Positions 1 through 64,000 of a stretch of 64,000 bases of DNA are shown here, piece by piece (positions within the stretch are counted from its first letter, which is position 1; every line of letters begins with the position of its first letter). The notes beneath the pieces are model-generated. The model was not told the DNA's origin. It saw nothing but the letters and a program-made list of their open reading frames with translations, and made no database searches. The DNA is from Chondrosia reniformis (lineage: Eukaryota > Porifera > Demospongiae > Chondrillida > Chondrillidae), in contig OX359191.1 of NCBI GenBank assembly GCA_947172415.1, positions 1,426,001 through 1,490,000 of the forward strand. The letters run 5' to 3'. Position numbers and translations under genes: made by a program.

Positions 1-375
1 GGCTAACCAGGAATAGGCCCATTTCCAAAATTCATTTCTTCTTCTTTTATTGAATAGACTATACCGCTAATATGCGAACTTATGCAGGCACGTACAAGTT
101 ATAAATTGTCATAAATATTTCCGAACTAGGGAATAGACAGCCCTAAATCTGAATGTGCTCTACAAGAAGCATGTTAATTGTGAAAAGCGAAAATTGTGGT
201 GCAAAAAGTATCGAAAGGAATGGTGCGCCCAAACACAGAAGTGTATGGTTATATTTCAGTATACATGCAACTTCTGTATGATTATCCTTATCATAATGCA
301 CTGTCTTGTTTCGATACTATTTGCAGATGTATTAGTGAACACTGCCATTCCTACTTCTAACATGCATCATTTTTG
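1..375 (+). repeat. Old partial copy of the palindrome-bearing repeat
   Basis: The first bases match the inner part of the repeat seen at 33900-34110 (shared GGCTAACCAGGA, then GAATAGACAGCCCTA). From about 225 the text switches to one arm of the palindrome family (CGCCCAAACACAGAAGTG, later CATTCCTACTTCTAAC). Only one arm is present and it is strongly diverged, so this is an old, probably immobile copy that runs off the left edge. The 92-codon frame inside it is not a gene. Confidence 0.7.
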
Positions 376-453
376 TAAATGTTTTTTATTTACTTGTTGT
401 ATATATTATATACCAACTAAGATAATGTTGTGAATCATAATAATTGTGTGTAG

Positions 454-731
454 AATCTGTCCCCTCAGACCAAGATCTTCAAAAGTACATTGTTAACAAG
501 TGCTCTGCTAAGTGGAGGTCTATCGGTACTTATTTAAATTTAGATAGTAACATTTTAGAAGGAATTCGTGTTGATACTCACTTACCAGATAGCCAAGAGA
601 AATTATTTAAAGTTCTGGTAACATGGAAGAAAAATTCAAACAGTACATGGAAGGTACTCATTGAGGCTTTAGAAAATGCTGAACAAAAGAGTATTGTTGA
701 AGAATTAGTGAAAGACTATCAATTTAATTAA
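454..731 (+). CDS. Death-domain protein, last coding exon (5' part outside window)
   Basis: A coding exon opens after the acceptor TGTGTAG at 453 and ends at TAA 729-731, giving about 92 residues. It reads as a six-helix death domain: the helix-1 stretch LQKYIVNKCSAKWRSIGTYL, a middle LEGIRVD, and a C-terminal segment with TWKVLIEALE followed by VEELVKDY. Death domains act by homotypic assembly in apoptosis and innate signalling, and sponge genomes have many such genes with the domain at the C-terminus. The upstream exons lie outside the window, so the partner domains are unknown. The phase at the acceptor needs one base from an upstream exon, so it is not a free-standing gene. The family call rests on pattern reading, not a profile search. 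Confidence 0.65.
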
Positions 732-1354
732 ACAAATGGGATTTACATAAAGAATTAAGTGTATGGTTTGTATAGTTTTATAGTTGAATAATTAGACTAT
801 GTACGCATATATATAGTTTTTTTTGTATAATTGGACATTCTATATATATAATACTGCTGTAAAATATAAATTTTATAATTTCTGAGCTGGAATTCAGTTA
901 ACGGCATGTAAACCCTCTTAGTCATTGGCTACTTTACATTGGTTCCAGGTTGTTATTACAAGAGAATCTAATGAAAAGAAGGGTATACATGGGTAAACTA
1001 TGTGGATGAATTAGGGAAAGCAAATATAAATTAAATCATGTCTGAGTATAAAACAGCTAGTGCAATTTTTAAAATTTCAGAGTTAAGAATGTAATGTATA
1101 TATACGTATAGCTCCCACTACAAACAGAACCCAAAGTTTAAAGTATATGTAAGAAAGGAGAGTTGGTCAAAGTATACGTACATCTGATTCAATGCACATG
1201 ACATGCAATGATTATGTATGATTACGTACATGTTTTCCAGAAGACTGTATATACATGTACATGTACCCATCTGCGCATGCAACATTGATCAATCATTTGC
1301 AATGATTAAACATATGCATACAGCTATATATAAGCTATATATATAATATGCACC
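732..1354. other. Intergenic, AT-rich, no gene seen
   Basis: AT-rich spacer with many TATATA/CATGTACATGTAC stretches. It presumably holds the 3' UTR of the death-domain gene. I see no coding exon, RNA gene or clear transposon end. Confidence 0.5.
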
Positions 1355-1729
1355 CTAGCCATTTAAATACATCTGTGCAGTACCTTCAGGGTCAACCCTA
1401 TGAATACTTGCTCTTAACTTAGCTCGTGGCACCTTTATTCCTTCAGACAGTAAGTGACCAGCGATCATGACCTCACCATCATTGGGATGTACTTGCTTGA
1501 GAGTTGTAATTTTATCATCTAGCTCTCTGTCAGTTATGTCAGTGTAGGTCGACATTAAATCTGATGTTGCTAATTGAGCAATTTTATTGTATAGTGTCTT
1601 ACGACTAATACCAAGAATTTCTGCTATTTTTGATTTTGAAAAATTCAGTGACGTAAGATACTTGATATCTTCAACACTTACTTCCAAAGAAGGCCTTCCA
1701 GTGGTCTGAGATCTAGATGATTCAGCCAT
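1355..1729 (-). pseudogene. N-terminal fragment of an integrase-core (rve-type) transposon protein
   Basis: An intact 124-codon frame. After a short Gly-Arg-Pro leader it has a resolvase-like helix-turn-helix (LTSLNFSKSKIAEILGISRK, then TLYNKI), followed by a conserved segment with DRELDDKI, HPNDGEVMIAGHLLSEGI and RASIHRVDPEGT. In cnidarians, sponges and fishes this segment precedes an integrase catalytic core that continues past DPEGT. Here the frame stops six residues later, so the DDE core is missing. Read as a 5' fragment of a dispersed mobile-element gene; a short domesticated DNA-binding protein is possible but unsupported. Confidence 0.55.
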
Positions 1730-1865
1730 TTTTTGGTAAAAGATAGTACATGTGTCATATGAGGATATCCCTGGGTAATAATTTTTAAATTACATTGGCA
1801 GTACTTTTGCATGGTCACATGCACAATTCATGACACCATGTGACAATAGTGTGACCGCACATGCA

Positions 1866-2112
1866 CTAAATATATCAGTTGATACATAATAAATTTCAGT
1901 TGATATACCAGTTGATATACGTATAATATATATCAGTTGATATATGTAAATATCAGTTGATATTATAATATATATCAGTTGATATATAATAAATATCAGT
2001 TGATATATATATATAATAAATATCATAAATATCAGTTGATATATCTAAATATCAGTTGATATGTCTAAATATCAGTTGATATATGTAAATATCAGTTGAT
2101 ATATGTAAATAT
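1866..2112. repeat. Tandem array of ATATCAGTTGATAT units
   Basis: About a dozen copies of the near-palindromic core ATATCAGTTGATAT, separated by short AT spacers (TATGTAA, TATAATAA). Copy spacing varies from about 15 to 27 bases. The 78-codon minus-strand frame across it is repeat translation, not a gene. Confidence 0.8.
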
Positions 2113-2409
2113 CACCATTTTGATAGGTTGTGTTTTCAGTCATGTTTTTACACAAAAGGCATTTTTATAGCATAGGCATAGCATGTAGGAAAATGGCCAT
2201 GGTGTATTAGATTTTTCATGCATGCCACTCCTTCATTGTATGCATATTTTTATATGTACATGTATATATGCCACAACACTATAGTTACAATATAATTTTT
2301 AAATTTAATATTGTAAACTATATTATAGCGGGAAAAATTACTTGTCACTTTTATTTGTATATACAACAATATTGTTTGATTAAATATAAAATATATGTAT
2401 GGATTATTA

Positions 2410-2515
2410 ATTCTCTTTCCCTTAATTCTTCAGCAGCCTGCATTCGTTGTGCAATTCTACTCTTTATTTCTTCAACTGCCTCCTCATCCTCCTTCTTTTC
2501 TCTTTCTTCCTAGAA
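2410..2515 (-). pseudogene. Stray copy of the FAM177 last exon
   Basis: On the minus strand this segment repeats almost exactly the last exon of the FAM177 gene at 23687-23785, including the upstream acceptor (TCTAG before GAAGAAAGAG) and about 40 bases of flanking intron. It encodes the same acidic/basic helix (KSRIAQRMQAAEE). It differs by a lost Glu codon and by a small insertion that replaces the terminal Lys-Glu-Asn-stop with ELRERE. No neighbouring FAM177 exon is visible here, so it looks like a partial duplicate. It could be the 3' exon of a second, mostly unseen gene. Confidence 0.6.
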
Positions 2516-3259
2516 TTCATAAGAACTTATCGTGTTAAATATCTGTTTAACATATAAGAAAAATACAATACGCTAGTCTCCAGCCATGGGCGTTTCTGGT
2601 TACGTTGAACAGTCTAATTGTAGAGTAGTATTCATTTTTACGGGCAATTACAGCTTTAGTTCCATCTATTTGTAGAAGCTACACATTTTGACCTGTAAAG
2701 ATCAGAGGAGACAGAAGAGGTATGCGTCGACTTCTTCTGATTTAGTCTACGTACCTTGGCTTTGGCACAAGATGAGTGTAGTTAAAGTGACAACCAGATA
2801 CAGCATCATTTCTGATGAGCGCCCTCTTTGCCTGACAGAATAATTGGAGAAGAGCACAAAGATTCTAGGCGTAATTCGAATGGGTGGGGCAGAACCACGC
2901 CATTTTCATGGAATCACGCCCTTTTCACATGCGTTTATTTTCTCCATTTGCGTTTCGATTTGATATCGAATCGGCCTTTTTCTTAGAATCGGCGTGTCTT
3001 TTCGGCATAGTTTCGTAGTTTCGAGATCCCGGAGAGACAAAGAATACTTACAGCAGAAGTGTTTTGACTATATAGAAAGCAAGGAGAAAATTTAGTTTAC
3101 TCCAAAATAGCCAGAAACTCTGGAACCGTCCGGAACGAGGTGATTTTCCATGTGCCGTATTACACAGGCCTGCGAACCGCCGGCGTGTTTTTAACTTCAT
3201 TCTTTATTATCTTAATATAGCTCTAGTAGCTCCTTCATTTGAATCGGAACTACCTGAAG
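2516..3259. other. Upstream region and probable 5' UTR of the HELZ2-like gene
   Basis: No coding exon recognised. From about 2880 the base composition is less AT-rich than the surroundings (TTCGATTTGATATCG, CCGTCCGGAACGAGG), which fits a promoter or 5' UTR just before the ATG at 3260. No TATA box or initiator can be assigned with confidence. Confidence 0.35.
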
Positions 3260-6200
3260 ATGGGTGACCAAGATTTAAATCCTATATGCCACGCCTGTTA
3301 TAAAAGCTTGGAATTCAGTCCTGTCAAGCTAGCTGAGACGAATACGGGATGCCTTCAAGTTGATCAACACAATCCCAAAATCCCCAAGGTTTGTTTACTG
3401 AAGCTTTCATTTTTATTGAATATTCTATATATATAAATTCACAAACATTTCTATATACCACAGTGGTCTATAAACCATTTTATGCTCGTTTTTATTTTCA
3501 ATCAATCAATCAATCAATCATCCAAATGGACCATATCTCCTATGCAGGAGGTTGTCCTTACAATAATTATGACAGATAGACATATTACATAGTTAAATAG
3601 TATGAATGCATCATTGTTTTAAAATTAGTGTATAATAATAATATTATATGACATTGTTACATTGTTACACATTCTTGAGCACCCTTTGAAACCTGGCTGT
3701 TCAAGAAGTTTCAAATAGATTTCATGCCATATGAAACCTGAAATTTGATCCTTTGTAGTGCAACATGAAACCAGCTAGTATTATATTGCTGATGTGGCTC
3801 TTCCTCTAGATACCTCACTAATGAATACACTCAAATAATGTAAACAACAGAGTCATCGTAGCTATATATAGCTTACACAAATTTGCATAGTATAGTCTTG
3901 TAACTACATATTAGGTGCATGTTTGAGTATATAGGTTAGAATAAGGAAGGGATGAAGGTGCATAAACACCAAAAGGGGCAGTTAAAACCTATGAAATTAT
4001 CAACTACAGTAAGAATATATCCATATAAACATATTTTGAAACCTGGCCATTCAAAAAGTTTCAATTTTCTTATATTCCATAATATGAAACCTGACCTAAT
4101 TGTACATGTGTATAGCAACCAACTTTTACAAAGTCATTGTCCAATACAATAGTCTTGTAACTACGTACACAACACTATACACTTGATACATGTTTGTGTA
4201 GGTGAAAATGATTGCCCTGCCGTCTGGATCTGTGTATTTGGAAGAACGATTAGGAAATACCTCAAGAGTAGAACGAGGAAGATGCTGTAAATTCCATTTT
4301 CGACGTAAACCTGATTGCTGGAAAGGTTCCAGTTGTCATTATGCTCATGATGAGGTCGATGTATTTAATTCCCATGGTATGTCTACCAGTTGTGTTTAAT
4401 AGAGAAAATTTCTCATTGTATGTATTTGGTATTTATATAACTATATTTATGTATTAAACTGTTTCTAGATATGTAACTACGTATATAATACATATTATAA
4501 TAGTAAAATAGTTAAATACTCATTAAGATGGCATTTCAACACGTATAGCTACTTAATTTCTATTTTTATTAATATTATAATCTCGATTATTTATATATAG
4601 GCTATATCAAAGAGGTATGCAATGAATGCTTGAAGACAGCTTTAGGGAAGTTGGAGCTTCTTCAGAGAAGTGTTTGCCTGAAAGAGGAGCACAAAGGAAG
4701 AGACTTTCCCGATAATTTTCTCTGGTGCCTGCCTCTTAAAGAAGGTGTAATCAGTATTTGTAGACCTATCTCTATTAATGCTGATGAAATGAGAAGAGAC
4801 AGATTTGACTTTGTGATGCAGCATACATTCCTCAACTGTTTCTATGGAGTAATGGCGTGCCACCGCCCACACACAAAGGTTGAGGAAGATGTGTGGAACA
4901 AGTGGAATAAAAGTGGAGAAACCAGAATGAAGCTTCATAATAAAGGGAAAATCTTCTACATTGAATTGAGTCAGTGTATATATGAGTCTCTGTGACTGAT
5001 TTATGTATAGAATTATATTCACTCTACTACTATATATATAGTACATGTACAAAGATTCTGGAAAAAAACTTAACGTTAATTCCAATAAATACATGAAGAA
5101 AGAATTATACAAAGTGTGACCTGCAAAGCATCTTTTATATAATTGCCTCTTTATAGTTGAAGAGAGAAAGCTAGCTATTGCATCAGTTGAGGAAGGTAAG
5201 AGAGAAGAGAATGCAAAACAGCACAGATTACTACAAGAGCAAAGAGCACTTCATCAAGTAGTACATGATTATAAGGAAAATTTCAATACACTCTTGGAGA
5301 CTGAAATGTCTGCTATTACAAAGTCAATTGAATCTTCTTTGAAGTATGTTTGGTAATCTACGTATATATACGTACATATATACTCTCAAGTTTACTATTT
5401 ACTTACTTACTAAGTTGTCTATAATTTCCATGTGTGTTTGTAACTTCTATTTTTGAATCCAAATGCCAGTGAAGTGGCAATGTTCTTAATAGTAATGTGA
5501 CTGGACAGGCTGAACCTGCATGCACGCATTATTGCATGTACAGATTATTATATATACATATTTAATGTGTATGAAATGTTTGTTTTATTCGTTTACATGT
5601 AAATGTCTTTTTGTAGAGAAACATTTCAAATGAAAGCTGTTCCTGAAGAACTGGTAATGGGTTCTCATGATCACTACAGATTGGTTATTATGAATCAAGA
5701 AGTGTCTGAATTTTTAGAGAAACATGTAGAAAGTGTACATGTACTGGTATATCCTCGGCGGGGTACCCCAGCTCACAGTATGCAAAGATTTAATGCTCTT
5801 GTTCACAAAGTGCACAGCAAGGGGCTAATTTTGCAACCAGAACCTTACTTCCGTTCACAAATGCCATTACCTGTAGACTGTGCTGTGAGTTTGCAATTGA
5901 AAAGTGAAAAATCACAATTTCAATTTCTGCAGCGTGTTCTAAATCAACTGAAGGCAGAAATTATATCACGTGTTAATCCAAATGTTGAGAAATTCAAATT
6001 AGTTAAAAGGAATAAAAGCTTTGAAGCATATTCAAAAAATACATTCCTTTCCGTGGATGCTCTCTTTCAGCAAAATGCTATACAGCTAGCCCTAAATGCC
6101 CCGCATGATGGTCCTCCCTTTCTACTGATAGGACCTTTTGGAACAGGCAAGACACGTCTCATTGCCCGCATGACCTGTGAAGTATTGATGGACCCCACTT

Positions 6201-9200
6201 CCAGAGTCCTTATATGTACTCACCACAATCAAACTGCCGATAGCTATATTAAAGCTTATTTTTCCAAAGTTAGGAATCTCCCATGTGCTCCAGTTAGGCT
6301 GGTTTCTAAAACCAAAGTTGACAAAAGACAAAAAGAAGGAGCTAGTTACTTTTTGTCTAACTATGAAATGAGCAAAGAGGAACTATTTGAAAATTATAAG
6401 AAGAGCAGGTTGATAGTGACTACCACAATGACTGCATATTCCATGCATGATATGAACCTCCATTTCAGTCACATTTTCTTGGATGAAGCAGCTCAGTGTA
6501 ATGAAATAGAAGCAATGATACCATTATCCCTTGCTGGACCTGAAACAAAGATTGTCCTTGCAGGAGATCACTTACAGGTGTGGAAGTGTATACGTATGTC
6601 ACTCTGGAGTTTTGTTATATATACTGTATGTAGATTACCGTAGTATATTGTAACTTGTACTGTATATACGTACATACCGTATAGCTGGAACATTTAAATG
6701 GCTTCAAACTGCATGAGTGTATTTAATATTGACGGAATTTAAATTTGACGGAAAAAATAAATCCCCATCAAATTTTCTGACTATAAGGTATATACTTAAA
6801 GATTATATATATATAATTAGCTACAGCTGACTATATATGTAGCATATTACACATGTAATACAGTCTGTGGTGTATATATGTTTCAAGTATCTTACAATTA
6901 TACATTTAAATGTTTCTGCTTGACTTCAGCTAGTAGTTATACGTATTTCCCGTTACATTAGGTTGGTCCTGGTGATAGCCTACGTAGTTCAAATTCTGAT
7001 GTTGTTAGAGGAGATAGAGCACCTAATCTTGCCACATCTCTACTTACCAGACTTCATCAGCTGTATACCAAGTTCCTAAAGCAATCAGAGATTAAGAATG
7101 ATCCCCGCATTCTTTCATATATGGCCAGTTTATTGACCAATTACCGTTGTCATGCTGGTGAGTATTCATATAGCTTCCCAATATTAATACATGTACATAT
7201 GTAGTTAGTATTTGAATGCAATCCTGCTGTAACGTAAAGGATCGAATGTAAGTGCATGAGGATTGTGTTTCCATACTTTTTAGGTATTTTGAGGCTTCCT
7301 TCAAATCTGTTCTATGAGTCATCACTTTTGGCCAGAGCTCACTATGAGCTTCATTCACAAGTGAACAGCTCTCTTTGTTTTCACTGCACCTCCTTAAAGA
7401 CACAGGCCTGGTCAAGGGAGATGCAAGAGGAAGAAATCAGAATAATGATGAATAAAGCTTATAACCTCTTTAAAACCTGGCCAGAGGAATGGAAAAAACT
7501 TGGAGAATCTAATAATTCAATCTGCATAATGATGCGAACCCATGAACAGGTACGTACTGTATATATATAATGTAACTTGACACATGTCCATCAACTACAT
7601 ATTATTAGAAGTAAATTTCCTATAATATATACTTAGTATATAGCATTATAAGTATTGATGTGCATGTATACATTTTAAGTATTGTTTCTTTCATTTGATT
7701 AGTTGCGGTCAATAAAAAATCAGCTATCACAATTTCCCGATTTTAAGAAAGCTGTAATCTTGAGGACTATATACAGCATCCAAGGTATGTGTGTATATAT
7801 AAATGATATATATGATGCTTGATTGGGGCGAGCCTGAGCGAGCCCACACTGTCTGATGCGCTGTTCATCTTATATTTCTATTTAACAGTTTAAAATGGCC
7901 GCCTCTTGCAAACAGCTTGAATATTTGCCAATACTTGGTTAAGCGCACAAAACAAAGAGTACTTGCCAACCTTACCCATACCCAACGTTTTCTGGAGTGG
8001 CATCGTGAAGTCTTCCACCCAAGCTCAATTGATATCCACAGCATCCTGCTGAGCTTGATCCCTATCCATCTGCATCTTGATCCTCTCCTCTTTCCATGGG
8101 CCTTCCCACTGCTTTCCATCAGTACCTTCCACACCATGCATGGACCTTCCCTATTCTCTGTCCTCTACTATACATGCATCCCTACTCCACCATATGCCTG
8201 TTGTACTTCCAAGTAACTCCAAACTCCTGCAATTTCCAAGTGCACTCCACCATTCTCTTTTAGCACCTTCCCTCCCTCCTGCATATCTGTTAACACTCAT
8301 CTCGCATCCCTCCCAGCTACTTCACACTAACCCACATGCATGCATGCACGTGGTACTCATGGCATTACGAAACGCTACAGATTGCTAACAAGCTCCCCTT
8401 CAATTCTGGCTTCCATCACGCTTCTGCTACCTCCCACCAATAATCATAGTACATTCACCTAAAACTCGCTCAGGCTCGCTTGTCCCCACAATGATTGTCA
8501 GCTAGTTAGTTGTATACTTGGAACTTGTCAATAGGGGGTACAATGAATAAACGAATACACTTGTCTGAGTGCTATGCTGTACTCCAAGAAGCCTATATAT
8601 AAAAGCTTGTGGCTTCCTTAAGTCTTATCAGTAGATAGGTGAAACCATTTCTCAATGAAGCTATAAAGATCTCATTATCAGGTACTGCCCTGTACATGGC
8701 ATGGTTCTGTTGTGATAGCTATCTGGTGACCTTACTTGACTTAGGAAACACAGTGAACCTATCACATAATCACAGTTATGTTTCCAAATATACTAATCAC
8801 TGTTGCAATTAAGCACTGCCATCATTACTTATAACTTAGATGTATAAATGTTTTCTTTAACTTATTGGATTATAGATGTGTTTACACAATGTATTTGTGT
8901 TCATGTCCTTTGTAGGTCTGGAGTTTACAGCTGTATTCCTCTGTACTACTGAGCCTTATGATGTAGTGGGTGGAAATCCTGTTCCTAGGAAGCAAGCCAT
9001 TGGTTCTAGCATCATGAACAAGAGAGTCTTTAATACTGTACTCACTCGAGCTAAGGCTCTCTTTATTGCCTTTGGAAATCCCTTCTACCTGATGAATGCT
9101 GAAGGTGATTCAGACTGCTGGAGAGAGTACATCAAGCGGTGTACTGAGAGTGATAGTTTTGTGTTTGAGCAGCAACCTTCTGATGAACAGAAGGAGTTGT

Positions 9201-12200
9201 TGCTAAATCAAGTGTTCCAAAATCCTGTAAATAAGGTATCCCTATCTGACACCTTCCTTGAACAATATGCCAAGGAATTCATTGAGCAACTTGAATTTGA
9301 TGGTAGTCACTGGCAGATTACTAAACCAGATACTGAAGAGGAGGGAGATACATTCCCAGCACGTGATGAAATTTCTGGAAAAGAATGTATCCTAGAATAT
9401 CACTCAATGAAATATGCTGAAGCAGTCCCAACTAGTAAAGAATTGAGAAAAGAAGTCATGTTTGCCATACAAGGCATGAAGAGCAGAGAACAGGCTTTGC
9501 ATGGAGCCACTGTTTTAGTTCAACCATTTGCCAGTAAGACTGGGAGACTAAGTGGCCTTATTGGAGGCATGGTTGTGCATGTCATAAAGCAAAGTGAAGA
9601 GCAGTTATTTCTGTGTAAAATTGATCCTTTTAATAGTAGTCGATTTATTCCTTTAAATGAAAAAGGTCCTAAACTGGCCAACCTGCCTCCAATTTCTTCA
9701 AAGTTGCTTCAACTGGAAATGGCAGAAAGTGAAATCAAAGAAAGATCGAAACACAACAAGATCAATCCAGTACCTTGTTTTGATCTTCATCAGCTGGCAA
9801 AGGGCATCCCTAAATTGAAGGATGTTATTCCTTTTGAAACTGCCAAGAAACTTCTCTTCCTTGTTAAATTCATGTCTTGGCCTAAAGGAAGATTTTTTCC
9901 TATGGCAGGTGTTGTAGAGGCTTTCCCAGGAGTACACAGTACATTTTGTGCTGCCCGACTTTCTACTGCTATTGCCAAATTGTCCCATTCCAGTCAGCAT
10001 CCGAATGATCATACATCTAGCTTTAATGATCAATTTAATATCAATAGTGTAAAGAAAGCGCTAGAATGTAGTAGCAACTGTAAACTTGCCAATGTTGAAA
10101 TACTAGAATTCAAAGGAAAAGACATTAATTTTTCATCTAAAGATATTTGTGATGAAAGCTTACCCATTGGCTTAAAATATTTAACTTTAGGAAGTGTCTT
10201 TGAAACATTTCCTAATTCATCAAATCAGTGCATGGTCAGAAGTAAATGGAAATTTAAAATAATTTCAACAAAATCACCTAAGGAGTTTCTTGACGTCTTC
10301 ACAAACTTCAAAGAATTGAGGGATCCAGCTGTAGGTGACACCTTATTAAGGCACAGGGAGCTGAATACTGGAGATGAAATTCAAATATCCCTTGTCATTA
10401 CAAGAAGTGATGGAAGTCAAATTAGGCGGTTTAATGCCAGTACACCCAAGAAAATGTCATCTAATACTTCTTCAACAGCAAGTGTTAATTCTGCACATGA
10501 ATACAGAACTATAGGAAAATCTTCTATTGCTCCTCTCCTAAAGGAACCAATTGGTGTTTACCAGTTTGAAATTTCCTGTAACCTTGCCCAAAAGGAGATT
10601 CTTCCAGTTTGGATAGGAGCAGATACCTCAACTCCCATTATTAAGCCTGAAATCCAGCTGATTAGCCCTGGACCCTATCTGGAGATTTGTGTACCACATT
10701 CAGTTAGACCAGGTGAATGTTTTTCCAATCCAATTTTAAGGCATGCCTCTCTTGATAAATACTCGGACATACAACAATATCAAGATCTCTGGAAAGCTGT
10801 AATAGTAGCCGAATCTGCTTATTCTAGTACAGCTGATCAAAACTCCGAAGTCCTTTTTCTTGATAATATTTTGCTTGATTGGGGAGAGTCTCAACTGATA
10901 AGGGTTAACAGTCTAATGAATGACCCTACTTACCAAAGCCATGGTATAGTGTCATTTAGTTTATCTAGGGAGCTTCTAAAAGCTAGTGGCCAATTTATTT
11001 CCCTACAGCCAGGTGATTTTATTTGTGCTCGATATGGACCACAACTAAGCGCCTATTCTTTACTAATTGAATCAATGCAGCAATGCCAAAAATCAGTGTT
11101 TCATTTTGTTGTCAAAGCTATAGTTGACCACAAAGAAGATTCTTCTCAGCTAGTCAAACTAGAAATGATTGGAGAGCAGAATGCTCACATCTCTGAGAAC
11201 ATGTTTAACGTATTAAGAAAGGAAAAATTCCAATTGTCTTGCAGACTTCAAATTATAAACTGTCCGATACCACAAAGGTAATGTACAGAGTAATAAGGTC
11301 TATAGATATCAACTATATATGGCATATATATGGCTTATCATTATAGCCTTTGCACGGCTCAGTGCAATTGACTCCCCTCTATACAGTGTAGCCCACATAA
11401 TTCGAATCTCAGAATTCATTATCAAAAATTTGAATTAGGCAAAAATTTGAATGATCACTATTTCATTGAAATCAAATATACATATGTATTAAAAACATTC
11501 TTAGCCTTAGCCTTAAGTACTTCACCGCTGATGGGAATCGCCTGAACGCAAGCAGCTGCGAACCACAGGAACAAGGCATCATCCACTTCAGCTTTGGTTG
11601 AAGTTCTCTAGGCGTTTTTTCTGGAAGTTACCAAACGAGTGATTGTCCTGCAGTCGGTACTTATTCTTCATAATAGTGCTGAGTGTACTACAAGGAATAT
11701 TGTATATATTCGGTGGCTACGTCCTTTATCTTTTTGCCAGGTGGCAGACCTTCAACGCGTTCAACGATTTCACACTTTTTCTTTAGAGATAAAGATTGGT
11801 AGCTATTCCTTTTCATTAATATTTCTAGAAATTACAGATATTGCCCATTCAAAATTTTATATTGCTGATATACGGATTATTCTAATTAAACGAAATTTTG
11901 AAAGAACCGGATATGAATTATGTGGACTTACACTGTATATGGCATATTTTGAAATATTTGATAATAATTGTTTCAGCCGTTATGGTGAAGCTCACTACCT
12001 AATTGTCATATATGTACAATGTAGCAATAAATCTCTATTCTATCATATATATATATGGTATAATGTTACGAAATCATAGTATATTCCTTTTTTGGCTAAC
12101 ATTTACCAGAAAGCTGTCAACCAATTTACATTTTATTTTTCCTAAAGAAAGCACCTTCCAGCAAGATAATTTATTTTTAGGGGGCACTTAGTAATTGTAA

Positions 12201-15200
12201 CACCAGCCCTGTCATTCAGCAATCCGAGATAAGTGAAAACCGAACATAGCGTTACAAAGAAGGACAAACATGAGCGAGAACGGTCGCAAATAGGCACAGA
12301 CACTTGTACAACCTTTAATAATAACAGCAAATACAACCTCAATAATAGAGCTGTCCAAAAACCCTTTTTATATGTCAAATAAAACCACAAGTAATTAATT
12401 AATAATGCTACACCTCATATACAATCGTTACATATATAGACTGGACTAAGGCAAAAAAGTATTTTTAGTGCTCTATATTTGAACCTCCTTTTAATTGGGG
12501 ACTTCAATTTTAATTATATAATATGTATACTAAATAAGCCATGGAACTATTACAATACATGTATTAAACACATTTCTTTATTCAGGCGAATTTATGAGTC
12601 CATCTCCACTGATGGAAGCAGCTTGTCTAACGTGATTTCATTAGGATATGTTGGTTTAATCAACTCTGAAAAAAGTATGTAACTCTGATTATTGTTATAT
12701 ACGTATACAGTGCAAGCTACGGTATATACAGTGCAAGTATATAAATATACACTCAAATGCCTCTATTACGGACACCTTGGGACCAGACCATGTCTGTAAG
12801 TGAGAAAAGTCCATATATTATAACAGTAATATGCAGACATTGAGTTCTCATTTTTTTATTGCGATCTTTCCATACTTATTGGCCACAAATATCTTTCAGA
12901 TTGTGTCGAGAGACAGTACAGACCTCTTTCACAATGGTGTCTGCCATCTCTTAAATCTTGTAGATAGAATAAAATGGATTCCAAAAGTGCCTTGCGCAAT
13001 GTTTAGGTCATCCGGTTGACAGGTGAATCCGGATTAGAGGCGTCCGTAATAGAGGTGTTTGAGTGTATACCTTCACTTGATTGTCAATGTATAATAACTA
13101 TTATCTCACAAGCATATATACAGTGTATATTTAATTACATATATACTACACACTTGCTTACATACGTATATATATACACATATTATTTTAGGTTTTATAC
13201 AACATGCATGTATAGGACTGAGCTTATATAGTATACAGTTATATATTTTATGCTAAATATGTTAATCTCTCTCTCTATTTAGTGAAAAGCAACTTGCTTT
13301 CACAATCGTGCCACTTTGACACTTCATATCTTAATTCCAAGCAGATAGAAGGTGCTAAAAGGGCTATTGATTACAGGTTTACTCTAATACAAGGCCCTCC
13401 AGGTATTGTTTTATACTGCTACATTGCTTGTAAATCATAACTATATCACATTTTTTGTAGAGTTTTTTGACAAACAGTGTCACATATATACATATACATA
13501 CATATATCCACTCACTGCATTTATGTAATGAGTAATGAGAGTAATGTACACGTTTTGTATACATACCTGAGGCAAATTCCAGATTAAATGAATAATTTGC
13601 TGGTATATTAACAAATCTCATACCTTAACTACATGTATATACGTATGTACATATACATTTTGGGTTAACTTGATGGTTCTAGATCTGAAGCTATATATAC
13701 CTACTAGACTAAGTATATATATACTTTTTTCTTGATACGTTATATATATATAAACAAGAGGAGAGATTAATTAATATTTCTTTGTTTATATAGGTACAGG
13801 TAAAAGTAGGACAGGAGCTTATCTTGCTACACTATTTGCTAAATTAAATATAAGACTTTCAAAGAAAGAAAGTGTCCTTTACTGCGCTCCCTCCAATCCT
13901 GCTGTTGATGTTGTTCTTGGTATGTTATGCTTTTAAACATGCATCATTTCTCTTAGTATAATGTACATAATATCTGACTTCTATAGGATATACTGTAATT
14001 TGGGAAATTTTCTTGGTTAAAATATTTTTGTGGTTGGCCCAAGCCACAAAAAATTCTTGCACAAAATGTTTGCTCATTCATTCTTTCTTGGAAATCAAGA
14101 AATAGGGTTGGCTCAGACCACAAATATATTTCAACACGAAAATTTATCACATGAAAATTTCCGCACACTAAAATTTCCTGAATTATGGTAAATATAATCA
14201 TGATGTGTTTCAATGTATGTTAGTCATAGAAGTCACCCTTAAAAATGATTAATGTAAAGTGCAGCAGAAACTTACAGACTATTTTACCTGTTAGGTGCAT
14301 ACTGCAGTTTGCTTAACATTTGCAATATAGTTGTTTACGTTACATTATTCAATAAAGTATATTTGATATATAATATTATTATAAGGAACTTTTTTGGTCC
14401 CCCAGGGCTTCACTATAATGAGATTCCACTGTATATGTTACTAGCTAGAGTTTTTAGGTAACTGGCCAATATTTTGCAAAATTGATCTCTGTAATATCTT
14501 TTTCTGAAACCAAAAATCAAACACTTTCACACCTGTATACCTGTGATATATAAATACTACATATATGCTATGTATATTACACATATGTAAATATCTTGAT
14601 CACAATGTGTAGGTTACTTAAAGGAATTAAAGTGCCCATACAATATCTTGAGAATTTACAGTCGTGCTATTGAAAGCCAGTCTAAAGAAGCTGGCCCAAG
14701 ATATAAGCAGGATATATTCAAACAGATTGAGGCAGATAAATGTCCACTTGATTTGGAAATGTATTCACTACATGCTAAAGTGCTAAAAACCAAATATGGG
14801 ACAGAGATTAAGAAAATGGAGAAAGATTTTAAAATGCAAAGAAAGAAGGGTGAAATACCTACATATGAGTAAGAACCTCATTAATTAAATCAGGGCATTA
14901 GTATATTGTGTATTTCATATTGTGATTATGTGATACACTGAAGAGATTAGTATACTGTATATACATGTTTACAGAATAGGCATATAGCATGTAGGAAAAT
15001 GGTATCTTAGATTTTTCATGTGTAATGTACAGTACTTACGTATGTGATTAATAAACTGTATGATTCTGTTCTGTATCCTTTATGTATTGTGCAAACACAC
15101 ATAGAATTATTTCTGTCTATAATTGAAGGTATTTGTGTGCATGGTAGAAAACTGTACCCTCATCTAAAAGTCTGTACTATATATATGTCTTCAATCCCTA

Positions 15201-18200
15201 ATTAAGTAATAGATCTAGGAATGACAGTCTACGTATACTAAGTTTTTAGCCTCATACTGATCTCAACCATAACTATAGGAAAATGGTGTTGTAATTATTC
15301 ATGTAACATGTATGTACATATTTTACATTAGCATTTACTTTTACATTTCCAGAGAAGAAGGGGAATATAAAAAGCTTATAAATAAGGCAGAAAAATTAGT
15401 ACTTACACAGACTCATTATCACATTGTCTTATGCACTTGCAATGAAGCTGCCAGTTCACGTATGAAGAAGTATTTTACAGTAGGACAGTGCATCATTGAT
15501 GAATGTGGCTTTGCAACAGAACCAGAGGTGATGATTCCCATTAAGCTTAGCAGTCATGTCGTACTTATTGGGGATCACAAGCAACTTCAACCAATTATCC
15601 GCAACAAGTGAGCAAGTCATATACGTATACCGACAAATGTATAAAGATGTACAGAATCTACATACGTACAGTAGAATCTTCCAAATCACCTCTAGATCTG
15701 ATAGATATATAAATAACATTATAATTTATTTTTGAGATCCCAGTTAAAACCCAATGCATGAGTATATATCTTCCTAAATATGGACATCTCTCTATCCCAT
15801 ACGAATCACAGCCATTGAAAGAGGCCTCAACCTGCCTATGTATATCATTAATATGCTGAAATTTACCCTATATAATGAGGATAGTATCTTTTAAGGATGC
15901 AGGCAATTCTGACAAGAGTACTCTTTGTTAATCTTCTAAAGCCAACATATGTAGGACAAAGAACTTCAACTTTATCTTCAGCACCACAAATTGACCCTTG
16001 AAATCAGACCAACTCTATATATACGTACATATTCACATGCATATGCACACAGTGTACTTAACTGATGGCTTACATACATATATAAATAAGCATTTCAAAA
16101 ATGAAGATACAGAAGTAGTGATGGCAGATCTAGAAAAATATCAAAGCAAGGCAGTATCACATTATAAGGCTAACCATACAGAAGTGGCATACTGAAATTT
16201 AAGTAACCTAACCATACACATCGCTTCTATGTTCATATTTATCTCATTAGCTACAGCTGAAGTGAGGACGATGTGCCCAAACACGGAAGTGATGTATATT
16301 CATGCATATACTTTCAGTATACCATGCACTTCTGATGGTTAGCCTTATCACATGATCACTATCTTGTTTTGATACTTTTCCAGATGTACTAGTCATTAGT
16401 GCAAGCCCCCTGATCCCATGCTACTCGACGCTTCAGTGCTTCAGTGCTGTAATTTTACTTTCAATTTTTACAGGATGGCTAGTGAAAATGGTCTAAATAT
16501 TTCTCTTTTTGAACGCTATGCTGAAAAGTACAGGAAAGCCAGGGAAGGAACACAGGAGGCTCCTGGACAAAAGCATCTGTTCATACAGCTTGAAGAACAG
16601 TATAGAATGGTAAATTCATTATATAAGTATAGAGTATATTTTGTTGTATTGGCAGCTTGACTCAGAAAAGGTCCATGCAGGACTCATGTACCTACGTAGT
16701 AATGTAACTGTATGCATTATTGTGTATATAATCATAGCATGTTTAATATAGAGGTCTTGCGTTCATTGTTTGGTTCAAGTTAATGCTTTATGTACTGTAA
16801 ATGGGTTTAAAATACATGTGGTCCGAAGTAGGAATTCAAAGGAACATGTAATTAGTTAGAGTTCCAATTGCATTGAAAATTCAAAGGGTAAAATTCAACA
16901 TTCTATGTTATCTACGTATATAGATCTATCCCACACTGTTACTCCTCTAATTAGATTATAAAGCATATGTATGTACATGCATATGGTTTCATAGTATGCA
17001 GGGTTTTGTAATAGTGTATTAATTTTTGTAAGTTTGAGTAAATATACTAAGCCATTTGATCTAGTCAACTTGTTCAAAGTATATAAACAGTTACTTGGCT
17101 TGAGCTTATAAATTTAATTGTGTAAAGTTAAACAGAGTACGTAATGTTTCAATATAAATGTTAACTTAAATTTATAATTGTGTGTGTATCCCTATATTCA
17201 TCGTTGCATTTATATTGTTTTTAAAAGCACCCAGCAATTTGTGAACTCACAGCTATGTCATTCTACAATGGAAACTTAACACTAGCAGCTAGTATCCGTA
17301 GAGAAATTGCTGATTCTGCTGATTTTTGGCCTAAAAGAAGGGATAGGAGCAGTTCCTTTCCTATAAAAATTATAAATGTTGTCGGAACTGAGTCAAGTCC
17401 TAAAAATCCTTCCAGTGATAAAACTGGACCAGAATCCAAAGAAAATGAAGCTGAAACTATAAAAGTGGTTAGTTTATTGCATGTAATGGTATATCTTACA
17501 TCTATGAAACGTTCTAAATCAAATAAATAGTGCGTGGGACCTTGGGATTTAAAAGCTTACATGCATGTGATCAGTTAAACCTGCAAATTATTTATATATA
17601 TAGCACTATACTTATAGACTCATCATGACTTCTGCCGAAAGATAATTACATGGAATTCGCCTTGCCCACGTATTATTTATTTCAGTCTAGATCTAGTCTT
17701 AGTCTTTAGTAAAGTCTTTGCTTCTGGACTATATAACTGATACCCAATATTACCATGGCATTCAGGCAGCCCAGGATCAGAGTGGCTAAAAAGTTAAGGA
17801 ATATGTGTAATTTGCTTCAGTTGCCGGTAACAAAGAAAACAAATGTGTATATAAGATTTACTTCACTTCCTATCTATTATAACTTGTTCACACCATATAC
17901 CCTATTAATCAGCAATTCATGCATGGTGTATACGGTAGGTAATGTCCCCAATGCCACGAAAAAATAGTACATTTCACCTGACAGATAAATAATACAGCTA
18001 TATAAGATGAGAGGTATATATAATTTGACCATGAACTAAAATTACATAATTTATGTATTTGGTATATATAAACAGGTAGAACTTGTCAGTAGACTGAAGC
18101 GGCTTTACCCAGATAAGGGGGTAGCTATTTTAACACCTTACTTGGGACAGAAGGATTGTCTCATGAGAACTTTTCGTTTAAAGCCACATGTACAGTGTCC

Positions 18201-19792
18201 CGAAATAAAGACCATTAATGAAAGTCAAGGTAAATTTAAATTTGTATAATCTATGTGTTTGTTTTTGGTATATAGTACATATATATTATTTATTTTAAAT
18301 TCTAGGAAGCGAACATGACATTGTGATACTATCAACAGTCAGGTCCATGCCTCATTATTCGTTTGATCCAAGTTTAGTTAGAGGTGACAAGAGCTGGTCA
18401 AATGAGCACCTTGGATTTATAACAGATCCACATCAAATATGTGTGGGCATTAGCAGAAGTAGATATGGTTTGATAATTGTTGGTAAGTCAATTTGTCCTA
18501 CTTTGGTTAACTGATTATGAATAGTGGCTTATATATATGCATTTGTTGTGCATGAGAACTGGGATAATATTGTATTGCATAATTATAGCTCTATGATTAC
18601 ATTTATAATAAGACTTATTGTAGCGATAGGAAGCAAGTGTAACAGTACCATTCCAGAATAATCAGGACTGTCCTAAATTTACATGTTGTCCAGGTATCCT
18701 GGGATCTTTTTGGAATGTTTTTGAATAATTTTGTTTTAATTATTACAAGTCTCAGTTATGTCATGGTCCCACGGTAACCATTAGCAACCATTTTGTCAGG
18801 CCCTATGATAACTGTTAGCAAGCATTTTTGTTAATAAAAACTTTGGAATACATTGTTGCTTGTTAATTGTCCGGTATATACCGTAAAGCGACAATTGTAT
18901 GTGTGAGTTTTATTGTATGCTAATAATGTGAGGCAATACCTGGACACATAAATTTCTATTGCACTATATTATTACCACATAAAACTCGACCACATCAACT
19001 TCTAGCACGTTACAATGAATTCCTTCTTCAAGCATTGATACAAAGTGTACTATAACAGCGAATGTGTCCGCAGAAGAATTGGTACCAGCAATAACGTTAA
19101 CGTTGAAGCGGCCATTTTGAGTAAGTTGAAATTGTCACTTCCATTTACTATGTTTCTTTGAGTCGAGATGTTTCTTGATAGACAAAAACGCATAAATAAA
19201 AAGCGCATAAATTTGTTTAGAGGCCAAAATGTCAAAAATCACATTTCACATGCATACAATTATACCTTTACGATAAGTTACTCTGATTTATTTGGCAACA
19301 TATAAATATGTTACGTTGTTTCATATTATAATTTACTTGTATGATATTATACGTATGTATATAATATGATCCTTCCAAAGTTTATAGTTGAATTAATATA
19401 TATAATACGGTTCCATTTAAAACCTTAATTTTCATTAACCACAAAGGGAGGTTTGAAAACCTTGAAATTGTCATCAAAGTAAAAGCAACTGACAATGACT
19501 ACTAAACTCTAGAACTTATACACTTTACTCTTTGTATACAAATTACAGGCATATATATTACATTTTGGTACCCTAATTGAATGCCTTTCTTAAGTATCTT
19601 TATGTACAATCATTGGCAGGCTTTTCACATACATTCATATATGTCACACAATACTGTCATCAATTATATATAGTTTTTCACTTCTATTTGTTCTGTAAAT
19701 ATTATGTAGGTAACACAAAACTTCTCAAGTGCGATCCTACTTGGTACAAAATAATTCAGTTTTATAATGAAAAGACATTATCAAGCTTATAG
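3260..19792 (+). CDS. HELZ2-like: HELZ2-like CCCH zinc-finger protein with two UPF1-type helicase modules
   Basis: Nineteen exons join in phase to about 2,119 aa: 3260-3388, 4202-4376, 4601-4969, 5157-5343, 5617-6577, 6962-7157, 7284-7549, 7703-7784, 8916-11277, 12586-12674, 13283-13402, 13794-13919, 14613-14868, 15353-15607, 16474-16609, 17228-17464, 18076-18229, 18306-18482, 19710-19792. Order: CxxC pair; CCCH finger near residue 72; helicase 1 with Walker A GPFGTGKT (about 459) and DEAA (about 576); the beta-barrel region found before RNB in HELZ2 (GGMVVHVIKQ, FLCKIDPFN); the post-RNB linker (PGPYLEICV...RPGECF); helicase 2 with GPPGTGKS (about 1643), IIDECG, GDHKQLQP, QYRMHPAIC and ESQGSEHD. 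HELZ2 is an SF1B RNA helicase and nuclear-receptor coactivator in vertebrates. No RNB catalytic block is visible, which explains much of the shorter length (human about 2,650). The exon 3/4 junction (donor GTCAGT) is the least certain. Confidence 0.88.
7824..8490. mobile_element. Inverted-repeat element in intron 8 of the HELZ2-like gene
   Basis: The ends share the inverted motif GCGAGCCTGAGCGAG (left at about 7828-7842; right, as complement, at about 8466-8481). The interior is C-rich on the plus strand and AT-poor compared with its neighbourhood. It has no transposase frame, so it is read as a non-autonomous DNA transposon. Target-site duplication not resolved. Confidence 0.6.
11480..11790 (-). 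pseudogene. Broken Tigger/pogo-type transposase fragment
   Basis: In intron 9 of the HELZ2-like gene. Minus-strand frames give the N-terminal DNA-binding part of a pogo/Tigger transposase: KCEIVERVEGLPPGKKIKDV, then CSTLSTIMKNK, then EVDDALFLWFAAA and QAIPISGEVLKAKAK, the CENP-B-type helix-turn-helix region. The pieces lie in different frames, so it has at least two frameshifts. No DDE domain follows. Decayed remnant. Confidence 0.6.
12750..13065. mobile_element. MITE with TA target duplication, pogo/Tc1 style
   Basis: Terminal inverted repeats of about 24 bp: CACTCAAATGCCTCTATTAC and on at the left, and the complement of the same motif at 13042-13065 (CCGTAATAGAGGTGTTTGAGTG). Both ends are flanked directly by TA (12748-12749 and 13066-13067), the duplication expected for Tc1/mariner/pogo elements. 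The 316-bp body has no transposase. It lies in intron 10 of the HELZ2-like gene. Confidence 0.75.
13991..14190. mobile_element. 200-bp inverted-repeat element
   Basis: The ends TACTGTAATTTGGGAAATTTT and, on the other strand, TACCATAATTCAGGAAATTTT match over about 21 bp, and the interior holds further complementary stretches (GGCCCAAGCCACAAA versus GGCTCAGACCACAAA). Non-coding MITE in intron 12 of the HELZ2-like gene. Confidence 0.6.
16085..16410. repeat. Diverged copy of the palindrome family
   Basis: Two arms related to the palindrome at 23118-23495 can be followed (CAAAAATGAAG, GAAGTGGCATACTGAAA, then GTGCCCAAACACGGAAGTGATG, CTTCTGATGGTTAGCCTTA). The arms no longer pair well and the loop differs, so it is an older copy. 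It lies in intron 14 of the HELZ2-like gene. Confidence 0.65.
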
Positions 19793-20264
19793 AATAATGT
19801 TTAGTACAGGAACTAACAAAACGTATGCATTTTATGAAACTTTTCGTTGTTATATATATTACCTTTAGCTGTATATATTCTCAACACATTAGCTGCATGT
19901 AGAATTAATGAAATTTATTATAGCATGAAATATCTACAATGAGTCGAGTATAATTTATGCGAAACAAACTGCATTCATTATGTTATATTGTATGTATTAT
20001 GATAGGATAATGAGATTATTGAGCAATTTAACTGCAGCATGAATTCTAAGACTTAAATAGAACACTATAATGGGTTATTATTATTATAGTTATATTGAAA
20101 TTTAATGTCATATGCATCATATAATAACGATAGAAAAAAAGCTTAACTAAAGCTTCCTGAACGCCGCCATTGCAAAAAAGATGTACATATTATATTGTTC
20201 CCCCATTCATACCAGCCTTGGGCTGACGGGGCTATACCTTTAGTAATAATAATAATATACATTG
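19793..20264. other. Intergenic, nothing recognised
   Basis: 3' flank of the HELZ2-like gene. AT-rich; no exon, RNA gene or element end that I can support. Confidence 0.4.
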
Positions 20265-20752
20265 CAGTTTTTTCATGTTTTTTCGATTGGTTTAACGGAC
20301 GTTCATATTGATTTAACGTGTTTTTGATTAGACGCTTTTTTGTTTGTTTTTTTCGGTAAATGCACTTTATATAAACTTGTAAGTTATCATTTACACGTCG
20401 TATACATATGTATATGTTTATGTTAGCGTCTATTCTTTTATGTCATCTTTCCTGCAGTCTATATAGTGTGGGACGATCATGCATGAATTGACGCTTATCA
20501 AGACGAGCATCTATAGATATGTGCGTGCATGTCGTCTCCATCCTCTGCAATCTTGAACTGAAATTTGATCAAAGGCCCAGTTAGGTTATTTTAGCGTATC
20601 TCCCTCTAGAACTTGAGTCTTGTATCTGACATTCTTCAAAAACAGCTGTTTAAAGCAAGCGAAAAATCGTTACTAGCAACCGAAAAACGTTAAATGAATT
20701 CGAACGTCCGTTAAACCAATCGAAAAAGCGTTAAACAAATGTGAAAAAACTG
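20265..20752. mobile_element. MITE with about 60-bp terminal inverted repeats
   Basis: The left end CAGTTTTTTCATG, then TCGATTGGTTTAACGGACGT, is matched on the other strand at the right end by CAGTTTTTTCACA and the same TCGATTGGTTTAACGGACGT block. The interior (about 350 bp) shows no protein frame. Flanking duplication is uncertain. Confidence 0.75.
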
Positions 20753-21405
20753 TAATATTCTCGTTTTCATTATGAATTGACAACTATGAATTAAGGAAAA
20801 ACATTCAAACAAGCTATTGGTTATTAGATTAGTTCAGCACCATTTTGTCGGAGTGCAGCACTTGCACGTTTTTTGCGGGAATGTTGCGGCAATTCTATAT
20901 CGTAAACGTTATATGGCCAAAGATTTACGATCGAACCAAGCTAGACAAGGAACAGTCTTGTTCATCTCTCATCAAATTTGAAGAAGTCAAACAGAAGCTG
21001 ACACTATGCTTCAATACTATAATCGTGACCCTTTTTGCCAACCGTAAAATATATCATGTGACATGCGCGTCAATAATCGTCATTTTGCAAATGGTCTATA
21101 TATAGGTGCATGGTTTCCGACATATTAATTTTATTATTTTTCTGACTGTCTCTGTATAGTCTATATCTAAGGCCATCTTTTATAAAGTGAGTGTACAATA
21201 TCTTAACTAAGTCCATATTGTAGTGTGTCGTTCCACAATTCTATGTTTAGGCATAGGAAGTGCCTATAAACATATAGAAGTAATATGTGCATGGTTAATT
21301 TACTTAAATGTCAGTATGGCACTTAAAGTGTGTATATATGACTATAGCCTTGACATATTATATATATCCCTGAAATGTTCGTTATATATACGGTATACAC
21401 ACCAT
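20753..21405. other. Intergenic spacer
   Basis: Between two MITEs. The 86-codon plus-strand frame at 20845 has no family signature or splice context that would make it a gene. Confidence 0.35.
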
Positions 21406-21790
21406 GAAACGCCGCCTCGATCGAGATTGGCGAGGCTTCATTCGACTAAAGCCTCGCTATATAGAATCTCGACTATACCGAGTGCTACGTAATCATGCAG
21501 TTAGAAGAAACCCTTATCATCAGGCAATCCTATCAAAAGCGTGCGCGAGCTAAAGGAAGAAGGAATCCTGGATGTCAAGATTTTTAGATCGAATACAGTA
21601 GAAAACGAATAATTTATGCCCTCAAATATGGCGAAGTCAAAGCTGATTAGGCCAAATAATCAACCGATTTATAGTGTTAAACTATTTGGACACCTCTTTG
21701 CTTCATTGGCACTCGTCATTACGTCGCTCGCCAATCGAGGGGAGCTCGAGCCATTACTCGACAAAATCTCGACCGCCTCGGTGGCGTTTC
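21406..21790. mobile_element. Inverted-repeat element with GAAACGCC ends
   Basis: Left end GAAACGCCGCCTCG with GAGATTGGCGAGG. The right end on the other strand reads GAAACGCCACCGAGGCGG, then CTCGATTGGCGAG. The repeats are imperfect and partly rearranged. The interior has no transposase. Probable old MITE. Confidence 0.5.
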
Positions 21791-21882
21791 TTTATCGTAC
21801 TTTTCTAGATGTACTATAGTCATGCACTGTTGCAAGCTAGTACTAGTACTTCCATCTCTACTCTTAGCTTACAAATCCTCTA

Positions 21883-22137
21883 ATGAGTTCAACTGTTAAT
21901 TATAATAAGGGGCTTAAGAAGGAATTCAAACTTCAACCGCAGCCAGCCTCAAAGGTTAAGCCTAAAGCTCCCACCACAAAAGTACCCAGAAAATCTGATT
22001 CAACGTCAGTCAATGTTACAGTTGTCCATAAGACTGTACATGTACATGTACACAAATCACCTCAACAGCGTCAGAAAGGCAAATCTACGTGTACAGCATC
22101 TTCATCTGAAACTAAGATCAAGGTCAAGAAAAACTAG
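21883..22137 (+). CDS. Short Lys/Pro/Ser-rich frame, doubtful gene
   Basis: An 84-codon frame with ATG at 21883. The product is basic and low in complexity (KPKAPTTKVPRKSD; HKTVHVHVHKSP; a KIKVKKN end). No domain recognised. No partner exon is evident on either side and it sits between repeats, so it may be chance or an exon of an unseen gene. Confidence 0.2.
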   Translation: MSSTVNYNKGLKKEFKLQPQPASKVKPKAPTTKVPRKSDSTSVNVTVVHKTVHVHVHKSPQQRQKGKSTCTASSSETKIKVKKN

Positions 22138-22359
22138 TTAAACCTATATAGTTGTTTCACTATATAGTACCGTTTATACGCAGGAGATCTAGAACTCAAC
22201 AATGACTTACCACTTCCATTTATTTATATACATGGATGGTCAGTTTTTGTATGCTTATATATATGAATTAAAGTTACTATAATTATGCAAATTTAATTTG
22301 TATGTATGCATGCATGCATGTCACTCCTTCATTGCATGCTTCTACCAAACACCTATATC

Positions 22360-23495
22360 ATAGAGTACGGTAGTACTCTATAAGTAGGGATGGCCGAAAA
22401 AAAACATGGCCGCCCTATTCAATGTATTATCAATTAACACCTCATAAATCAACAACGTTGAGATTTTCGGTTGCATTCGTGTGTTTGCAGTCGTTTTTGC
22501 ATGCTTTTCTAAACGCCAAAACATGTTACGATGCTCTACAACCTTGGCAAAGTGGTTAAACCGAAATAGGCCAAATTCTGCAATTCCTCATTTTTTCTTC
22601 TTCTTCTTCTTCTTCTTCTTCTTCTTTTTTCAAATGAGCTAGCGCTAACATGCGAACTTACGCAGGTACATACAAATACTAAATCGTCATGAATGTTTCC
22701 GAACTAGGGAATAGGCTACCCTAGATTTCAACGCGCTCCAACCGAAGCGTGTTACTTTTGAAAGTGCCAAATTTAGGGCCTCTTTGAACGCCATTTTTTA
22801 ATTAAGTTTCAAATTCTCTGTATATAAAATAAGTAACCCGAATGAGTAATATTTGTGGTACTGCCGTTACCCGCGATCGAATTTCTTAGTCGCTTTGCAG
22901 GGCCTATATACAGTCGTATTCTTAACGATTATGGACCCTTTAATATCCTAAACTGAATGTTAAAGAACGGTAGAAAACATCTTATCAAATTTGGGATCTT
23001 TTCGGACGCCATTTTTTAATTTAGAGCTCTCTATTATATCGTCTATTCTGCTACTTTATTTCGAGTTTTCGCCAAGAAAACTTTCAAAACAAATATTAAC
23101 AAGAAAAAAGGGGCAATACAAGTTAAATAAAAACATTCAAAAATGAAGTTAAAAGTAGGGATGGCACTATAACTGTGATTGGCACATCTAGAAAAAGTAA
23201 CGAAACAAGAAAGTGATCATCTGGTAAGGCTAACATTGCAGAAGTGGCATACTGAAACTTAACTATACACATCACTTCTATGTTTGGGCGCATCGATCCC
23301 TACTTCTAGTATATCCATGATGCGCCCAAACATAGAAGTGATGTGTATAGTTAAGTTTCAGTATGCCACTTCTGCAATGTTAGCCTTACCAGATGATCAC
23401 TTTCTTGTTTCGTTACTTTTTCTAGATGTGCCAATCACTGTTATAGTGCCATCCCTACTTTTAACTTCATTTTTGAATGTTTTTATTTAACTTGT
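22360..23495 (+). mobile_element. Full copy A of the palindrome-bearing repeat
   Basis: Begins with a small palindrome (TAGAGTACGGTAGTACTCTA) followed by AAGTAGGGATGGCCG, continues through about 750 bp of non-coding DNA with a (TTC)n run near 22600, and ends in a long palindrome (separate entry). Nearly the whole unit recurs in opposite orientation at 31905-33030. No protein-coding capacity, so it needs a transposase from elsewhere. Its superfamily is not recognised. Confidence 0.85.
23118..23495. repeat. Near-perfect palindrome: two 177-bp arms, 24-bp loop
   Basis: Arm 1 is 23118-23294, the loop 23295-23318, arm 2 23319-23495. I find one mismatch (ATAACTGTGATT against AATCACTGTTAT). Each arm runs from ACAAGTTAAATAAAAAC to TTTGGGCGCATC. 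The unit is also found whole at about 31905-32282, as a half copy at 56496-56620 and in altered form at 63625-63830, so it is mobile. The short plus-strand frame inside is a by-product. Confidence 0.9.
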
Positions 23496-23686
23496 GTACT
23501 ATTAGAATTAACTAAGGTCTTTCATTTTCAAATATACTGTGACAGTACATGAACATTATAGTCAAGTATACAAGTATTGCAGTAAAAAATGTCCATTTCT
23601 TTATCTACATATACAGTAGCTGTACAACAACCCTGTTTGATTTAAGACATGTTATATAAAACTGGCTAGAATATATGGTTAGATTA

Positions 23687-25646
23687 TTAATTCTCTTTCC
23701 CTTCTTCAGCAGCCTGCATTCGTTGTGCAATTCTACTCTTTATTTCTTCAACTGCCTCTTCATCCTCCTTCTTTTCTCTTTCTTCCTAAAATTCAAAGAA
23801 CTTATTGCGTTAAATATCTGTTAAACATACAAGTTAGATTATACATATATATACGTAGGTTGACACCAATAACCACAAATAGGTAGGTACTGTAGTCTGT
23901 AGGCTTACTGGAGGCTCAGAGACACACAGCCTTGTATAATTATACACATATTATAGACAGTCTGGAAGAACTAAAAGTAATTTGAGTCAGATAATCACTG
24001 ATAAACAGAATATGGCTTCAGCAAGTTCAGGGAATATATTAATACATCGTCTATACATACTAGACTGAATGAAAAAGGGAGTTAATTGCAATGAGCCATG
24101 CAAAGGCTAGGATGATAAGTAAAAATATTCACTGGAAAAATATTATGCCAAACCAGCCAAGTGACCGAAGTCTAATCTTGGCTGAGGGACCGAAGTCCTA
24201 TTAAAAATGGCAACCAGTGACTGAATATTTTTACTTATCATACTAGACTGAAGTACCACCTGTTTCAGATCTCTAGTGAATGTCACAACCTTGCATACTA
24301 CATATAGGGCTAGGTTGAGTATATACAATATGCCCAGTAAGATAAATATAATTCAGGTTTAAATTACCTTCATGCTCTTATAGGTAGAAGAGGTGAACTG
24401 AGAGAGATGCTAGAGTTTTATATACCACAACCAAATGGTGGTATAACTGGAATATGGCCGCTTGAAACCTTGATTTGAGTTTACACGTACGTATATATGT
24501 AAAATCATGGAAACTGTCACTACATGTGATATATTTGGTCATTCATGTCTGACTGCTTCTCCTGCCTTAAACAATTAGTTGTATTGGATAGCTATACAGA
24601 AGGGCCTCATATGAAAGTTCAGCAGAAGAAGGTTAATACTGATAGTATTGTGCTTTAATGTGAATTTAGGGAACAATTGCAAATTATAAATTCTACATAA
24701 TGGGCTGCAGTACCTCTCTCTTCATGTCCTCGTGCATATCCACAGCGTACTGCCAGTCAGGGCTGGTGATACCAAAGAAATAAGCTAATTTACCTCCAAC
24801 ATAATCTATTACTGTGAAAAAGTAACATTTTTCAATTAAAGTGCCAATTTTCAATATATTTTTAAAGTGCCCATGCATACACATACAGTTAATGTGAAGG
24901 TAAATGTCAACCAGTTCTGGTTAGGGGCACAGGGCTATACCTGGGTGTATTAAGCCATCACCACTTAAGGCTACCAGGCTGCGGCTGCACTTCCCAGACA
25001 GTCACATACACAAGCACCAAGTTTGGAGGTGGTGTATTATAGTTAAGTGCAAAGAGGGATGGAATATATAACCTTGATTTTAATTCTGAAATCAGATTGT
25101 ACTTGAATTTAATTCTGAAATCAGATTGTACTTGAAATAAATTCTGAAATCAGGTTGTACTCTGTATACATGCAACAAACATAGAAAATACAACAAGAAT
25201 ACCTTAAAATAGTGTAATCATAGATTGTAAAGACTATATATACACTAATACCCATAGTTCATAGACAGTCCGTTTAACCATCAGTTAGGTAGTATAGACA
25301 ACTTTGAACTAAACGACTCAAGATGATCACATGACTTCAATTAGAATGATTGTGAGCAGGGTCATTAATAGGACATACATGGTATGGAATGTTCAGTAAG
25401 GACTACCTTGATCTATTGATAGGCTTGCCATGAAAAAGAAACTACGAACTTGAGAAGTATACGCATAAGTACTATGGGACTCTTAATCTCTACACATAAT
25501 AATGAGCTGGATGACTTGCCTGCTAATGTATTGGAGCCAAACCGTTTCGTCCAATACCAGGTACCTCTGTATTCACTTTCAGAAGTGTCTATTGGAACAG
25601 TGTCGGATTCCTCTCTATTATATTGTTCCACAGGAAGCTCCGCCAT
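23687..25646 (-). CDS. FAM177: FAM177 family protein
   Basis: Minus-strand exons 25646-25565, 24811-24714 and 23785-23687 join in phase to a minimum of 92 aa. The middle exon carries the family signature DYVGGKLAYFFGI, then QYAVDMHEDMKRE, very close to the FAM177 motif (D-hydrophobic-G-x-K-LA-x-FFGI...YQYA-D). The last exon is a charged helix ending in Lys-Glu-Asn. FAM177 proteins are small, conserved in animals and little characterised; vertebrate FAM177A1 has been placed at the Golgi. The conserved acidic block upstream (F-x-x-G-x-x-EEYS-x-DE in vertebrates) was not found, so an exon may be missed in the 25564-24812 intron, or the N-terminus is divergent. Shares a very short divergent promoter with PRIMPOL. 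Confidence 0.7.
24113..24240. mobile_element. Small MITE with TGATAAGTAAAAATATTCA ends
   Basis: 128 bp with terminal inverted repeats TGATAAGTAAAAATATTCACT and its complement at 24217-24240. The interior (ACCAGCCAAGTGACCGAAGTC, then ATCTTGGCTGAGGGACCGAAG) recurs at about 50232-50290. Intronic in FAM177. Confidence 0.7.
25075..25160. repeat. 28-bp tandem repeat, three copies
   Basis: Three successive units of AATTCTGAAATCAGATTGTA plus CTTGAATTT, the last diverged (CAGGTTGTACTCTG). In the large FAM177 intron. Confidence 0.8.
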
Positions 25647-25673
25647 TTTAAATGTTGCACAATCCACAGCAAT
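25647..25673. promoter_or_regulatory. 27-bp spacer between divergent FAM177 and PRIMPOL start codons
   Basis: The FAM177 ATG (minus, 25646) and the PRIMPOL ATG (plus, 25674) face away from each other with 27 bases between. Unless one of them has an upstream untranslated exon, the two 5' UTRs must overlap or transcription start sites must lie inside the partner's first exon. No TATA box is visible, which fits a shared bidirectional promoter. Confidence 0.45.
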
Positions 25674-28600
25674 ATGGATTCCAAAACATTTTATCCCACC
25701 GCGACCGCAGGCTGCAAGCGAAAATGCAGAGAATACGTTCCATCCAACTTGCATCAAGGAACAGAAGTGAAAAGACAACATCTTCAACTTGAACTTCCAA
25801 AGGTATTTAGAATCTTCTCTACACAGCAGGAGGCGATACAGTTCTCTCGAGGTTGTAGACATGCCACCATTGTGTTTGCTTACGAAGCAGATTCGTTCGG
25901 TTGTGAAGGACAACGAAGATTTTTAGTAACTACATTCTTAGAATTTGCATCGATGTATTTAAGGTAAGTTAGTTAAGTCTGTAATTCAGAAATATCCTCA
26001 AATTTCCTGCTACAAAAATATCTTTATGAATTATTAGTTCTTAAAAGTCTTATGACCCTTATATAGTAGGAAGGGTCATGGAGTACAGTATTGATATCTC
26101 ATGAGATTATTATTATATTCCCAGGTTGTCAGATGCCTCCAAAAGACATGTGTATGAAGTGATCCAGGAGGGTTTAGCATGTAAACTGTACTTTGATATA
26201 GAATATGGCAAGGATCACAATCCTGAAGTGGATGGAAGTAAAGTATTAAGCACATTCATACAATATGTCTGCTACCAAATGAAGTTGCAGTTCAATATTG
26301 ATGTTAACAAAAGAAGAATTCTGGATTTGGAGTCTGGGTTAGTGAAGAATTTATTTGTTCTTAATGTTTATGAGTTAGGTTTTTAAATCTTTACTGATAA
26401 TATTAACAATATGCGTACATAGAACAAGCTGTCACAGTGTAGATATTCATATGCTATAATATTATATAAAGATTTTACGACAGAATCAAAATCTTTTGTT
26501 TGTTAATGTTAATGAATATTTGCCTCTTCATAAAGTAACAGTTAATATTATCCATATGTAGTTTAATGCTTTCATTTTTGATTAAAATTTTACTTTTGTT
26601 AAATTGGTTACCATATTGTTGTAGTACTGCGGTCAAGTTTTCTCACCACTTAATATTTAACATGTGTGGAGTTGTGTTCCAGAACAATAGAGAAATGGGT
26701 AAGCTCTTGCATTACTAAATAAGCAGCTGATTTAGTCACAATTTATATATATAATCACCTTTCTAACGCAATATTGTCTCAGTGGATTCACTTTTCATCA
26801 CTTATAACCACTGAGGAGTATAATGTTAATAAAGTTTAACATGTAACCAAATGAAATCTAAACATTCAAGAATAAATTTGAAACTTGTTCATAACTACTC
26901 CATGACAAAAGTGCTTTGCAGTAGAGCAATATCGTATACATATGTACATGTGGCCCAGTGGAGAAGAAGACAAGGAGAAGGAAAAACTCTTGCATCCTCA
27001 TCCAAATCACTCACTAGGTTTACTTCCCTATAGGCCTTTACTCTAAAGTAGATGTAGTGTGTTAACAACTGGTGTTTTAGATCATTTTTGTACCTTAAAG
27101 GTTGTTTTGTTCATCACCTTTGTGACCAGTTGAGGGTCCTTCATGGAGCATCAACAACAGATTCTAAAAAAGAAGAAGAATTGAAGAAGATTTACACAGC
27201 ACTCTTACCAGCCACTTCAGTACCATGTCCAGATGGTAAGCGTGTCATCTTTGTACTACAATGAATGATCCTAGGTGTGTAACTAATACTACTAAGCTGC
27301 TCTATGTATACTGCATAGCTTCTGTATGAATGTGAACTGTGTACCGTCTGCATGGTAATGTTTGCAAGGCAAATATTTTGTAAATTGCTGGTTTAACAAA
27401 GGTTTTATATTCACAAGTGGGTTATTTTTATATGTAAGATAGGAAAGTTTGGAAAATATTTGTTTGTGAATGTGATGTCATCTCGCAAACATTACCACAT
27501 ATGACAAGAAGGAATAGTGAGCTTTCCGTAGCAGCACTAAACAATCAAATAGTTCAGAACGTAGACCTTCTTCAGCTAATACTAATTGGTTACATCCTTC
27601 TTGTCATAGACTCAATGTAGCAATGAATCTATATTCTATTATTACCATATATATGTATATATGATAACTTATATATGTATACAGTATGTGTGTTGTATAA
27701 ATTGTACTCTATTTGTGTGTTTCGATCTCCTAGTGTCTGATTTGCTGTGTTTGTTTGCAAGAGACTCAAACGGAGCTAAAGTTCTCATCTGCGATGAAGG
27801 AGTGTACACCAAGAACAGAAACTTTAGGATATACCTCTCCAGCAAGCTCGGAAAGACAGCCACCTTGCAGTTACCAAAGGAATCTAATTATGAGGTAAGT
27901 TTACTCTTATAGATACTGTACATATAACAGTCTGTATTCATACATAGGACATGAAGTATAAAAGTATAATACGTACATGGTTAATACATACTTACAGTAC
28001 ATTTCTACATATAGAGTATAGTACATACTGCTTATATGTAATATATGCAGAATGGAACATACTGGTTTTCGTCCAATTTAGTACTGTTTTATGGTCTCCA
28101 TGTCTTTGATACTGATAATAGCACACTTTATATCTTCATGCAGTTTACTCATGGTGGTAGAACATCTTCATATCATCATAAGTTTGGTATTCTTCAAGAT
28201 TCTCTAGTAACTTGCACTGAAAGCTTCAGTACAGATCCAAAGTTTGTTTTCTATCATTTTCTATCAGTGAATCATTTGCTAATTATTTAGGTTTGAGTCA
28301 AATAATTAGAAAATGATTCACTGCTAGGAATCAAATATATAGTGTTTTAGATACATAAATACTCAAAATTTACATCTACACTTTTTTATAGTTCCTTTCC
28401 AAAGAGCCTCACCTTTGGTGAAGGAAGCCGTTACAAAGATCACAATAAAAGTCACAAATCTCTTACTCATCGAAGGCAGAAATCTCAGGTTGCCCCTCCT
28501 GTAGGTGAAGAGGTGAAATATTCACCCTATCCAGAAATTGACAGTTACATACTAAAGCATTGGACTAAGGATGGGGTGTTTCCTGTAATTAGAAAACAGA

Positions 28601-30029
28601 CATTCTTTCTACAAGGTCTGTGGATAAAATATTGGAATTTATCAACTACGTATGTCTTTTGAGACTATAATTCCTTCAGCATCATATTCATCAAGTAATT
28701 AAATACCGTCTTTATGTCTCTTACTGATGCGTTTGCAGGAAAGTACTTGTTGTATGACCTTGACCAAAGCAGATGGTGTGAAAACATTGGCAGGCATCAT
28801 AAGAGCAATCACATTTAGTATGTGCATTGTTATAATTCCTCAGCTAAATGTTTCTATATGCATGGATTTATAGCTATACAATTTATACGTAGTCTATCAA
28901 TATATTTACAAGTAATTTTGAAAACACCTTCTTCACACTTGATACTTTAGTGGACAAAAAATAATATGTGCTTCTTAAGAGTTCCATCAAGTACTTTTTA
29001 AGTCATGTCCATTAATTGCATCAAATGTGGTGGAAGTGTGCATAAATTGTCCTATAAAAATTCTAAGATCGAATAAGCCCAAGAACATGGTATAGTCTAG
29101 ATGGTTTTCATACCGAATTCCTCTAAAATGAGGACATCCCTTTAATTAATGGATATCCAAATTGCAAAGTTCTACTGAATACACTATATTTTAAATATAA
29201 TGCATACATGCACTCCTATAGCATAATAGCTTCACATTGCAATGATATTCTTCATTTTATTGAACATGTCAGCAGAGTATGTGTAAGTTGCTCCATATAT
29301 GCTCTTTATAGTATAATAGCAGATCTCATGAAAGGAGTTTTTTATCAAAAGTGTTATGATCCAGAATGTTGCAGGATCAACTTCAAATCCAAAGGCACGT
29401 ATATTTCCTGGTATATACTGGTACATAAAGTTAACAGTTTTGTGCGCTTAATAGACACCTATGATGCAAAGCTTGACTAAAGTACACCTTTAAATTTAGT
29501 CATTTATGAACCCCATGACAGTTACTATATATCGTATAGGATGTATTATGTCGTTGTTATTGATCTTTTATTTATAGAGTACCCCTTTCCAGAGGAACTC
29601 AATGTTATTTGGCAAGAGGATAATAAGCTGTTTGAATCAGGAGATATGCAAGCATTTATGGATGCCATAGATTATAAGCTTGATGTCAATGTGTCGGTTA
29701 GTGACATATTAGAAGATTTTAGTGATGATGGAAGTCATGGCAATGGAGAGAGTAACATTCTCAAAAGTGGTGATTCTGAAGGTGAAGGTGATGTGAACAG
29801 AAGTGATTCTGAAGGTGAATGTGATAACTTGGAGGACCACCTATTGCTAAATGCTATGGTGATATTTGAGAAATTCATGGAGAATGAAGATGAAGAAGAC
29901 AATGTTGATTGCAGTGACAAAATCAATTTTGTATATGCTACACAGAAATCTGAAGAATGTGACGAATTGACCAGTTTAGATTACACTTTAACTGATTCAG
30001 AATTGAACTCCTTTTATGAAAATTTTTGA
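25674..30029 (+). CDS. PRIMPOL: PrimPol, DNA primase-polymerase of the AEP family
   Basis: Exons 25674-25963, 26125-26337, 26625-26698, 27101-27235, 27734-27894, 28144-28241, 28392-28615, 28739-28817, 29312-29394, 29578-30029 give 602 aa (human 560). PrimPol reprimes stalled forks and bypasses lesions in nucleus and mitochondria. Catalytic motif I LYFDIEYGK has Asp121 and Glu123 (human Asp114/Glu116). KFSHHLIF matches human motif II, and ICDEGVYTKNRNFR carries the third metal-binding Asp. The Cys/His zinc finger needed for priming is complete: WCENIGRHHKSNH, then CYDPECC. The tail is strongly acidic and ends DYTLTDSELNSFYENF, resembling the RPA-binding motifs of human PrimPol. The intron after 29394 only fits phase and homology with a GC donor. 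The 28144-28241 exon is the least conserved. Confidence 0.92.
26940..27030. repeat. About 80-bp dispersed repeat, copy 1 of 3
   Basis: GGCCCAGTGGAGAAGAAGAC, then AAAACTCTTGCATCCTCATC, ending CACTAGGTTT. Its reverse complement is found at 58296-58376 with few changes and in part at 55630-55690. All three copies are intronic. No terminal repeats seen; possibly a SINE head. Confidence 0.65.
27353..27497. mobile_element. 145-bp MITE in a PRIMPOL intron
   Basis: Ends TGGTAATGTTTGC and its exact complement GCAAACATTACCA, with further complementary blocks inside (AAATATTTT, TTCACAA). Non-coding. Confidence 0.65.
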
Positions 30030-30156
30030 AATTTGATATGGGCATGGGATTGATTTTAAATCAAAACTTCAATTTTATTTATTGACATAAATCAATCTGT
30101 TTCATCTCTCATGCATTGCATGATATACGGTAGACATCAAAAAAGTATATACGCTT

Positions 30157-30545
30157 TCTTTTCCACCTAAGCTTGGAGGTTTGGGCATCATTGACCCCAC
30201 ACCAACTGCTAGTGATCGAACAGCACCATGCCTCTGTCAAGGTCACTGCACCCCTGGTATATATATAGAAAATATCTTACAGCAGTCAACCATCCCACAA
30301 CCAGACTCATTTCAGGGGCAGATCAAAATGATGGTATAAAGGCAGCGAAAACCTCAAAGCTGAAACAACGAATGGAGGAGTTGCTGCCCAAACTCCCCTC
30401 CCAGTTGCAGCATTGCGTCGCATTAGGCCAAGAGAAGGGTTCTTCTTCGTGGTTGACCTCCCTGCCAATCGGGAGACATGCACGGCTATATACAGCTTAC
30501 ACAAGTCCGATTGATTTTTTTTATTCATTTCGTAGGCTGATCTGA
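30157..30545 (+). pseudogene. Decayed LINE reverse-transcriptase 3' fragment
   Basis: Plus-strand frames read CTTGGAGGTTTGGGCATCAT as LGGLGI followed by DPTPTASDR, then in another frame EKGSSSWLTSLPIGRHA. These two signatures follow the polymerase domain in the ORF2 of many animal LINEs. The fragment is frameshifted and lacks the polymerase core, so it is a dead 5'-truncated insertion downstream of PRIMPOL. Confidence 0.6.
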
Positions 30546-31209
30546 AACGCTTTGGGACGAATTGAAGACTAAGCCGAAACAAAACGGTACGCCGTTCTGG
30601 CTTAGTCTTAACCAACGGAACGTTTACTTTTTTTGACGCCTATACCGTATATATAGGTGTATATACGTATATACATGTACATGGGAGTTTAATTAACAGA
30701 AAGGTGTTCAGATATATGTATACGTATATATATATATTATAAATTCTGCATTGCAGTATTTTAACTCTAGATCTGTCTGTCAAATGGGTATATAAATATG
30801 AAACTTATAAACTTGATGTCAGCGCTAGCTGTATATAGCATCACAGACATGTAGGAAACATTTCCAATGAGTTTTAGTATTATTATATGCCCCATTTTGT
30901 TTCAACATAATTCTGTAGCTGTATACCAAATGAAGATGTAATGCAATGTATTTTTTTCAGTTTCCCTTTTGTAACTGCATGACTAGAATATACAAAGTGT
31001 AAGGATCGAGACTTAACATACAGGGAATTGTATTATGCGGTTTAGTTTACACATAAATTAAAGCCATTATTATAGCATTCAGTTCAATTAAGGGTATAAA
31101 TATATTTACTGATACCTGATCTCAGATAACCATATCATTTCCTACTTGTTAAGAATTCTTTTGTACCACTAATCATGCACTAGTCTGAGGAAGATCTATA
31201 TAGGCATGT

Positions 31210-31288
31210 ATACCAAAATTCCAAGGAATCATGTCTTAGACTACAAATATGTAATATTTGTAAGCATGATTCCTTGGAATTTTGGTAT
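31210..31288. repeat. 23-bp inverted repeat with 31-bp loop
   Basis: TACCAAAATTCCAAGGAATC (ending ATG) at 31210-31233 is repeated exactly in complement at 31264-31287. Too short for a typical MITE with an interior; it may be a solo hairpin or an element remnant. Confidence 0.75.
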
Positions 31289-31432
31289 CATATTGCACCA
31301 CCATAATGTATCACATATGTATGTGAATTGCTTTAAATTTATATATATGCATGTACCTATATATATATAAGCTTCTGCTATTATTAACTATTATAGTACT
31401 ACTTTTGCCATATATACGTATATATTAGAGAT

Positions 31433-31891
31433 ATGCTATCAAGTATTGCCTGGAGGGAGGTTAGATACAGGTGGCAGAAGGAGATGGAGGAGAAGCCGAA
31501 GCTAGGGATGCTGAATGAAATAGCAGCCCTTGAGGGTGAGTCAAGTTGTGCAGTTTTGGGAAGGAAGAGAGACAGGAATATGATGATGAAGTTAAGGGGA
31601 GGTACAGCGGCATTCCAGATAGAAGTGGGAAGGTGGAAAGGAGTGGTGAGAGAAGAGAGGCTATGCAAGGAATGCAATAGTGGAGAAGTGAAAGATGTCT
31701 GCCACTGGATGCTGCGTTGCCATGCTTGGGACATCGTGAGACGGCCCCTGATGAAGCAAGTCAGCCAGTATGATGGTTTCCAAGGACAGTGTCTTGAGAA
31801 GCAGACTGCATTTATTCTATCAATGGCATGCACCAACTATTCTATTTTAAACTATATCAGTGCAATGTGGTGTGCCAGATTTGGCCTGTGA
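31433..31891 (+). pseudogene. C-terminal piece of a LINE ORF2 with zinc knuckle
   Basis: A 152-codon frame. It has the post-polymerase region of a non-LTR retrotransposon: KLGMLNEIAAL, a long basic/hydrophobic helix, then RLCKECNSGEVKDVCHWMLR, a C-x2-C-x8-H-x4-C knuckle typical of the ORF2 C-terminus. No polymerase or endonuclease upstream in the same frame, so it is a 5'-truncated copy. Its stop is followed within about 20 bases by repeat copy B. Confidence 0.65.
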
Positions 31892-31904
31892 TGTTATTAT
31901 ATAT

Positions 31905-33030
31905 AAGTTAAATAAAAACATTCAAAAATGAAGTTAAAAGTAGGGATGGCACTATAACTGTGATTGGCACATCTAGAAAAAGTAATGAAACAAGAAAGTG
32001 ATCATATGGTAAGGCTAACATTGCAGAAGTGGCATACTGAAACTTAACTATACACATCACTTCTATGTTTGGGCGCATCATGGATATACTAGAAGTAGGG
32101 ATCGATGCGCCCAAACATAGAAGTGATGTGTATAGTTAAGTTTCAGTATGCCACTTCTGCAATGTTAGCCTTACCATATGATCACTTTCTTGTTTCATTA
32201 CTTTTTCTAGATGTGCCAATCACAGTTATAGTGCCATCCCTACTTTTAACTTCATTTTTGAATGTTTTTATTTAACTTGTATTGCTCCTTTTTTCTTGTT
32301 AATATTTGTTTTGAAAGTTTTCTTGGCGAAAACTCGAAATAAAGTAGCAGAATAGACGATATAATAGAGAGCTCTAAATTAAAAAATGGCGTCCGAAAAG
32401 ATCCCAAATTTGATAAGATGTTTTCTACCGTTCTTTAACATTCAGTTAAGGATATTAAAGGGTCCATAATCGTTAAGAATACGCCTGTATATAGGACCTG
32501 CAAAGCGACTAAGAAATTCGATCGCGGGTAACGGCAGTACCACAAATATTACTCATTCGGGTTACTTATTTTATATACAGAGAATTTGAAACTTAATTAA
32601 AAAATGGCGTTCAAAGAGGCCCTAAATTTGGCACTTTCAAAAGTAACACGCTTCGGTTGGAGCGCGTTGAAATCTAGGGTAGCCTATTCCCTAGTTCGGA
32701 AACATTCATGACGATTTAGTATTTGTATGTACCTGCGTAAGTTCGCATGTTAGCGCTAGCTCATTTGAAAAAAGAAGAAGAAGAAGAAGAAAAAATGAGG
32801 AATTGCATAATTTGGCCTATTTCGGTTTAACCACTTTGCGAAGGTTGTAGAGCATCGTAACATGTTTTGGCGTTTAGAAAAGCATGCAAAAACGACTGCA
32901 AACACACGAATGCAACCGAAAATCTGAACGTTGTTGATTTATGAGGTGTTAATTGATAATACATTGAATAGGGCGGCCATGTTTTTTTTCGGCCATCCCT
33001 ACTTATAGAGTACTACCGTACTCTATGATT
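31905..33030 (-). mobile_element. Full copy B of the palindrome-bearing repeat, inverse orientation
   Basis: Reverse complement of copy A (22360-23495) along nearly its whole length: the palindrome first (about 31905-32282, loop also inverted), then the non-coding body with a (GAA)n run near 32775, then the terminal AGAGTACTACCGTACTCT at about 33007-33028. Differences are scattered substitutions and a shorter triplet run. The palindrome arms are perfect or nearly so here. Together with copy A it flanks the FAM177-PRIMPOL pair. Confidence 0.88.
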
Positions 33031-33699
33031 ATTTATATTTATTGTCATTTTTTAGTGCTACATTGGACTTTTGTAATGTCCTAACACCTGTTGGTGTGGT
33101 GCACTCTAATCATGATATTAATATTGATTGATATACACCAAATTCTTAAATATAAGACTTCGGTATTGTATCTTCACCCTTCACTCAAATCTCTCTCCAT
33201 GTTAAGTTCCCTATATAATTATTTATTTCAAATTTAAAGTTGGGCATATAGCATGTAGGAAAATGGTGTATACGTATATATTTGATGAGATATATAACCA
33301 GTTTGAATTGGTAAAGTATGACATTAGATATCGATGGTGTAAAACGGAATAAAAATTTAATACATGTACATGTATGTAACTACTTTTATAGATATCTATT
33401 AGTATACTTGCAAGAGAGATAAAGCCATTGTCAGGAATGGCTACATTCTGTAGCTAAACATTTTGCAGGCTTCAAGACTTTATTTGAGAACTTTGGATTG
33501 TGGCTGACATAATATCAGTTATATGATATAGTTGCTAGTGCATGGTGTGAAATATTTATAATATATGTTTTTTTTTATACTTGCTGCAATGTAATTATAT
33601 ATATATATGCACACATTTCAACACCTACGTACGAGAAAATTCTTTGGAAACCTACACAGCAATTGCAACTTGTCACCTGCAGATAGAAACTATATCTGG

Positions 33700-34240
33700 C
33701 TATATATCAGAGAGTACGGTAGTAATCTCTAAGTAGGAATGGGCGAAAAAAATGGCCGCCCTATCCAATGTATTAGCAAACAACACCTCCATAAATCACC
33801 AACGAAGCGATTTTCGATTATATTCGGTTATTTGCAGCCATTCATGCACTCTTTTCTAAATGCCAAAACATGTTTCGACGCTCTACAGCGTTCAAAAAGC
33901 GGCTAACCAGGATTTAGGCCCATTTCCAAAATTCATTCTTTTTCTTTTATTGAATGGACTACCGCTAATATGCGAACTTATATGGATACGTAAAAGTTAT
34001 AAATCATCATAAATATTTCCAAACTAAGGAATAGACAGCCCTATATGTCCGAATGCGCTCTACAAGAAGCATGTTAATTGTGAAAAACGAAAATTGTGGT
34101 CTTCTCGGACGCCATTTTTATAGATAAGAGATGGTTTTCGGCATATTGCTCTTGTCTGAGACGTTATTTCGAGATATTCACCGTAAGTAATTTTAACAAG
34201 AAAAGGGGGAATAAAAGTAAATAAAAAACATTTACAAAAT
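33700..34240 (+). mobile_element. Copy C of the same repeat, without the palindrome
   Basis: Starts AGAGAGTACGGTAGTAATCT, continues with CTAAGTAGGAATGGGCG and the same body as copies A and B, and ends near TTTAACAAGAAAAGGGGGAA followed by AAGTAAATAAAAAACATT. The palindrome is absent at the place where it stands in A and B. About 20 percent diverged by eye, so older. Confidence 0.8.
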
Positions 34241-34857
34241 CAAACCGAAGAAATCCATGAATATTATGTAGACAATGGTTGACAAAAGTTGACACTGTGA
34301 CAACAAAGGCGCTCGAGGAATGCTTGAACTCTAGCTTCCCTAAATTTGTCAGAGGACTAAAGTGATCATGAAACCTTATAAATACAGACCTATAGCTAGA
34401 GAACCTATACAGCAACGTAGTTATATATGGCACATGAGGTAGGGATATGCCCTTTCGATCCGGTAATTTTACTTAAGTATACGTACCTATATAATCAATT
34501 AATGACTGATGCATCTGGAAATTAAATTTCAAACTCGGTATATTTATGTGTGATAATATGATTTGTTACTTAGTTATAATTCCTTTAGGGGAGAACCAGA
34601 AGAACAGGGGTTAAGTCAAGAAGATGATCATGAAGAGTAGTATACAGCTGCTGATTAATATATATACATATATAAATACGTATAGTATAAACTTACAGTA
34701 ACTCATGGGCCCAGCTTAAAGGTACATACACGTGTCACTTTAATAATAATAATAATAATCAATGTAATAATGTGTGCAATTTTAACCACGCCCTTTTAAA
34801 ATTATATATAAGCACTGGGTGAGAATTTGGGTTCACAAATTAAAGGAGTTGTTCAAG
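34241..34857. other. 5' flank of the haem peroxidase gene
   Basis: Holds an (AAT)n run at about 34743-34760 and AT-rich DNA. A TATATATAAGC stretch at 34803-34813, about 45 bases before the start codon, could act as a TATA element. At about 34590-34640 a short frame GEPEEQGLSQEDDHEE ends in a stop after an AG, but no upstream exon supports it. Confidence 0.35.
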
Positions 34858-37188
34858 ATGTGTCCGAGACTCATAATACCGGTAATTCTCTTTTTTCTTT
34901 ACACCACCAGTGCTGAATTGGAATACAGTACTACCGCTACTCTATCAGGTAAGTTAAACATAATCGATTCATCCGCGGGTATGTATATATGTATATATAT
35001 GCACATATATACTGCATAGATAAATCAATGTAAACTTGTTATATATAGTACTTAATATTACATGTATATAGACAAGATGAAGGCTCAAGTTGAATCTCTC
35101 ATACAAGATGCCAGTATCAGAACTCGATCTACTTTTGGCAAACTACGCGATCAGCAACGGCCTGCCTCAAGAAAAGCACGAAATGTCCAGGAAGAAAGTA
35201 ATCGCTCTCCTCCCGCATTGCACAGCATTATGGCAAAACCGAAATCTATATCATTTAAATTGATAGAAAGAGCTATGAGTTCGGAAATGGCATTTCGCAA
35301 TTTGACGATTTTAGCTAACGCGAATCCTCAATTTTCGTCAGCCTGGGAAAATCAAAGAATTCGACGCCAGATAGCTGAAATTGTCATGCAAAACTGTGTT
35401 GATCTGAATGAGGTCGACATCAGTTGTAATGAAGAGTTCGCAAAACTCAAAAGCCACCTTCCCGAGTTTGATGGCAGCAGGCATTCCACTTTTGATGGAA
35501 CGTGCAATAATTTACGAGCAAAAACTGCAGGTGCTACTCCAATTCCATTGAAAAGATTCCTACCAGCCGCTTATGACTCCCTTCCCTCAACTCCAAGACA
35601 AACCTCAAAGTTAGGAGGTCTCCTTCCAAGTACACGAGACATATCCAATGCCATTGGTAGCGGTATACAAGTCGGTAGTGGTATTTTTACAATGTTAGGA
35701 ATTACATGGGGTCAATTTTTGGATCATGATATCGATCTTACGTGTGCAGGGAATTTTGACTTAGGTATGAGCTGTGCAAATGTTTGCCGTAACCAGCAAG
35801 GCAGCGAATGTTTTCCGATTTTAATTAATTCGAGTGACCCAGACTTGAGTTGCAGAGAGTGTATTCCGTTCACAAGATCCTGTCCAGCATGTGTAAAGCC
35901 ATGCAGTGACATTAACGAGCCGGGACCAAGGGAGCAGATTAACCAGATCACATCTTACATTGATGCCGGCTTGGTTTATGGTGGACCGGATTCTAATGAG
36001 GAACAATACTGGATGAATTTATATAATCAGACAACTGGTAAACTTCGGGTGCAGCGAAGTCATTTTGATACAGATCTTCTGCCTGACGCAGACAAAGGAT
36101 TTGATAAGTGTAACAGTGGATGCTTCGTTGCAGGTGATTCTAGGGCAAACGAGGCTACAGTTCTTACTGTTCTTCACACCATCTTTCTGAGGGAGCACAA
36201 TCGTCTAGTAACTGGTTTAAGTCAAATAAATCCTACCTGGGAACCGACAAAGTTGTATCTTGAAGCGAGGAGAATCGTAGCTGCAGAATTACAACACATA
36301 ACCTATGAGGAATTTGTTCCACTCATGTTAGGTTCCAAGCTACCCACCAGGTCTTATGACAACAAATATACTGCTTCTACCAGCAATGTCTTTGCCACTG
36401 CTAGCTTCAGATTTGGTCATGGTACTTTAACTGAAGATTTCCTCAGGTTGGATAGTGATTACAAGAATTCTACACCTGCACTGCCAATGCATCAAGGATT
36501 CTTTGATACTAGTCACCTTAGACAACCTTCAGAGGATGGTGGACTAGATAGTTTTATTCGAGGCATGGCTGTGCAAGAGGCATTTAAGAATGACAGGAAA
36601 TTTTCTGATTCTGTGAGGAACCGTCTCTTTGAGAATCAAAATCATGATTGTGGACTAGATCTCTTGGCACTAAACACTCAACGAGGAAGAGATCATGGTC
36701 TGCCTTCTTACAACAAGTGGAGGCAATTTGTGAAGACTCAATGTGGCAGGACTACAGGAAGAGTGCAGACCTTTGACGACCTAAAAGATGACATTCCAAC
36801 CGATGCTCTGGATAAGTTGAAATCCATTTACAAGCATGTAGATGACATAGATTTGTTTCCTGGTGCCATGTCTGAAAAACTATTTAGAAATGCAGCGACA
36901 GGACCAACCTTTGCTTGCATAAATAAACTACAATTCACTTTGTATCGTAAAGCAGACAGGTTTTGGTATACTAATCCAGGTATATTTACAGAAGAACAGA
37001 GGAAAGAACTTCGATCCGTCACTCTCGCCAAGATCTTGTGCGATAATGGAGACAACATAGAGAGAATTCCCAGGAATGTAATGCAATTCAAGTCTGCCTC
37101 ACCAAACCTCGTAAATTGTTCTGATATACCTGCAGCTGGGATTGATCTTACCAAGTGGGGACCGGTGATGAACTCGATGACGGGCTAA
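34858..37188 (+). CDS. Secreted animal haem peroxidase (peroxinectin/peroxidasin superfamily)
   Basis: Two exons, 34858-34948 and 35072-37188, joined in phase to 735 aa. The N-terminus is a signal peptide: after Met-Cys-Pro-Arg comes a hydrophobic run (LIIPVILFFLY) ending at a small-residue site, so the product is secreted. Residues about 150-710 are one peroxidase domain. The distal His is in GQFLDHDID (about 249), the Asp beside it is the usual haem-ester and calcium-site residue, the proximal His is in FRFGHGTL (about 480), and ALNTQRGRDHGLPSY (about 565) is the helix following the proximal side. Cys-rich loops (CFPILINSSDPDLSCREC) match the family. No immunoglobulin, LRR, EGF or membrane segment, so it is nearer peroxinectin or myeloperoxidase-type enzymes than peroxidasin or dual oxidase. 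It uses H2O2 to oxidise halides or phenols, in defence or matrix crosslinking. The alternative upstream start is less likely because it would bury the signal peptide. Confidence 0.9.
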
Positions 37189-37513
37189 AACACTAGCTTT
37201 AATTAGTACAGATGTACATGCGTATGTATATATTCACATGTTACATTCTAGTTTATTGTAAGCTATTTATGGATCCTAATTGTTTCATTTAATGATTTGG
37301 GGGTACACTATATGTCATCATGCATTGCATCAGCAATGTAAGCCTTCATGTTAGAAGAGTATTCAGGTTTGATAGTGCATGGAGCAACTGCAAATTGTGA
37401 CAGATGTACAAAAAATGAAATCAATCAATACTTTTTAGAAGTGACAAAATAATTATTACTAAAATATCATTGAACATGCATACTGTCAAAGTGAGTAAAA
37501 GGAATATTAGTTA
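37189..37513. other. Spacer between two convergent 3' ends
   Basis: 3' flanks of the peroxidase (+) and the His/Pro-rich gene (-). AT-rich; no element or exon recognised. Confidence 0.4.
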
Positions 37514-39390
37514 TTAATTGTTAAATTGAGGGTAGGGTACGGAACCTGAAGGTGGACCAAATGGGGGAGGAGCTGAAGGCGCAGGGTAGGAGGGATGCTG
37601 CTGAGGGTATGCCGCATTTGGAGGGTAAGGATACTGAGCTGTTGGAGGAGCTGATGGGTAGGCTGAGTAGCGAAGGAATAAAATATTAATGAAAGCATTA
37701 TGTCTGTATGGAATAATAATTGCATCATTCTCACAATCAAGGACATTTAAATGAAAATTGTCATGTATAAAATATTCAAGGATCACTTCAAGCTATAGCT
37801 GTATACTATAGCATGCATGCTTCATTATGTGTGACTGTCTACACAAAAATACCTATCTGACAGTGTCAATTGTTCAATACAGGTGATCAATTTGAATTGA
37901 AAAGAATTTTTAATTGACAAACTTTCAATTTAGTCATAAAACAGCTTATTCTGGTATCCAACAGATGGCCTATTTCACTGGACAGCCACATACATACAGT
38001 CCCATGTGGATGCTATAACATGTATCGTTGTAATGAATTACACTTACTGGGTGGTGGGTATGCTGCCTGGGGCTCCTCCCCATACTGTGGAAGAGGAGGG
38101 GGCTGGCTATATGGGGGAACTGGGTTGGGCACAGGTGGGTCATACACTGGGTACTGGGGTGGGACAGGATTGTTCACTACTATGACCTCAGGAGCTGTGT
38201 GGTGGACGTGGTGCACGGCGGGAGGGGGGCAGTGATATCCTTGATGGTGGTGCACCACCGGAGGGGGGTGGTGATGGTGGTGGTGGATAGCATCTGCCCT
38301 GGATCCCGCCACTACTGCCTTGTGGTGCTGATTTTGGGCTCTAGCCTACAAAGAAGAAAGATCAACATTGCTAAATGGCTAAATATCACATATGAAAATT
38401 GAACAGGTGTATAAATTATTGAATTAAGTATTATTACATGATCATAATCATTGCATACTAAAGTAAATATGGCTAATTCTCCCAGTTGAGCTATATATCA
38501 CCAACAAACTATTTCATTTTGATAATTCCACCGTAGTTCTTCGTCAGCAAGAATGAGGACAGATATCAGTTAAAGACCTAAAAGGCATTCTATAGGTTGA
38601 AGTATTCTACTCATTGAATACTGATGTTGATAGCTCAATTACTTGAATTACATAGATCAATGAATACTGTAAACCCTTAATATCAGTGCGAAATTAGCGA
38701 TACGATATCATTCGCTAACATATATGGTCACTAAAATGTTTATTATTACGCATGTGCAGTAGTGTGGAGCAAGCATTTACAACAAACCACTAAATTTAAT
38801 GGACACTAATAAGTCATATACGGTAAAACACTAAATATAATGGACGTTAATATTAAGGGTTTTACAGTAGCTTGAAGCATGCCTTGTATCTCAGCCTAAA
38901 CCTATCCCTATAGTATACCCTATAGAGTACCTCATGATACAATGACCATGATTGTATAACACAGTTGGCTTAGTAAAGTGTTACCATTCTAGCTCACCAT
39001 AATGGTGAGCCTGAAGGACCTGTACAGGGTTTGACTGTAGTTTATATTAAGTGGACTTTGACCCCTGCACCCATTAACATGAATGGAAAGTTAAATGGTG
39101 ACTAAATCTATATACGTATTATGTTCTCCTATAGACTCTCTATATAGTATCGAGTCTATCTATATAGAGTTCGGCGTGTATATATATACCTCAAGCACAA
39201 CTGCCTTTCCTAGTCTACCGTGTACGGCTGCATTAGCGGCTCTGACATGGAGAACAGCCTCTTTTCGTTCGTGTCGGGCTTCTTGCTGTAGAAATAATAC
39301 AAAACGGGTCAAAAGTGATCATTCGTTGCCTTTCTTGACACTAGCGTGAGAACTTACCCTTAAAGCTCGATTCTCCGCTCTACGAGACAT
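37514..39390 (-). CDS. His- and Pro-rich protein of unknown function
   Basis: Minus-strand exons 39390-39358, 39285-39190, 38345-38048 and 37662-37514 join in phase to 191 aa. The first 60 residues are a basic, helix-prone stretch (MSRRAENRALR, then QEARHERKEAVLHVRAANAA). The rest is unfolded low complexity: a six-His run, HHPPPVVHHHQGYHCPPPAV, then proline- and tyrosine-rich PPYSQPPPLP and YPSAPPTAQYPYPP down to a PQFNN end. The tyrosine/proline repeats resemble the N-terminal tails of annexin A7 and similar phase-separating or PPxY-bearing proteins, but no folded domain follows. His clusters could bind metal. I do not recognise an orthologue. Start chosen because the ATG at 39390 gives an exon with a clean GTAAGT donor. 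Confidence 0.65.
38665..38869. mobile_element. 205-bp MITE in the His/Pro-rich gene
   Basis: Ends TACTGTAAACCCTTAATAT and, in complement, TACTGTAAAACCCTTAATAT. The interior has complementary blocks (CACTAAA, GGACACTAAT). Non-coding, intronic. Confidence 0.7.
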
Positions 39391-39601
39391 GAACACTTGT
39401 TAATCTTTGTCTAAATCTAACGAGGAACTCTATTCGCAGGACACTACCACACCCTATATCGCTGGAAGTCACGCGGTTTGATCATGTGGCCGCGCCTATA
39501 TTTAGCATTTTTATGACGACATAGACATGACTAATGAAATGATTCAGCATAGACACTAAAAAGGTCCGGAAGTGCATGTGGACGCTCGTCTCCATGACCT
39601 C

Positions 39602-41995
39602 CTATTGAGTGTCTGTTCCGGAAGGCAGCGAAGTCTGGGTGTGATGATGGAGGTCTACTTCCTTAGGGTGACCCTCATGTGACATTGGTGCAGTTCTATT
39701 GGCCGATGATGCAGATTGAAGTAGTTGAGGGAGTTGGCTGATGAGGTTGGCCAGTGAGTTTTCTGAAGGGGCGGGTGCAATTGGGTGAAGGTACGAAGTG
39801 GAGGATGATGGTGGATTAGCAATAGTTGAGATGCAGCTGTCCGAACTATCGCTAGCTGGCAGTGTTTCAATGTGCTGGTGGATCTCTTTTGAGCTAAACC
39901 TCCCTCCCACTCCTCGACTGCGTCTTAATGCATGCAGATGTCTGGACTCATGGAGGTACTTCTAAAAAATAAAATTAGGAAATGGACAATGGCATTCTTT
40001 TAGTTAACTACGTAACACACCCTTTAGTTAACTAACACACCCTTTAGACCAGTTAATAGGACTTTAGTCCCCCAGTGAAGATAAGGCTTCACCACTTGGC
40101 TGGTGTGTATGTAGCACTCAATACTGGTTCACTTTACAATACATTTAGAGGAATGCAATGACTAAAAGGGGGAGGGGCTATGAGTAAGTGGGGGAGGGGT
40201 CTATAGTCTTTTTGCCAATTAAAAATAGTAAACAAGCATTGAGCTGAGTTGTCCCTTAAAATAATGTGTTTTGTCCACCTTGTCATATAGGTATTCTAAA
40301 GAAACCTGTATGAATCACAGAGAAGGTCACTGTAATGGAGGAGCAAGTATCACCAGGTGACAACTGAATTTGTATGGCTTAGGGTCTTCCCTCTCTGACA
40401 AGTGTAAATGGTCTCACCATTCTTTGTTTAGGGATGCGTCCTTCCTGCTCAAGTTTTGTCCGCTGTTGTCTTCTCTTTAGGATTCTGTGGTACTGCTTGG
40501 CATTAACATACAAAGGCTCTTCATCATCTGTAGTTCCATCGCCAGGTTTGCTCTGATTTGTCTGACTATTTAGGGACTGTAACATCTACAGACAGCAGAT
40601 ACAGATGTAATTAGTATTATAGCAGGCTATTGTGTAATAGAAAGATTACAGAAGTTATGATTTCTAATAATAAGCTAGTCATTGCACAACACCTTCCTCA
40701 GATTTGGAAATAAAGACACACTGTCAAGGCAATATATTATACCATATGTACCATGAACACTTTTGGTAATTTTAGGCAGTTCACGTTTTCATGTATTCAT
40801 TTACAAGCATGATGCATGAATAATCTAAAGCACCATTTCCTACACATCATGTGTAATCGGCCTGTGTAGTACATGATTACAGTATTACCGCACAGATCTA
40901 CAACACTAGAGGTGTACTATTGACATGATATGGGTTCATCTGAGCACATCAAACTTATTAAGGACAATTAATAAAATCAAACACTGTGTGTTTAGATGCT
41001 CAAAAGAGATTGAAAGATGAATCCCTTGAAAGATACATATGTACTGCTAGTGATACTATTGAGAATCTTTACCAATGTAGGTAGGTACAGGTAGGTACAT
41101 GATATATAGCACATGTACACATTTAATTAGGGAAGTGATAAAGGTTCTTGTTGCGTTCATAATAAGTATCCTAATTTATTGAGACTCAGCAACAATTGTA
41201 TTTAAACCAAAATCAGGTCAAAACATTCAATTTTGTTTTAAGTACAATTGTTGCTGAGTCTAGGGGAACAGAAAGGAAGGAAACTGTACATAACAACACA
41301 CACCTCAATATCTCAATATGGCTTCCCCACTCTATTAGCAACATTTAATAGAACATCAAATGTGGTGGTAGGTATGTATATATGTGATATATATACATGT
41401 ATGGACTGTATTTGTCTGAATAAAGGCCCAGGCCTCTATTTAGTTCCAGTCATATTTTGGTCCAGCCTCAAATCGAGACCCAGCTTCTATTTATGACATA
41501 ACAGGTGACCCCTCTAAACAAGACACAGTATGTATGTGACTATATGTACACACATCCTCGCATGTAGTGAATTACAGTACAGTTTCTAAGGATTCAATCA
41601 GCTTCAGTATGCACGCACTATCCAGCTGGCTAGGTGGATAAAAACCTCATGTGGTGTTCCAAAACTGGGATACCACTTCACAAGTGGATTCTGCAATTCA
41701 TCCTCTCTAGTAATCAAGCACTATTTCACACACAAAGTAGTTTATAAATGTGGCTCTTAAAATGTTTAAGAAAACCACGTTCTTTCCGACTCACCATTAT
41801 TAATGTCGAGGCGCTAACGCCGCTTCCTACGCCTGTCGAGTTGGCAGACAACTCTGTTCCTAAATTCTCCAGCCATGAGTCTGAAAGGCTCTGTACGGCT
41901 TGAAGTAAGGAATCTGGGACGCCATTTGGATGGCCTGCCAACCCGGCCGCCTCACTGAAGCCCATACTCGAGTCTGAAGGCACAGATGAGTCCAT
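39602..41995 (-). CDS. NFYA: NF-YA, DNA-binding subunit of the CCAAT-box factor
   Basis: Exons 41995-41795, 40585-40418 and 39961-39602, all in phase 0, give 242 aa (human isoforms 318-347). The CBF-B/HAP2 domain is complete: the NF-YB/NF-YC interaction helix EEPLYVNAKQYHRILKRRQ (about residues 89-107), a linker, and the DNA-binding segment KYLHESRHLHALRRSRGVGG (from 124). The intron after IPKQRM lies between the two helices. NF-YA inserts into the minor groove of CCAAT with the NF-YB/NF-YC histone-fold dimer and activates many promoters. The N-terminal Gln-rich activation region of vertebrates is short here and replaced by a Ser/Gly-rich first exon. Two changes in the usually invariant region are Gln-Arg-Met in the linker and Leu in RHLHAL. 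Confidence 0.93.
41183..41261. repeat. 18-bp inverted repeat, 43-bp loop
   Basis: GACTCAGCAACAATTGTA at 41183-41200 and its exact complement at 41244-41261, in NF-YA intron 1. Possible small MITE. Confidence 0.7.
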
Positions 41996-42881
41996 ATATA
42001 TCTTCTTCAGTCAGAAGAAAGAAATAACAAGGAGCTGTAGTAATTGGTGGATCAATAGATAAAGCTGGCTTCGTTTAAAAGCGATTCCGCGCCGAAATTT
42101 TGGAAGACAAAGAAATCGATTGGTTCCTCTACGTGACAAGGGATTGGACTATCTCTGGATGAATTATTGCGTCACGCACGGCTGTTTTAAAGGTATTCCC
42201 TTTGGAAACTTAGTAAAATTGCGCAATATCCATTACATCATGGGAAAAAAATGGAGGATCACGTTTTTAATAGGAATGGCCATACATTTTGGCCTAGTGT
42301 AATGGATGAATTTTGAGGCTGTCAAAGTTTTCCGAAGAAAACTGTTGCTATAGCGGGTGTAAGGGAGATATCTACTTCATTTACAGGTGAGTTTAATTCT
42401 GCTTACATTAAAGGATCTCCAGATTAAATTAATTTTTAATCGTCATTAAATGTTTACTTCTCTGCTTATTCACAATAAATTATTGAGAATAACTGTCACT
42501 GATTACCCTTATTATGGTGGGTAATAACAGTAGTTTGTTATCTGGTGTCCCTGGTTGGAGTACAGCTAGTAACGGAACCTCTAGGAAGGTCTTCATGCTT
42601 TAGTGGGCAGTGTCATGACATGAAACTGTCGATTTCACATTTAAACATTCAAGATGTGATATATTAGTGTGGTACTTTATATAATTTGTGCTCAAGAGCT
42701 AAAGAGAATCTCCCAATAATAGATATACGTAGATAGTTTTTGCAGCTGCAACAATGAATACGATGATAATATTGGCAGCTATTCTTAGAAACAAAATTTG
42801 TGGACTTCCCTGAATGACAAGGTTGTTATATAGGAGTCATATATGTTTGTATTTAATCTGGTAACATTTATCAAAGTATTA
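41996..42881. other. NF-YA promoter side and 3' flank of the RAG1-like gene
   Basis: No coding exon supported. The part just upstream of NF-YA (42050-42110) is less AT-rich (GCGATTCCGCGCCGAAATTT) as expected of a promoter. The rest is AT-rich. No inverted end repeats matching those near 48 kb were found. Confidence 0.4.
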
Positions 42882-45800
42882 TTATATTCTCATTATTTTT
42901 GTTGGTGGCTGTGTATTTGTTGCTTGAATCTGTGTGTGATGCTCTTTAATTGTTAGTTCTAATCTCTTTAAGCTATCTTTAATGCATACAAACTGCCTTT
43001 GTAGCTGATTAAATTTTGCATGGATAGATTCACCTCCTTGTTCATTATGGAACCCCAAGGCCACCTTCCACCTCTTCATCCATGGCACTACATGTTCCTC
43101 CAGTATATGTAGCTTTGGGGTTATGGAGGCATCAGGAAACTCTAAGCGGTAGTACTGTAGAAAGCTCCTTATTCTTTCATCTATACATGTAGATATAGAT
43201 AGAGAGGTGCATGCTTGCAGTTTTATACAAGTATACACAAATTGCATGCATTAGGCTCTCCTATCTGATTCTGTATCAGTATAATCTATTTTTACTGATA
43301 TATTTCCTAATGTTTTATTGCAAAGAAAATCTACTATTGGTATATAGAGACATGTAGTTTCTTACCTAAATCTAAAAGGTCCCTTTCATTGACTGGTTCT
43401 GATGATGAATATGCATGATGGCAGCTTGCAAAAAGTTTGAAAAAAACTTCAAACCTTTCACAAATGTATTCACATTGGTTGACCAAACTTGCTCCTCCTA
43501 CCTTCTCAGCAGTATTCACCAAGCTCCCACAAATGGTTACAATAGCATCGTCCTATATACATGCCAATTCAGCATCATGTCTTAATTACTGTAACTCAGT
43601 AGACCACAATAGTAAAATCATCATCTGATAAAAAACTACATTTGCACTAGATCCAGATGTGCCATTTTGGCAGGGGTATGTAAAGGTGTTACAATGTGGT
43701 ATAAATATTAGTGTTCAAAGTGTTTGTGGCAATGCGCAGTTGATGCATGACCTCAGCTCTACCTCAGTCTAGGGTGATAACCCAGATATCGTACTCGTAA
43801 TGGGATATAACTATAGCATATACATGTCATGGGCAATGACCAGATATTGTATGAGGATATAAAGACTGATTAAATATATGTATCATATACATTTGTAGTT
43901 TTTGCATTTAGTTTGTGAGTGTCTTAAAGTGATAAAGATTGAAATGTTTACCGTGGCTACTTTTAATTGGCTTACAAGGGAATAGCTCAACTCATGTGAG
44001 CTACATTGTAAAAGTAGCTGGTGTGCTATAGGCTAGATAATTAGTGAGAACTTGCATAAGCAAAACCAACTGATTGATGCTCCACTTCATTGGCCATGCA
44101 TTTTCTTCAGTATATATACATTCACCGCATGCATGCTGTACTGTAATTCATAAAATATATTATGTGGTATATATAAAACCTGATTGTTGGGTGCTTATCT
44201 TAATTAATTTAGCCATGACACATGCATAGCTCACTTGTAGACATCTCTGCACATGATTGCCAACAAAAGACCCACTGTGGTATGCTTGCCTTTGCACATT
44301 ACATTTGGCTAAAGCTTCTTCAAGGCTACTCAAAAAGGGGGCATCCTGCTTCTCAAACTGCTGCATTTTCTGCTCAGATGCTTCCACCAACTTTAGCTAT
44401 TTATGGCATCATGTGTAAATGTTAATATCAAGGAGTTAAAGCTATCATAAGAAGCATGCTATCAGAAATTCACCTTTTCATCCCTCTTATTCAAGATTTC
44501 CTTAGTTTCCTTCTTCAGCGTTTCCACAAGTGGGTCTGCTTCAAAGTCTTCTATCACAGCGGGAGACACTGCTAAAAAGTTGGCAACCTCATCTAGTGTT
44601 CTAGCTTCCTCCATAAGTGCTTGGCATTCCTCCTTTAGTTTATTGACTGCTCTTACTTGGCTGACGTATGTTGTATAAGTTGGACCAGCCACCATCCTAA
44701 TGTTGGAAGTAAGACTTGATTCAGAGGCTAGCTGCATATCCAGAGCACGACAGGCTGTTTCAATTAGTTTGAAGCAGCGACAAAAAATCCCTAAGCTTAG
44801 GTGTAATCCTGGTGGGCAAACCTGCATGGAGTATTGAAGCAAAAGACTGACTGACTATATATGCAGACCCTATATATTTTATGTAGAACATGTGTTACAT
44901 GCACATAAATTGAATTGAAGATTAATTGATTATAGTTCAGGAATTAGTTATAGATATACTTACTTAGCTCTCTTTAATCATTATCTTAGAGGAACTACTA
45001 CTGTCTTCTATCTTACACTTATAACCTACTTGGAGCTTTGTAGAGGAGGAGTGTAAGATAGAAGACAGTTAGTTCCTCTAAGATACCTCCTATACTTGCC
45101 TGCACAATGTATGTATGTACATACATGATTAGTTCCATAATCAATATAATAAGTATATATTTAGTGATCATGATTACCTGTTCAAGTGGAATGTTTATTA
45201 TTGGCTTGGACTTGACGTTGTTATAATGCTTCACCTCCTTCAGCTTGTTGCCTGCATCACAAAATCTTCTGTTGTCTTCATGCAGTTGGTTTAAAGTCCT
45301 TAATTCTGGTGTGCTGGTTCTGTTCAGAGGTGGAATTAGGAGGTCTCTGCTGCTGACTGTGCACCACAGACATGGATGGCAGCCTAAAATGTTCCGAAAC
45401 ATTGACTTGTGCCAACATTAGGAGCCATTAAATAGTATGTAACTTACCAGATGGACCTGATAAACCATACACCTTACACAAAAATTCATAATCCCCATAC
45501 ATGAAAAATCGGAAAGACTTTTCTCTATCAGAAGAGATAATAATGAAAAAGAATATATTAAATCATTTTAATCTGAAGCAACCTACTGCCATTTCATTTC
45601 CTGTAACTCAAGTAGCTGTTCATTGTATTCTTTTAGGGCAATGTTCAGGTTTATCAAATTGTCGTCAGCTTCAAATGCACAGAACACAAATGTATTCTGC
45701 ACTGAATTTGGATGGGGAACATTGCAGATCTGCAAGGACATCTTGAAGCTTCCTCCACCCTTATCGCCTCCTATTTTTACCCAGATCTCTTCTTCAGGTA

Positions 45801-47785
45801 TGACACCATTATGCCAGGTCAATGTGCCTTGCCTATATGTTGAAAAAAATTATAAATGAATATACAATATATAAAAACAGATAAATGTTAAATGTATTAA
45901 AATACAAACCTTTGAAACTTGTGAAGAAGTGAAAGAAGTACTTCTTTAAGCCTTGATGTTTGGACTATGGGTGTTAGCTTGAACTCCATTCCAAAGTCGT
46001 TCCTTACATTAATTCCCATTGGAACATATTCTGCTTGAAGTTCAAAAGCAAGCTCCTTATTGAGATATGATCTCATTGCTCCCTCACTAGCCGGCTTAAT
46101 TTGCCACTGCTTCATCCACCTAAAAATGAAGCACATGAAGTATTATGATTCATTGAAATGGGGTTATTACAACAATTTATCACAATTAACCTTCTGAGTA
46201 GTCTTAATTTGCTCCAAGGAAGTCCTAATTCTGTCTTCAGGGTAAATGTAGACATTACTGAAATGTCTCGTGATTTGAATCCCAAGGCCTCCAAAAGGTC
46301 ATCTCTTTCTTTCTTGTTGCCCTTTAACTCATGGCATAACTGTAAAGAGCTCTGTCCTCCACTTACTGCCTGTCTGACCATTGCAAGTTCCTTGGATCTG
46401 TTTTTTACAGTCCTTGCACCAGCTCTTTCTGTGTCCTTCCTTGATTTTGTAACTTTAATCAAATTTAACGGCTATTAAAAATGTATAATTTTCGTGAATA
46501 TATAATATATTGTATGCATGCACCACATATCAATTGATGATATTTAGTGACTTATAGGGAGTATATACTGTTACAATTCTAGTTATATATGTGTGTTTTG
46601 GTAGTTATTGGTGATAGCTCCAATAAAATCCTATTGCATGTAATCAACGTTTATATATAGTCTCCTCAGTTGTGAACATTATATGTCAGATGGTCCTATA
46701 CTTCTAGTCTATAGTTTACTAGTCATGATTACCAACTTGAATTAAGGAATTATTGTATAACGTGAAGTGTTTAATAATTGGTATAATAGTCCTTAACCCG
46801 TTAATTGCCACCTGATGCAGTTCTGAATCATGCACTGTGAAAATCACTTAGCTTTGATTGTACCTACCTGACCTCTGGTTGGTAAGAGAATGTTTTCTGT
46901 TTGATGTTTGCGCATGAGACGTTTTATTATATTAGTGCAAGCCTGCTTTTCTGCTGTTGTGGGGGTTTTTGTAATTGGACATTCTCTAATTGCCGATAGT
47001 GTTTTTGGCTTTGCAGGGGCTGATACTGGTGTTTGTTGACACTTATGGGTGTTAACAGTTTCCAGGTAGATGTCCATGTGGCAACAGCTACAAAGAACTG
47101 TAATCAACTTGAGGGTGCTTGTGAGGAATGGACTTGGAGGCTTTATGTCATCAACAGACAAAAGTACATTTGGACACACAGGACAGCTGGGTATTGTCAT
47201 TGTGCCAGTTTGAAGCCACCTAATGCAGCACTCCATGCAAACCACATGCCCACATTTTGTTTGAATGGGTCTGTCTAAAATATAGCTGCAAACAGGGCAG
47301 ATAATATCCTCTATAGATACACCTTTTGGTGTACTCTTGCATACAGAGGGATCAATGCTTCTACCAGCAAGTGATGGTGGAGCTATGGCATTAACATGGC
47401 ACACCAATTGTGAAGATGATACTAGGTCATCGTGGCATTGAGGAGGCTTGTATTTTTTGGGTCTACCTCCTTTAGATAGCATTTTGGCATGATTGCAGGT
47501 ATTGCACCAACTCTCACTGTGCTTGTACCATTCTATGGCAAATGATGTGATAGAATTCTTTCCTCTTTTCTGCGCTACAGCCATTTTGCTGTAACACATG
47601 TGGCAAAACTTTCCAGGGTGTATTTGCGAGTCATCCCTGACAACACATATCTTGAAATATGTTTCAATAATCCTGGAATGCTTTCTGCACTCATAGGTAA
47701 CCCTTTGATTCTTCAGATATCCTCCACACAAACGGCAAAGTTCAGCAAGAAAGCTTTGATGTATCTCTGATGTTGGCGTCTCCAT
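42882..47785 (-). CDS. RAG1-like: RAG1-like protein: RAG1-type zinc N-terminus, RING and transposase-like core
   Basis: Ten exons, minus strand, all phases closing, no internal stop, about 977 aa (human RAG1 1,043): 47785-46868, 46471-46191, 46119-45910, 45832-45587, 45524-45448, 45383-45178, 44821-44474, 44396-44235, 43552-43366, 43180-42882. Residues 1-110 match the RAG1 N-terminal zinc region: CRLCGG, IHPGKFCHMCY, a Trp-centred stretch, then WCNTCNHAK. The RING is at 163-204 (CPVCSYIL...CGHVVC...CPVC), followed by a second zinc finger (CSCC...H-x-C, 232-249) as in the RAG1 RING/ZFA unit. The core keeps the order of RAG1 landmarks: Asp493 in KIGGDKGGGS (RAG1 CDGMGD), YGLSGPSG then CHPCLWC (RAG1 EGLEASG...CTLC), CPPGLHLSLGIF (RAG1 DALHCDIGNA) and NEQGGESIH, Glu925/929 (RAG1 SEGNESGNK). 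Exon 1 is open upstream to an AG, so a 5' exon may exist. Role unknown: domesticated transposase or intron-bearing element. Confidence 0.8.
44983..45084. repeat. Hairpin of about 36-bp arms in a RAG1-like intron
   Basis: ATCTTAGAGGAACTACTACT, then GTCTTCTATCTTACACT, is matched in complement by AGTGTAAGATAGAAGACAGT and AGTTCCTCTAAGAT, with a 2-base length difference. The loop is about 27 bases. Between exons 6 and 7. Not RSS-like. Confidence 0.75.
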
Positions 47786-48816
47786 CAGTGTATTTTCTTC
47801 AACCTAAAACAACAAGGTAAGTGCATTCTCACCTAGTATATATCTTGTTTGTGCTATACTTAGTGTAAGTTCAAATAATATTTGTTTCTTCAAAGGTCAT
47901 TTTTTGATGTTATGCAAAAATGGAGGTTAATTGATTTAATTTTGACAACTGGCTGACTTCCTTTAAGGCTTTCCTTGTGGTAAATTAAAACTTTAATTAC
48001 CTTTGCGAAAGGAAACCTTAATTCATGATATCTGTCCAAGCAAGCCTGTATCTTATCTTTGACAATGAATAGAATGTTTGGGTCAGGTCATGCAACAATT
48101 ATTTATTTAGTAAATTTTAATTTTATTTGACAATTTATGCATACATTTATATGGTGCTACTACATGTTTTAAATGGTTGTTAGATGTATATAACATGAAT
48201 ATTTTCCTCCATTTAGATGTATCTCCATTTATATGAACACCCATGCATGCAGAATTGAATTAATATAATCATTTAATATTTTTATAATAATGTACAATTG
48301 TTAAATTTATTTATAATACATGATGTTAGTTCTGAAAATTGTGTTACTGAGGAGACTTACTCTGTACAGTGAATTAATCTACATAAATAGAAATAGAAAA
48401 TGTTTCAATTAATGCACAATAAACACTCTTTTATAGTTATATATTTAGGCTCTAGAGCTTGGTTTCTTTGATGTAAGCAGCTGAAGATATAGCTGACAGT
48501 GTTCATTCAGGAGTGATCTTACTTGTGCTTGGATCCTCGAGTCCAGGAAAACTTCAGAAAAGCCACAAACTTGCACTAAAATAACAATTTAAAGTACGCG
48601 CGCAATACGGTATAAAACCGGAAGTAAGACGTGGGGGGCGGGTAAAATGACATCATTAAAAATCTAAGTTACACGTCACGTACAGCCGTGCACGTTGCCT
48701 TCACTCTACTATGACGTCATATTGCCACTATCATCACATACAGTAGGTGACAGTTTGTAGTAATAAATATTTACAAAAAATATAAATATACGCACGAAAA
48801 GTAGCAATGCATGGAT
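47786..48816. other. Upstream region of the RAG1-like gene
   Basis: An acceptor-like TTGTTTTAG precedes GTTGAAGAAAATACACTG and the RAG1-like ATG, so a 5' exon is likely. A candidate untranslated exon with a GTAAGA donor lies near 48527-48583. The 48580-48720 stretch is locally GC-rich (ACGCGCGCAATACGG, GTGGGGGGCGGGTAAAA) and could be the promoter. No other gene seen. Confidence 0.4.
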
Positions 48817-50748
48817 CTATGGATTAATGGTGTCCAGTTGATAGAAATTTTGTCTTCTTTTGCCATAAAGAATGCATGTGCACATACATACAGAGAACAC
48901 CACTATCGCTAAGGCAACCATGTGAGCAACACTGAATACTAGCAGCACAAACACTAGTGTGGTCGGATTGCAGCCCTGTAGACCAAGCCCACACAGCTCA
49001 TCCATACTGGCACCAGTTGAGGTCACATTCACCATCACCTTCGCCTCATGATCAGACACCTCTGTTTTTGTCATAGTACATATACCTGCTTTTATAGGTT
49101 GTGCAAGAGAAACGTGTGCATAGACCAACCATGCGACTAGGAATAATTGAAAAGTCATTAAAATGAGGATGCCCACGAGTCTCTTCGTTTGAAGCCACAG
49201 TATGATTCTATTTGCTGCAGATGTGCAAATTAGAAATGTTAGAAACAGTAGACCTTGTGTGATGAGATATATCCCAAAGGACTGAATGGAACCACAAGAC
49301 TCCAGAACACTTAGCCCTAAAAAATATAATATACAGAGGAAATAATTAATTAACCATATACAAGTAGTACTGAATGCATAAAGCTATACAGCAGTAATAT
49401 GTCTTACCTACTATGATGACAATAAGAGTAAAAATCAACCAGACTATTTTTAAAAGTTTTCGAGTTACAAGTGGAAAACCTACATTAAGACAAATAATTT
49501 CCATACATGTCCATATGTACATTTCCATACATTCCATATACGTACTCATTTATTACTAAAAAGAAGTCTACGTATACTAAATTAACTGCATATAACGAAA
49601 TATAATGTCTCATCAGGGGACTCTAAATTTTACCCCATATATGACCCATATCTCCTGAGGAGCACGATGAGCTAATGGGTGGAACTGAAGTCCGCTTGAT
49701 GGGAACCAGAGTCTCCCCTTAGCACCCAAAGAGTGGGAAATGAAAGAGATAGAATGGTATGGTTGAGCCATAGACAGCTGTTTCATCCATATCAGAACTC
49801 ATCAGTATGGCATATGATGGAAGTTTTGAGTTGCTATCTGCTGATAAGTACTCCAAAAGCATACGTACTAGAATTAGAGTTAAGGCTAAAGTTTGTGGTT
49901 TCAATATTCATAGCTCACCACAACACAAGTCTCTTGTTGGGCGATCTTTCAGTTTCAACTGCCTGAATGTGTCCATTATAGGATCAGATCCAATACTGCG
50001 CTCTGTAGAGATACAAAATTAATAATCCATTCATATAATTATGTACGTATACAATAAGTATTAAATACAGTGATTTTAAACTACTAAACAACATAATAAG
50101 ATTGATTATTAAAGTTTGCAAGGTTTGAAGCAAAGAAAAGGTACTAAAATCTAATGCATTTTCATTAAAATAAAAGGGAAAAATTGAACTACGCCTGTCT
50201 GAAAAATATATGGATAATCACTGAAACTATATATTGGTCAGACCAGCCAAGTGACCAAGGTCTTATCTTGGCTGGGGGACTGAAGTCATCCATGCAATTA
50301 CAAGGTGAAAAAAATTCAAAAAGAACCATGAACAATTGTTTTATTCCCTTAGGGCTTGTCAGTGTAGTGAGTTTGGATGACGGCCTTCAGCTTATATTAC
50401 TAATCCATACAAGTGAAATGCTTGTGGTAGGCTGGCAATAAAATGGCTACAGTATAACTAGCTATATTAACTTAGATTATCGGATGCAAAATACAAACTA
50501 AACTCATAGTCTATGCAATTAATTGTGCATTTACCATTGCGGCTAATTTTATTCGTTCTGTCAATTTCTAGGTATGGTGCTAATGTCATCAGTTTTAGCT
50601 GGTCCTGTCCAAGATAGGAAATACAATCAACAAATTGCAATACACAAAATGTTGTTTGAGCATTCATTTCAAAGAATATGTGAAAGTACGCCACAGCTGT
50701 ATTTAGTAAGTTGCAATATTCAACCAACAGGATACAAACTAATAACAT
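48817..50748 (-). CDS. Multi-pass membrane protein, unrecognised
   Basis: Exons 50748-50535, 49479-49408 and 49316-48817 join in phase to 261 aa if translation starts at the ATG at 50748. Hydrophobic segments at about 2-26 (could be a signal anchor), 83-98 (IVWLIFTLIVIIVG), 109-127 (FGIYLITQGLLFLTFLICT), 142-164 (LVGILILMTFQLFLVAWLVY) and 214-246 (a long run through VFSVAHMVALAIVVFS to CMCTCILYG). A loop of about 45 residues with three Cys and an N-V-T glycosylation site separates the last two, and the tail is basic (KRRQNFYQLDTINP). The topology resembles tetraspan-type proteins, without the tetraspanin CCG motif. The first exon overlaps the end of the neighbouring model by 29 bases, so it may instead be spliced to it. 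Confidence 0.5.
50230..50292. repeat. Second copy of the CAGCCAAGTGACC repeat
   Basis: GACCAGCCAAGTGACCAAGG, then TTATCTTGGCTGGGGGACTG, matches the core of the MITE at 24113-24240 (with ACCGAAGTC). The terminal inverted repeats are not conserved here. It is in the large first intron of the membrane-protein model, whose remaining 900 bases show no exon. Confidence 0.6.
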
Positions 50749-51924
50749 AATATAATTGAAAACTTCTTTGAGAAATATTAGCTATTTTGAATACCTTCAA
50801 CGAAGAAGTAATTCGTTTGCTAGTCTTCTTGACTCTTTTAATAAAGGAACTTGCTTTTTTATTTGAATCGGAGTCTAGTACTGCCTCCAATTCTTCAGGT
50901 GTACATGAAGAAGGAGCTTTAGATACATCAGGTACCACCTCAATGTCTGCCACATCTTCTTTTGAGTTGTAGTGGGAGGTTTGGTTGCCAATGTTGACTG
51001 CTAGTTTGGCATGTAGCTGCTCATTTGAGCCAAATTTCCATGTTGTGCTATTTAAAAGAAGATTCTCTTTTGGAATTGATATCTGCTTTCGAAATGCTTT
51101 TACAGATGGTTTTGGTGTAATCAAAGTCTGATTGACCTATAGAGGGTTGTATAGATTAACACTTCTATATAGTATATACACATACAATGTCTATACTGAA
51201 ATGTATGGGTGCATATACATGTGAAACTGACAAGTGATTTGAATGAGCCATCTTGAACGTTTGCTTCAAAGTATTTACATACAGTAACTTTCTCAACATG
51301 GAACGTTTTTAGCACTGGAAGGTGTGATACAATGGTACCAGCTAAACCTGCTGCAACGTTGGTTGATAACTGAAAGAAAAGAAATCTCTCCTTAAACCCG
51401 AGGAATAATATTGGGGTAACTTTGAGATGCTGGCAGAAGTAATTCTTTAGCTGAAAAAGCCTTTGGTACTTGAAGTCTTTAAGCTCGAGGGAAATTTGAA
51501 CAGTCATATGTACACAATCATCATACTCTGCTCTCATTGTGAGTTTTTCATTAAACCAAGGCAGGCATTTATCTGAGACCAGTTTCATCACCTTACTATG
51601 ATTCCTAAGGGCGTCATACAGCTTTAATGTCTTCCTTTTAGCCCGAAAAGCTTCCAGTAGGTATCTAATTACATGGATATCTAGCTGATTGGACCATCTA
51701 GAAAGTAAATCCTTGCACATGTCTTTGCTCTCAACCACAAGTTGGGGTACTTCAATAGAGTTCAATTCTGGTGTAAATTGTCCGGCAGTTAGAAGTACAT
51801 AGCAGAGATATAGTTCCTTTTTGTTAGAGCTTTTGATCAAATTAACAGTCTGTGACAATACGGCTTTGTAGCTTTGTTCCAGTTCAGCAAACACAGGAAA
51901 GTAAATATAATGGAACGGATCCAT
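50720..51924 (-). CDS. Unrecognised helical protein
   Basis: Two exons, 51924-51232 and 51136-50720, in phase, 369 aa if read to the stop at 50720. A good GTATTC donor at 50794 would instead cut the second exon after ITSSLK. The ATG at 51924 (VVMDPFHYIYF context) is chosen as start; the frame is open for 29 codons upstream, so an earlier start or exon is possible. Residues 1-230 look alpha-helical (ELYLCYVLLTAG, MCKDLLSRWSNQLDIHVIRY, LEAFRAKRKTLKLYDALRNH), like an adaptor or repeat-helix domain. Residues 231-350 are polar and probably unstructured, with an acidic segment (EDVADIEVVPD) and a basic end (FIKRVKKTSKRITSSLK). No family recognised. Same strand as the membrane-protein model just downstream. 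Confidence 0.5.
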
Positions 51925-53334
51925 TACTACTCTTTGAACTGTTGAAACCTGATATTGTACTATGTCCACACTGCAGTTGACAAACTCATGATCAAATCTA
52001 TGACATTTCAAAGTATATGAGAAATTTTATGGACCATGCACCATTACATGTATAATGAATAGAATACAAGTGTATCATCATATGGATTTACCCATCCACT
52101 CATGGCAAATAAATCAAAGGGTCCTAAACTTATATACGTACATATATAATCTCTATAGCTCCCTATACCTAGTAACTACGTATATCTATACTGACCATTC
52201 AAAGGTCTGAGAAAAGACTAAATCCTCCCCTTATGTGATTTAACAATGGACGCGCCCATTAGACCAAATCAGTGATCCAAAATTAAGGTCGTACGTAGGT
52301 TAATTCGAGCACATATATGGCTTCCCACGCATTTAAGATGTGGCAAAGCAATTTTCATGCATGACTTCCTTTCTGCTGTGACTGACTCTGTGCCTTTGAT
52401 GTCAGCTATATTGTAGAACTGGTCTAAGGACAATTTATAGGTGTCGGTCGATGGTGTCTCGTACCTAGACCCAAAATGGCGGATGGGTCTGGATACGAGG
52501 ATAGTTCGATCTAACTTTCTTTATCGAGCACCCCGAGGGTAAGATTACGTACAAGCATAATCAATGATCTAAATCTTTCCAGATCCAAGACCTTTTAAAT
52601 ACTGCGAGATTAAGTCAGTCAATAAGATACGGGACTAGACTGACAGTAATACTATATATATAGATACAACCATGAAGGAAAATTAATATAAAGTACTCAC
52701 AGACGTCCAGCAACAAACGTGTGACCCCGTCGTTGGGGTTATCGGCCACCGCTCACCAATTGCAACTCAGTAAAATGACGACTCGGCTATTATATGTCCG
52801 ATTTATGTAAAATAAAAACCGAACCGCTTCCTGTATGGTATTAATCAGTACCTTCCGGGTCGGTTAATTAACCTTTGTATATAGACAACCGACCCGAAAA
52901 GTACTGTATAGAGGTGTTGTGATTACCTGGGTAACGTTGAAAAGTATGCTTCGATCGTTTTACTTCATCGATCAAATTCGCATTGCTATATACATATGGA
53001 GCACATGGTCAAGTATGACGTAGATCAAATATAACTAATGTGTAATTATAACTAGACTAATCGGTCAAAGAAATGAATGAAGTGAAATAGAATACATTCT
53101 ACCGAAAATTAGCAAGTATTATTCACTGTATATAGATCAAATATCTGGTCCATAATTATAACTAGTGACGAATTACTTATATAGCTGTATATAGATCACC
53201 CGTATGGCTTAGCAGTTAATAATCAGTGAAATAGAATACGAATTGTATCAAATAGTTTACACAGAAAATTAATAGCTACAATAACAAGTTATAGTACTGT
53301 ATAAAGAGCGTAAGAGAAGCTGGTAGCAAGCATT
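51925..53334. other. Intergenic between the helical protein and the HECT ligase
   Basis: A possible first exon of the minus-strand gene is marked by a GTGAGTAC donor near 52700. A short inverted repeat (TACCTTCCGGGTCGGTTAAT, complement AACCGACCCGAAAAGTA) lies at about 52850-52910. Otherwise AT-rich with no exon I can support. Confidence 0.4.
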
Positions 53335-55914
53335 CTATGCTAGCCCATAGCTTTGACACTGTATGGATTGCAACAGCTTCTTTCTTAAGATGTGGTAAGA
53401 TGGATACAGAGGGAGGGAGATTCGCTGGCTGCAGGTAGATGCTATTGGGAGTGACTCCAGGTTGCCTCCAATTACATCAATCACAATTTGAGGACCTAAA
53501 AGAATCAAATATTATTACAGAAAACTAAATACAGCAACAAGAACTTGGAGATTCCAAATCTACAGCTAATCTTAAAACTTTGAATGTCAAATGATTACAT
53601 TCTGCATCCAGAGTCTAATAATCTGACATAATTGTAGTAATAGAAGAGAATCGGTTAAGCTGTGTTGGAATTGTAAGTTATAGTCTATAGGAGTAAAATT
53701 TCTTCAGAAAATTAATACAAACTATATTTAAGTACAAGAGATATTTTACTTGTAGTTCCTTCTCCCTGTAAAGGCAGTGCTGAACTGCCAGTTGCAAAAT
53801 ACAATAATTGTTGTCTTTGTGAATTGTTCATTTGTCCGACCACCTTCCAGAACATTCTACCATAAACAGGAAAAAGACAAAAGCAGGAAAGTAGTGCTAT
53901 GGTAAGACAAATCATGCGCGTGAGACCACCTCAGACTGAATGCCCAGTAATCAACTTTCCCAAAGTATAAAAATATACTACAGGACATGCTAAGTCCTTT
54001 ATATGAAGGTGCTATAGGACATACAGCTACTACAGGACATACAGCTACTACAGGACATACAGCTACTACAGGACATACAGCTACTATAGGATATACAACT
54101 ACTATATATAGGACATACGGCTACTATAGGACATACAACTACTATATATAGGACATACAGCTACTATAGGACATACAACTACTATAGGATATACAACTAC
54201 TATAGGACATACAACTACTATAGGACATACGGCTACTATAGGATATACAACTACTATATATAGGACATACAACTACTATATATAGGACATACGGCTACTA
54301 TAGGACATACAGCTACTATAGGACATACAGCTACTATAGGACATACAACTACTATATATAGGACATACAGCTACTATAGGACATACAGCTACTATAGGAC
54401 ATACAGCTACTACAGGACATACAGCTACTACAGGACATACAGCTACTATAGGACATACAGCTACTATATATAGGACATATATATATATTAAGCTACTACA
54501 TTTACTTTTCAAATCTTTGTGACATTGACTCTGATCCTGAATGTGAGTGCTGAAAACGTATGCAGGACTTTAATCTCTTTACTGTAATATTCTCGGAGCC
54601 ACCAGAGAGCAGCAACTGAAAATCCTTCAAAAGAGTAATCAGCATATTAACAAAAATGAGGGCATCGAAAGTTTACCCTATATATTAATCTAAGCCTATA
54701 ATCATATTCATAGATGAATATGTAGTTCTACTTTAGTTCATGAAACCCATAATTCACTTTATAACAACCTACAATATAGCTTCTCTCATTTTCAATGTAT
54801 ACTCAATATTAGTAGAAATTAGTCTAGTAGAAATCATAATAAATACTAACTTACAGTAGTAATGTAACCATAAAGCATTTCTGCATTTGCTAAAGAGATT
54901 ATGTGGTCTTTCCTGTTTTATCATACAAATGCCTTCAAATTAGACTTGTGTGTGACATATGTACCTCAGCTGTGATACCATTTAGCAGATCAGGTGGTAT
55001 AATATCAAGTAGACCCTTTTTCATAGCAGTCAATTCACTCTTTACACAATCAACCATCATTAGCATTGCATACAACCTGAAAGGTATAACAGATCCAGAA
55101 TAAACAACAGCACAAGTGAGGAAACTTAGCATTTTTATAGCTACTTAAGATAAAAATGTTTTCTTGTTTTTCCTAGTTTCTGTTTCCCAATTTCTCTTAC
55201 TCTCCCATTTCGTATTTTTCAACAAACTGTATGTCAAATCATTACACAGAACCTATTGATTTCACTTTCAAAGCTTTAATTTCAGCTTTACATCTTAAAG
55301 TACCCATTTTTCAACAAGTTTGTCTACATGAAGCTATTGGGTATGCGAGCACATAGAGCTGCAAGTTGCTACATTTTCAGTGTCAACAATTATCAATTTG
55401 TGGTTTAGGCAAGTGCTACTTGTAATAGTACACCTTTTCATTGACCAACTTTCAAAATATAATAGTACATAAAGCTACTGGCTTCATTGAGACTGAAAAA
55501 AAATACATTTAATTTAAGTTTGCATGCTCAATACATGTATGGACCCTCATAATTCATAAATAATACAACACACATTTTTCATGCTACACCTATGTACTTC
55601 AGAATAAGGCCTATAGGATCCAAACTTAGCGAGACAGTTTCAGATGAGGATACAAATTTTTCTCCTCTTCTTCTCCACTGGCCCATGTAATCTTGAGGAG
55701 TTCAATGACTTTGAAGAGTACAATTTCAGAAACTTAGTTCTTATTATTTTCAAGTTAATGTGACCTTTATAAACTCACTTGACGTATTCTTTCACTCTTT
55801 CTGGAGTGACTGGAGTTTTGGCTCCACCAGGAAGAAGTTCAACTGTTTTCCCACCAACCTGTGCCTAGGGAAGCGAGGAAAAAAAGTTATTCGTACCTGG
55901 GAGGGCTCGAACCT

Positions 55915-55959
<45 letters not shown>

Positions 55960-56065
55960 AGGTACACCTGAAAGCAGCTTCATAAAGAAGCGTATTTATA
56001 TTCGAATTTTTCTTCAGTTGCAGTAGAAAAAAGAAAAAAAAACGCACCTGGGAGGGCTCGAACCT

Positions 56066-56110
<45 letters not shown>

Positions 56111-59100
56111 AAGTGCCTGCTGCGTAATGAACGAAAAGGCATTATATACAGCTTGCTTACCTCGAAATAACAGCAATAGGTAGAAAGGAAATCTTCCCTC
56201 GACTTTTTCCCTTCGTCGACGTCTAAAAGCATCCTTCTCAAACCCTCGTAGAGATCACTGTTGAAGAAAGCAACATCATGCCAAGCCAATTCTCTACAGA
56301 CATACCCATCAGAATAATATTTCATGAAGGAGAAACAATTTGAGGAGAATTTGCTGTGGACAAACCTTCCTAACAAGAATTTTGCAACATGGCGTCCTAT
56401 TACCAGAGGCACAGTTTGTTTGAACCAGAGACATAGTCCTATGAACCTTCCTAAAGCAATAAAGTTGTGTTTTCTCTCCTCCTACATGAAGATGATACAA
56501 GTTAAATAAAAACATTCAAAAATGAAGTTAAAAGTAGGGATGGCACTATAACAGTGATTGGCACATCTAGAAAAAGTAACGAAACAAGAAAGTGATCATA
56601 TGGTAAGGCTAACATTGCATATAAGCTTTGTGACTCTAATAAAAACTATATAGAAACAATGTCATCTGATATCTAAAATGTGTGTAATAGGAGATGTCAC
56701 ATGTCATAGATGGACCTTTTCCTTCTTGGCTTCATTGGTTGATGGAAGAGGAGCATATAAAGCGGCTTGTTCTGGCAGTTTACCTGGCTCATGCAACAAT
56801 TTACCACCTTTCAACTGTACGGAAAGATAGCACATTTAAACCTGTATTAAAGTTACATACACACTACTGTAGTAGCAGTAATTAATATACAAAACCATAG
56901 TGTAGGTATTATATTAGGTACTATACAAATAAAAGTAGTATCTGATAAGCAGTAATAATTAACCTTTTCTGCTGATTTAAGTGCATTTGCAAAAGCTGTA
57001 AAGAAGCCTCTATTGACACCTGGGCCTGATCCATCTTCTCCTTCAAATCTCACACGAACCTGACCATACTTGAAAACTGTTAGCTATATAAAAAATAAAA
57101 ATATTCATATCTACCATACAGTACTTTTTGGGTCAGTTGTCCAGACAAGACATTGCCATCGGTAATCATAAAAGGTTATTGCCACATGCATGGTGATGTC
57201 ATTCTAGTGGGAAAATTTGTTCAAATGGTAGTCATGAGTTACTGATTGCAATGTCTGGTCTGGACAACCATTCTCCTCCCTTCCCTCCCCTCTCCTCTCT
57301 TCCCTCCCCTCTCCTCTCTTCCCTCCCCTCTCCTCTCTTCCCTCCCACACCCAAAAGTTATAGCTAGGGGTTAGCTATAGTACCACATTTGTCAAAGTAG
57401 AATCCCCAGTCTCTATTCCTTTCTAGGTAGTTTGACCCTAAGAGTACTGTATTATACTTACATTCTTCAAAAGGTCCAGACCATCCTGGAGTAGGTGGGA
57501 TCTCCTGATACGTATAGTCAGTGTGTTGTTTCCACTCCCAAGATCGCGAGGTGACTCTCGTAACACATTTACTTGATGTCGGAATCTGAATTTGGATCAG
57601 CACATGCCACAAAATCAGTCACCCTCTTACCCTGCCATACACTCACACACATATAGATGAAGTAATAAGGGGTACTGGTTGCATTCATAATGAATTGGTT
57701 ACAATTTGAGCATTAGAGCAACACTATATATATATTATACACTATACATATACACTATATTAATCAAATTCGGATGTTTAGACCCGTAGGTCTTCTTCAG
57801 CAATAAAATGTTATTGTTTGCTGTTAAAAATGTTTATTATTTCATTTTATAAGAATTCCTAATACTTAGACAGATTACTATTAAGTGTTGCTGATGCTCA
57901 AATTGTAACCAATTCATTACATATATATATACATACACACATTCACACACATACATACGTATATGCACTTTCACTGTACTGTAGTTACCTGGCCATTCTA
58001 CTGGCTATGCCTGCGTGAGCATACAAGAAGTTGTCTCTCTCGTTTCCAGGTCCTTCAACCAAAAATATGTGAGCAAATACACTAATGGCAGTTCTCCATC
58101 TTTGAATTATCTTTTCAGTGTTCCAGTTCAGGAGACTGTTCTTTGGGTGTCTACAAGGATTTAATGATACTCCATCATAATCAAAACAGCCAAAGGTTTG
58201 AAGAACATAAACCATAGAAACAAGTTTGGTTGTGAAATGACATGAATAATCTAACACACCATTTTCACAATGCTACATCTACTTTAAAATAAAAAACTAA
58301 ACCTAGTGAGAGCTTTAGATGAGGATACAAGAGTTTTTTCCTTCTATTTCTCTTCTTCTCCACTGGGCCAGACAGCTGTTTCTGGGAAACATGTACTATA
58401 CATTGGACTAATATGAATATGGTTACTGTCAATCATAACAGAAGGATTCCTTTGAGTGTGAGCAAGTTTGAAGTAAACATAACTCAGTTTCAAAGAAGCA
58501 TGTATATATGTACGTATATATTAAATGTATTATTATTATTCATGTGCCAATGGCATATAAAAAATACCAACCAAATATGGTTAAGTGAAAAGTAAATCAA
58601 AATACATAATGTGGATGAAGGTGAATGAGTGTTATAGTCAGTAAATAAAATGTAAACAAACAAAATTTGCAAAATAAAGAAGAAAAATCACAAAGAAAAA
58701 GGTAAAGGAAAGAGAAGAGAAGAAGGACAACAGGCAACAAAACTGAAATAGGATGAAAGGGCAACAGTGTAGGGAGCCATGTGGGTCACTAGCCAGGAGA
58801 TATATGTTTTTTCTTCATATTTTGCAATATACGTATGTGCATATCAGGTGAAGGTAAAGCAATATAAACAATTACTGGACACCAAGGTCTTGCAGTTGTT
58901 ATATACATTGTGAAGTAATACATACGTACATACATTCAACATTCGGTAACTGAATGCACTTCTTACTTTTTGCTGGAGAGTGATTGTGGAAGTTGCTCTT
59001 GTTGGCTGACGCCGGACACAGCCCTCTTAGGGGAGCTAGTCACCTGCATGGACAGCAGATGAGGATGGTGGGCCATTGGATACTCTTCTGATACAGGCTT

Positions 59101-60411
59101 GCTGAAACTGCTACCCAACTGTGCCTCGCTGCTGACATCATCCCTCACAGGGGAACCCCCCACTCCTACAGACAGCGACCTTTCAAAAAAGCTGTGATAT
59201 GAACCAACTGATGAGTCATCCTTTGTAGAGTTAACTTCATTGGTCTCCAGATGAGAGGAATTGATTGATGATGTATCCATGCTATTACTTTGACCCTGTA
59301 CCTTGTCCCCTGGGGGTGGGGCTGAGGGTGATTTGAAAGGTGACTTGGTCAGGGCATATAGGAAGCCATCTAATGCATACACAACATGTTCGTACCTACA
59401 TAGGAAATTAGAGAGATTGAAACAGGAAATTAACAGCCAATGATGGAGATAAAAATCAGAGCTTGTATGCTGACTAGGACACAATAAAGGATTGTTAATT
59501 TAGTTTATACTATGTAGAGGGCATTTTTCACATTTTTGAGTATTTTATAGATACATATTGAAGATATTCTTAGTATGCAAGGGCAGTAATAGTACCACAC
59601 TCTACGATATCAACAATGAAAATGAAAATGCAAAATATTAATTATTTGCAAAAATATTTTCCTATGACGCAGATTGGTCTTTCATTCTTTATAAAAGTGT
59701 ATAAGAACAGTGGTAGACATACTCTTAGAGGTAGGAGCACGTCATGGCTAGGAGGTCCTGCCATTGAAGGTGCAGTCAATTACATACCCAAACAGGTCAA
59801 GCACTGGAAGAGTTCCATTTGATTCTCCAGAACTACATCTTAGAAGAGAACAGGCGTATTCTGCTGGACTGGACCCCACAAAGCTACTTCCTCTGTTCCC
59901 ACTCAACTGGACATTGCCACCATTTCCAGACAGATTGGATCCATTGCGACTTGTAGCACGTAATGCTTGCACATAGTGCTACAACAAGGGATGGAACGAT
60001 GAGTGGGTGGGTAGATGGATGGTATAGTTGGGTAGGTGGATGGATGAATGGATGGATGGGTGGGTAGGTAGATGGTGGGTGGATGGGTAGGTGGATGGTG
60101 GATGGATGGGTGGGTAGGTAGATGGTGGGTGGATGGGTGGGTAGGTAGATGGTGGGTGGATGGGTGGGTAGGTAGGTGGATGGATGGATGGGTGGGTAGG
60201 TAGATGGTGGGGGGTGAGTAGATGGATGGATGACACTGTTGTCTTGATATGGTACGTAGCTCACTAGAGTATCAAAGTTAGATCCTTGCTGCAGTTGACC
60301 TTCAGCGACATCCATTGCTTGTACTATCCACTCCCAAGATGGCTCCAGGGTATCAATGGCATTCTGGTTTATAAGTGACTTCAAGGAAGGTGGCACTTTG
60401 ATATCAGGCAG
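53335..60411 (-). CDS. UBR5: UBR5-like HECT E3 ubiquitin ligase, C-terminal 701 residues
   Basis: Fourteen minus-strand exons join in phase: 60411-60265, 59978-59788, 59395-58967, 58150-57989, 57585-57462, 57083-56964, 56814-56716, 56481-56366, 56293-56161, 55864-55779, 55076-54965, 54624-54506, 53856-53750, 53495-53335. Matches to UBR5 run along the chain: [27 protein letters not shown]...YEHVVYALD, the Ser-rich linker with AHHPHLL, the HECT start [75 protein letters not shown], and the catalytic region [13 protein letters not shown] (active Cys about 670 of 701). UBR5 builds K11/K48 chains in N-degron and quality-control pathways. The MLLE domain that normally lies inside the HECT N-lobe region is missing: only about a dozen residues separate ALKSAEK from [12 protein letters not shown]. 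The first exon is phase 0 without Met, so the 5' part (UBR box, beta-propeller) is lost or beyond the KCTD genes. Confidence 0.87.
54011..54479. repeat. 18-bp minisatellite GGACATACAGCTACTATA
   Basis: About 25 head-to-tail units. Variants: C or T at the last ACTA(C/T)A, AACTA or GGCTA for AGCTA, and an inserted TATATA after ACTA in several units. Intronic between the last HECT exons. The 18-bp (six-codon) period makes a long open frame that is not a gene. Confidence 0.92.
55630..55690 (-). repeat. About 80-bp dispersed repeat, copy 2 of 3 (partial)
   Basis: CAGATGAGGATACAAATTTT, then CTTCTTCTCCACTGGCCCAT, the complement of the unit at 26940-27030, with part of it missing. Confidence 0.55.
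55892..55965 (-). tRNA. trnN(guu): tRNA-Asn (GTT)
   Basis: 74 nt on the minus strand. Acceptor stem GTACCTG/CAGGTAC, D-arm GCGCAATCGGTTAGCGC, anticodon arm TTCGG-CTGTTAA-CCGAA with anticodon GTT, TPsiC arm GGAGG-TTCGAGC-CCTCC. Internal A box (TGGCGCAATCGG) and B box (GGTTCGAGCCC) are canonical and a T-run follows. No CCA encoded, no intron. It lies in an intron of the HECT gene, same strand. Confidence 0.96.
56043..56116 (-). tRNA. trnN(guu): tRNA-Asn (GTT), second copy
   Basis: 74 nt, identical to the copy 78 bases downstream except in the acceptor stem, GCACTTG/CAGGTGC, which still pairs with one T-G pair. Anticodon GTT. A run of nine T follows directly, a strong Pol III terminator. Same HECT intron, same strand. 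Confidence 0.96.
56496..56620 (+). mobile_element. Half copy of the palindrome (one arm)
   Basis: Begins ACAAGTTAAATAAAAACATT and stops at GGCTAACATTGCA, matching the outer 125 bases of a single arm. No second arm. In the HECT intron between exons 7 and 8 counted from the first visible exon. Confidence 0.85.
57275..57348. repeat. CT-rich tandem repeat
   Basis: Four units of CTCCCCTCTCCTCTCTTCC, about 19 bases each. Intronic. Confidence 0.85.
57691..57918. mobile_element. 228-bp MITE in a HECT intron
   Basis: TGAATTGGTTACAATTTGAG, then CAT, is matched in complement at 57894-57916. Next to the repeats are further complementary TGTTGC/GCAACA blocks. The interior is AT-rich and contains AGACCCGTAGGTCTTCTTCA. 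Non-coding. Confidence 0.7.
58296..58376 (-). repeat. About 80-bp dispersed repeat, copy 3 of 3
   Basis: Reverse complement of the unit at 26940-27030 (TAAACCTAGTGAGAGCTTTA, GATGAGGATACAAGAGTTTT, ending CTCCACTGGGCCAGACAG). The best-matching pair of the family. Confidence 0.65.
59990..60236. repeat. GGATGGATGGGTGGGTAGGT minisatellite
   Basis: G-rich array of GGTGGATGG, GGTAGGTAGAT and GGGTGGGTA blocks with a higher-order period of about 30 bases. It fills the intron between the first two visible HECT exons. The opposite strand gives a Pro/His/Ser frame (HPSTHPP) that is repeat translation. The plus strand could form G-quadruplexes. Confidence 0.88.
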
Positions 60412-61072
60412 CTACAGAAACGGAGACAGAACATTAGATCTACCAATGCAAGGGAAGGGTATATTAGATTAATTGTACTGTGTTAAGTACGTACGTCCAT
60501 TTATAATGTATAGTTCATGCAGAATTCAAGCTTTAAAAATAATGTATGTACATATATCTAGAAAAGGAAGTGTTTAAAATGAGAACAACTTTGAAGCTAC
60601 GGGTAGATATTTTAAATCTGCACTAGACCAGGCATCAATAAAAACCTGACAATTCTATTTATCAGACATTTCCACCCATTCCGGGTCTTCATCAGTCCCT
60701 CGTGGCTGATCTTAGAAAAATGATTAACTGTATACCACAGCATACATTTTGTGGTTCATGTACTAGTATTGTATAAAGATCAAGTGAGTGTGTTGTACCA
60801 TATCTCTTTGAATATTTAATTGTTGAACCATGGTCTAGTTGGTAAACCCCTTTTGCAATTACATTTATATCTCTTTTAATGTTTATCTTATAATTTATTT
60901 AAAGACTCGTCTTCATTGAATGCAAATTAATTATAATAATTAATATAATAATGCAGGTCAAATTATATCAAACTACACTTGAATACAAAGATATGTATAT
61001 GCATGCACACAGAATTACACTACATCTGTGGTTATGAAAAGGTTGTTTCAGACTATCCCATACTACTTATAA
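60412..61072. other. Spacer upstream of the first visible HECT exon
   Basis: No UBR5 exon or start codon context found here. A GC-richer piece at about 60645-60715 (CCATTCCGGGTCTTCATCAG) looks like an element fragment. The rest is AT-rich 3' flank of the KCTD-like gene. Confidence 0.45.
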
Positions 61073-62059
61073 TTACAAAGTCACAATCTCAGCATGGTCT
61101 TCATGAAGACATCCAGCCTTTCGGAGCGCCTCAATTAACTCAACATTGTCAGCCATTTCTCTAACTTGTTTAGCGGAAAAGCGAATCTTGTTTGCCACTA
61201 ATCCTCCACACTTCTCAAAGACCACTCCACACATGACAGATCCCGTAAAGTCAGTACCGGAATCAAAGTAACAATTTTGAAATTTAACCCCACTGAGATC
61301 ACAGTAACGAAAGTAGCTTTGCCCACAAAGACATATGTTGGAGATTTGCATACCATAAGTGGTTTTAATTCTTGAAAATTGATAGGTCCAGTATTGATAA
61401 TAGGATATTGTCAAGCGTTGTGACTTATTTGGGCCATAATCAAATAAAGGAGTTCCAGAGAAGCTGCTATTAACAGAGGTGCCGATGATTTGAAGTGGAG
61501 CAGGTGGCAGGAAAGTGTCTTTCAATTGATTAATGGAAAAACAGCCAGCAAGTATTCGAATATCATTTATGAGATCTGGAATTTCAAAGAACTTAGCCTC
61601 TTCATGAATTTCATAGAGTTTTATACTTCGCTCTGGATCAGTTAGAAGTCGAAATTTCACAAGCGATGGAAAGCCAGATCGAAGGTATTCCAAAATATGC
61701 TCAAAGATTCTGCCATTTCGGTCAATGAAAAATTCATTGGTTTGGTTTTCAGATTTCTCAGGTGGATGGAGGCCGCTGAACATGGCAGAAAGCATGTAGG
61801 AACGAGGGATGTTCTGAGTTAGGGTCATCTTAGAGACTCTGTATTTGACTCCACCAACATCAAGAGTGACATTGGGGCCAAAGGCTGACTTTTCTTTAAG
61901 CTTCTTCTGTTCATTCTTCCAGCCAGCTATATCGCCTTCGAGAGATACTCTCTCCTTTTCCAATCTTTCCGCTTCCTCCTTAAGTTTGTCCGCTGCTTCA
62001 GATATGTTTCTTTGCGCCATTTCCGAATATTTCTGAGTGTATTCGACAATACGGCTCAT
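61073..62059 (-). CDS. KCTD-type BTB protein, single exon (copy 1)
   Basis: 328 aa, no intron. Residues 1-55 form a charged coiled coil (EAADKLKEEAERLEKERVSL). Residues about 63-165 are a BTB/T1 domain with the KCTD signature NVTLDVGGVKYRVSKMTL, a MLSAMFSG turn and FFIDRNGRIFEHILEYLRSG. After a linker (EIHEEAKFFEIPDLINDI) the C-terminal third has pentapeptide-like spacing (YCDLSGVKFQNCYF, DFTGSVMCGVVFEKCGG). KCTD proteins oligomerise through T1; many serve as Cullin-3 substrate adaptors. Neither the coiled coil nor the C-terminal module points to a specific vertebrate KCTD. A close paralogue lies head to head. The lack of introns in an intron-rich region suggests a retrocopy origin. Confidence 0.88.
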   Translation of the reverse strand: MSRIVEYTQKYSEMAQRNISEAADKLKEEAERLEKERVSLEGDIAGWKNEQKKLKEKSAFGPNVTLDVGGVKYRVSKMTLTQNIPRSYMLSAMFSGLHPPEKSENQTNEFFIDRNGRIFEHILEYLRSGFPSLVKFRLLTDPERSIKLYEIHEEAKFFEIPDLINDIRILAGCFSINQLKDTFLPPAPLQIIGTSVNSSFSGTPLFDYGPNKSQRLTISYYQYWTYQFSRIKTTYGMQISNICLCGQSYFRYCDLSGVKFQNCYFDSGTDFTGSVMCGVVFEKCGGLVANKIRFSAKQVREMADNVELIEALRKAGCLHEDHAEIVTL

Positions 62060-62413
62060 ACTGCAATGAAGTACAAAGCCGTACTAGACGGACTGGAAAT
62101 GACGGATTCGGAAGACGTTAAGCAGTTCCGAAAACACCTTCTAGTAGGTACAAAAAGCGTTCCAAGAAAGGGGTGGTGATTCCGTTGTATAGGCGTGTCC
62201 GACAAAATGACTGACGACAATATCTCTCGTTCATAAATAAAACAAGTAATAAAGTTAACCCAGGGAATATCTACATATGTATCTCTCTGTATAAGTTCTT
62301 GTGTATTCCGAATCTACTTTAAAAAGTACCAAATTCATACCGATGACCTTTCTTCGATATGGTAGGTGCTACATAAAGGGATTTTCCCCGATAAACGCCA
62401 TTTTTCTGAAATT
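62060..62413. promoter_or_regulatory. Divergent promoter of the KCTD-like pair
   Basis: 354 bases between two outward-facing ATGs. Locally less AT-rich around 62090-62200 (GACGGATTCGGAAGACGT, GGTGGTGATTCCG). No TATA box close to either start. Likely shared control of the two paralogues. Confidence 0.45.
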
Positions 62414-63370
62414 ATGGTGAATACAGCATCACATTTAGCTCTTTTAAACATTACCGAAGCATCTGAAAAGCTTCAGATGGAGACAAAGAGGATAATTGAG
62501 GAGAGAAACGCGCTGGATAAGGAACGGCAACAGTGGGAAGAGAACAAGAAGTTGCTCAGAGAAAAATCAGCATTCGGAAAAAATGTCCTCCTCGATGTTG
62601 GCGGTATCCATTACAGGGTTTCTATAATGACTCTGACTCAAGGTGTACCCAAGTCTAGAATGTTATCGTCAATGTTTAGCGGACTCTTTCCACCTGAAAA
62701 GACACAAGAAACCTTCTTTATTGATCGCAATGGAAGAATCTTTGAGCACATTTTGGAATATCTACGCGTCGGTTTTCCCTCCTTGTCTAGATTAAGGCTA
62801 CTTGGTGAACCTCAAAGAAGTATAACTTTACACGAGATACACGAAGAGGCTAAATTCTTTGACATTCCAGACCTAATAAACGACATTTATATACTAACTG
62901 CATGTTTCAAACTTGCAAATTTGAAGGATCTCCTATTACCAGTGACACTCACCGCTAAAGGAGGACTTAGTAACCCGGCGTATTCTGGAGCTACTAAGAT
63001 AGATTATGGGGAAGAGAAGGGTAACAATATTGAAATAAATAACTGCTATGCTTTCGAATTTCGATATCAAAAAGTAAGATCCGCATATGGCCCTGTGATA
63101 ATGGGGATCTGTCTTTGTGAAGGCAGCTACTTTCACTACTGTGACTTGAGTGGGGTTATCTTTAAAAACTGTTATTTTGCTCCCAAGACCGATTTTACTG
63201 GATCTATTATGTGTGGTGTATGTTTTGAGAAATGTGGAGGACTGGTGGAAAACAAGATTTGCTTTTCTAGAAAGCAGCTCTGTGAATCAGGTGTGGATGA
63301 CACCCTTGCAGATGCCTTACGTAAAGCAGACTGCATTCAAGAAGAACTAGTGAAAGTTTCTACTTCATAA
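62414..63370 (+). CDS. KCTD-type BTB protein, single exon (copy 2)
   Basis: 318 aa from the ATG at 62414. Same build as the neighbour at 61073-62059: coiled coil (EERNALDKERQQWEENKKLL), BTB/T1 domain (NVLLDVGGIHYRVSIMTL, FFIDRNGRIFEHILEYLRVG), linker (EIHEEAKFFDIPDLINDI) and the Cys-rich pentapeptide-like end (YCDLSGVIFKNCYF, DFTGSIMCGVCFEKCGG). About half the residues are identical by eye, so the pair arose by an inverted duplication that is not recent. An earlier in-frame non-ATG start is disregarded. Possible Cullin-3 adaptor; partner unknown. Confidence 0.88.
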   Translation: MVNTASHLALLNITEASEKLQMETKRIIEERNALDKERQQWEENKKLLREKSAFGKNVLLDVGGIHYRVSIMTLTQGVPKSRMLSSMFSGLFPPEKTQETFFIDRNGRIFEHILEYLRVGFPSLSRLRLLGEPQRSITLHEIHEEAKFFDIPDLINDIYILTACFKLANLKDLLLPVTLTAKGGLSNPAYSGATKIDYGEEKGNNIEINNCYAFEFRYQKVRSAYGPVIMGICLCEGSYFHYCDLSGVIFKNCYFAPKTDFTGSIMCGVCFEKCGGLVENKICFSRKQLCESGVDDTLADALRKADCIQEELVKVSTS

Positions 63371-64000
63371 GATAGTTTATGGGAATTTAATATGCAGCCC
63401 TTCCACCTTCATCCTGTCAACATGCAAAGCACTGGGGCACTTTAAAACAAATCTCTCACTTTTCAAGTACTTGTATGTATAAGTTATACAGTAAGTTGTC
63501 ATTGGATATACATACATATTGCCGAATATAACCGAAATCGCTTCGTTGGTGATTTATGAGGTGTTGTTTGCTAATACATTGAATAGGGCGGCCATTTTTT
63601 TTCGGCCATTCCTACTTAGAGAGTTATACAAGTTAAATAAAAACAGAAGTTAAAAGTAGTGATAGCAGTACCTACAACAGTGATTGGTACATCTGAAAAC
63701 AAGACAGTAATCATATGGTAAGGCTAACATTGCAGAAGTGCCATACTGAAACTTAACCATACACATCACTTCTATGTTTGGGTGCATGATGGATAGTAGA
63801 AGTAGGGATGATGCACCCAAACATACGAGTAATGCGTCAACATTGTGGTTTACGTGCGTCTGATTGGAAGTGCCCGAAATCAGAAATCAGATCCTTGCAC
63901 AAGACTTGTATGAGTTAGATCAGACCTTACTTTCAATGTGTACCGGATCTGAAACTGATGTCAGACATTTTCTTTTTCTATTGCTATGGTAACACAATAT
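63371..64000. repeat. Repeat-filled right end: family body fragment plus palindrome
   Basis: 63520-63622 is the left end of the palindrome-bearing repeat in reverse (TTGGTGATTTATGAGGTGTT, AATAGGGCGGCCATTTTTTT, CATTCCTACTTAGAGAG). At about 63625 it joins ACAAGTTAAATAAAAACAG, the start of a shortened palindrome that reaches its loop near 63790 (GATGGATAGTAGAAGTAGGG) and breaks off soon after. From 63840 to the end I see nothing identifiable. Confidence 0.7.

Follow-up and report, generated by a model that had tools for sequence, protein, structure and literature searches.

The window analysed here, a 64,000-nucleotide stretch of the Chondrosia reniformis contig OX359191.1, contains a ten-exon transposase gene on the minus strand, which lies within a complete DNA transposon. 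A previous sequence-only reading of this locus covered the gene but missed the surrounding mobile element (42177-48690). A haem peroxidase gene at 35056-37188 neighbours the element; its best species-named match among the 120 of 990 matches listed is from the sponge Halisarca dujardinii (52%), better matches being given without a species; this is in keeping with a sponge as the host. The features of the element and its gene are the following, in order of position.

42173..42176, no strand: left target-site duplication, CACG
42177..48690, minus strand: complete DNA transposon of family A, very probably Chapaev-type, 6,514 bp (blastn; end points shared with two copies)
42177..42184, plus strand: terminal CACGGCTG of the 23-type end, downstream of the transposase
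42207..42218, plus strand: subterminal motif AACTTAGTAAAA, 22 bp inward of CACGGCTG, below the level of the motif scan
42882..43180, minus strand: exon 10, HxxxxH (H903, H908), catalytic Glu E929, stop
43366..43552, minus strand: exon 9, core (splicing)
44235..44396, minus strand: exon 8, core, SFVGNH motif
44474..44821, minus strand: exon 7, core, PPGLHLSLG motif
45178..45383, minus strand: exon 6, zinc CxxC (C582, C585), 19 and 22 residues past D563
45448..45524, minus strand: exon 5, second catalytic Asp D563
45587..45832, minus strand: exon 4, core, first catalytic Asp D493, DUF1280 (Pfam 1.1e-14)
45910..46119, minus strand: exon 3, core (splicing)
46191..46471, minus strand: exon 2, linker and start of the core, at the place of the RAG1 nonamer-binding domain (NBD) by position only
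46868..47785, minus strand: exon 1, Chapa domain (RAG1-type N-terminal zinc region), RING at about aa 163-204, then a zinc region (Pfam RAG1_imp_bd and RING; profile against RAG1 101-380)
48659..48670, minus strand: subterminal motif AACTTAGATTTT, 12 bp inward of CACGGCTG
48683..48690, minus strand: terminal CACGGCTG of the 12-type end, upstream of the transposase
48691..48694, no strand: right target-site duplication, CACG

The spliced exon chain comprises 2,934 bases, i.e. 977 codons and one terminal stop, and all nine introns of the window copy are of the GT-AG type. A protein search with the spliced 977 aa returned 15 homologues at E <= 0.001, with query coverage of 95-99% in five of them (981-1028 aa) and of 16-86% in the remaining ten. 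Full-length homologues cover nearly all of the query, so the exon chain is no accidental reading, and the earlier description of ten exons closing to 977 aa without an internal stop was correct. The top homologue is a protein of 820 aa from Ephydatia muelleri (35% identity, 86% of the query covered). Hydra vulgaris LOC124809337 (981 aa) is 28% identical to the window protein over 98% of the query, and four more near-full-length homologues have 994-1028 aa and coverage of 95-99%. The homologue entries labelled scpid are presumably from the sponge Sycon, to judge from the label. A profile search yielded 32 proteins, 30 of which carry a precomputed DUF1280 assignment.

At the N-terminus of the protein the Pfam models RAG1_imp_bd and RING both match. 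A family profile matches a mouse RAG1 chain with a whole-chain E value of 2.9e-31, and its best stretch, collinear with RAG1 101-380, reaches 2.5e-29 alone. The landmarks of the core follow the RAG1 order (D493, D563, C582/C585, H903/H908, E929), and the profile pairs HxxxxH and the glutamate with RAG1 H937, H942 and E962 (numbering by count along the printed alignment). At the column of the catalytic glutamate the chain 6oem_A prints a glutamine, and the profile score there drops from 8.2 to 4.2 bits. The sequence-only reading had placed the N-terminal zinc region, the RING, a further zinc region and the core landmarks in the order of RAG1, which Pfam, the family profile and the individual residues confirm.

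The relationship of the core to RAG1 is more distant. Pfam assigns it to DUF1280 (PF06918) at 1.4e-17, and the Pfam RAG1 model, PF12940, has no match in the window protein at E values up to 1; a search of the sponge's own genome with PF12940 was empty but, having had no positive control, carries no information. Among the 60 of 94 matches listed from a PDB search with the 977 aa, the best stretches are confined to the N-terminal region and the RING and none extends past residue 258, on which ground the identification of a RAG1 core by sequence alone was rejected. Kinship of the core with RAG1 is visible only via the family profile, and there weakly, and via the structure model of a homologue that stands in for the window protein, sharing 35% identity with it over 86% of the query. 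In this model the core has a predicted RAG1-like fold, and the predicted RING-zinc dimerisation fold also resembles that of RAG1. In the 6cil_A row the homologue model aligns from residue 178 to RAG1 408, but with an rmsd of 10.2 A, and a profile of the region in which a nonamer-binding domain would be expected finds no RAG1 NBD. The profile comparison with RAG1 models that had been proposed for this protein succeeds for RAG1_imp_bd, RING and RAG1 101-380, whereas the core is DUF1280 and lacks a PF12940 match. The prospect that the core would align to an unrelated DDE family came half true, in that the Pfam family differs but the modelled fold is that of RAG1. What the sequence-only reading had announced above all, a RAG1-type N-terminus and a transposase core in one frame in a probable sponge, is upheld, the RAG1 fold of the core being seen via the homologue model.

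The genome searched for copies comprises 117.4 Mb in 15 contigs. Three occurrences of exon 1, 99-100% identical, lie on contigs C3 (the window), C2 and C4, and contig C5 carries a partial match (88%) from a copy that has decayed into pieces. In blastn comparisons the element forms one block of 6.5 kb, the C2 copy being 99.1% and the C4 copy 99.0% identical to the window element. Both copies start and stop at the identical element base as the window copy, and their flanks are unrelated. The ends read CACGGCTG...CAGCCGTG in all three full copies; CACG borders the window copy on both sides, the C2 copy shows a 5-bp flanking match (TTTGT), and a clean duplication is absent from the C4 copy. Searches with the terminal 300 bp gave at least three full ends for each end, together with at least two and at least three partial or diverged matches, and no further full-length family A ends beyond the three copies were present among the matches listed. 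By the exon limits of the window copy, the frame is open in this one of the three full copies, and the C2 and C4 copies have length changes inside exons; judged by its sequence, the window copy looks autonomous. The nine GT-AG introns are also present in both other copies. In the 3,580 non-exonic bases these copies carry 24 and 31 substitutions relative to the window copy; in the 2,934 exonic bases they carry 16 and 15. With so few substitutions, movement is probably recent.

Three related families are found in the same genome. Family B has three copies of 8.8-9.1 kb, family C has two complete copies (7.0 and 7.8 kb) and a partial one, and family D is represented by one locus. Matched exon by exon, they share 32-35% identity with the window protein. 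The DUF1280 Pfam model, run exon by exon over the genome, gave four matches and none in families B-D; hence these families are tied to that of the window by similarity to the window protein alone. Families B and C are mutually close (72-74% DNA identity, in pieces). Their ends are like those of A, except for one C-copy end, CATGGCTG, and one B-copy end, CACGTCTG. Exact 4-bp duplications flank six of the eight complete insertions of families A-C (CACG, AAGT, TACG, GGGG, AGCT, TCTT), the remaining two being the family A copies on C2 (5 bp) and C4 (none). Of the 106 edges of matches in families B-D, 57 lie no more than 5 residues from a window intron, as against 10% expected from position alone, the edges of copies being non-independent. 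A lone 23-type end at C13:2088421 was not counted as a fifth family, since about 8 kb there hold no clear transposase and one weak match (E 0.01).

Based on these data, the element is very probably a DNA transposon of Chapaev type that moves by cut-and-paste and whose single gene, interrupted by introns, encodes a transposase related to RAG1. Its ends, copies and target duplications, the open frame of the window copy, the RAG1-type N-terminus and the DDE residues in RAG1 order can all be read directly from the DNA. The assignment was made by described hallmarks, namely ends, duplications, core family and domain order. Chapaevs generally have 3-4-bp duplications and CAC/GTG ends (PMC4079192), and the sponge element is alike in both, with 5'-CAC...GTG-3' ends in family A and duplications of exactly 4 bp in six of eight insertions. 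DUF1280 is the Chapaev core family, and the DDE, C(2)C and H(3-4)H residues of such a core are in place. Chapa followed by RING, the mark of the Chapa-RING subgroup, is given by the RAG1_imp_bd and RING matches and by collinearity with RAG1 101-380.

Two other readings of the locus were weighed against a Chapaev. A Transib or RAGL (RAG1L-RAG2L) transposon might be argued from the RAG1 core fold of the homologue model, from a RAG1-type N-terminus combined with CAC ends, and from the 5-bp duplication of one copy. Duplications of 5 bp belong to RAG, to RAGL elements such as ProtoRAG and to Transib, e.g. HzTransib (PMC7204232); here they occur in just one of eight insertions, most being 4 bp, and the core is DUF1280 with no PF12940 match. 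Against RAGL in particular, there is little room for a RAG2-like partner, judging from the longest stretches outside the gene, 705 and 905 bp, and from introns of at most 682 bp. We therefore regard a Transib or RAGL identity as very improbable. The other reading, that of a resident host gene derived from an old RAG1-like transposon, had been favoured by the sequence-only reading on account of the intron-rich structure, and nine introns, an intact frame and a low copy number would indeed fit it. However, the window copy itself has both ends intact and is bordered by a 4-bp target duplication, and two copies about 99% identical to it, on other contigs and with matching ends, keep the identical introns. 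Because families B-D break homology at many of the intron positions of the window copy, the introns are old parts of the element and no sign of a host gene. Moreover, exonic divergence between copies is not clearly lower than non-exonic divergence, and thus gives no sign of host selection. On the copies, ends and target duplications a resident RAG1 gene was rejected, and we consider it extremely unlikely.

Some of the properties of this Chapaev-type element have precedents. Kapitonov and Koonin 2015 (PMC4411706) describe Chapaevs of the lancelet and the starlet sea anemone that carry a Chapa domain, a truncated RAG1 N-terminus; in two Chapaev subgroups a RING comes next, which is the RAG1 arrangement. 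They infer that the fusion is ancient and goes back to the ancestor shared by Chapaev and Transib. The sponge protein resembles these Chapa-RING Chapaevs in its N-terminal zinc region, its RING and a DDE core distantly related to Transib and RAG1. It follows from that account that the fusion of RING and core, the main novelty claimed for this locus, is already known; there is no support for its moving the joining of the two further back, an ancestral fusion having been inferred already. Because RING-bearing Chapaevs are described there, a RAG1-like sponge gene as such matters less. The canonical Transib transposase, by the description in the same paper, consists of the core only, with no other identifiable domain. 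N-RAG-TP of Aplysia, compared here by its description in PMC8355894, is likewise a transposable element, of sequence like the RAG1 N-terminus. From described Chapaevs the element differs by its sponge host and by bipartite, unequal ends with spacings of 12 and 22-23 bp, of which our literature search gave no mention for Chapaev.

With vertebrate RAG1 the protein shares the order of the N-terminal region 101-380, that of D, D, CxxC, HxxxxH and E, with CxxC 19 and 22 residues past the second D, and, in the homologue model, a similar predicted core fold. The RAG1 residues with that spacing are D708, C727 and C730. It differs from RAG1 in a core unmatched by the Pfam RAG1 model, in 4-bp duplications, in being mobile and in apparently having no RAG2. 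The signals also differ: of the RSS heptamer CACAGTG the element shares CAC only, and its inner motif is unlike the nonamer ACAAAAACC used by RAG1. The ends of Aplysia N-RAG-TP are said to be RSS-like.

In families A-C the gene-upstream end consists of CACGGCTG, 12 bp, AACTTAG and a T-rich tail, the inner motif varying to ATCTTAG in family C and AATTTAG in one B copy. At the gene-downstream end families B and C have a spacing of 23 bp; in A it is 22 bp, and the motif there has an A-rich tail (AACTTAGTAAAA) and was read by eye from the aligned ends and found by the genome pattern. In family D two nested gene-5' ends show a spacing of 11 bp, and no gene-3' end was seen. The pattern CACGGCTG-N(5-35)-ACTTAG has 19 matches in the genome and a reversed-pattern control 7. 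By spacer to AACTTAG, the 19 matches divide into 12 bp (five), 11 bp (two), 22 bp (three), 23 bp (six) and others (three, taken as chance); the copies are non-independent, and these counts describe a layout and not a probability. A motif scan of the first 400 bp of eight ends (a single copy from each of A, B and C, plus two D ends) found the inner motif at the expected place in seven. In six of these it is the sole match, and the B downstream end has a second, weak one at 332; the scan of the eighth, the A downstream end, gave just an unrelated weak match at 250.

In copies compared from different families, all 8 terminal bases match, as do 7-12 of the 13 inner bases. Spacer letters are alike at 1-7 of 11-12 positions in pairs with a 12-type end, at 5-7 of 22 in the 22/23-type spacers of A versus B and C, and at 13 of 23 for B versus C. 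In these alignments the spacer length is kept while the letters are lost, most clearly between A and the pair B and C. As families B and C are close relatives, the number of independent lineages is about two. The absolute values of 12 and 23 depend on how the blocks are drawn. The difference of 10-11 bp is independent of this and amounts to about one helical turn.

These unequal ends might simply reflect a layout that related families inherited, or the way the blocks were drawn, with no role in end pairing, an explanation to which we give nearly an even chance. The common ancestry of A-C, with its two or so lineages, speaks for it, as do the 11 bp of the family D gene-5' end and the dependence of the absolute spacer on motif definition, of which only the 10-11 bp difference is free. 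Subterminal motifs are also present in CACTA relatives. RAGL elements with unequal ends other than 12/23 are known, in oyster and in ProtoRAG (27/31) (PMC8355894). This explanation is less easily reconciled with spacer lengths that persist between families though letters are largely lost, with a motif at its expected place in seven of eight scanned ends and by eye in the eighth, and with a short side that lies upstream of the gene throughout families A-C. That a working 12/23-like rule exists outside Transib and RAG, by which sponge Chapaevs bring a short (12) bipartite end together with a long (22-23) one, is a tentative proposal that we consider rather unlikely.

Most probably, one protein would carry out cut-and-paste transposition. 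Its core would grip the CACGGCTG block at each end, a part N-terminal to the core (N-terminal region or linker) would hold the inner AACTTAG motif, and the RING-zinc region would act in dimerisation; the paired complex would contain one 12-type and one 23-type end. The DDE site would cut at the CAC border, and the element would be joined to target strands cut 4 bp apart. The sequence gives the anatomy of the element; its binding, pairing, hairpins and present activity are proposals.

According to a 2021 paper (PMC8355894), some Transibs provide the only known 12/23-asymmetric transposition besides V(D)J recombination, and it notes the resulting gap in deriving V(D)J recombination from a transposon. 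Our literature search, in a collection with few subscription journals and without Repbase Reports, found no report of 12/23-like ends in Chapaev, which is weak evidence of absence. The sponge transposase is distantly related to RAG1, the enzyme of antibody-gene shuffling, and the unequal ends of its element recall the signals of that enzyme. One compact sponge genome holds several related families with intact ends and a transposase that has both RAG1-type regions and apparently no RAG2, which makes it testable whether a distant RAG1 cousin alone can tell short from long ends. If a 12/23-like rule does work there, the signal asymmetry of V(D)J recombination would be either ancestral to Chapaev, Transib and RAG, and older than RAG2 and the bilaterians, or a state that this fold has reached repeatedly.

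The same genome holds further Chapaev-like families related to the 977-aa RAG1-related transposase of the window (coordinates below prefixed C refer to its contigs; the window lies on C3). The second family, B, comprises three copies of 8.8-9.1 kb with a mutual identity of 94-99%, each flanked by an exact 4-bp target duplication, and an additional downstream end of this family is found at C3:5392017. In the third family, C, the 4-bp duplications are AGCT and TCTT, and the ends, as in family B, have the 12/23 layout, in which the terminal block CACGGCTG is separated from an inner AACTTAG (ATCTTAG at the upstream end in family C) by 12 bp at the gene-upstream end and 23 bp at the downstream end, against 22 bp there in the window's own family. 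Family D has a single transposase gene at its locus and two nested gene-5' ends, both with an 11-bp spacer.

Copies and ends of families B, C and D
C5:2244509-2253258, family B copy 1
C5:4660550-4669615, family B copy 2
C2:3914710-3923490, family B copy 3
C2:6238745-6245738, family C copy 1
C3:5043638-5051417, family C copy 2
C6, family C partial copy
C13:4186656 and C13:4188211, family D nested gene-5' ends

A lone 23-type end (CACGGCTG-23-AACTTAG) is located at C13:2088421. Its spacer is unrelated to the others and no clear transposase was found beside it in the ~8 kb examined; it may be what is left of an element, or belong to a non-autonomous one. A decayed locus of the DUF1280 transposase core (C5:4492720-4492893), interrupted by stop codons, resembles the window protein piecewise.

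The window itself also contains a dispersed repeat with inverted parts and several other genes or open frames. The repeat also occurs around the C2 and C4 copies of the window's own transposon family.

Other features of the window
216-409, 16128-16393, 22353-23495, 31898-34182 and 63522-63624, dispersed repeat
5603-6643 (+), AAA_11 helicase-like open frame
8876-11281 (+), 801-aa open frame
35056-37188 (+), animal haem peroxidase frame, 710 aa, uninterrupted
61073-62083 (-), BTB/POZ-domain gene 1
62366-63370 (+), BTB/POZ-domain gene 2

The 801-aa frame, for which no Pfam family scored at E ≤ 0.001, lies downstream of the AAA_11 frame, and the two possibly form a single gene. The BTB/POZ genes are mutually similar and oriented head to head. 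Among the matches listed, the best species-named relatives of the haem peroxidase are from the sponge Halisarca.
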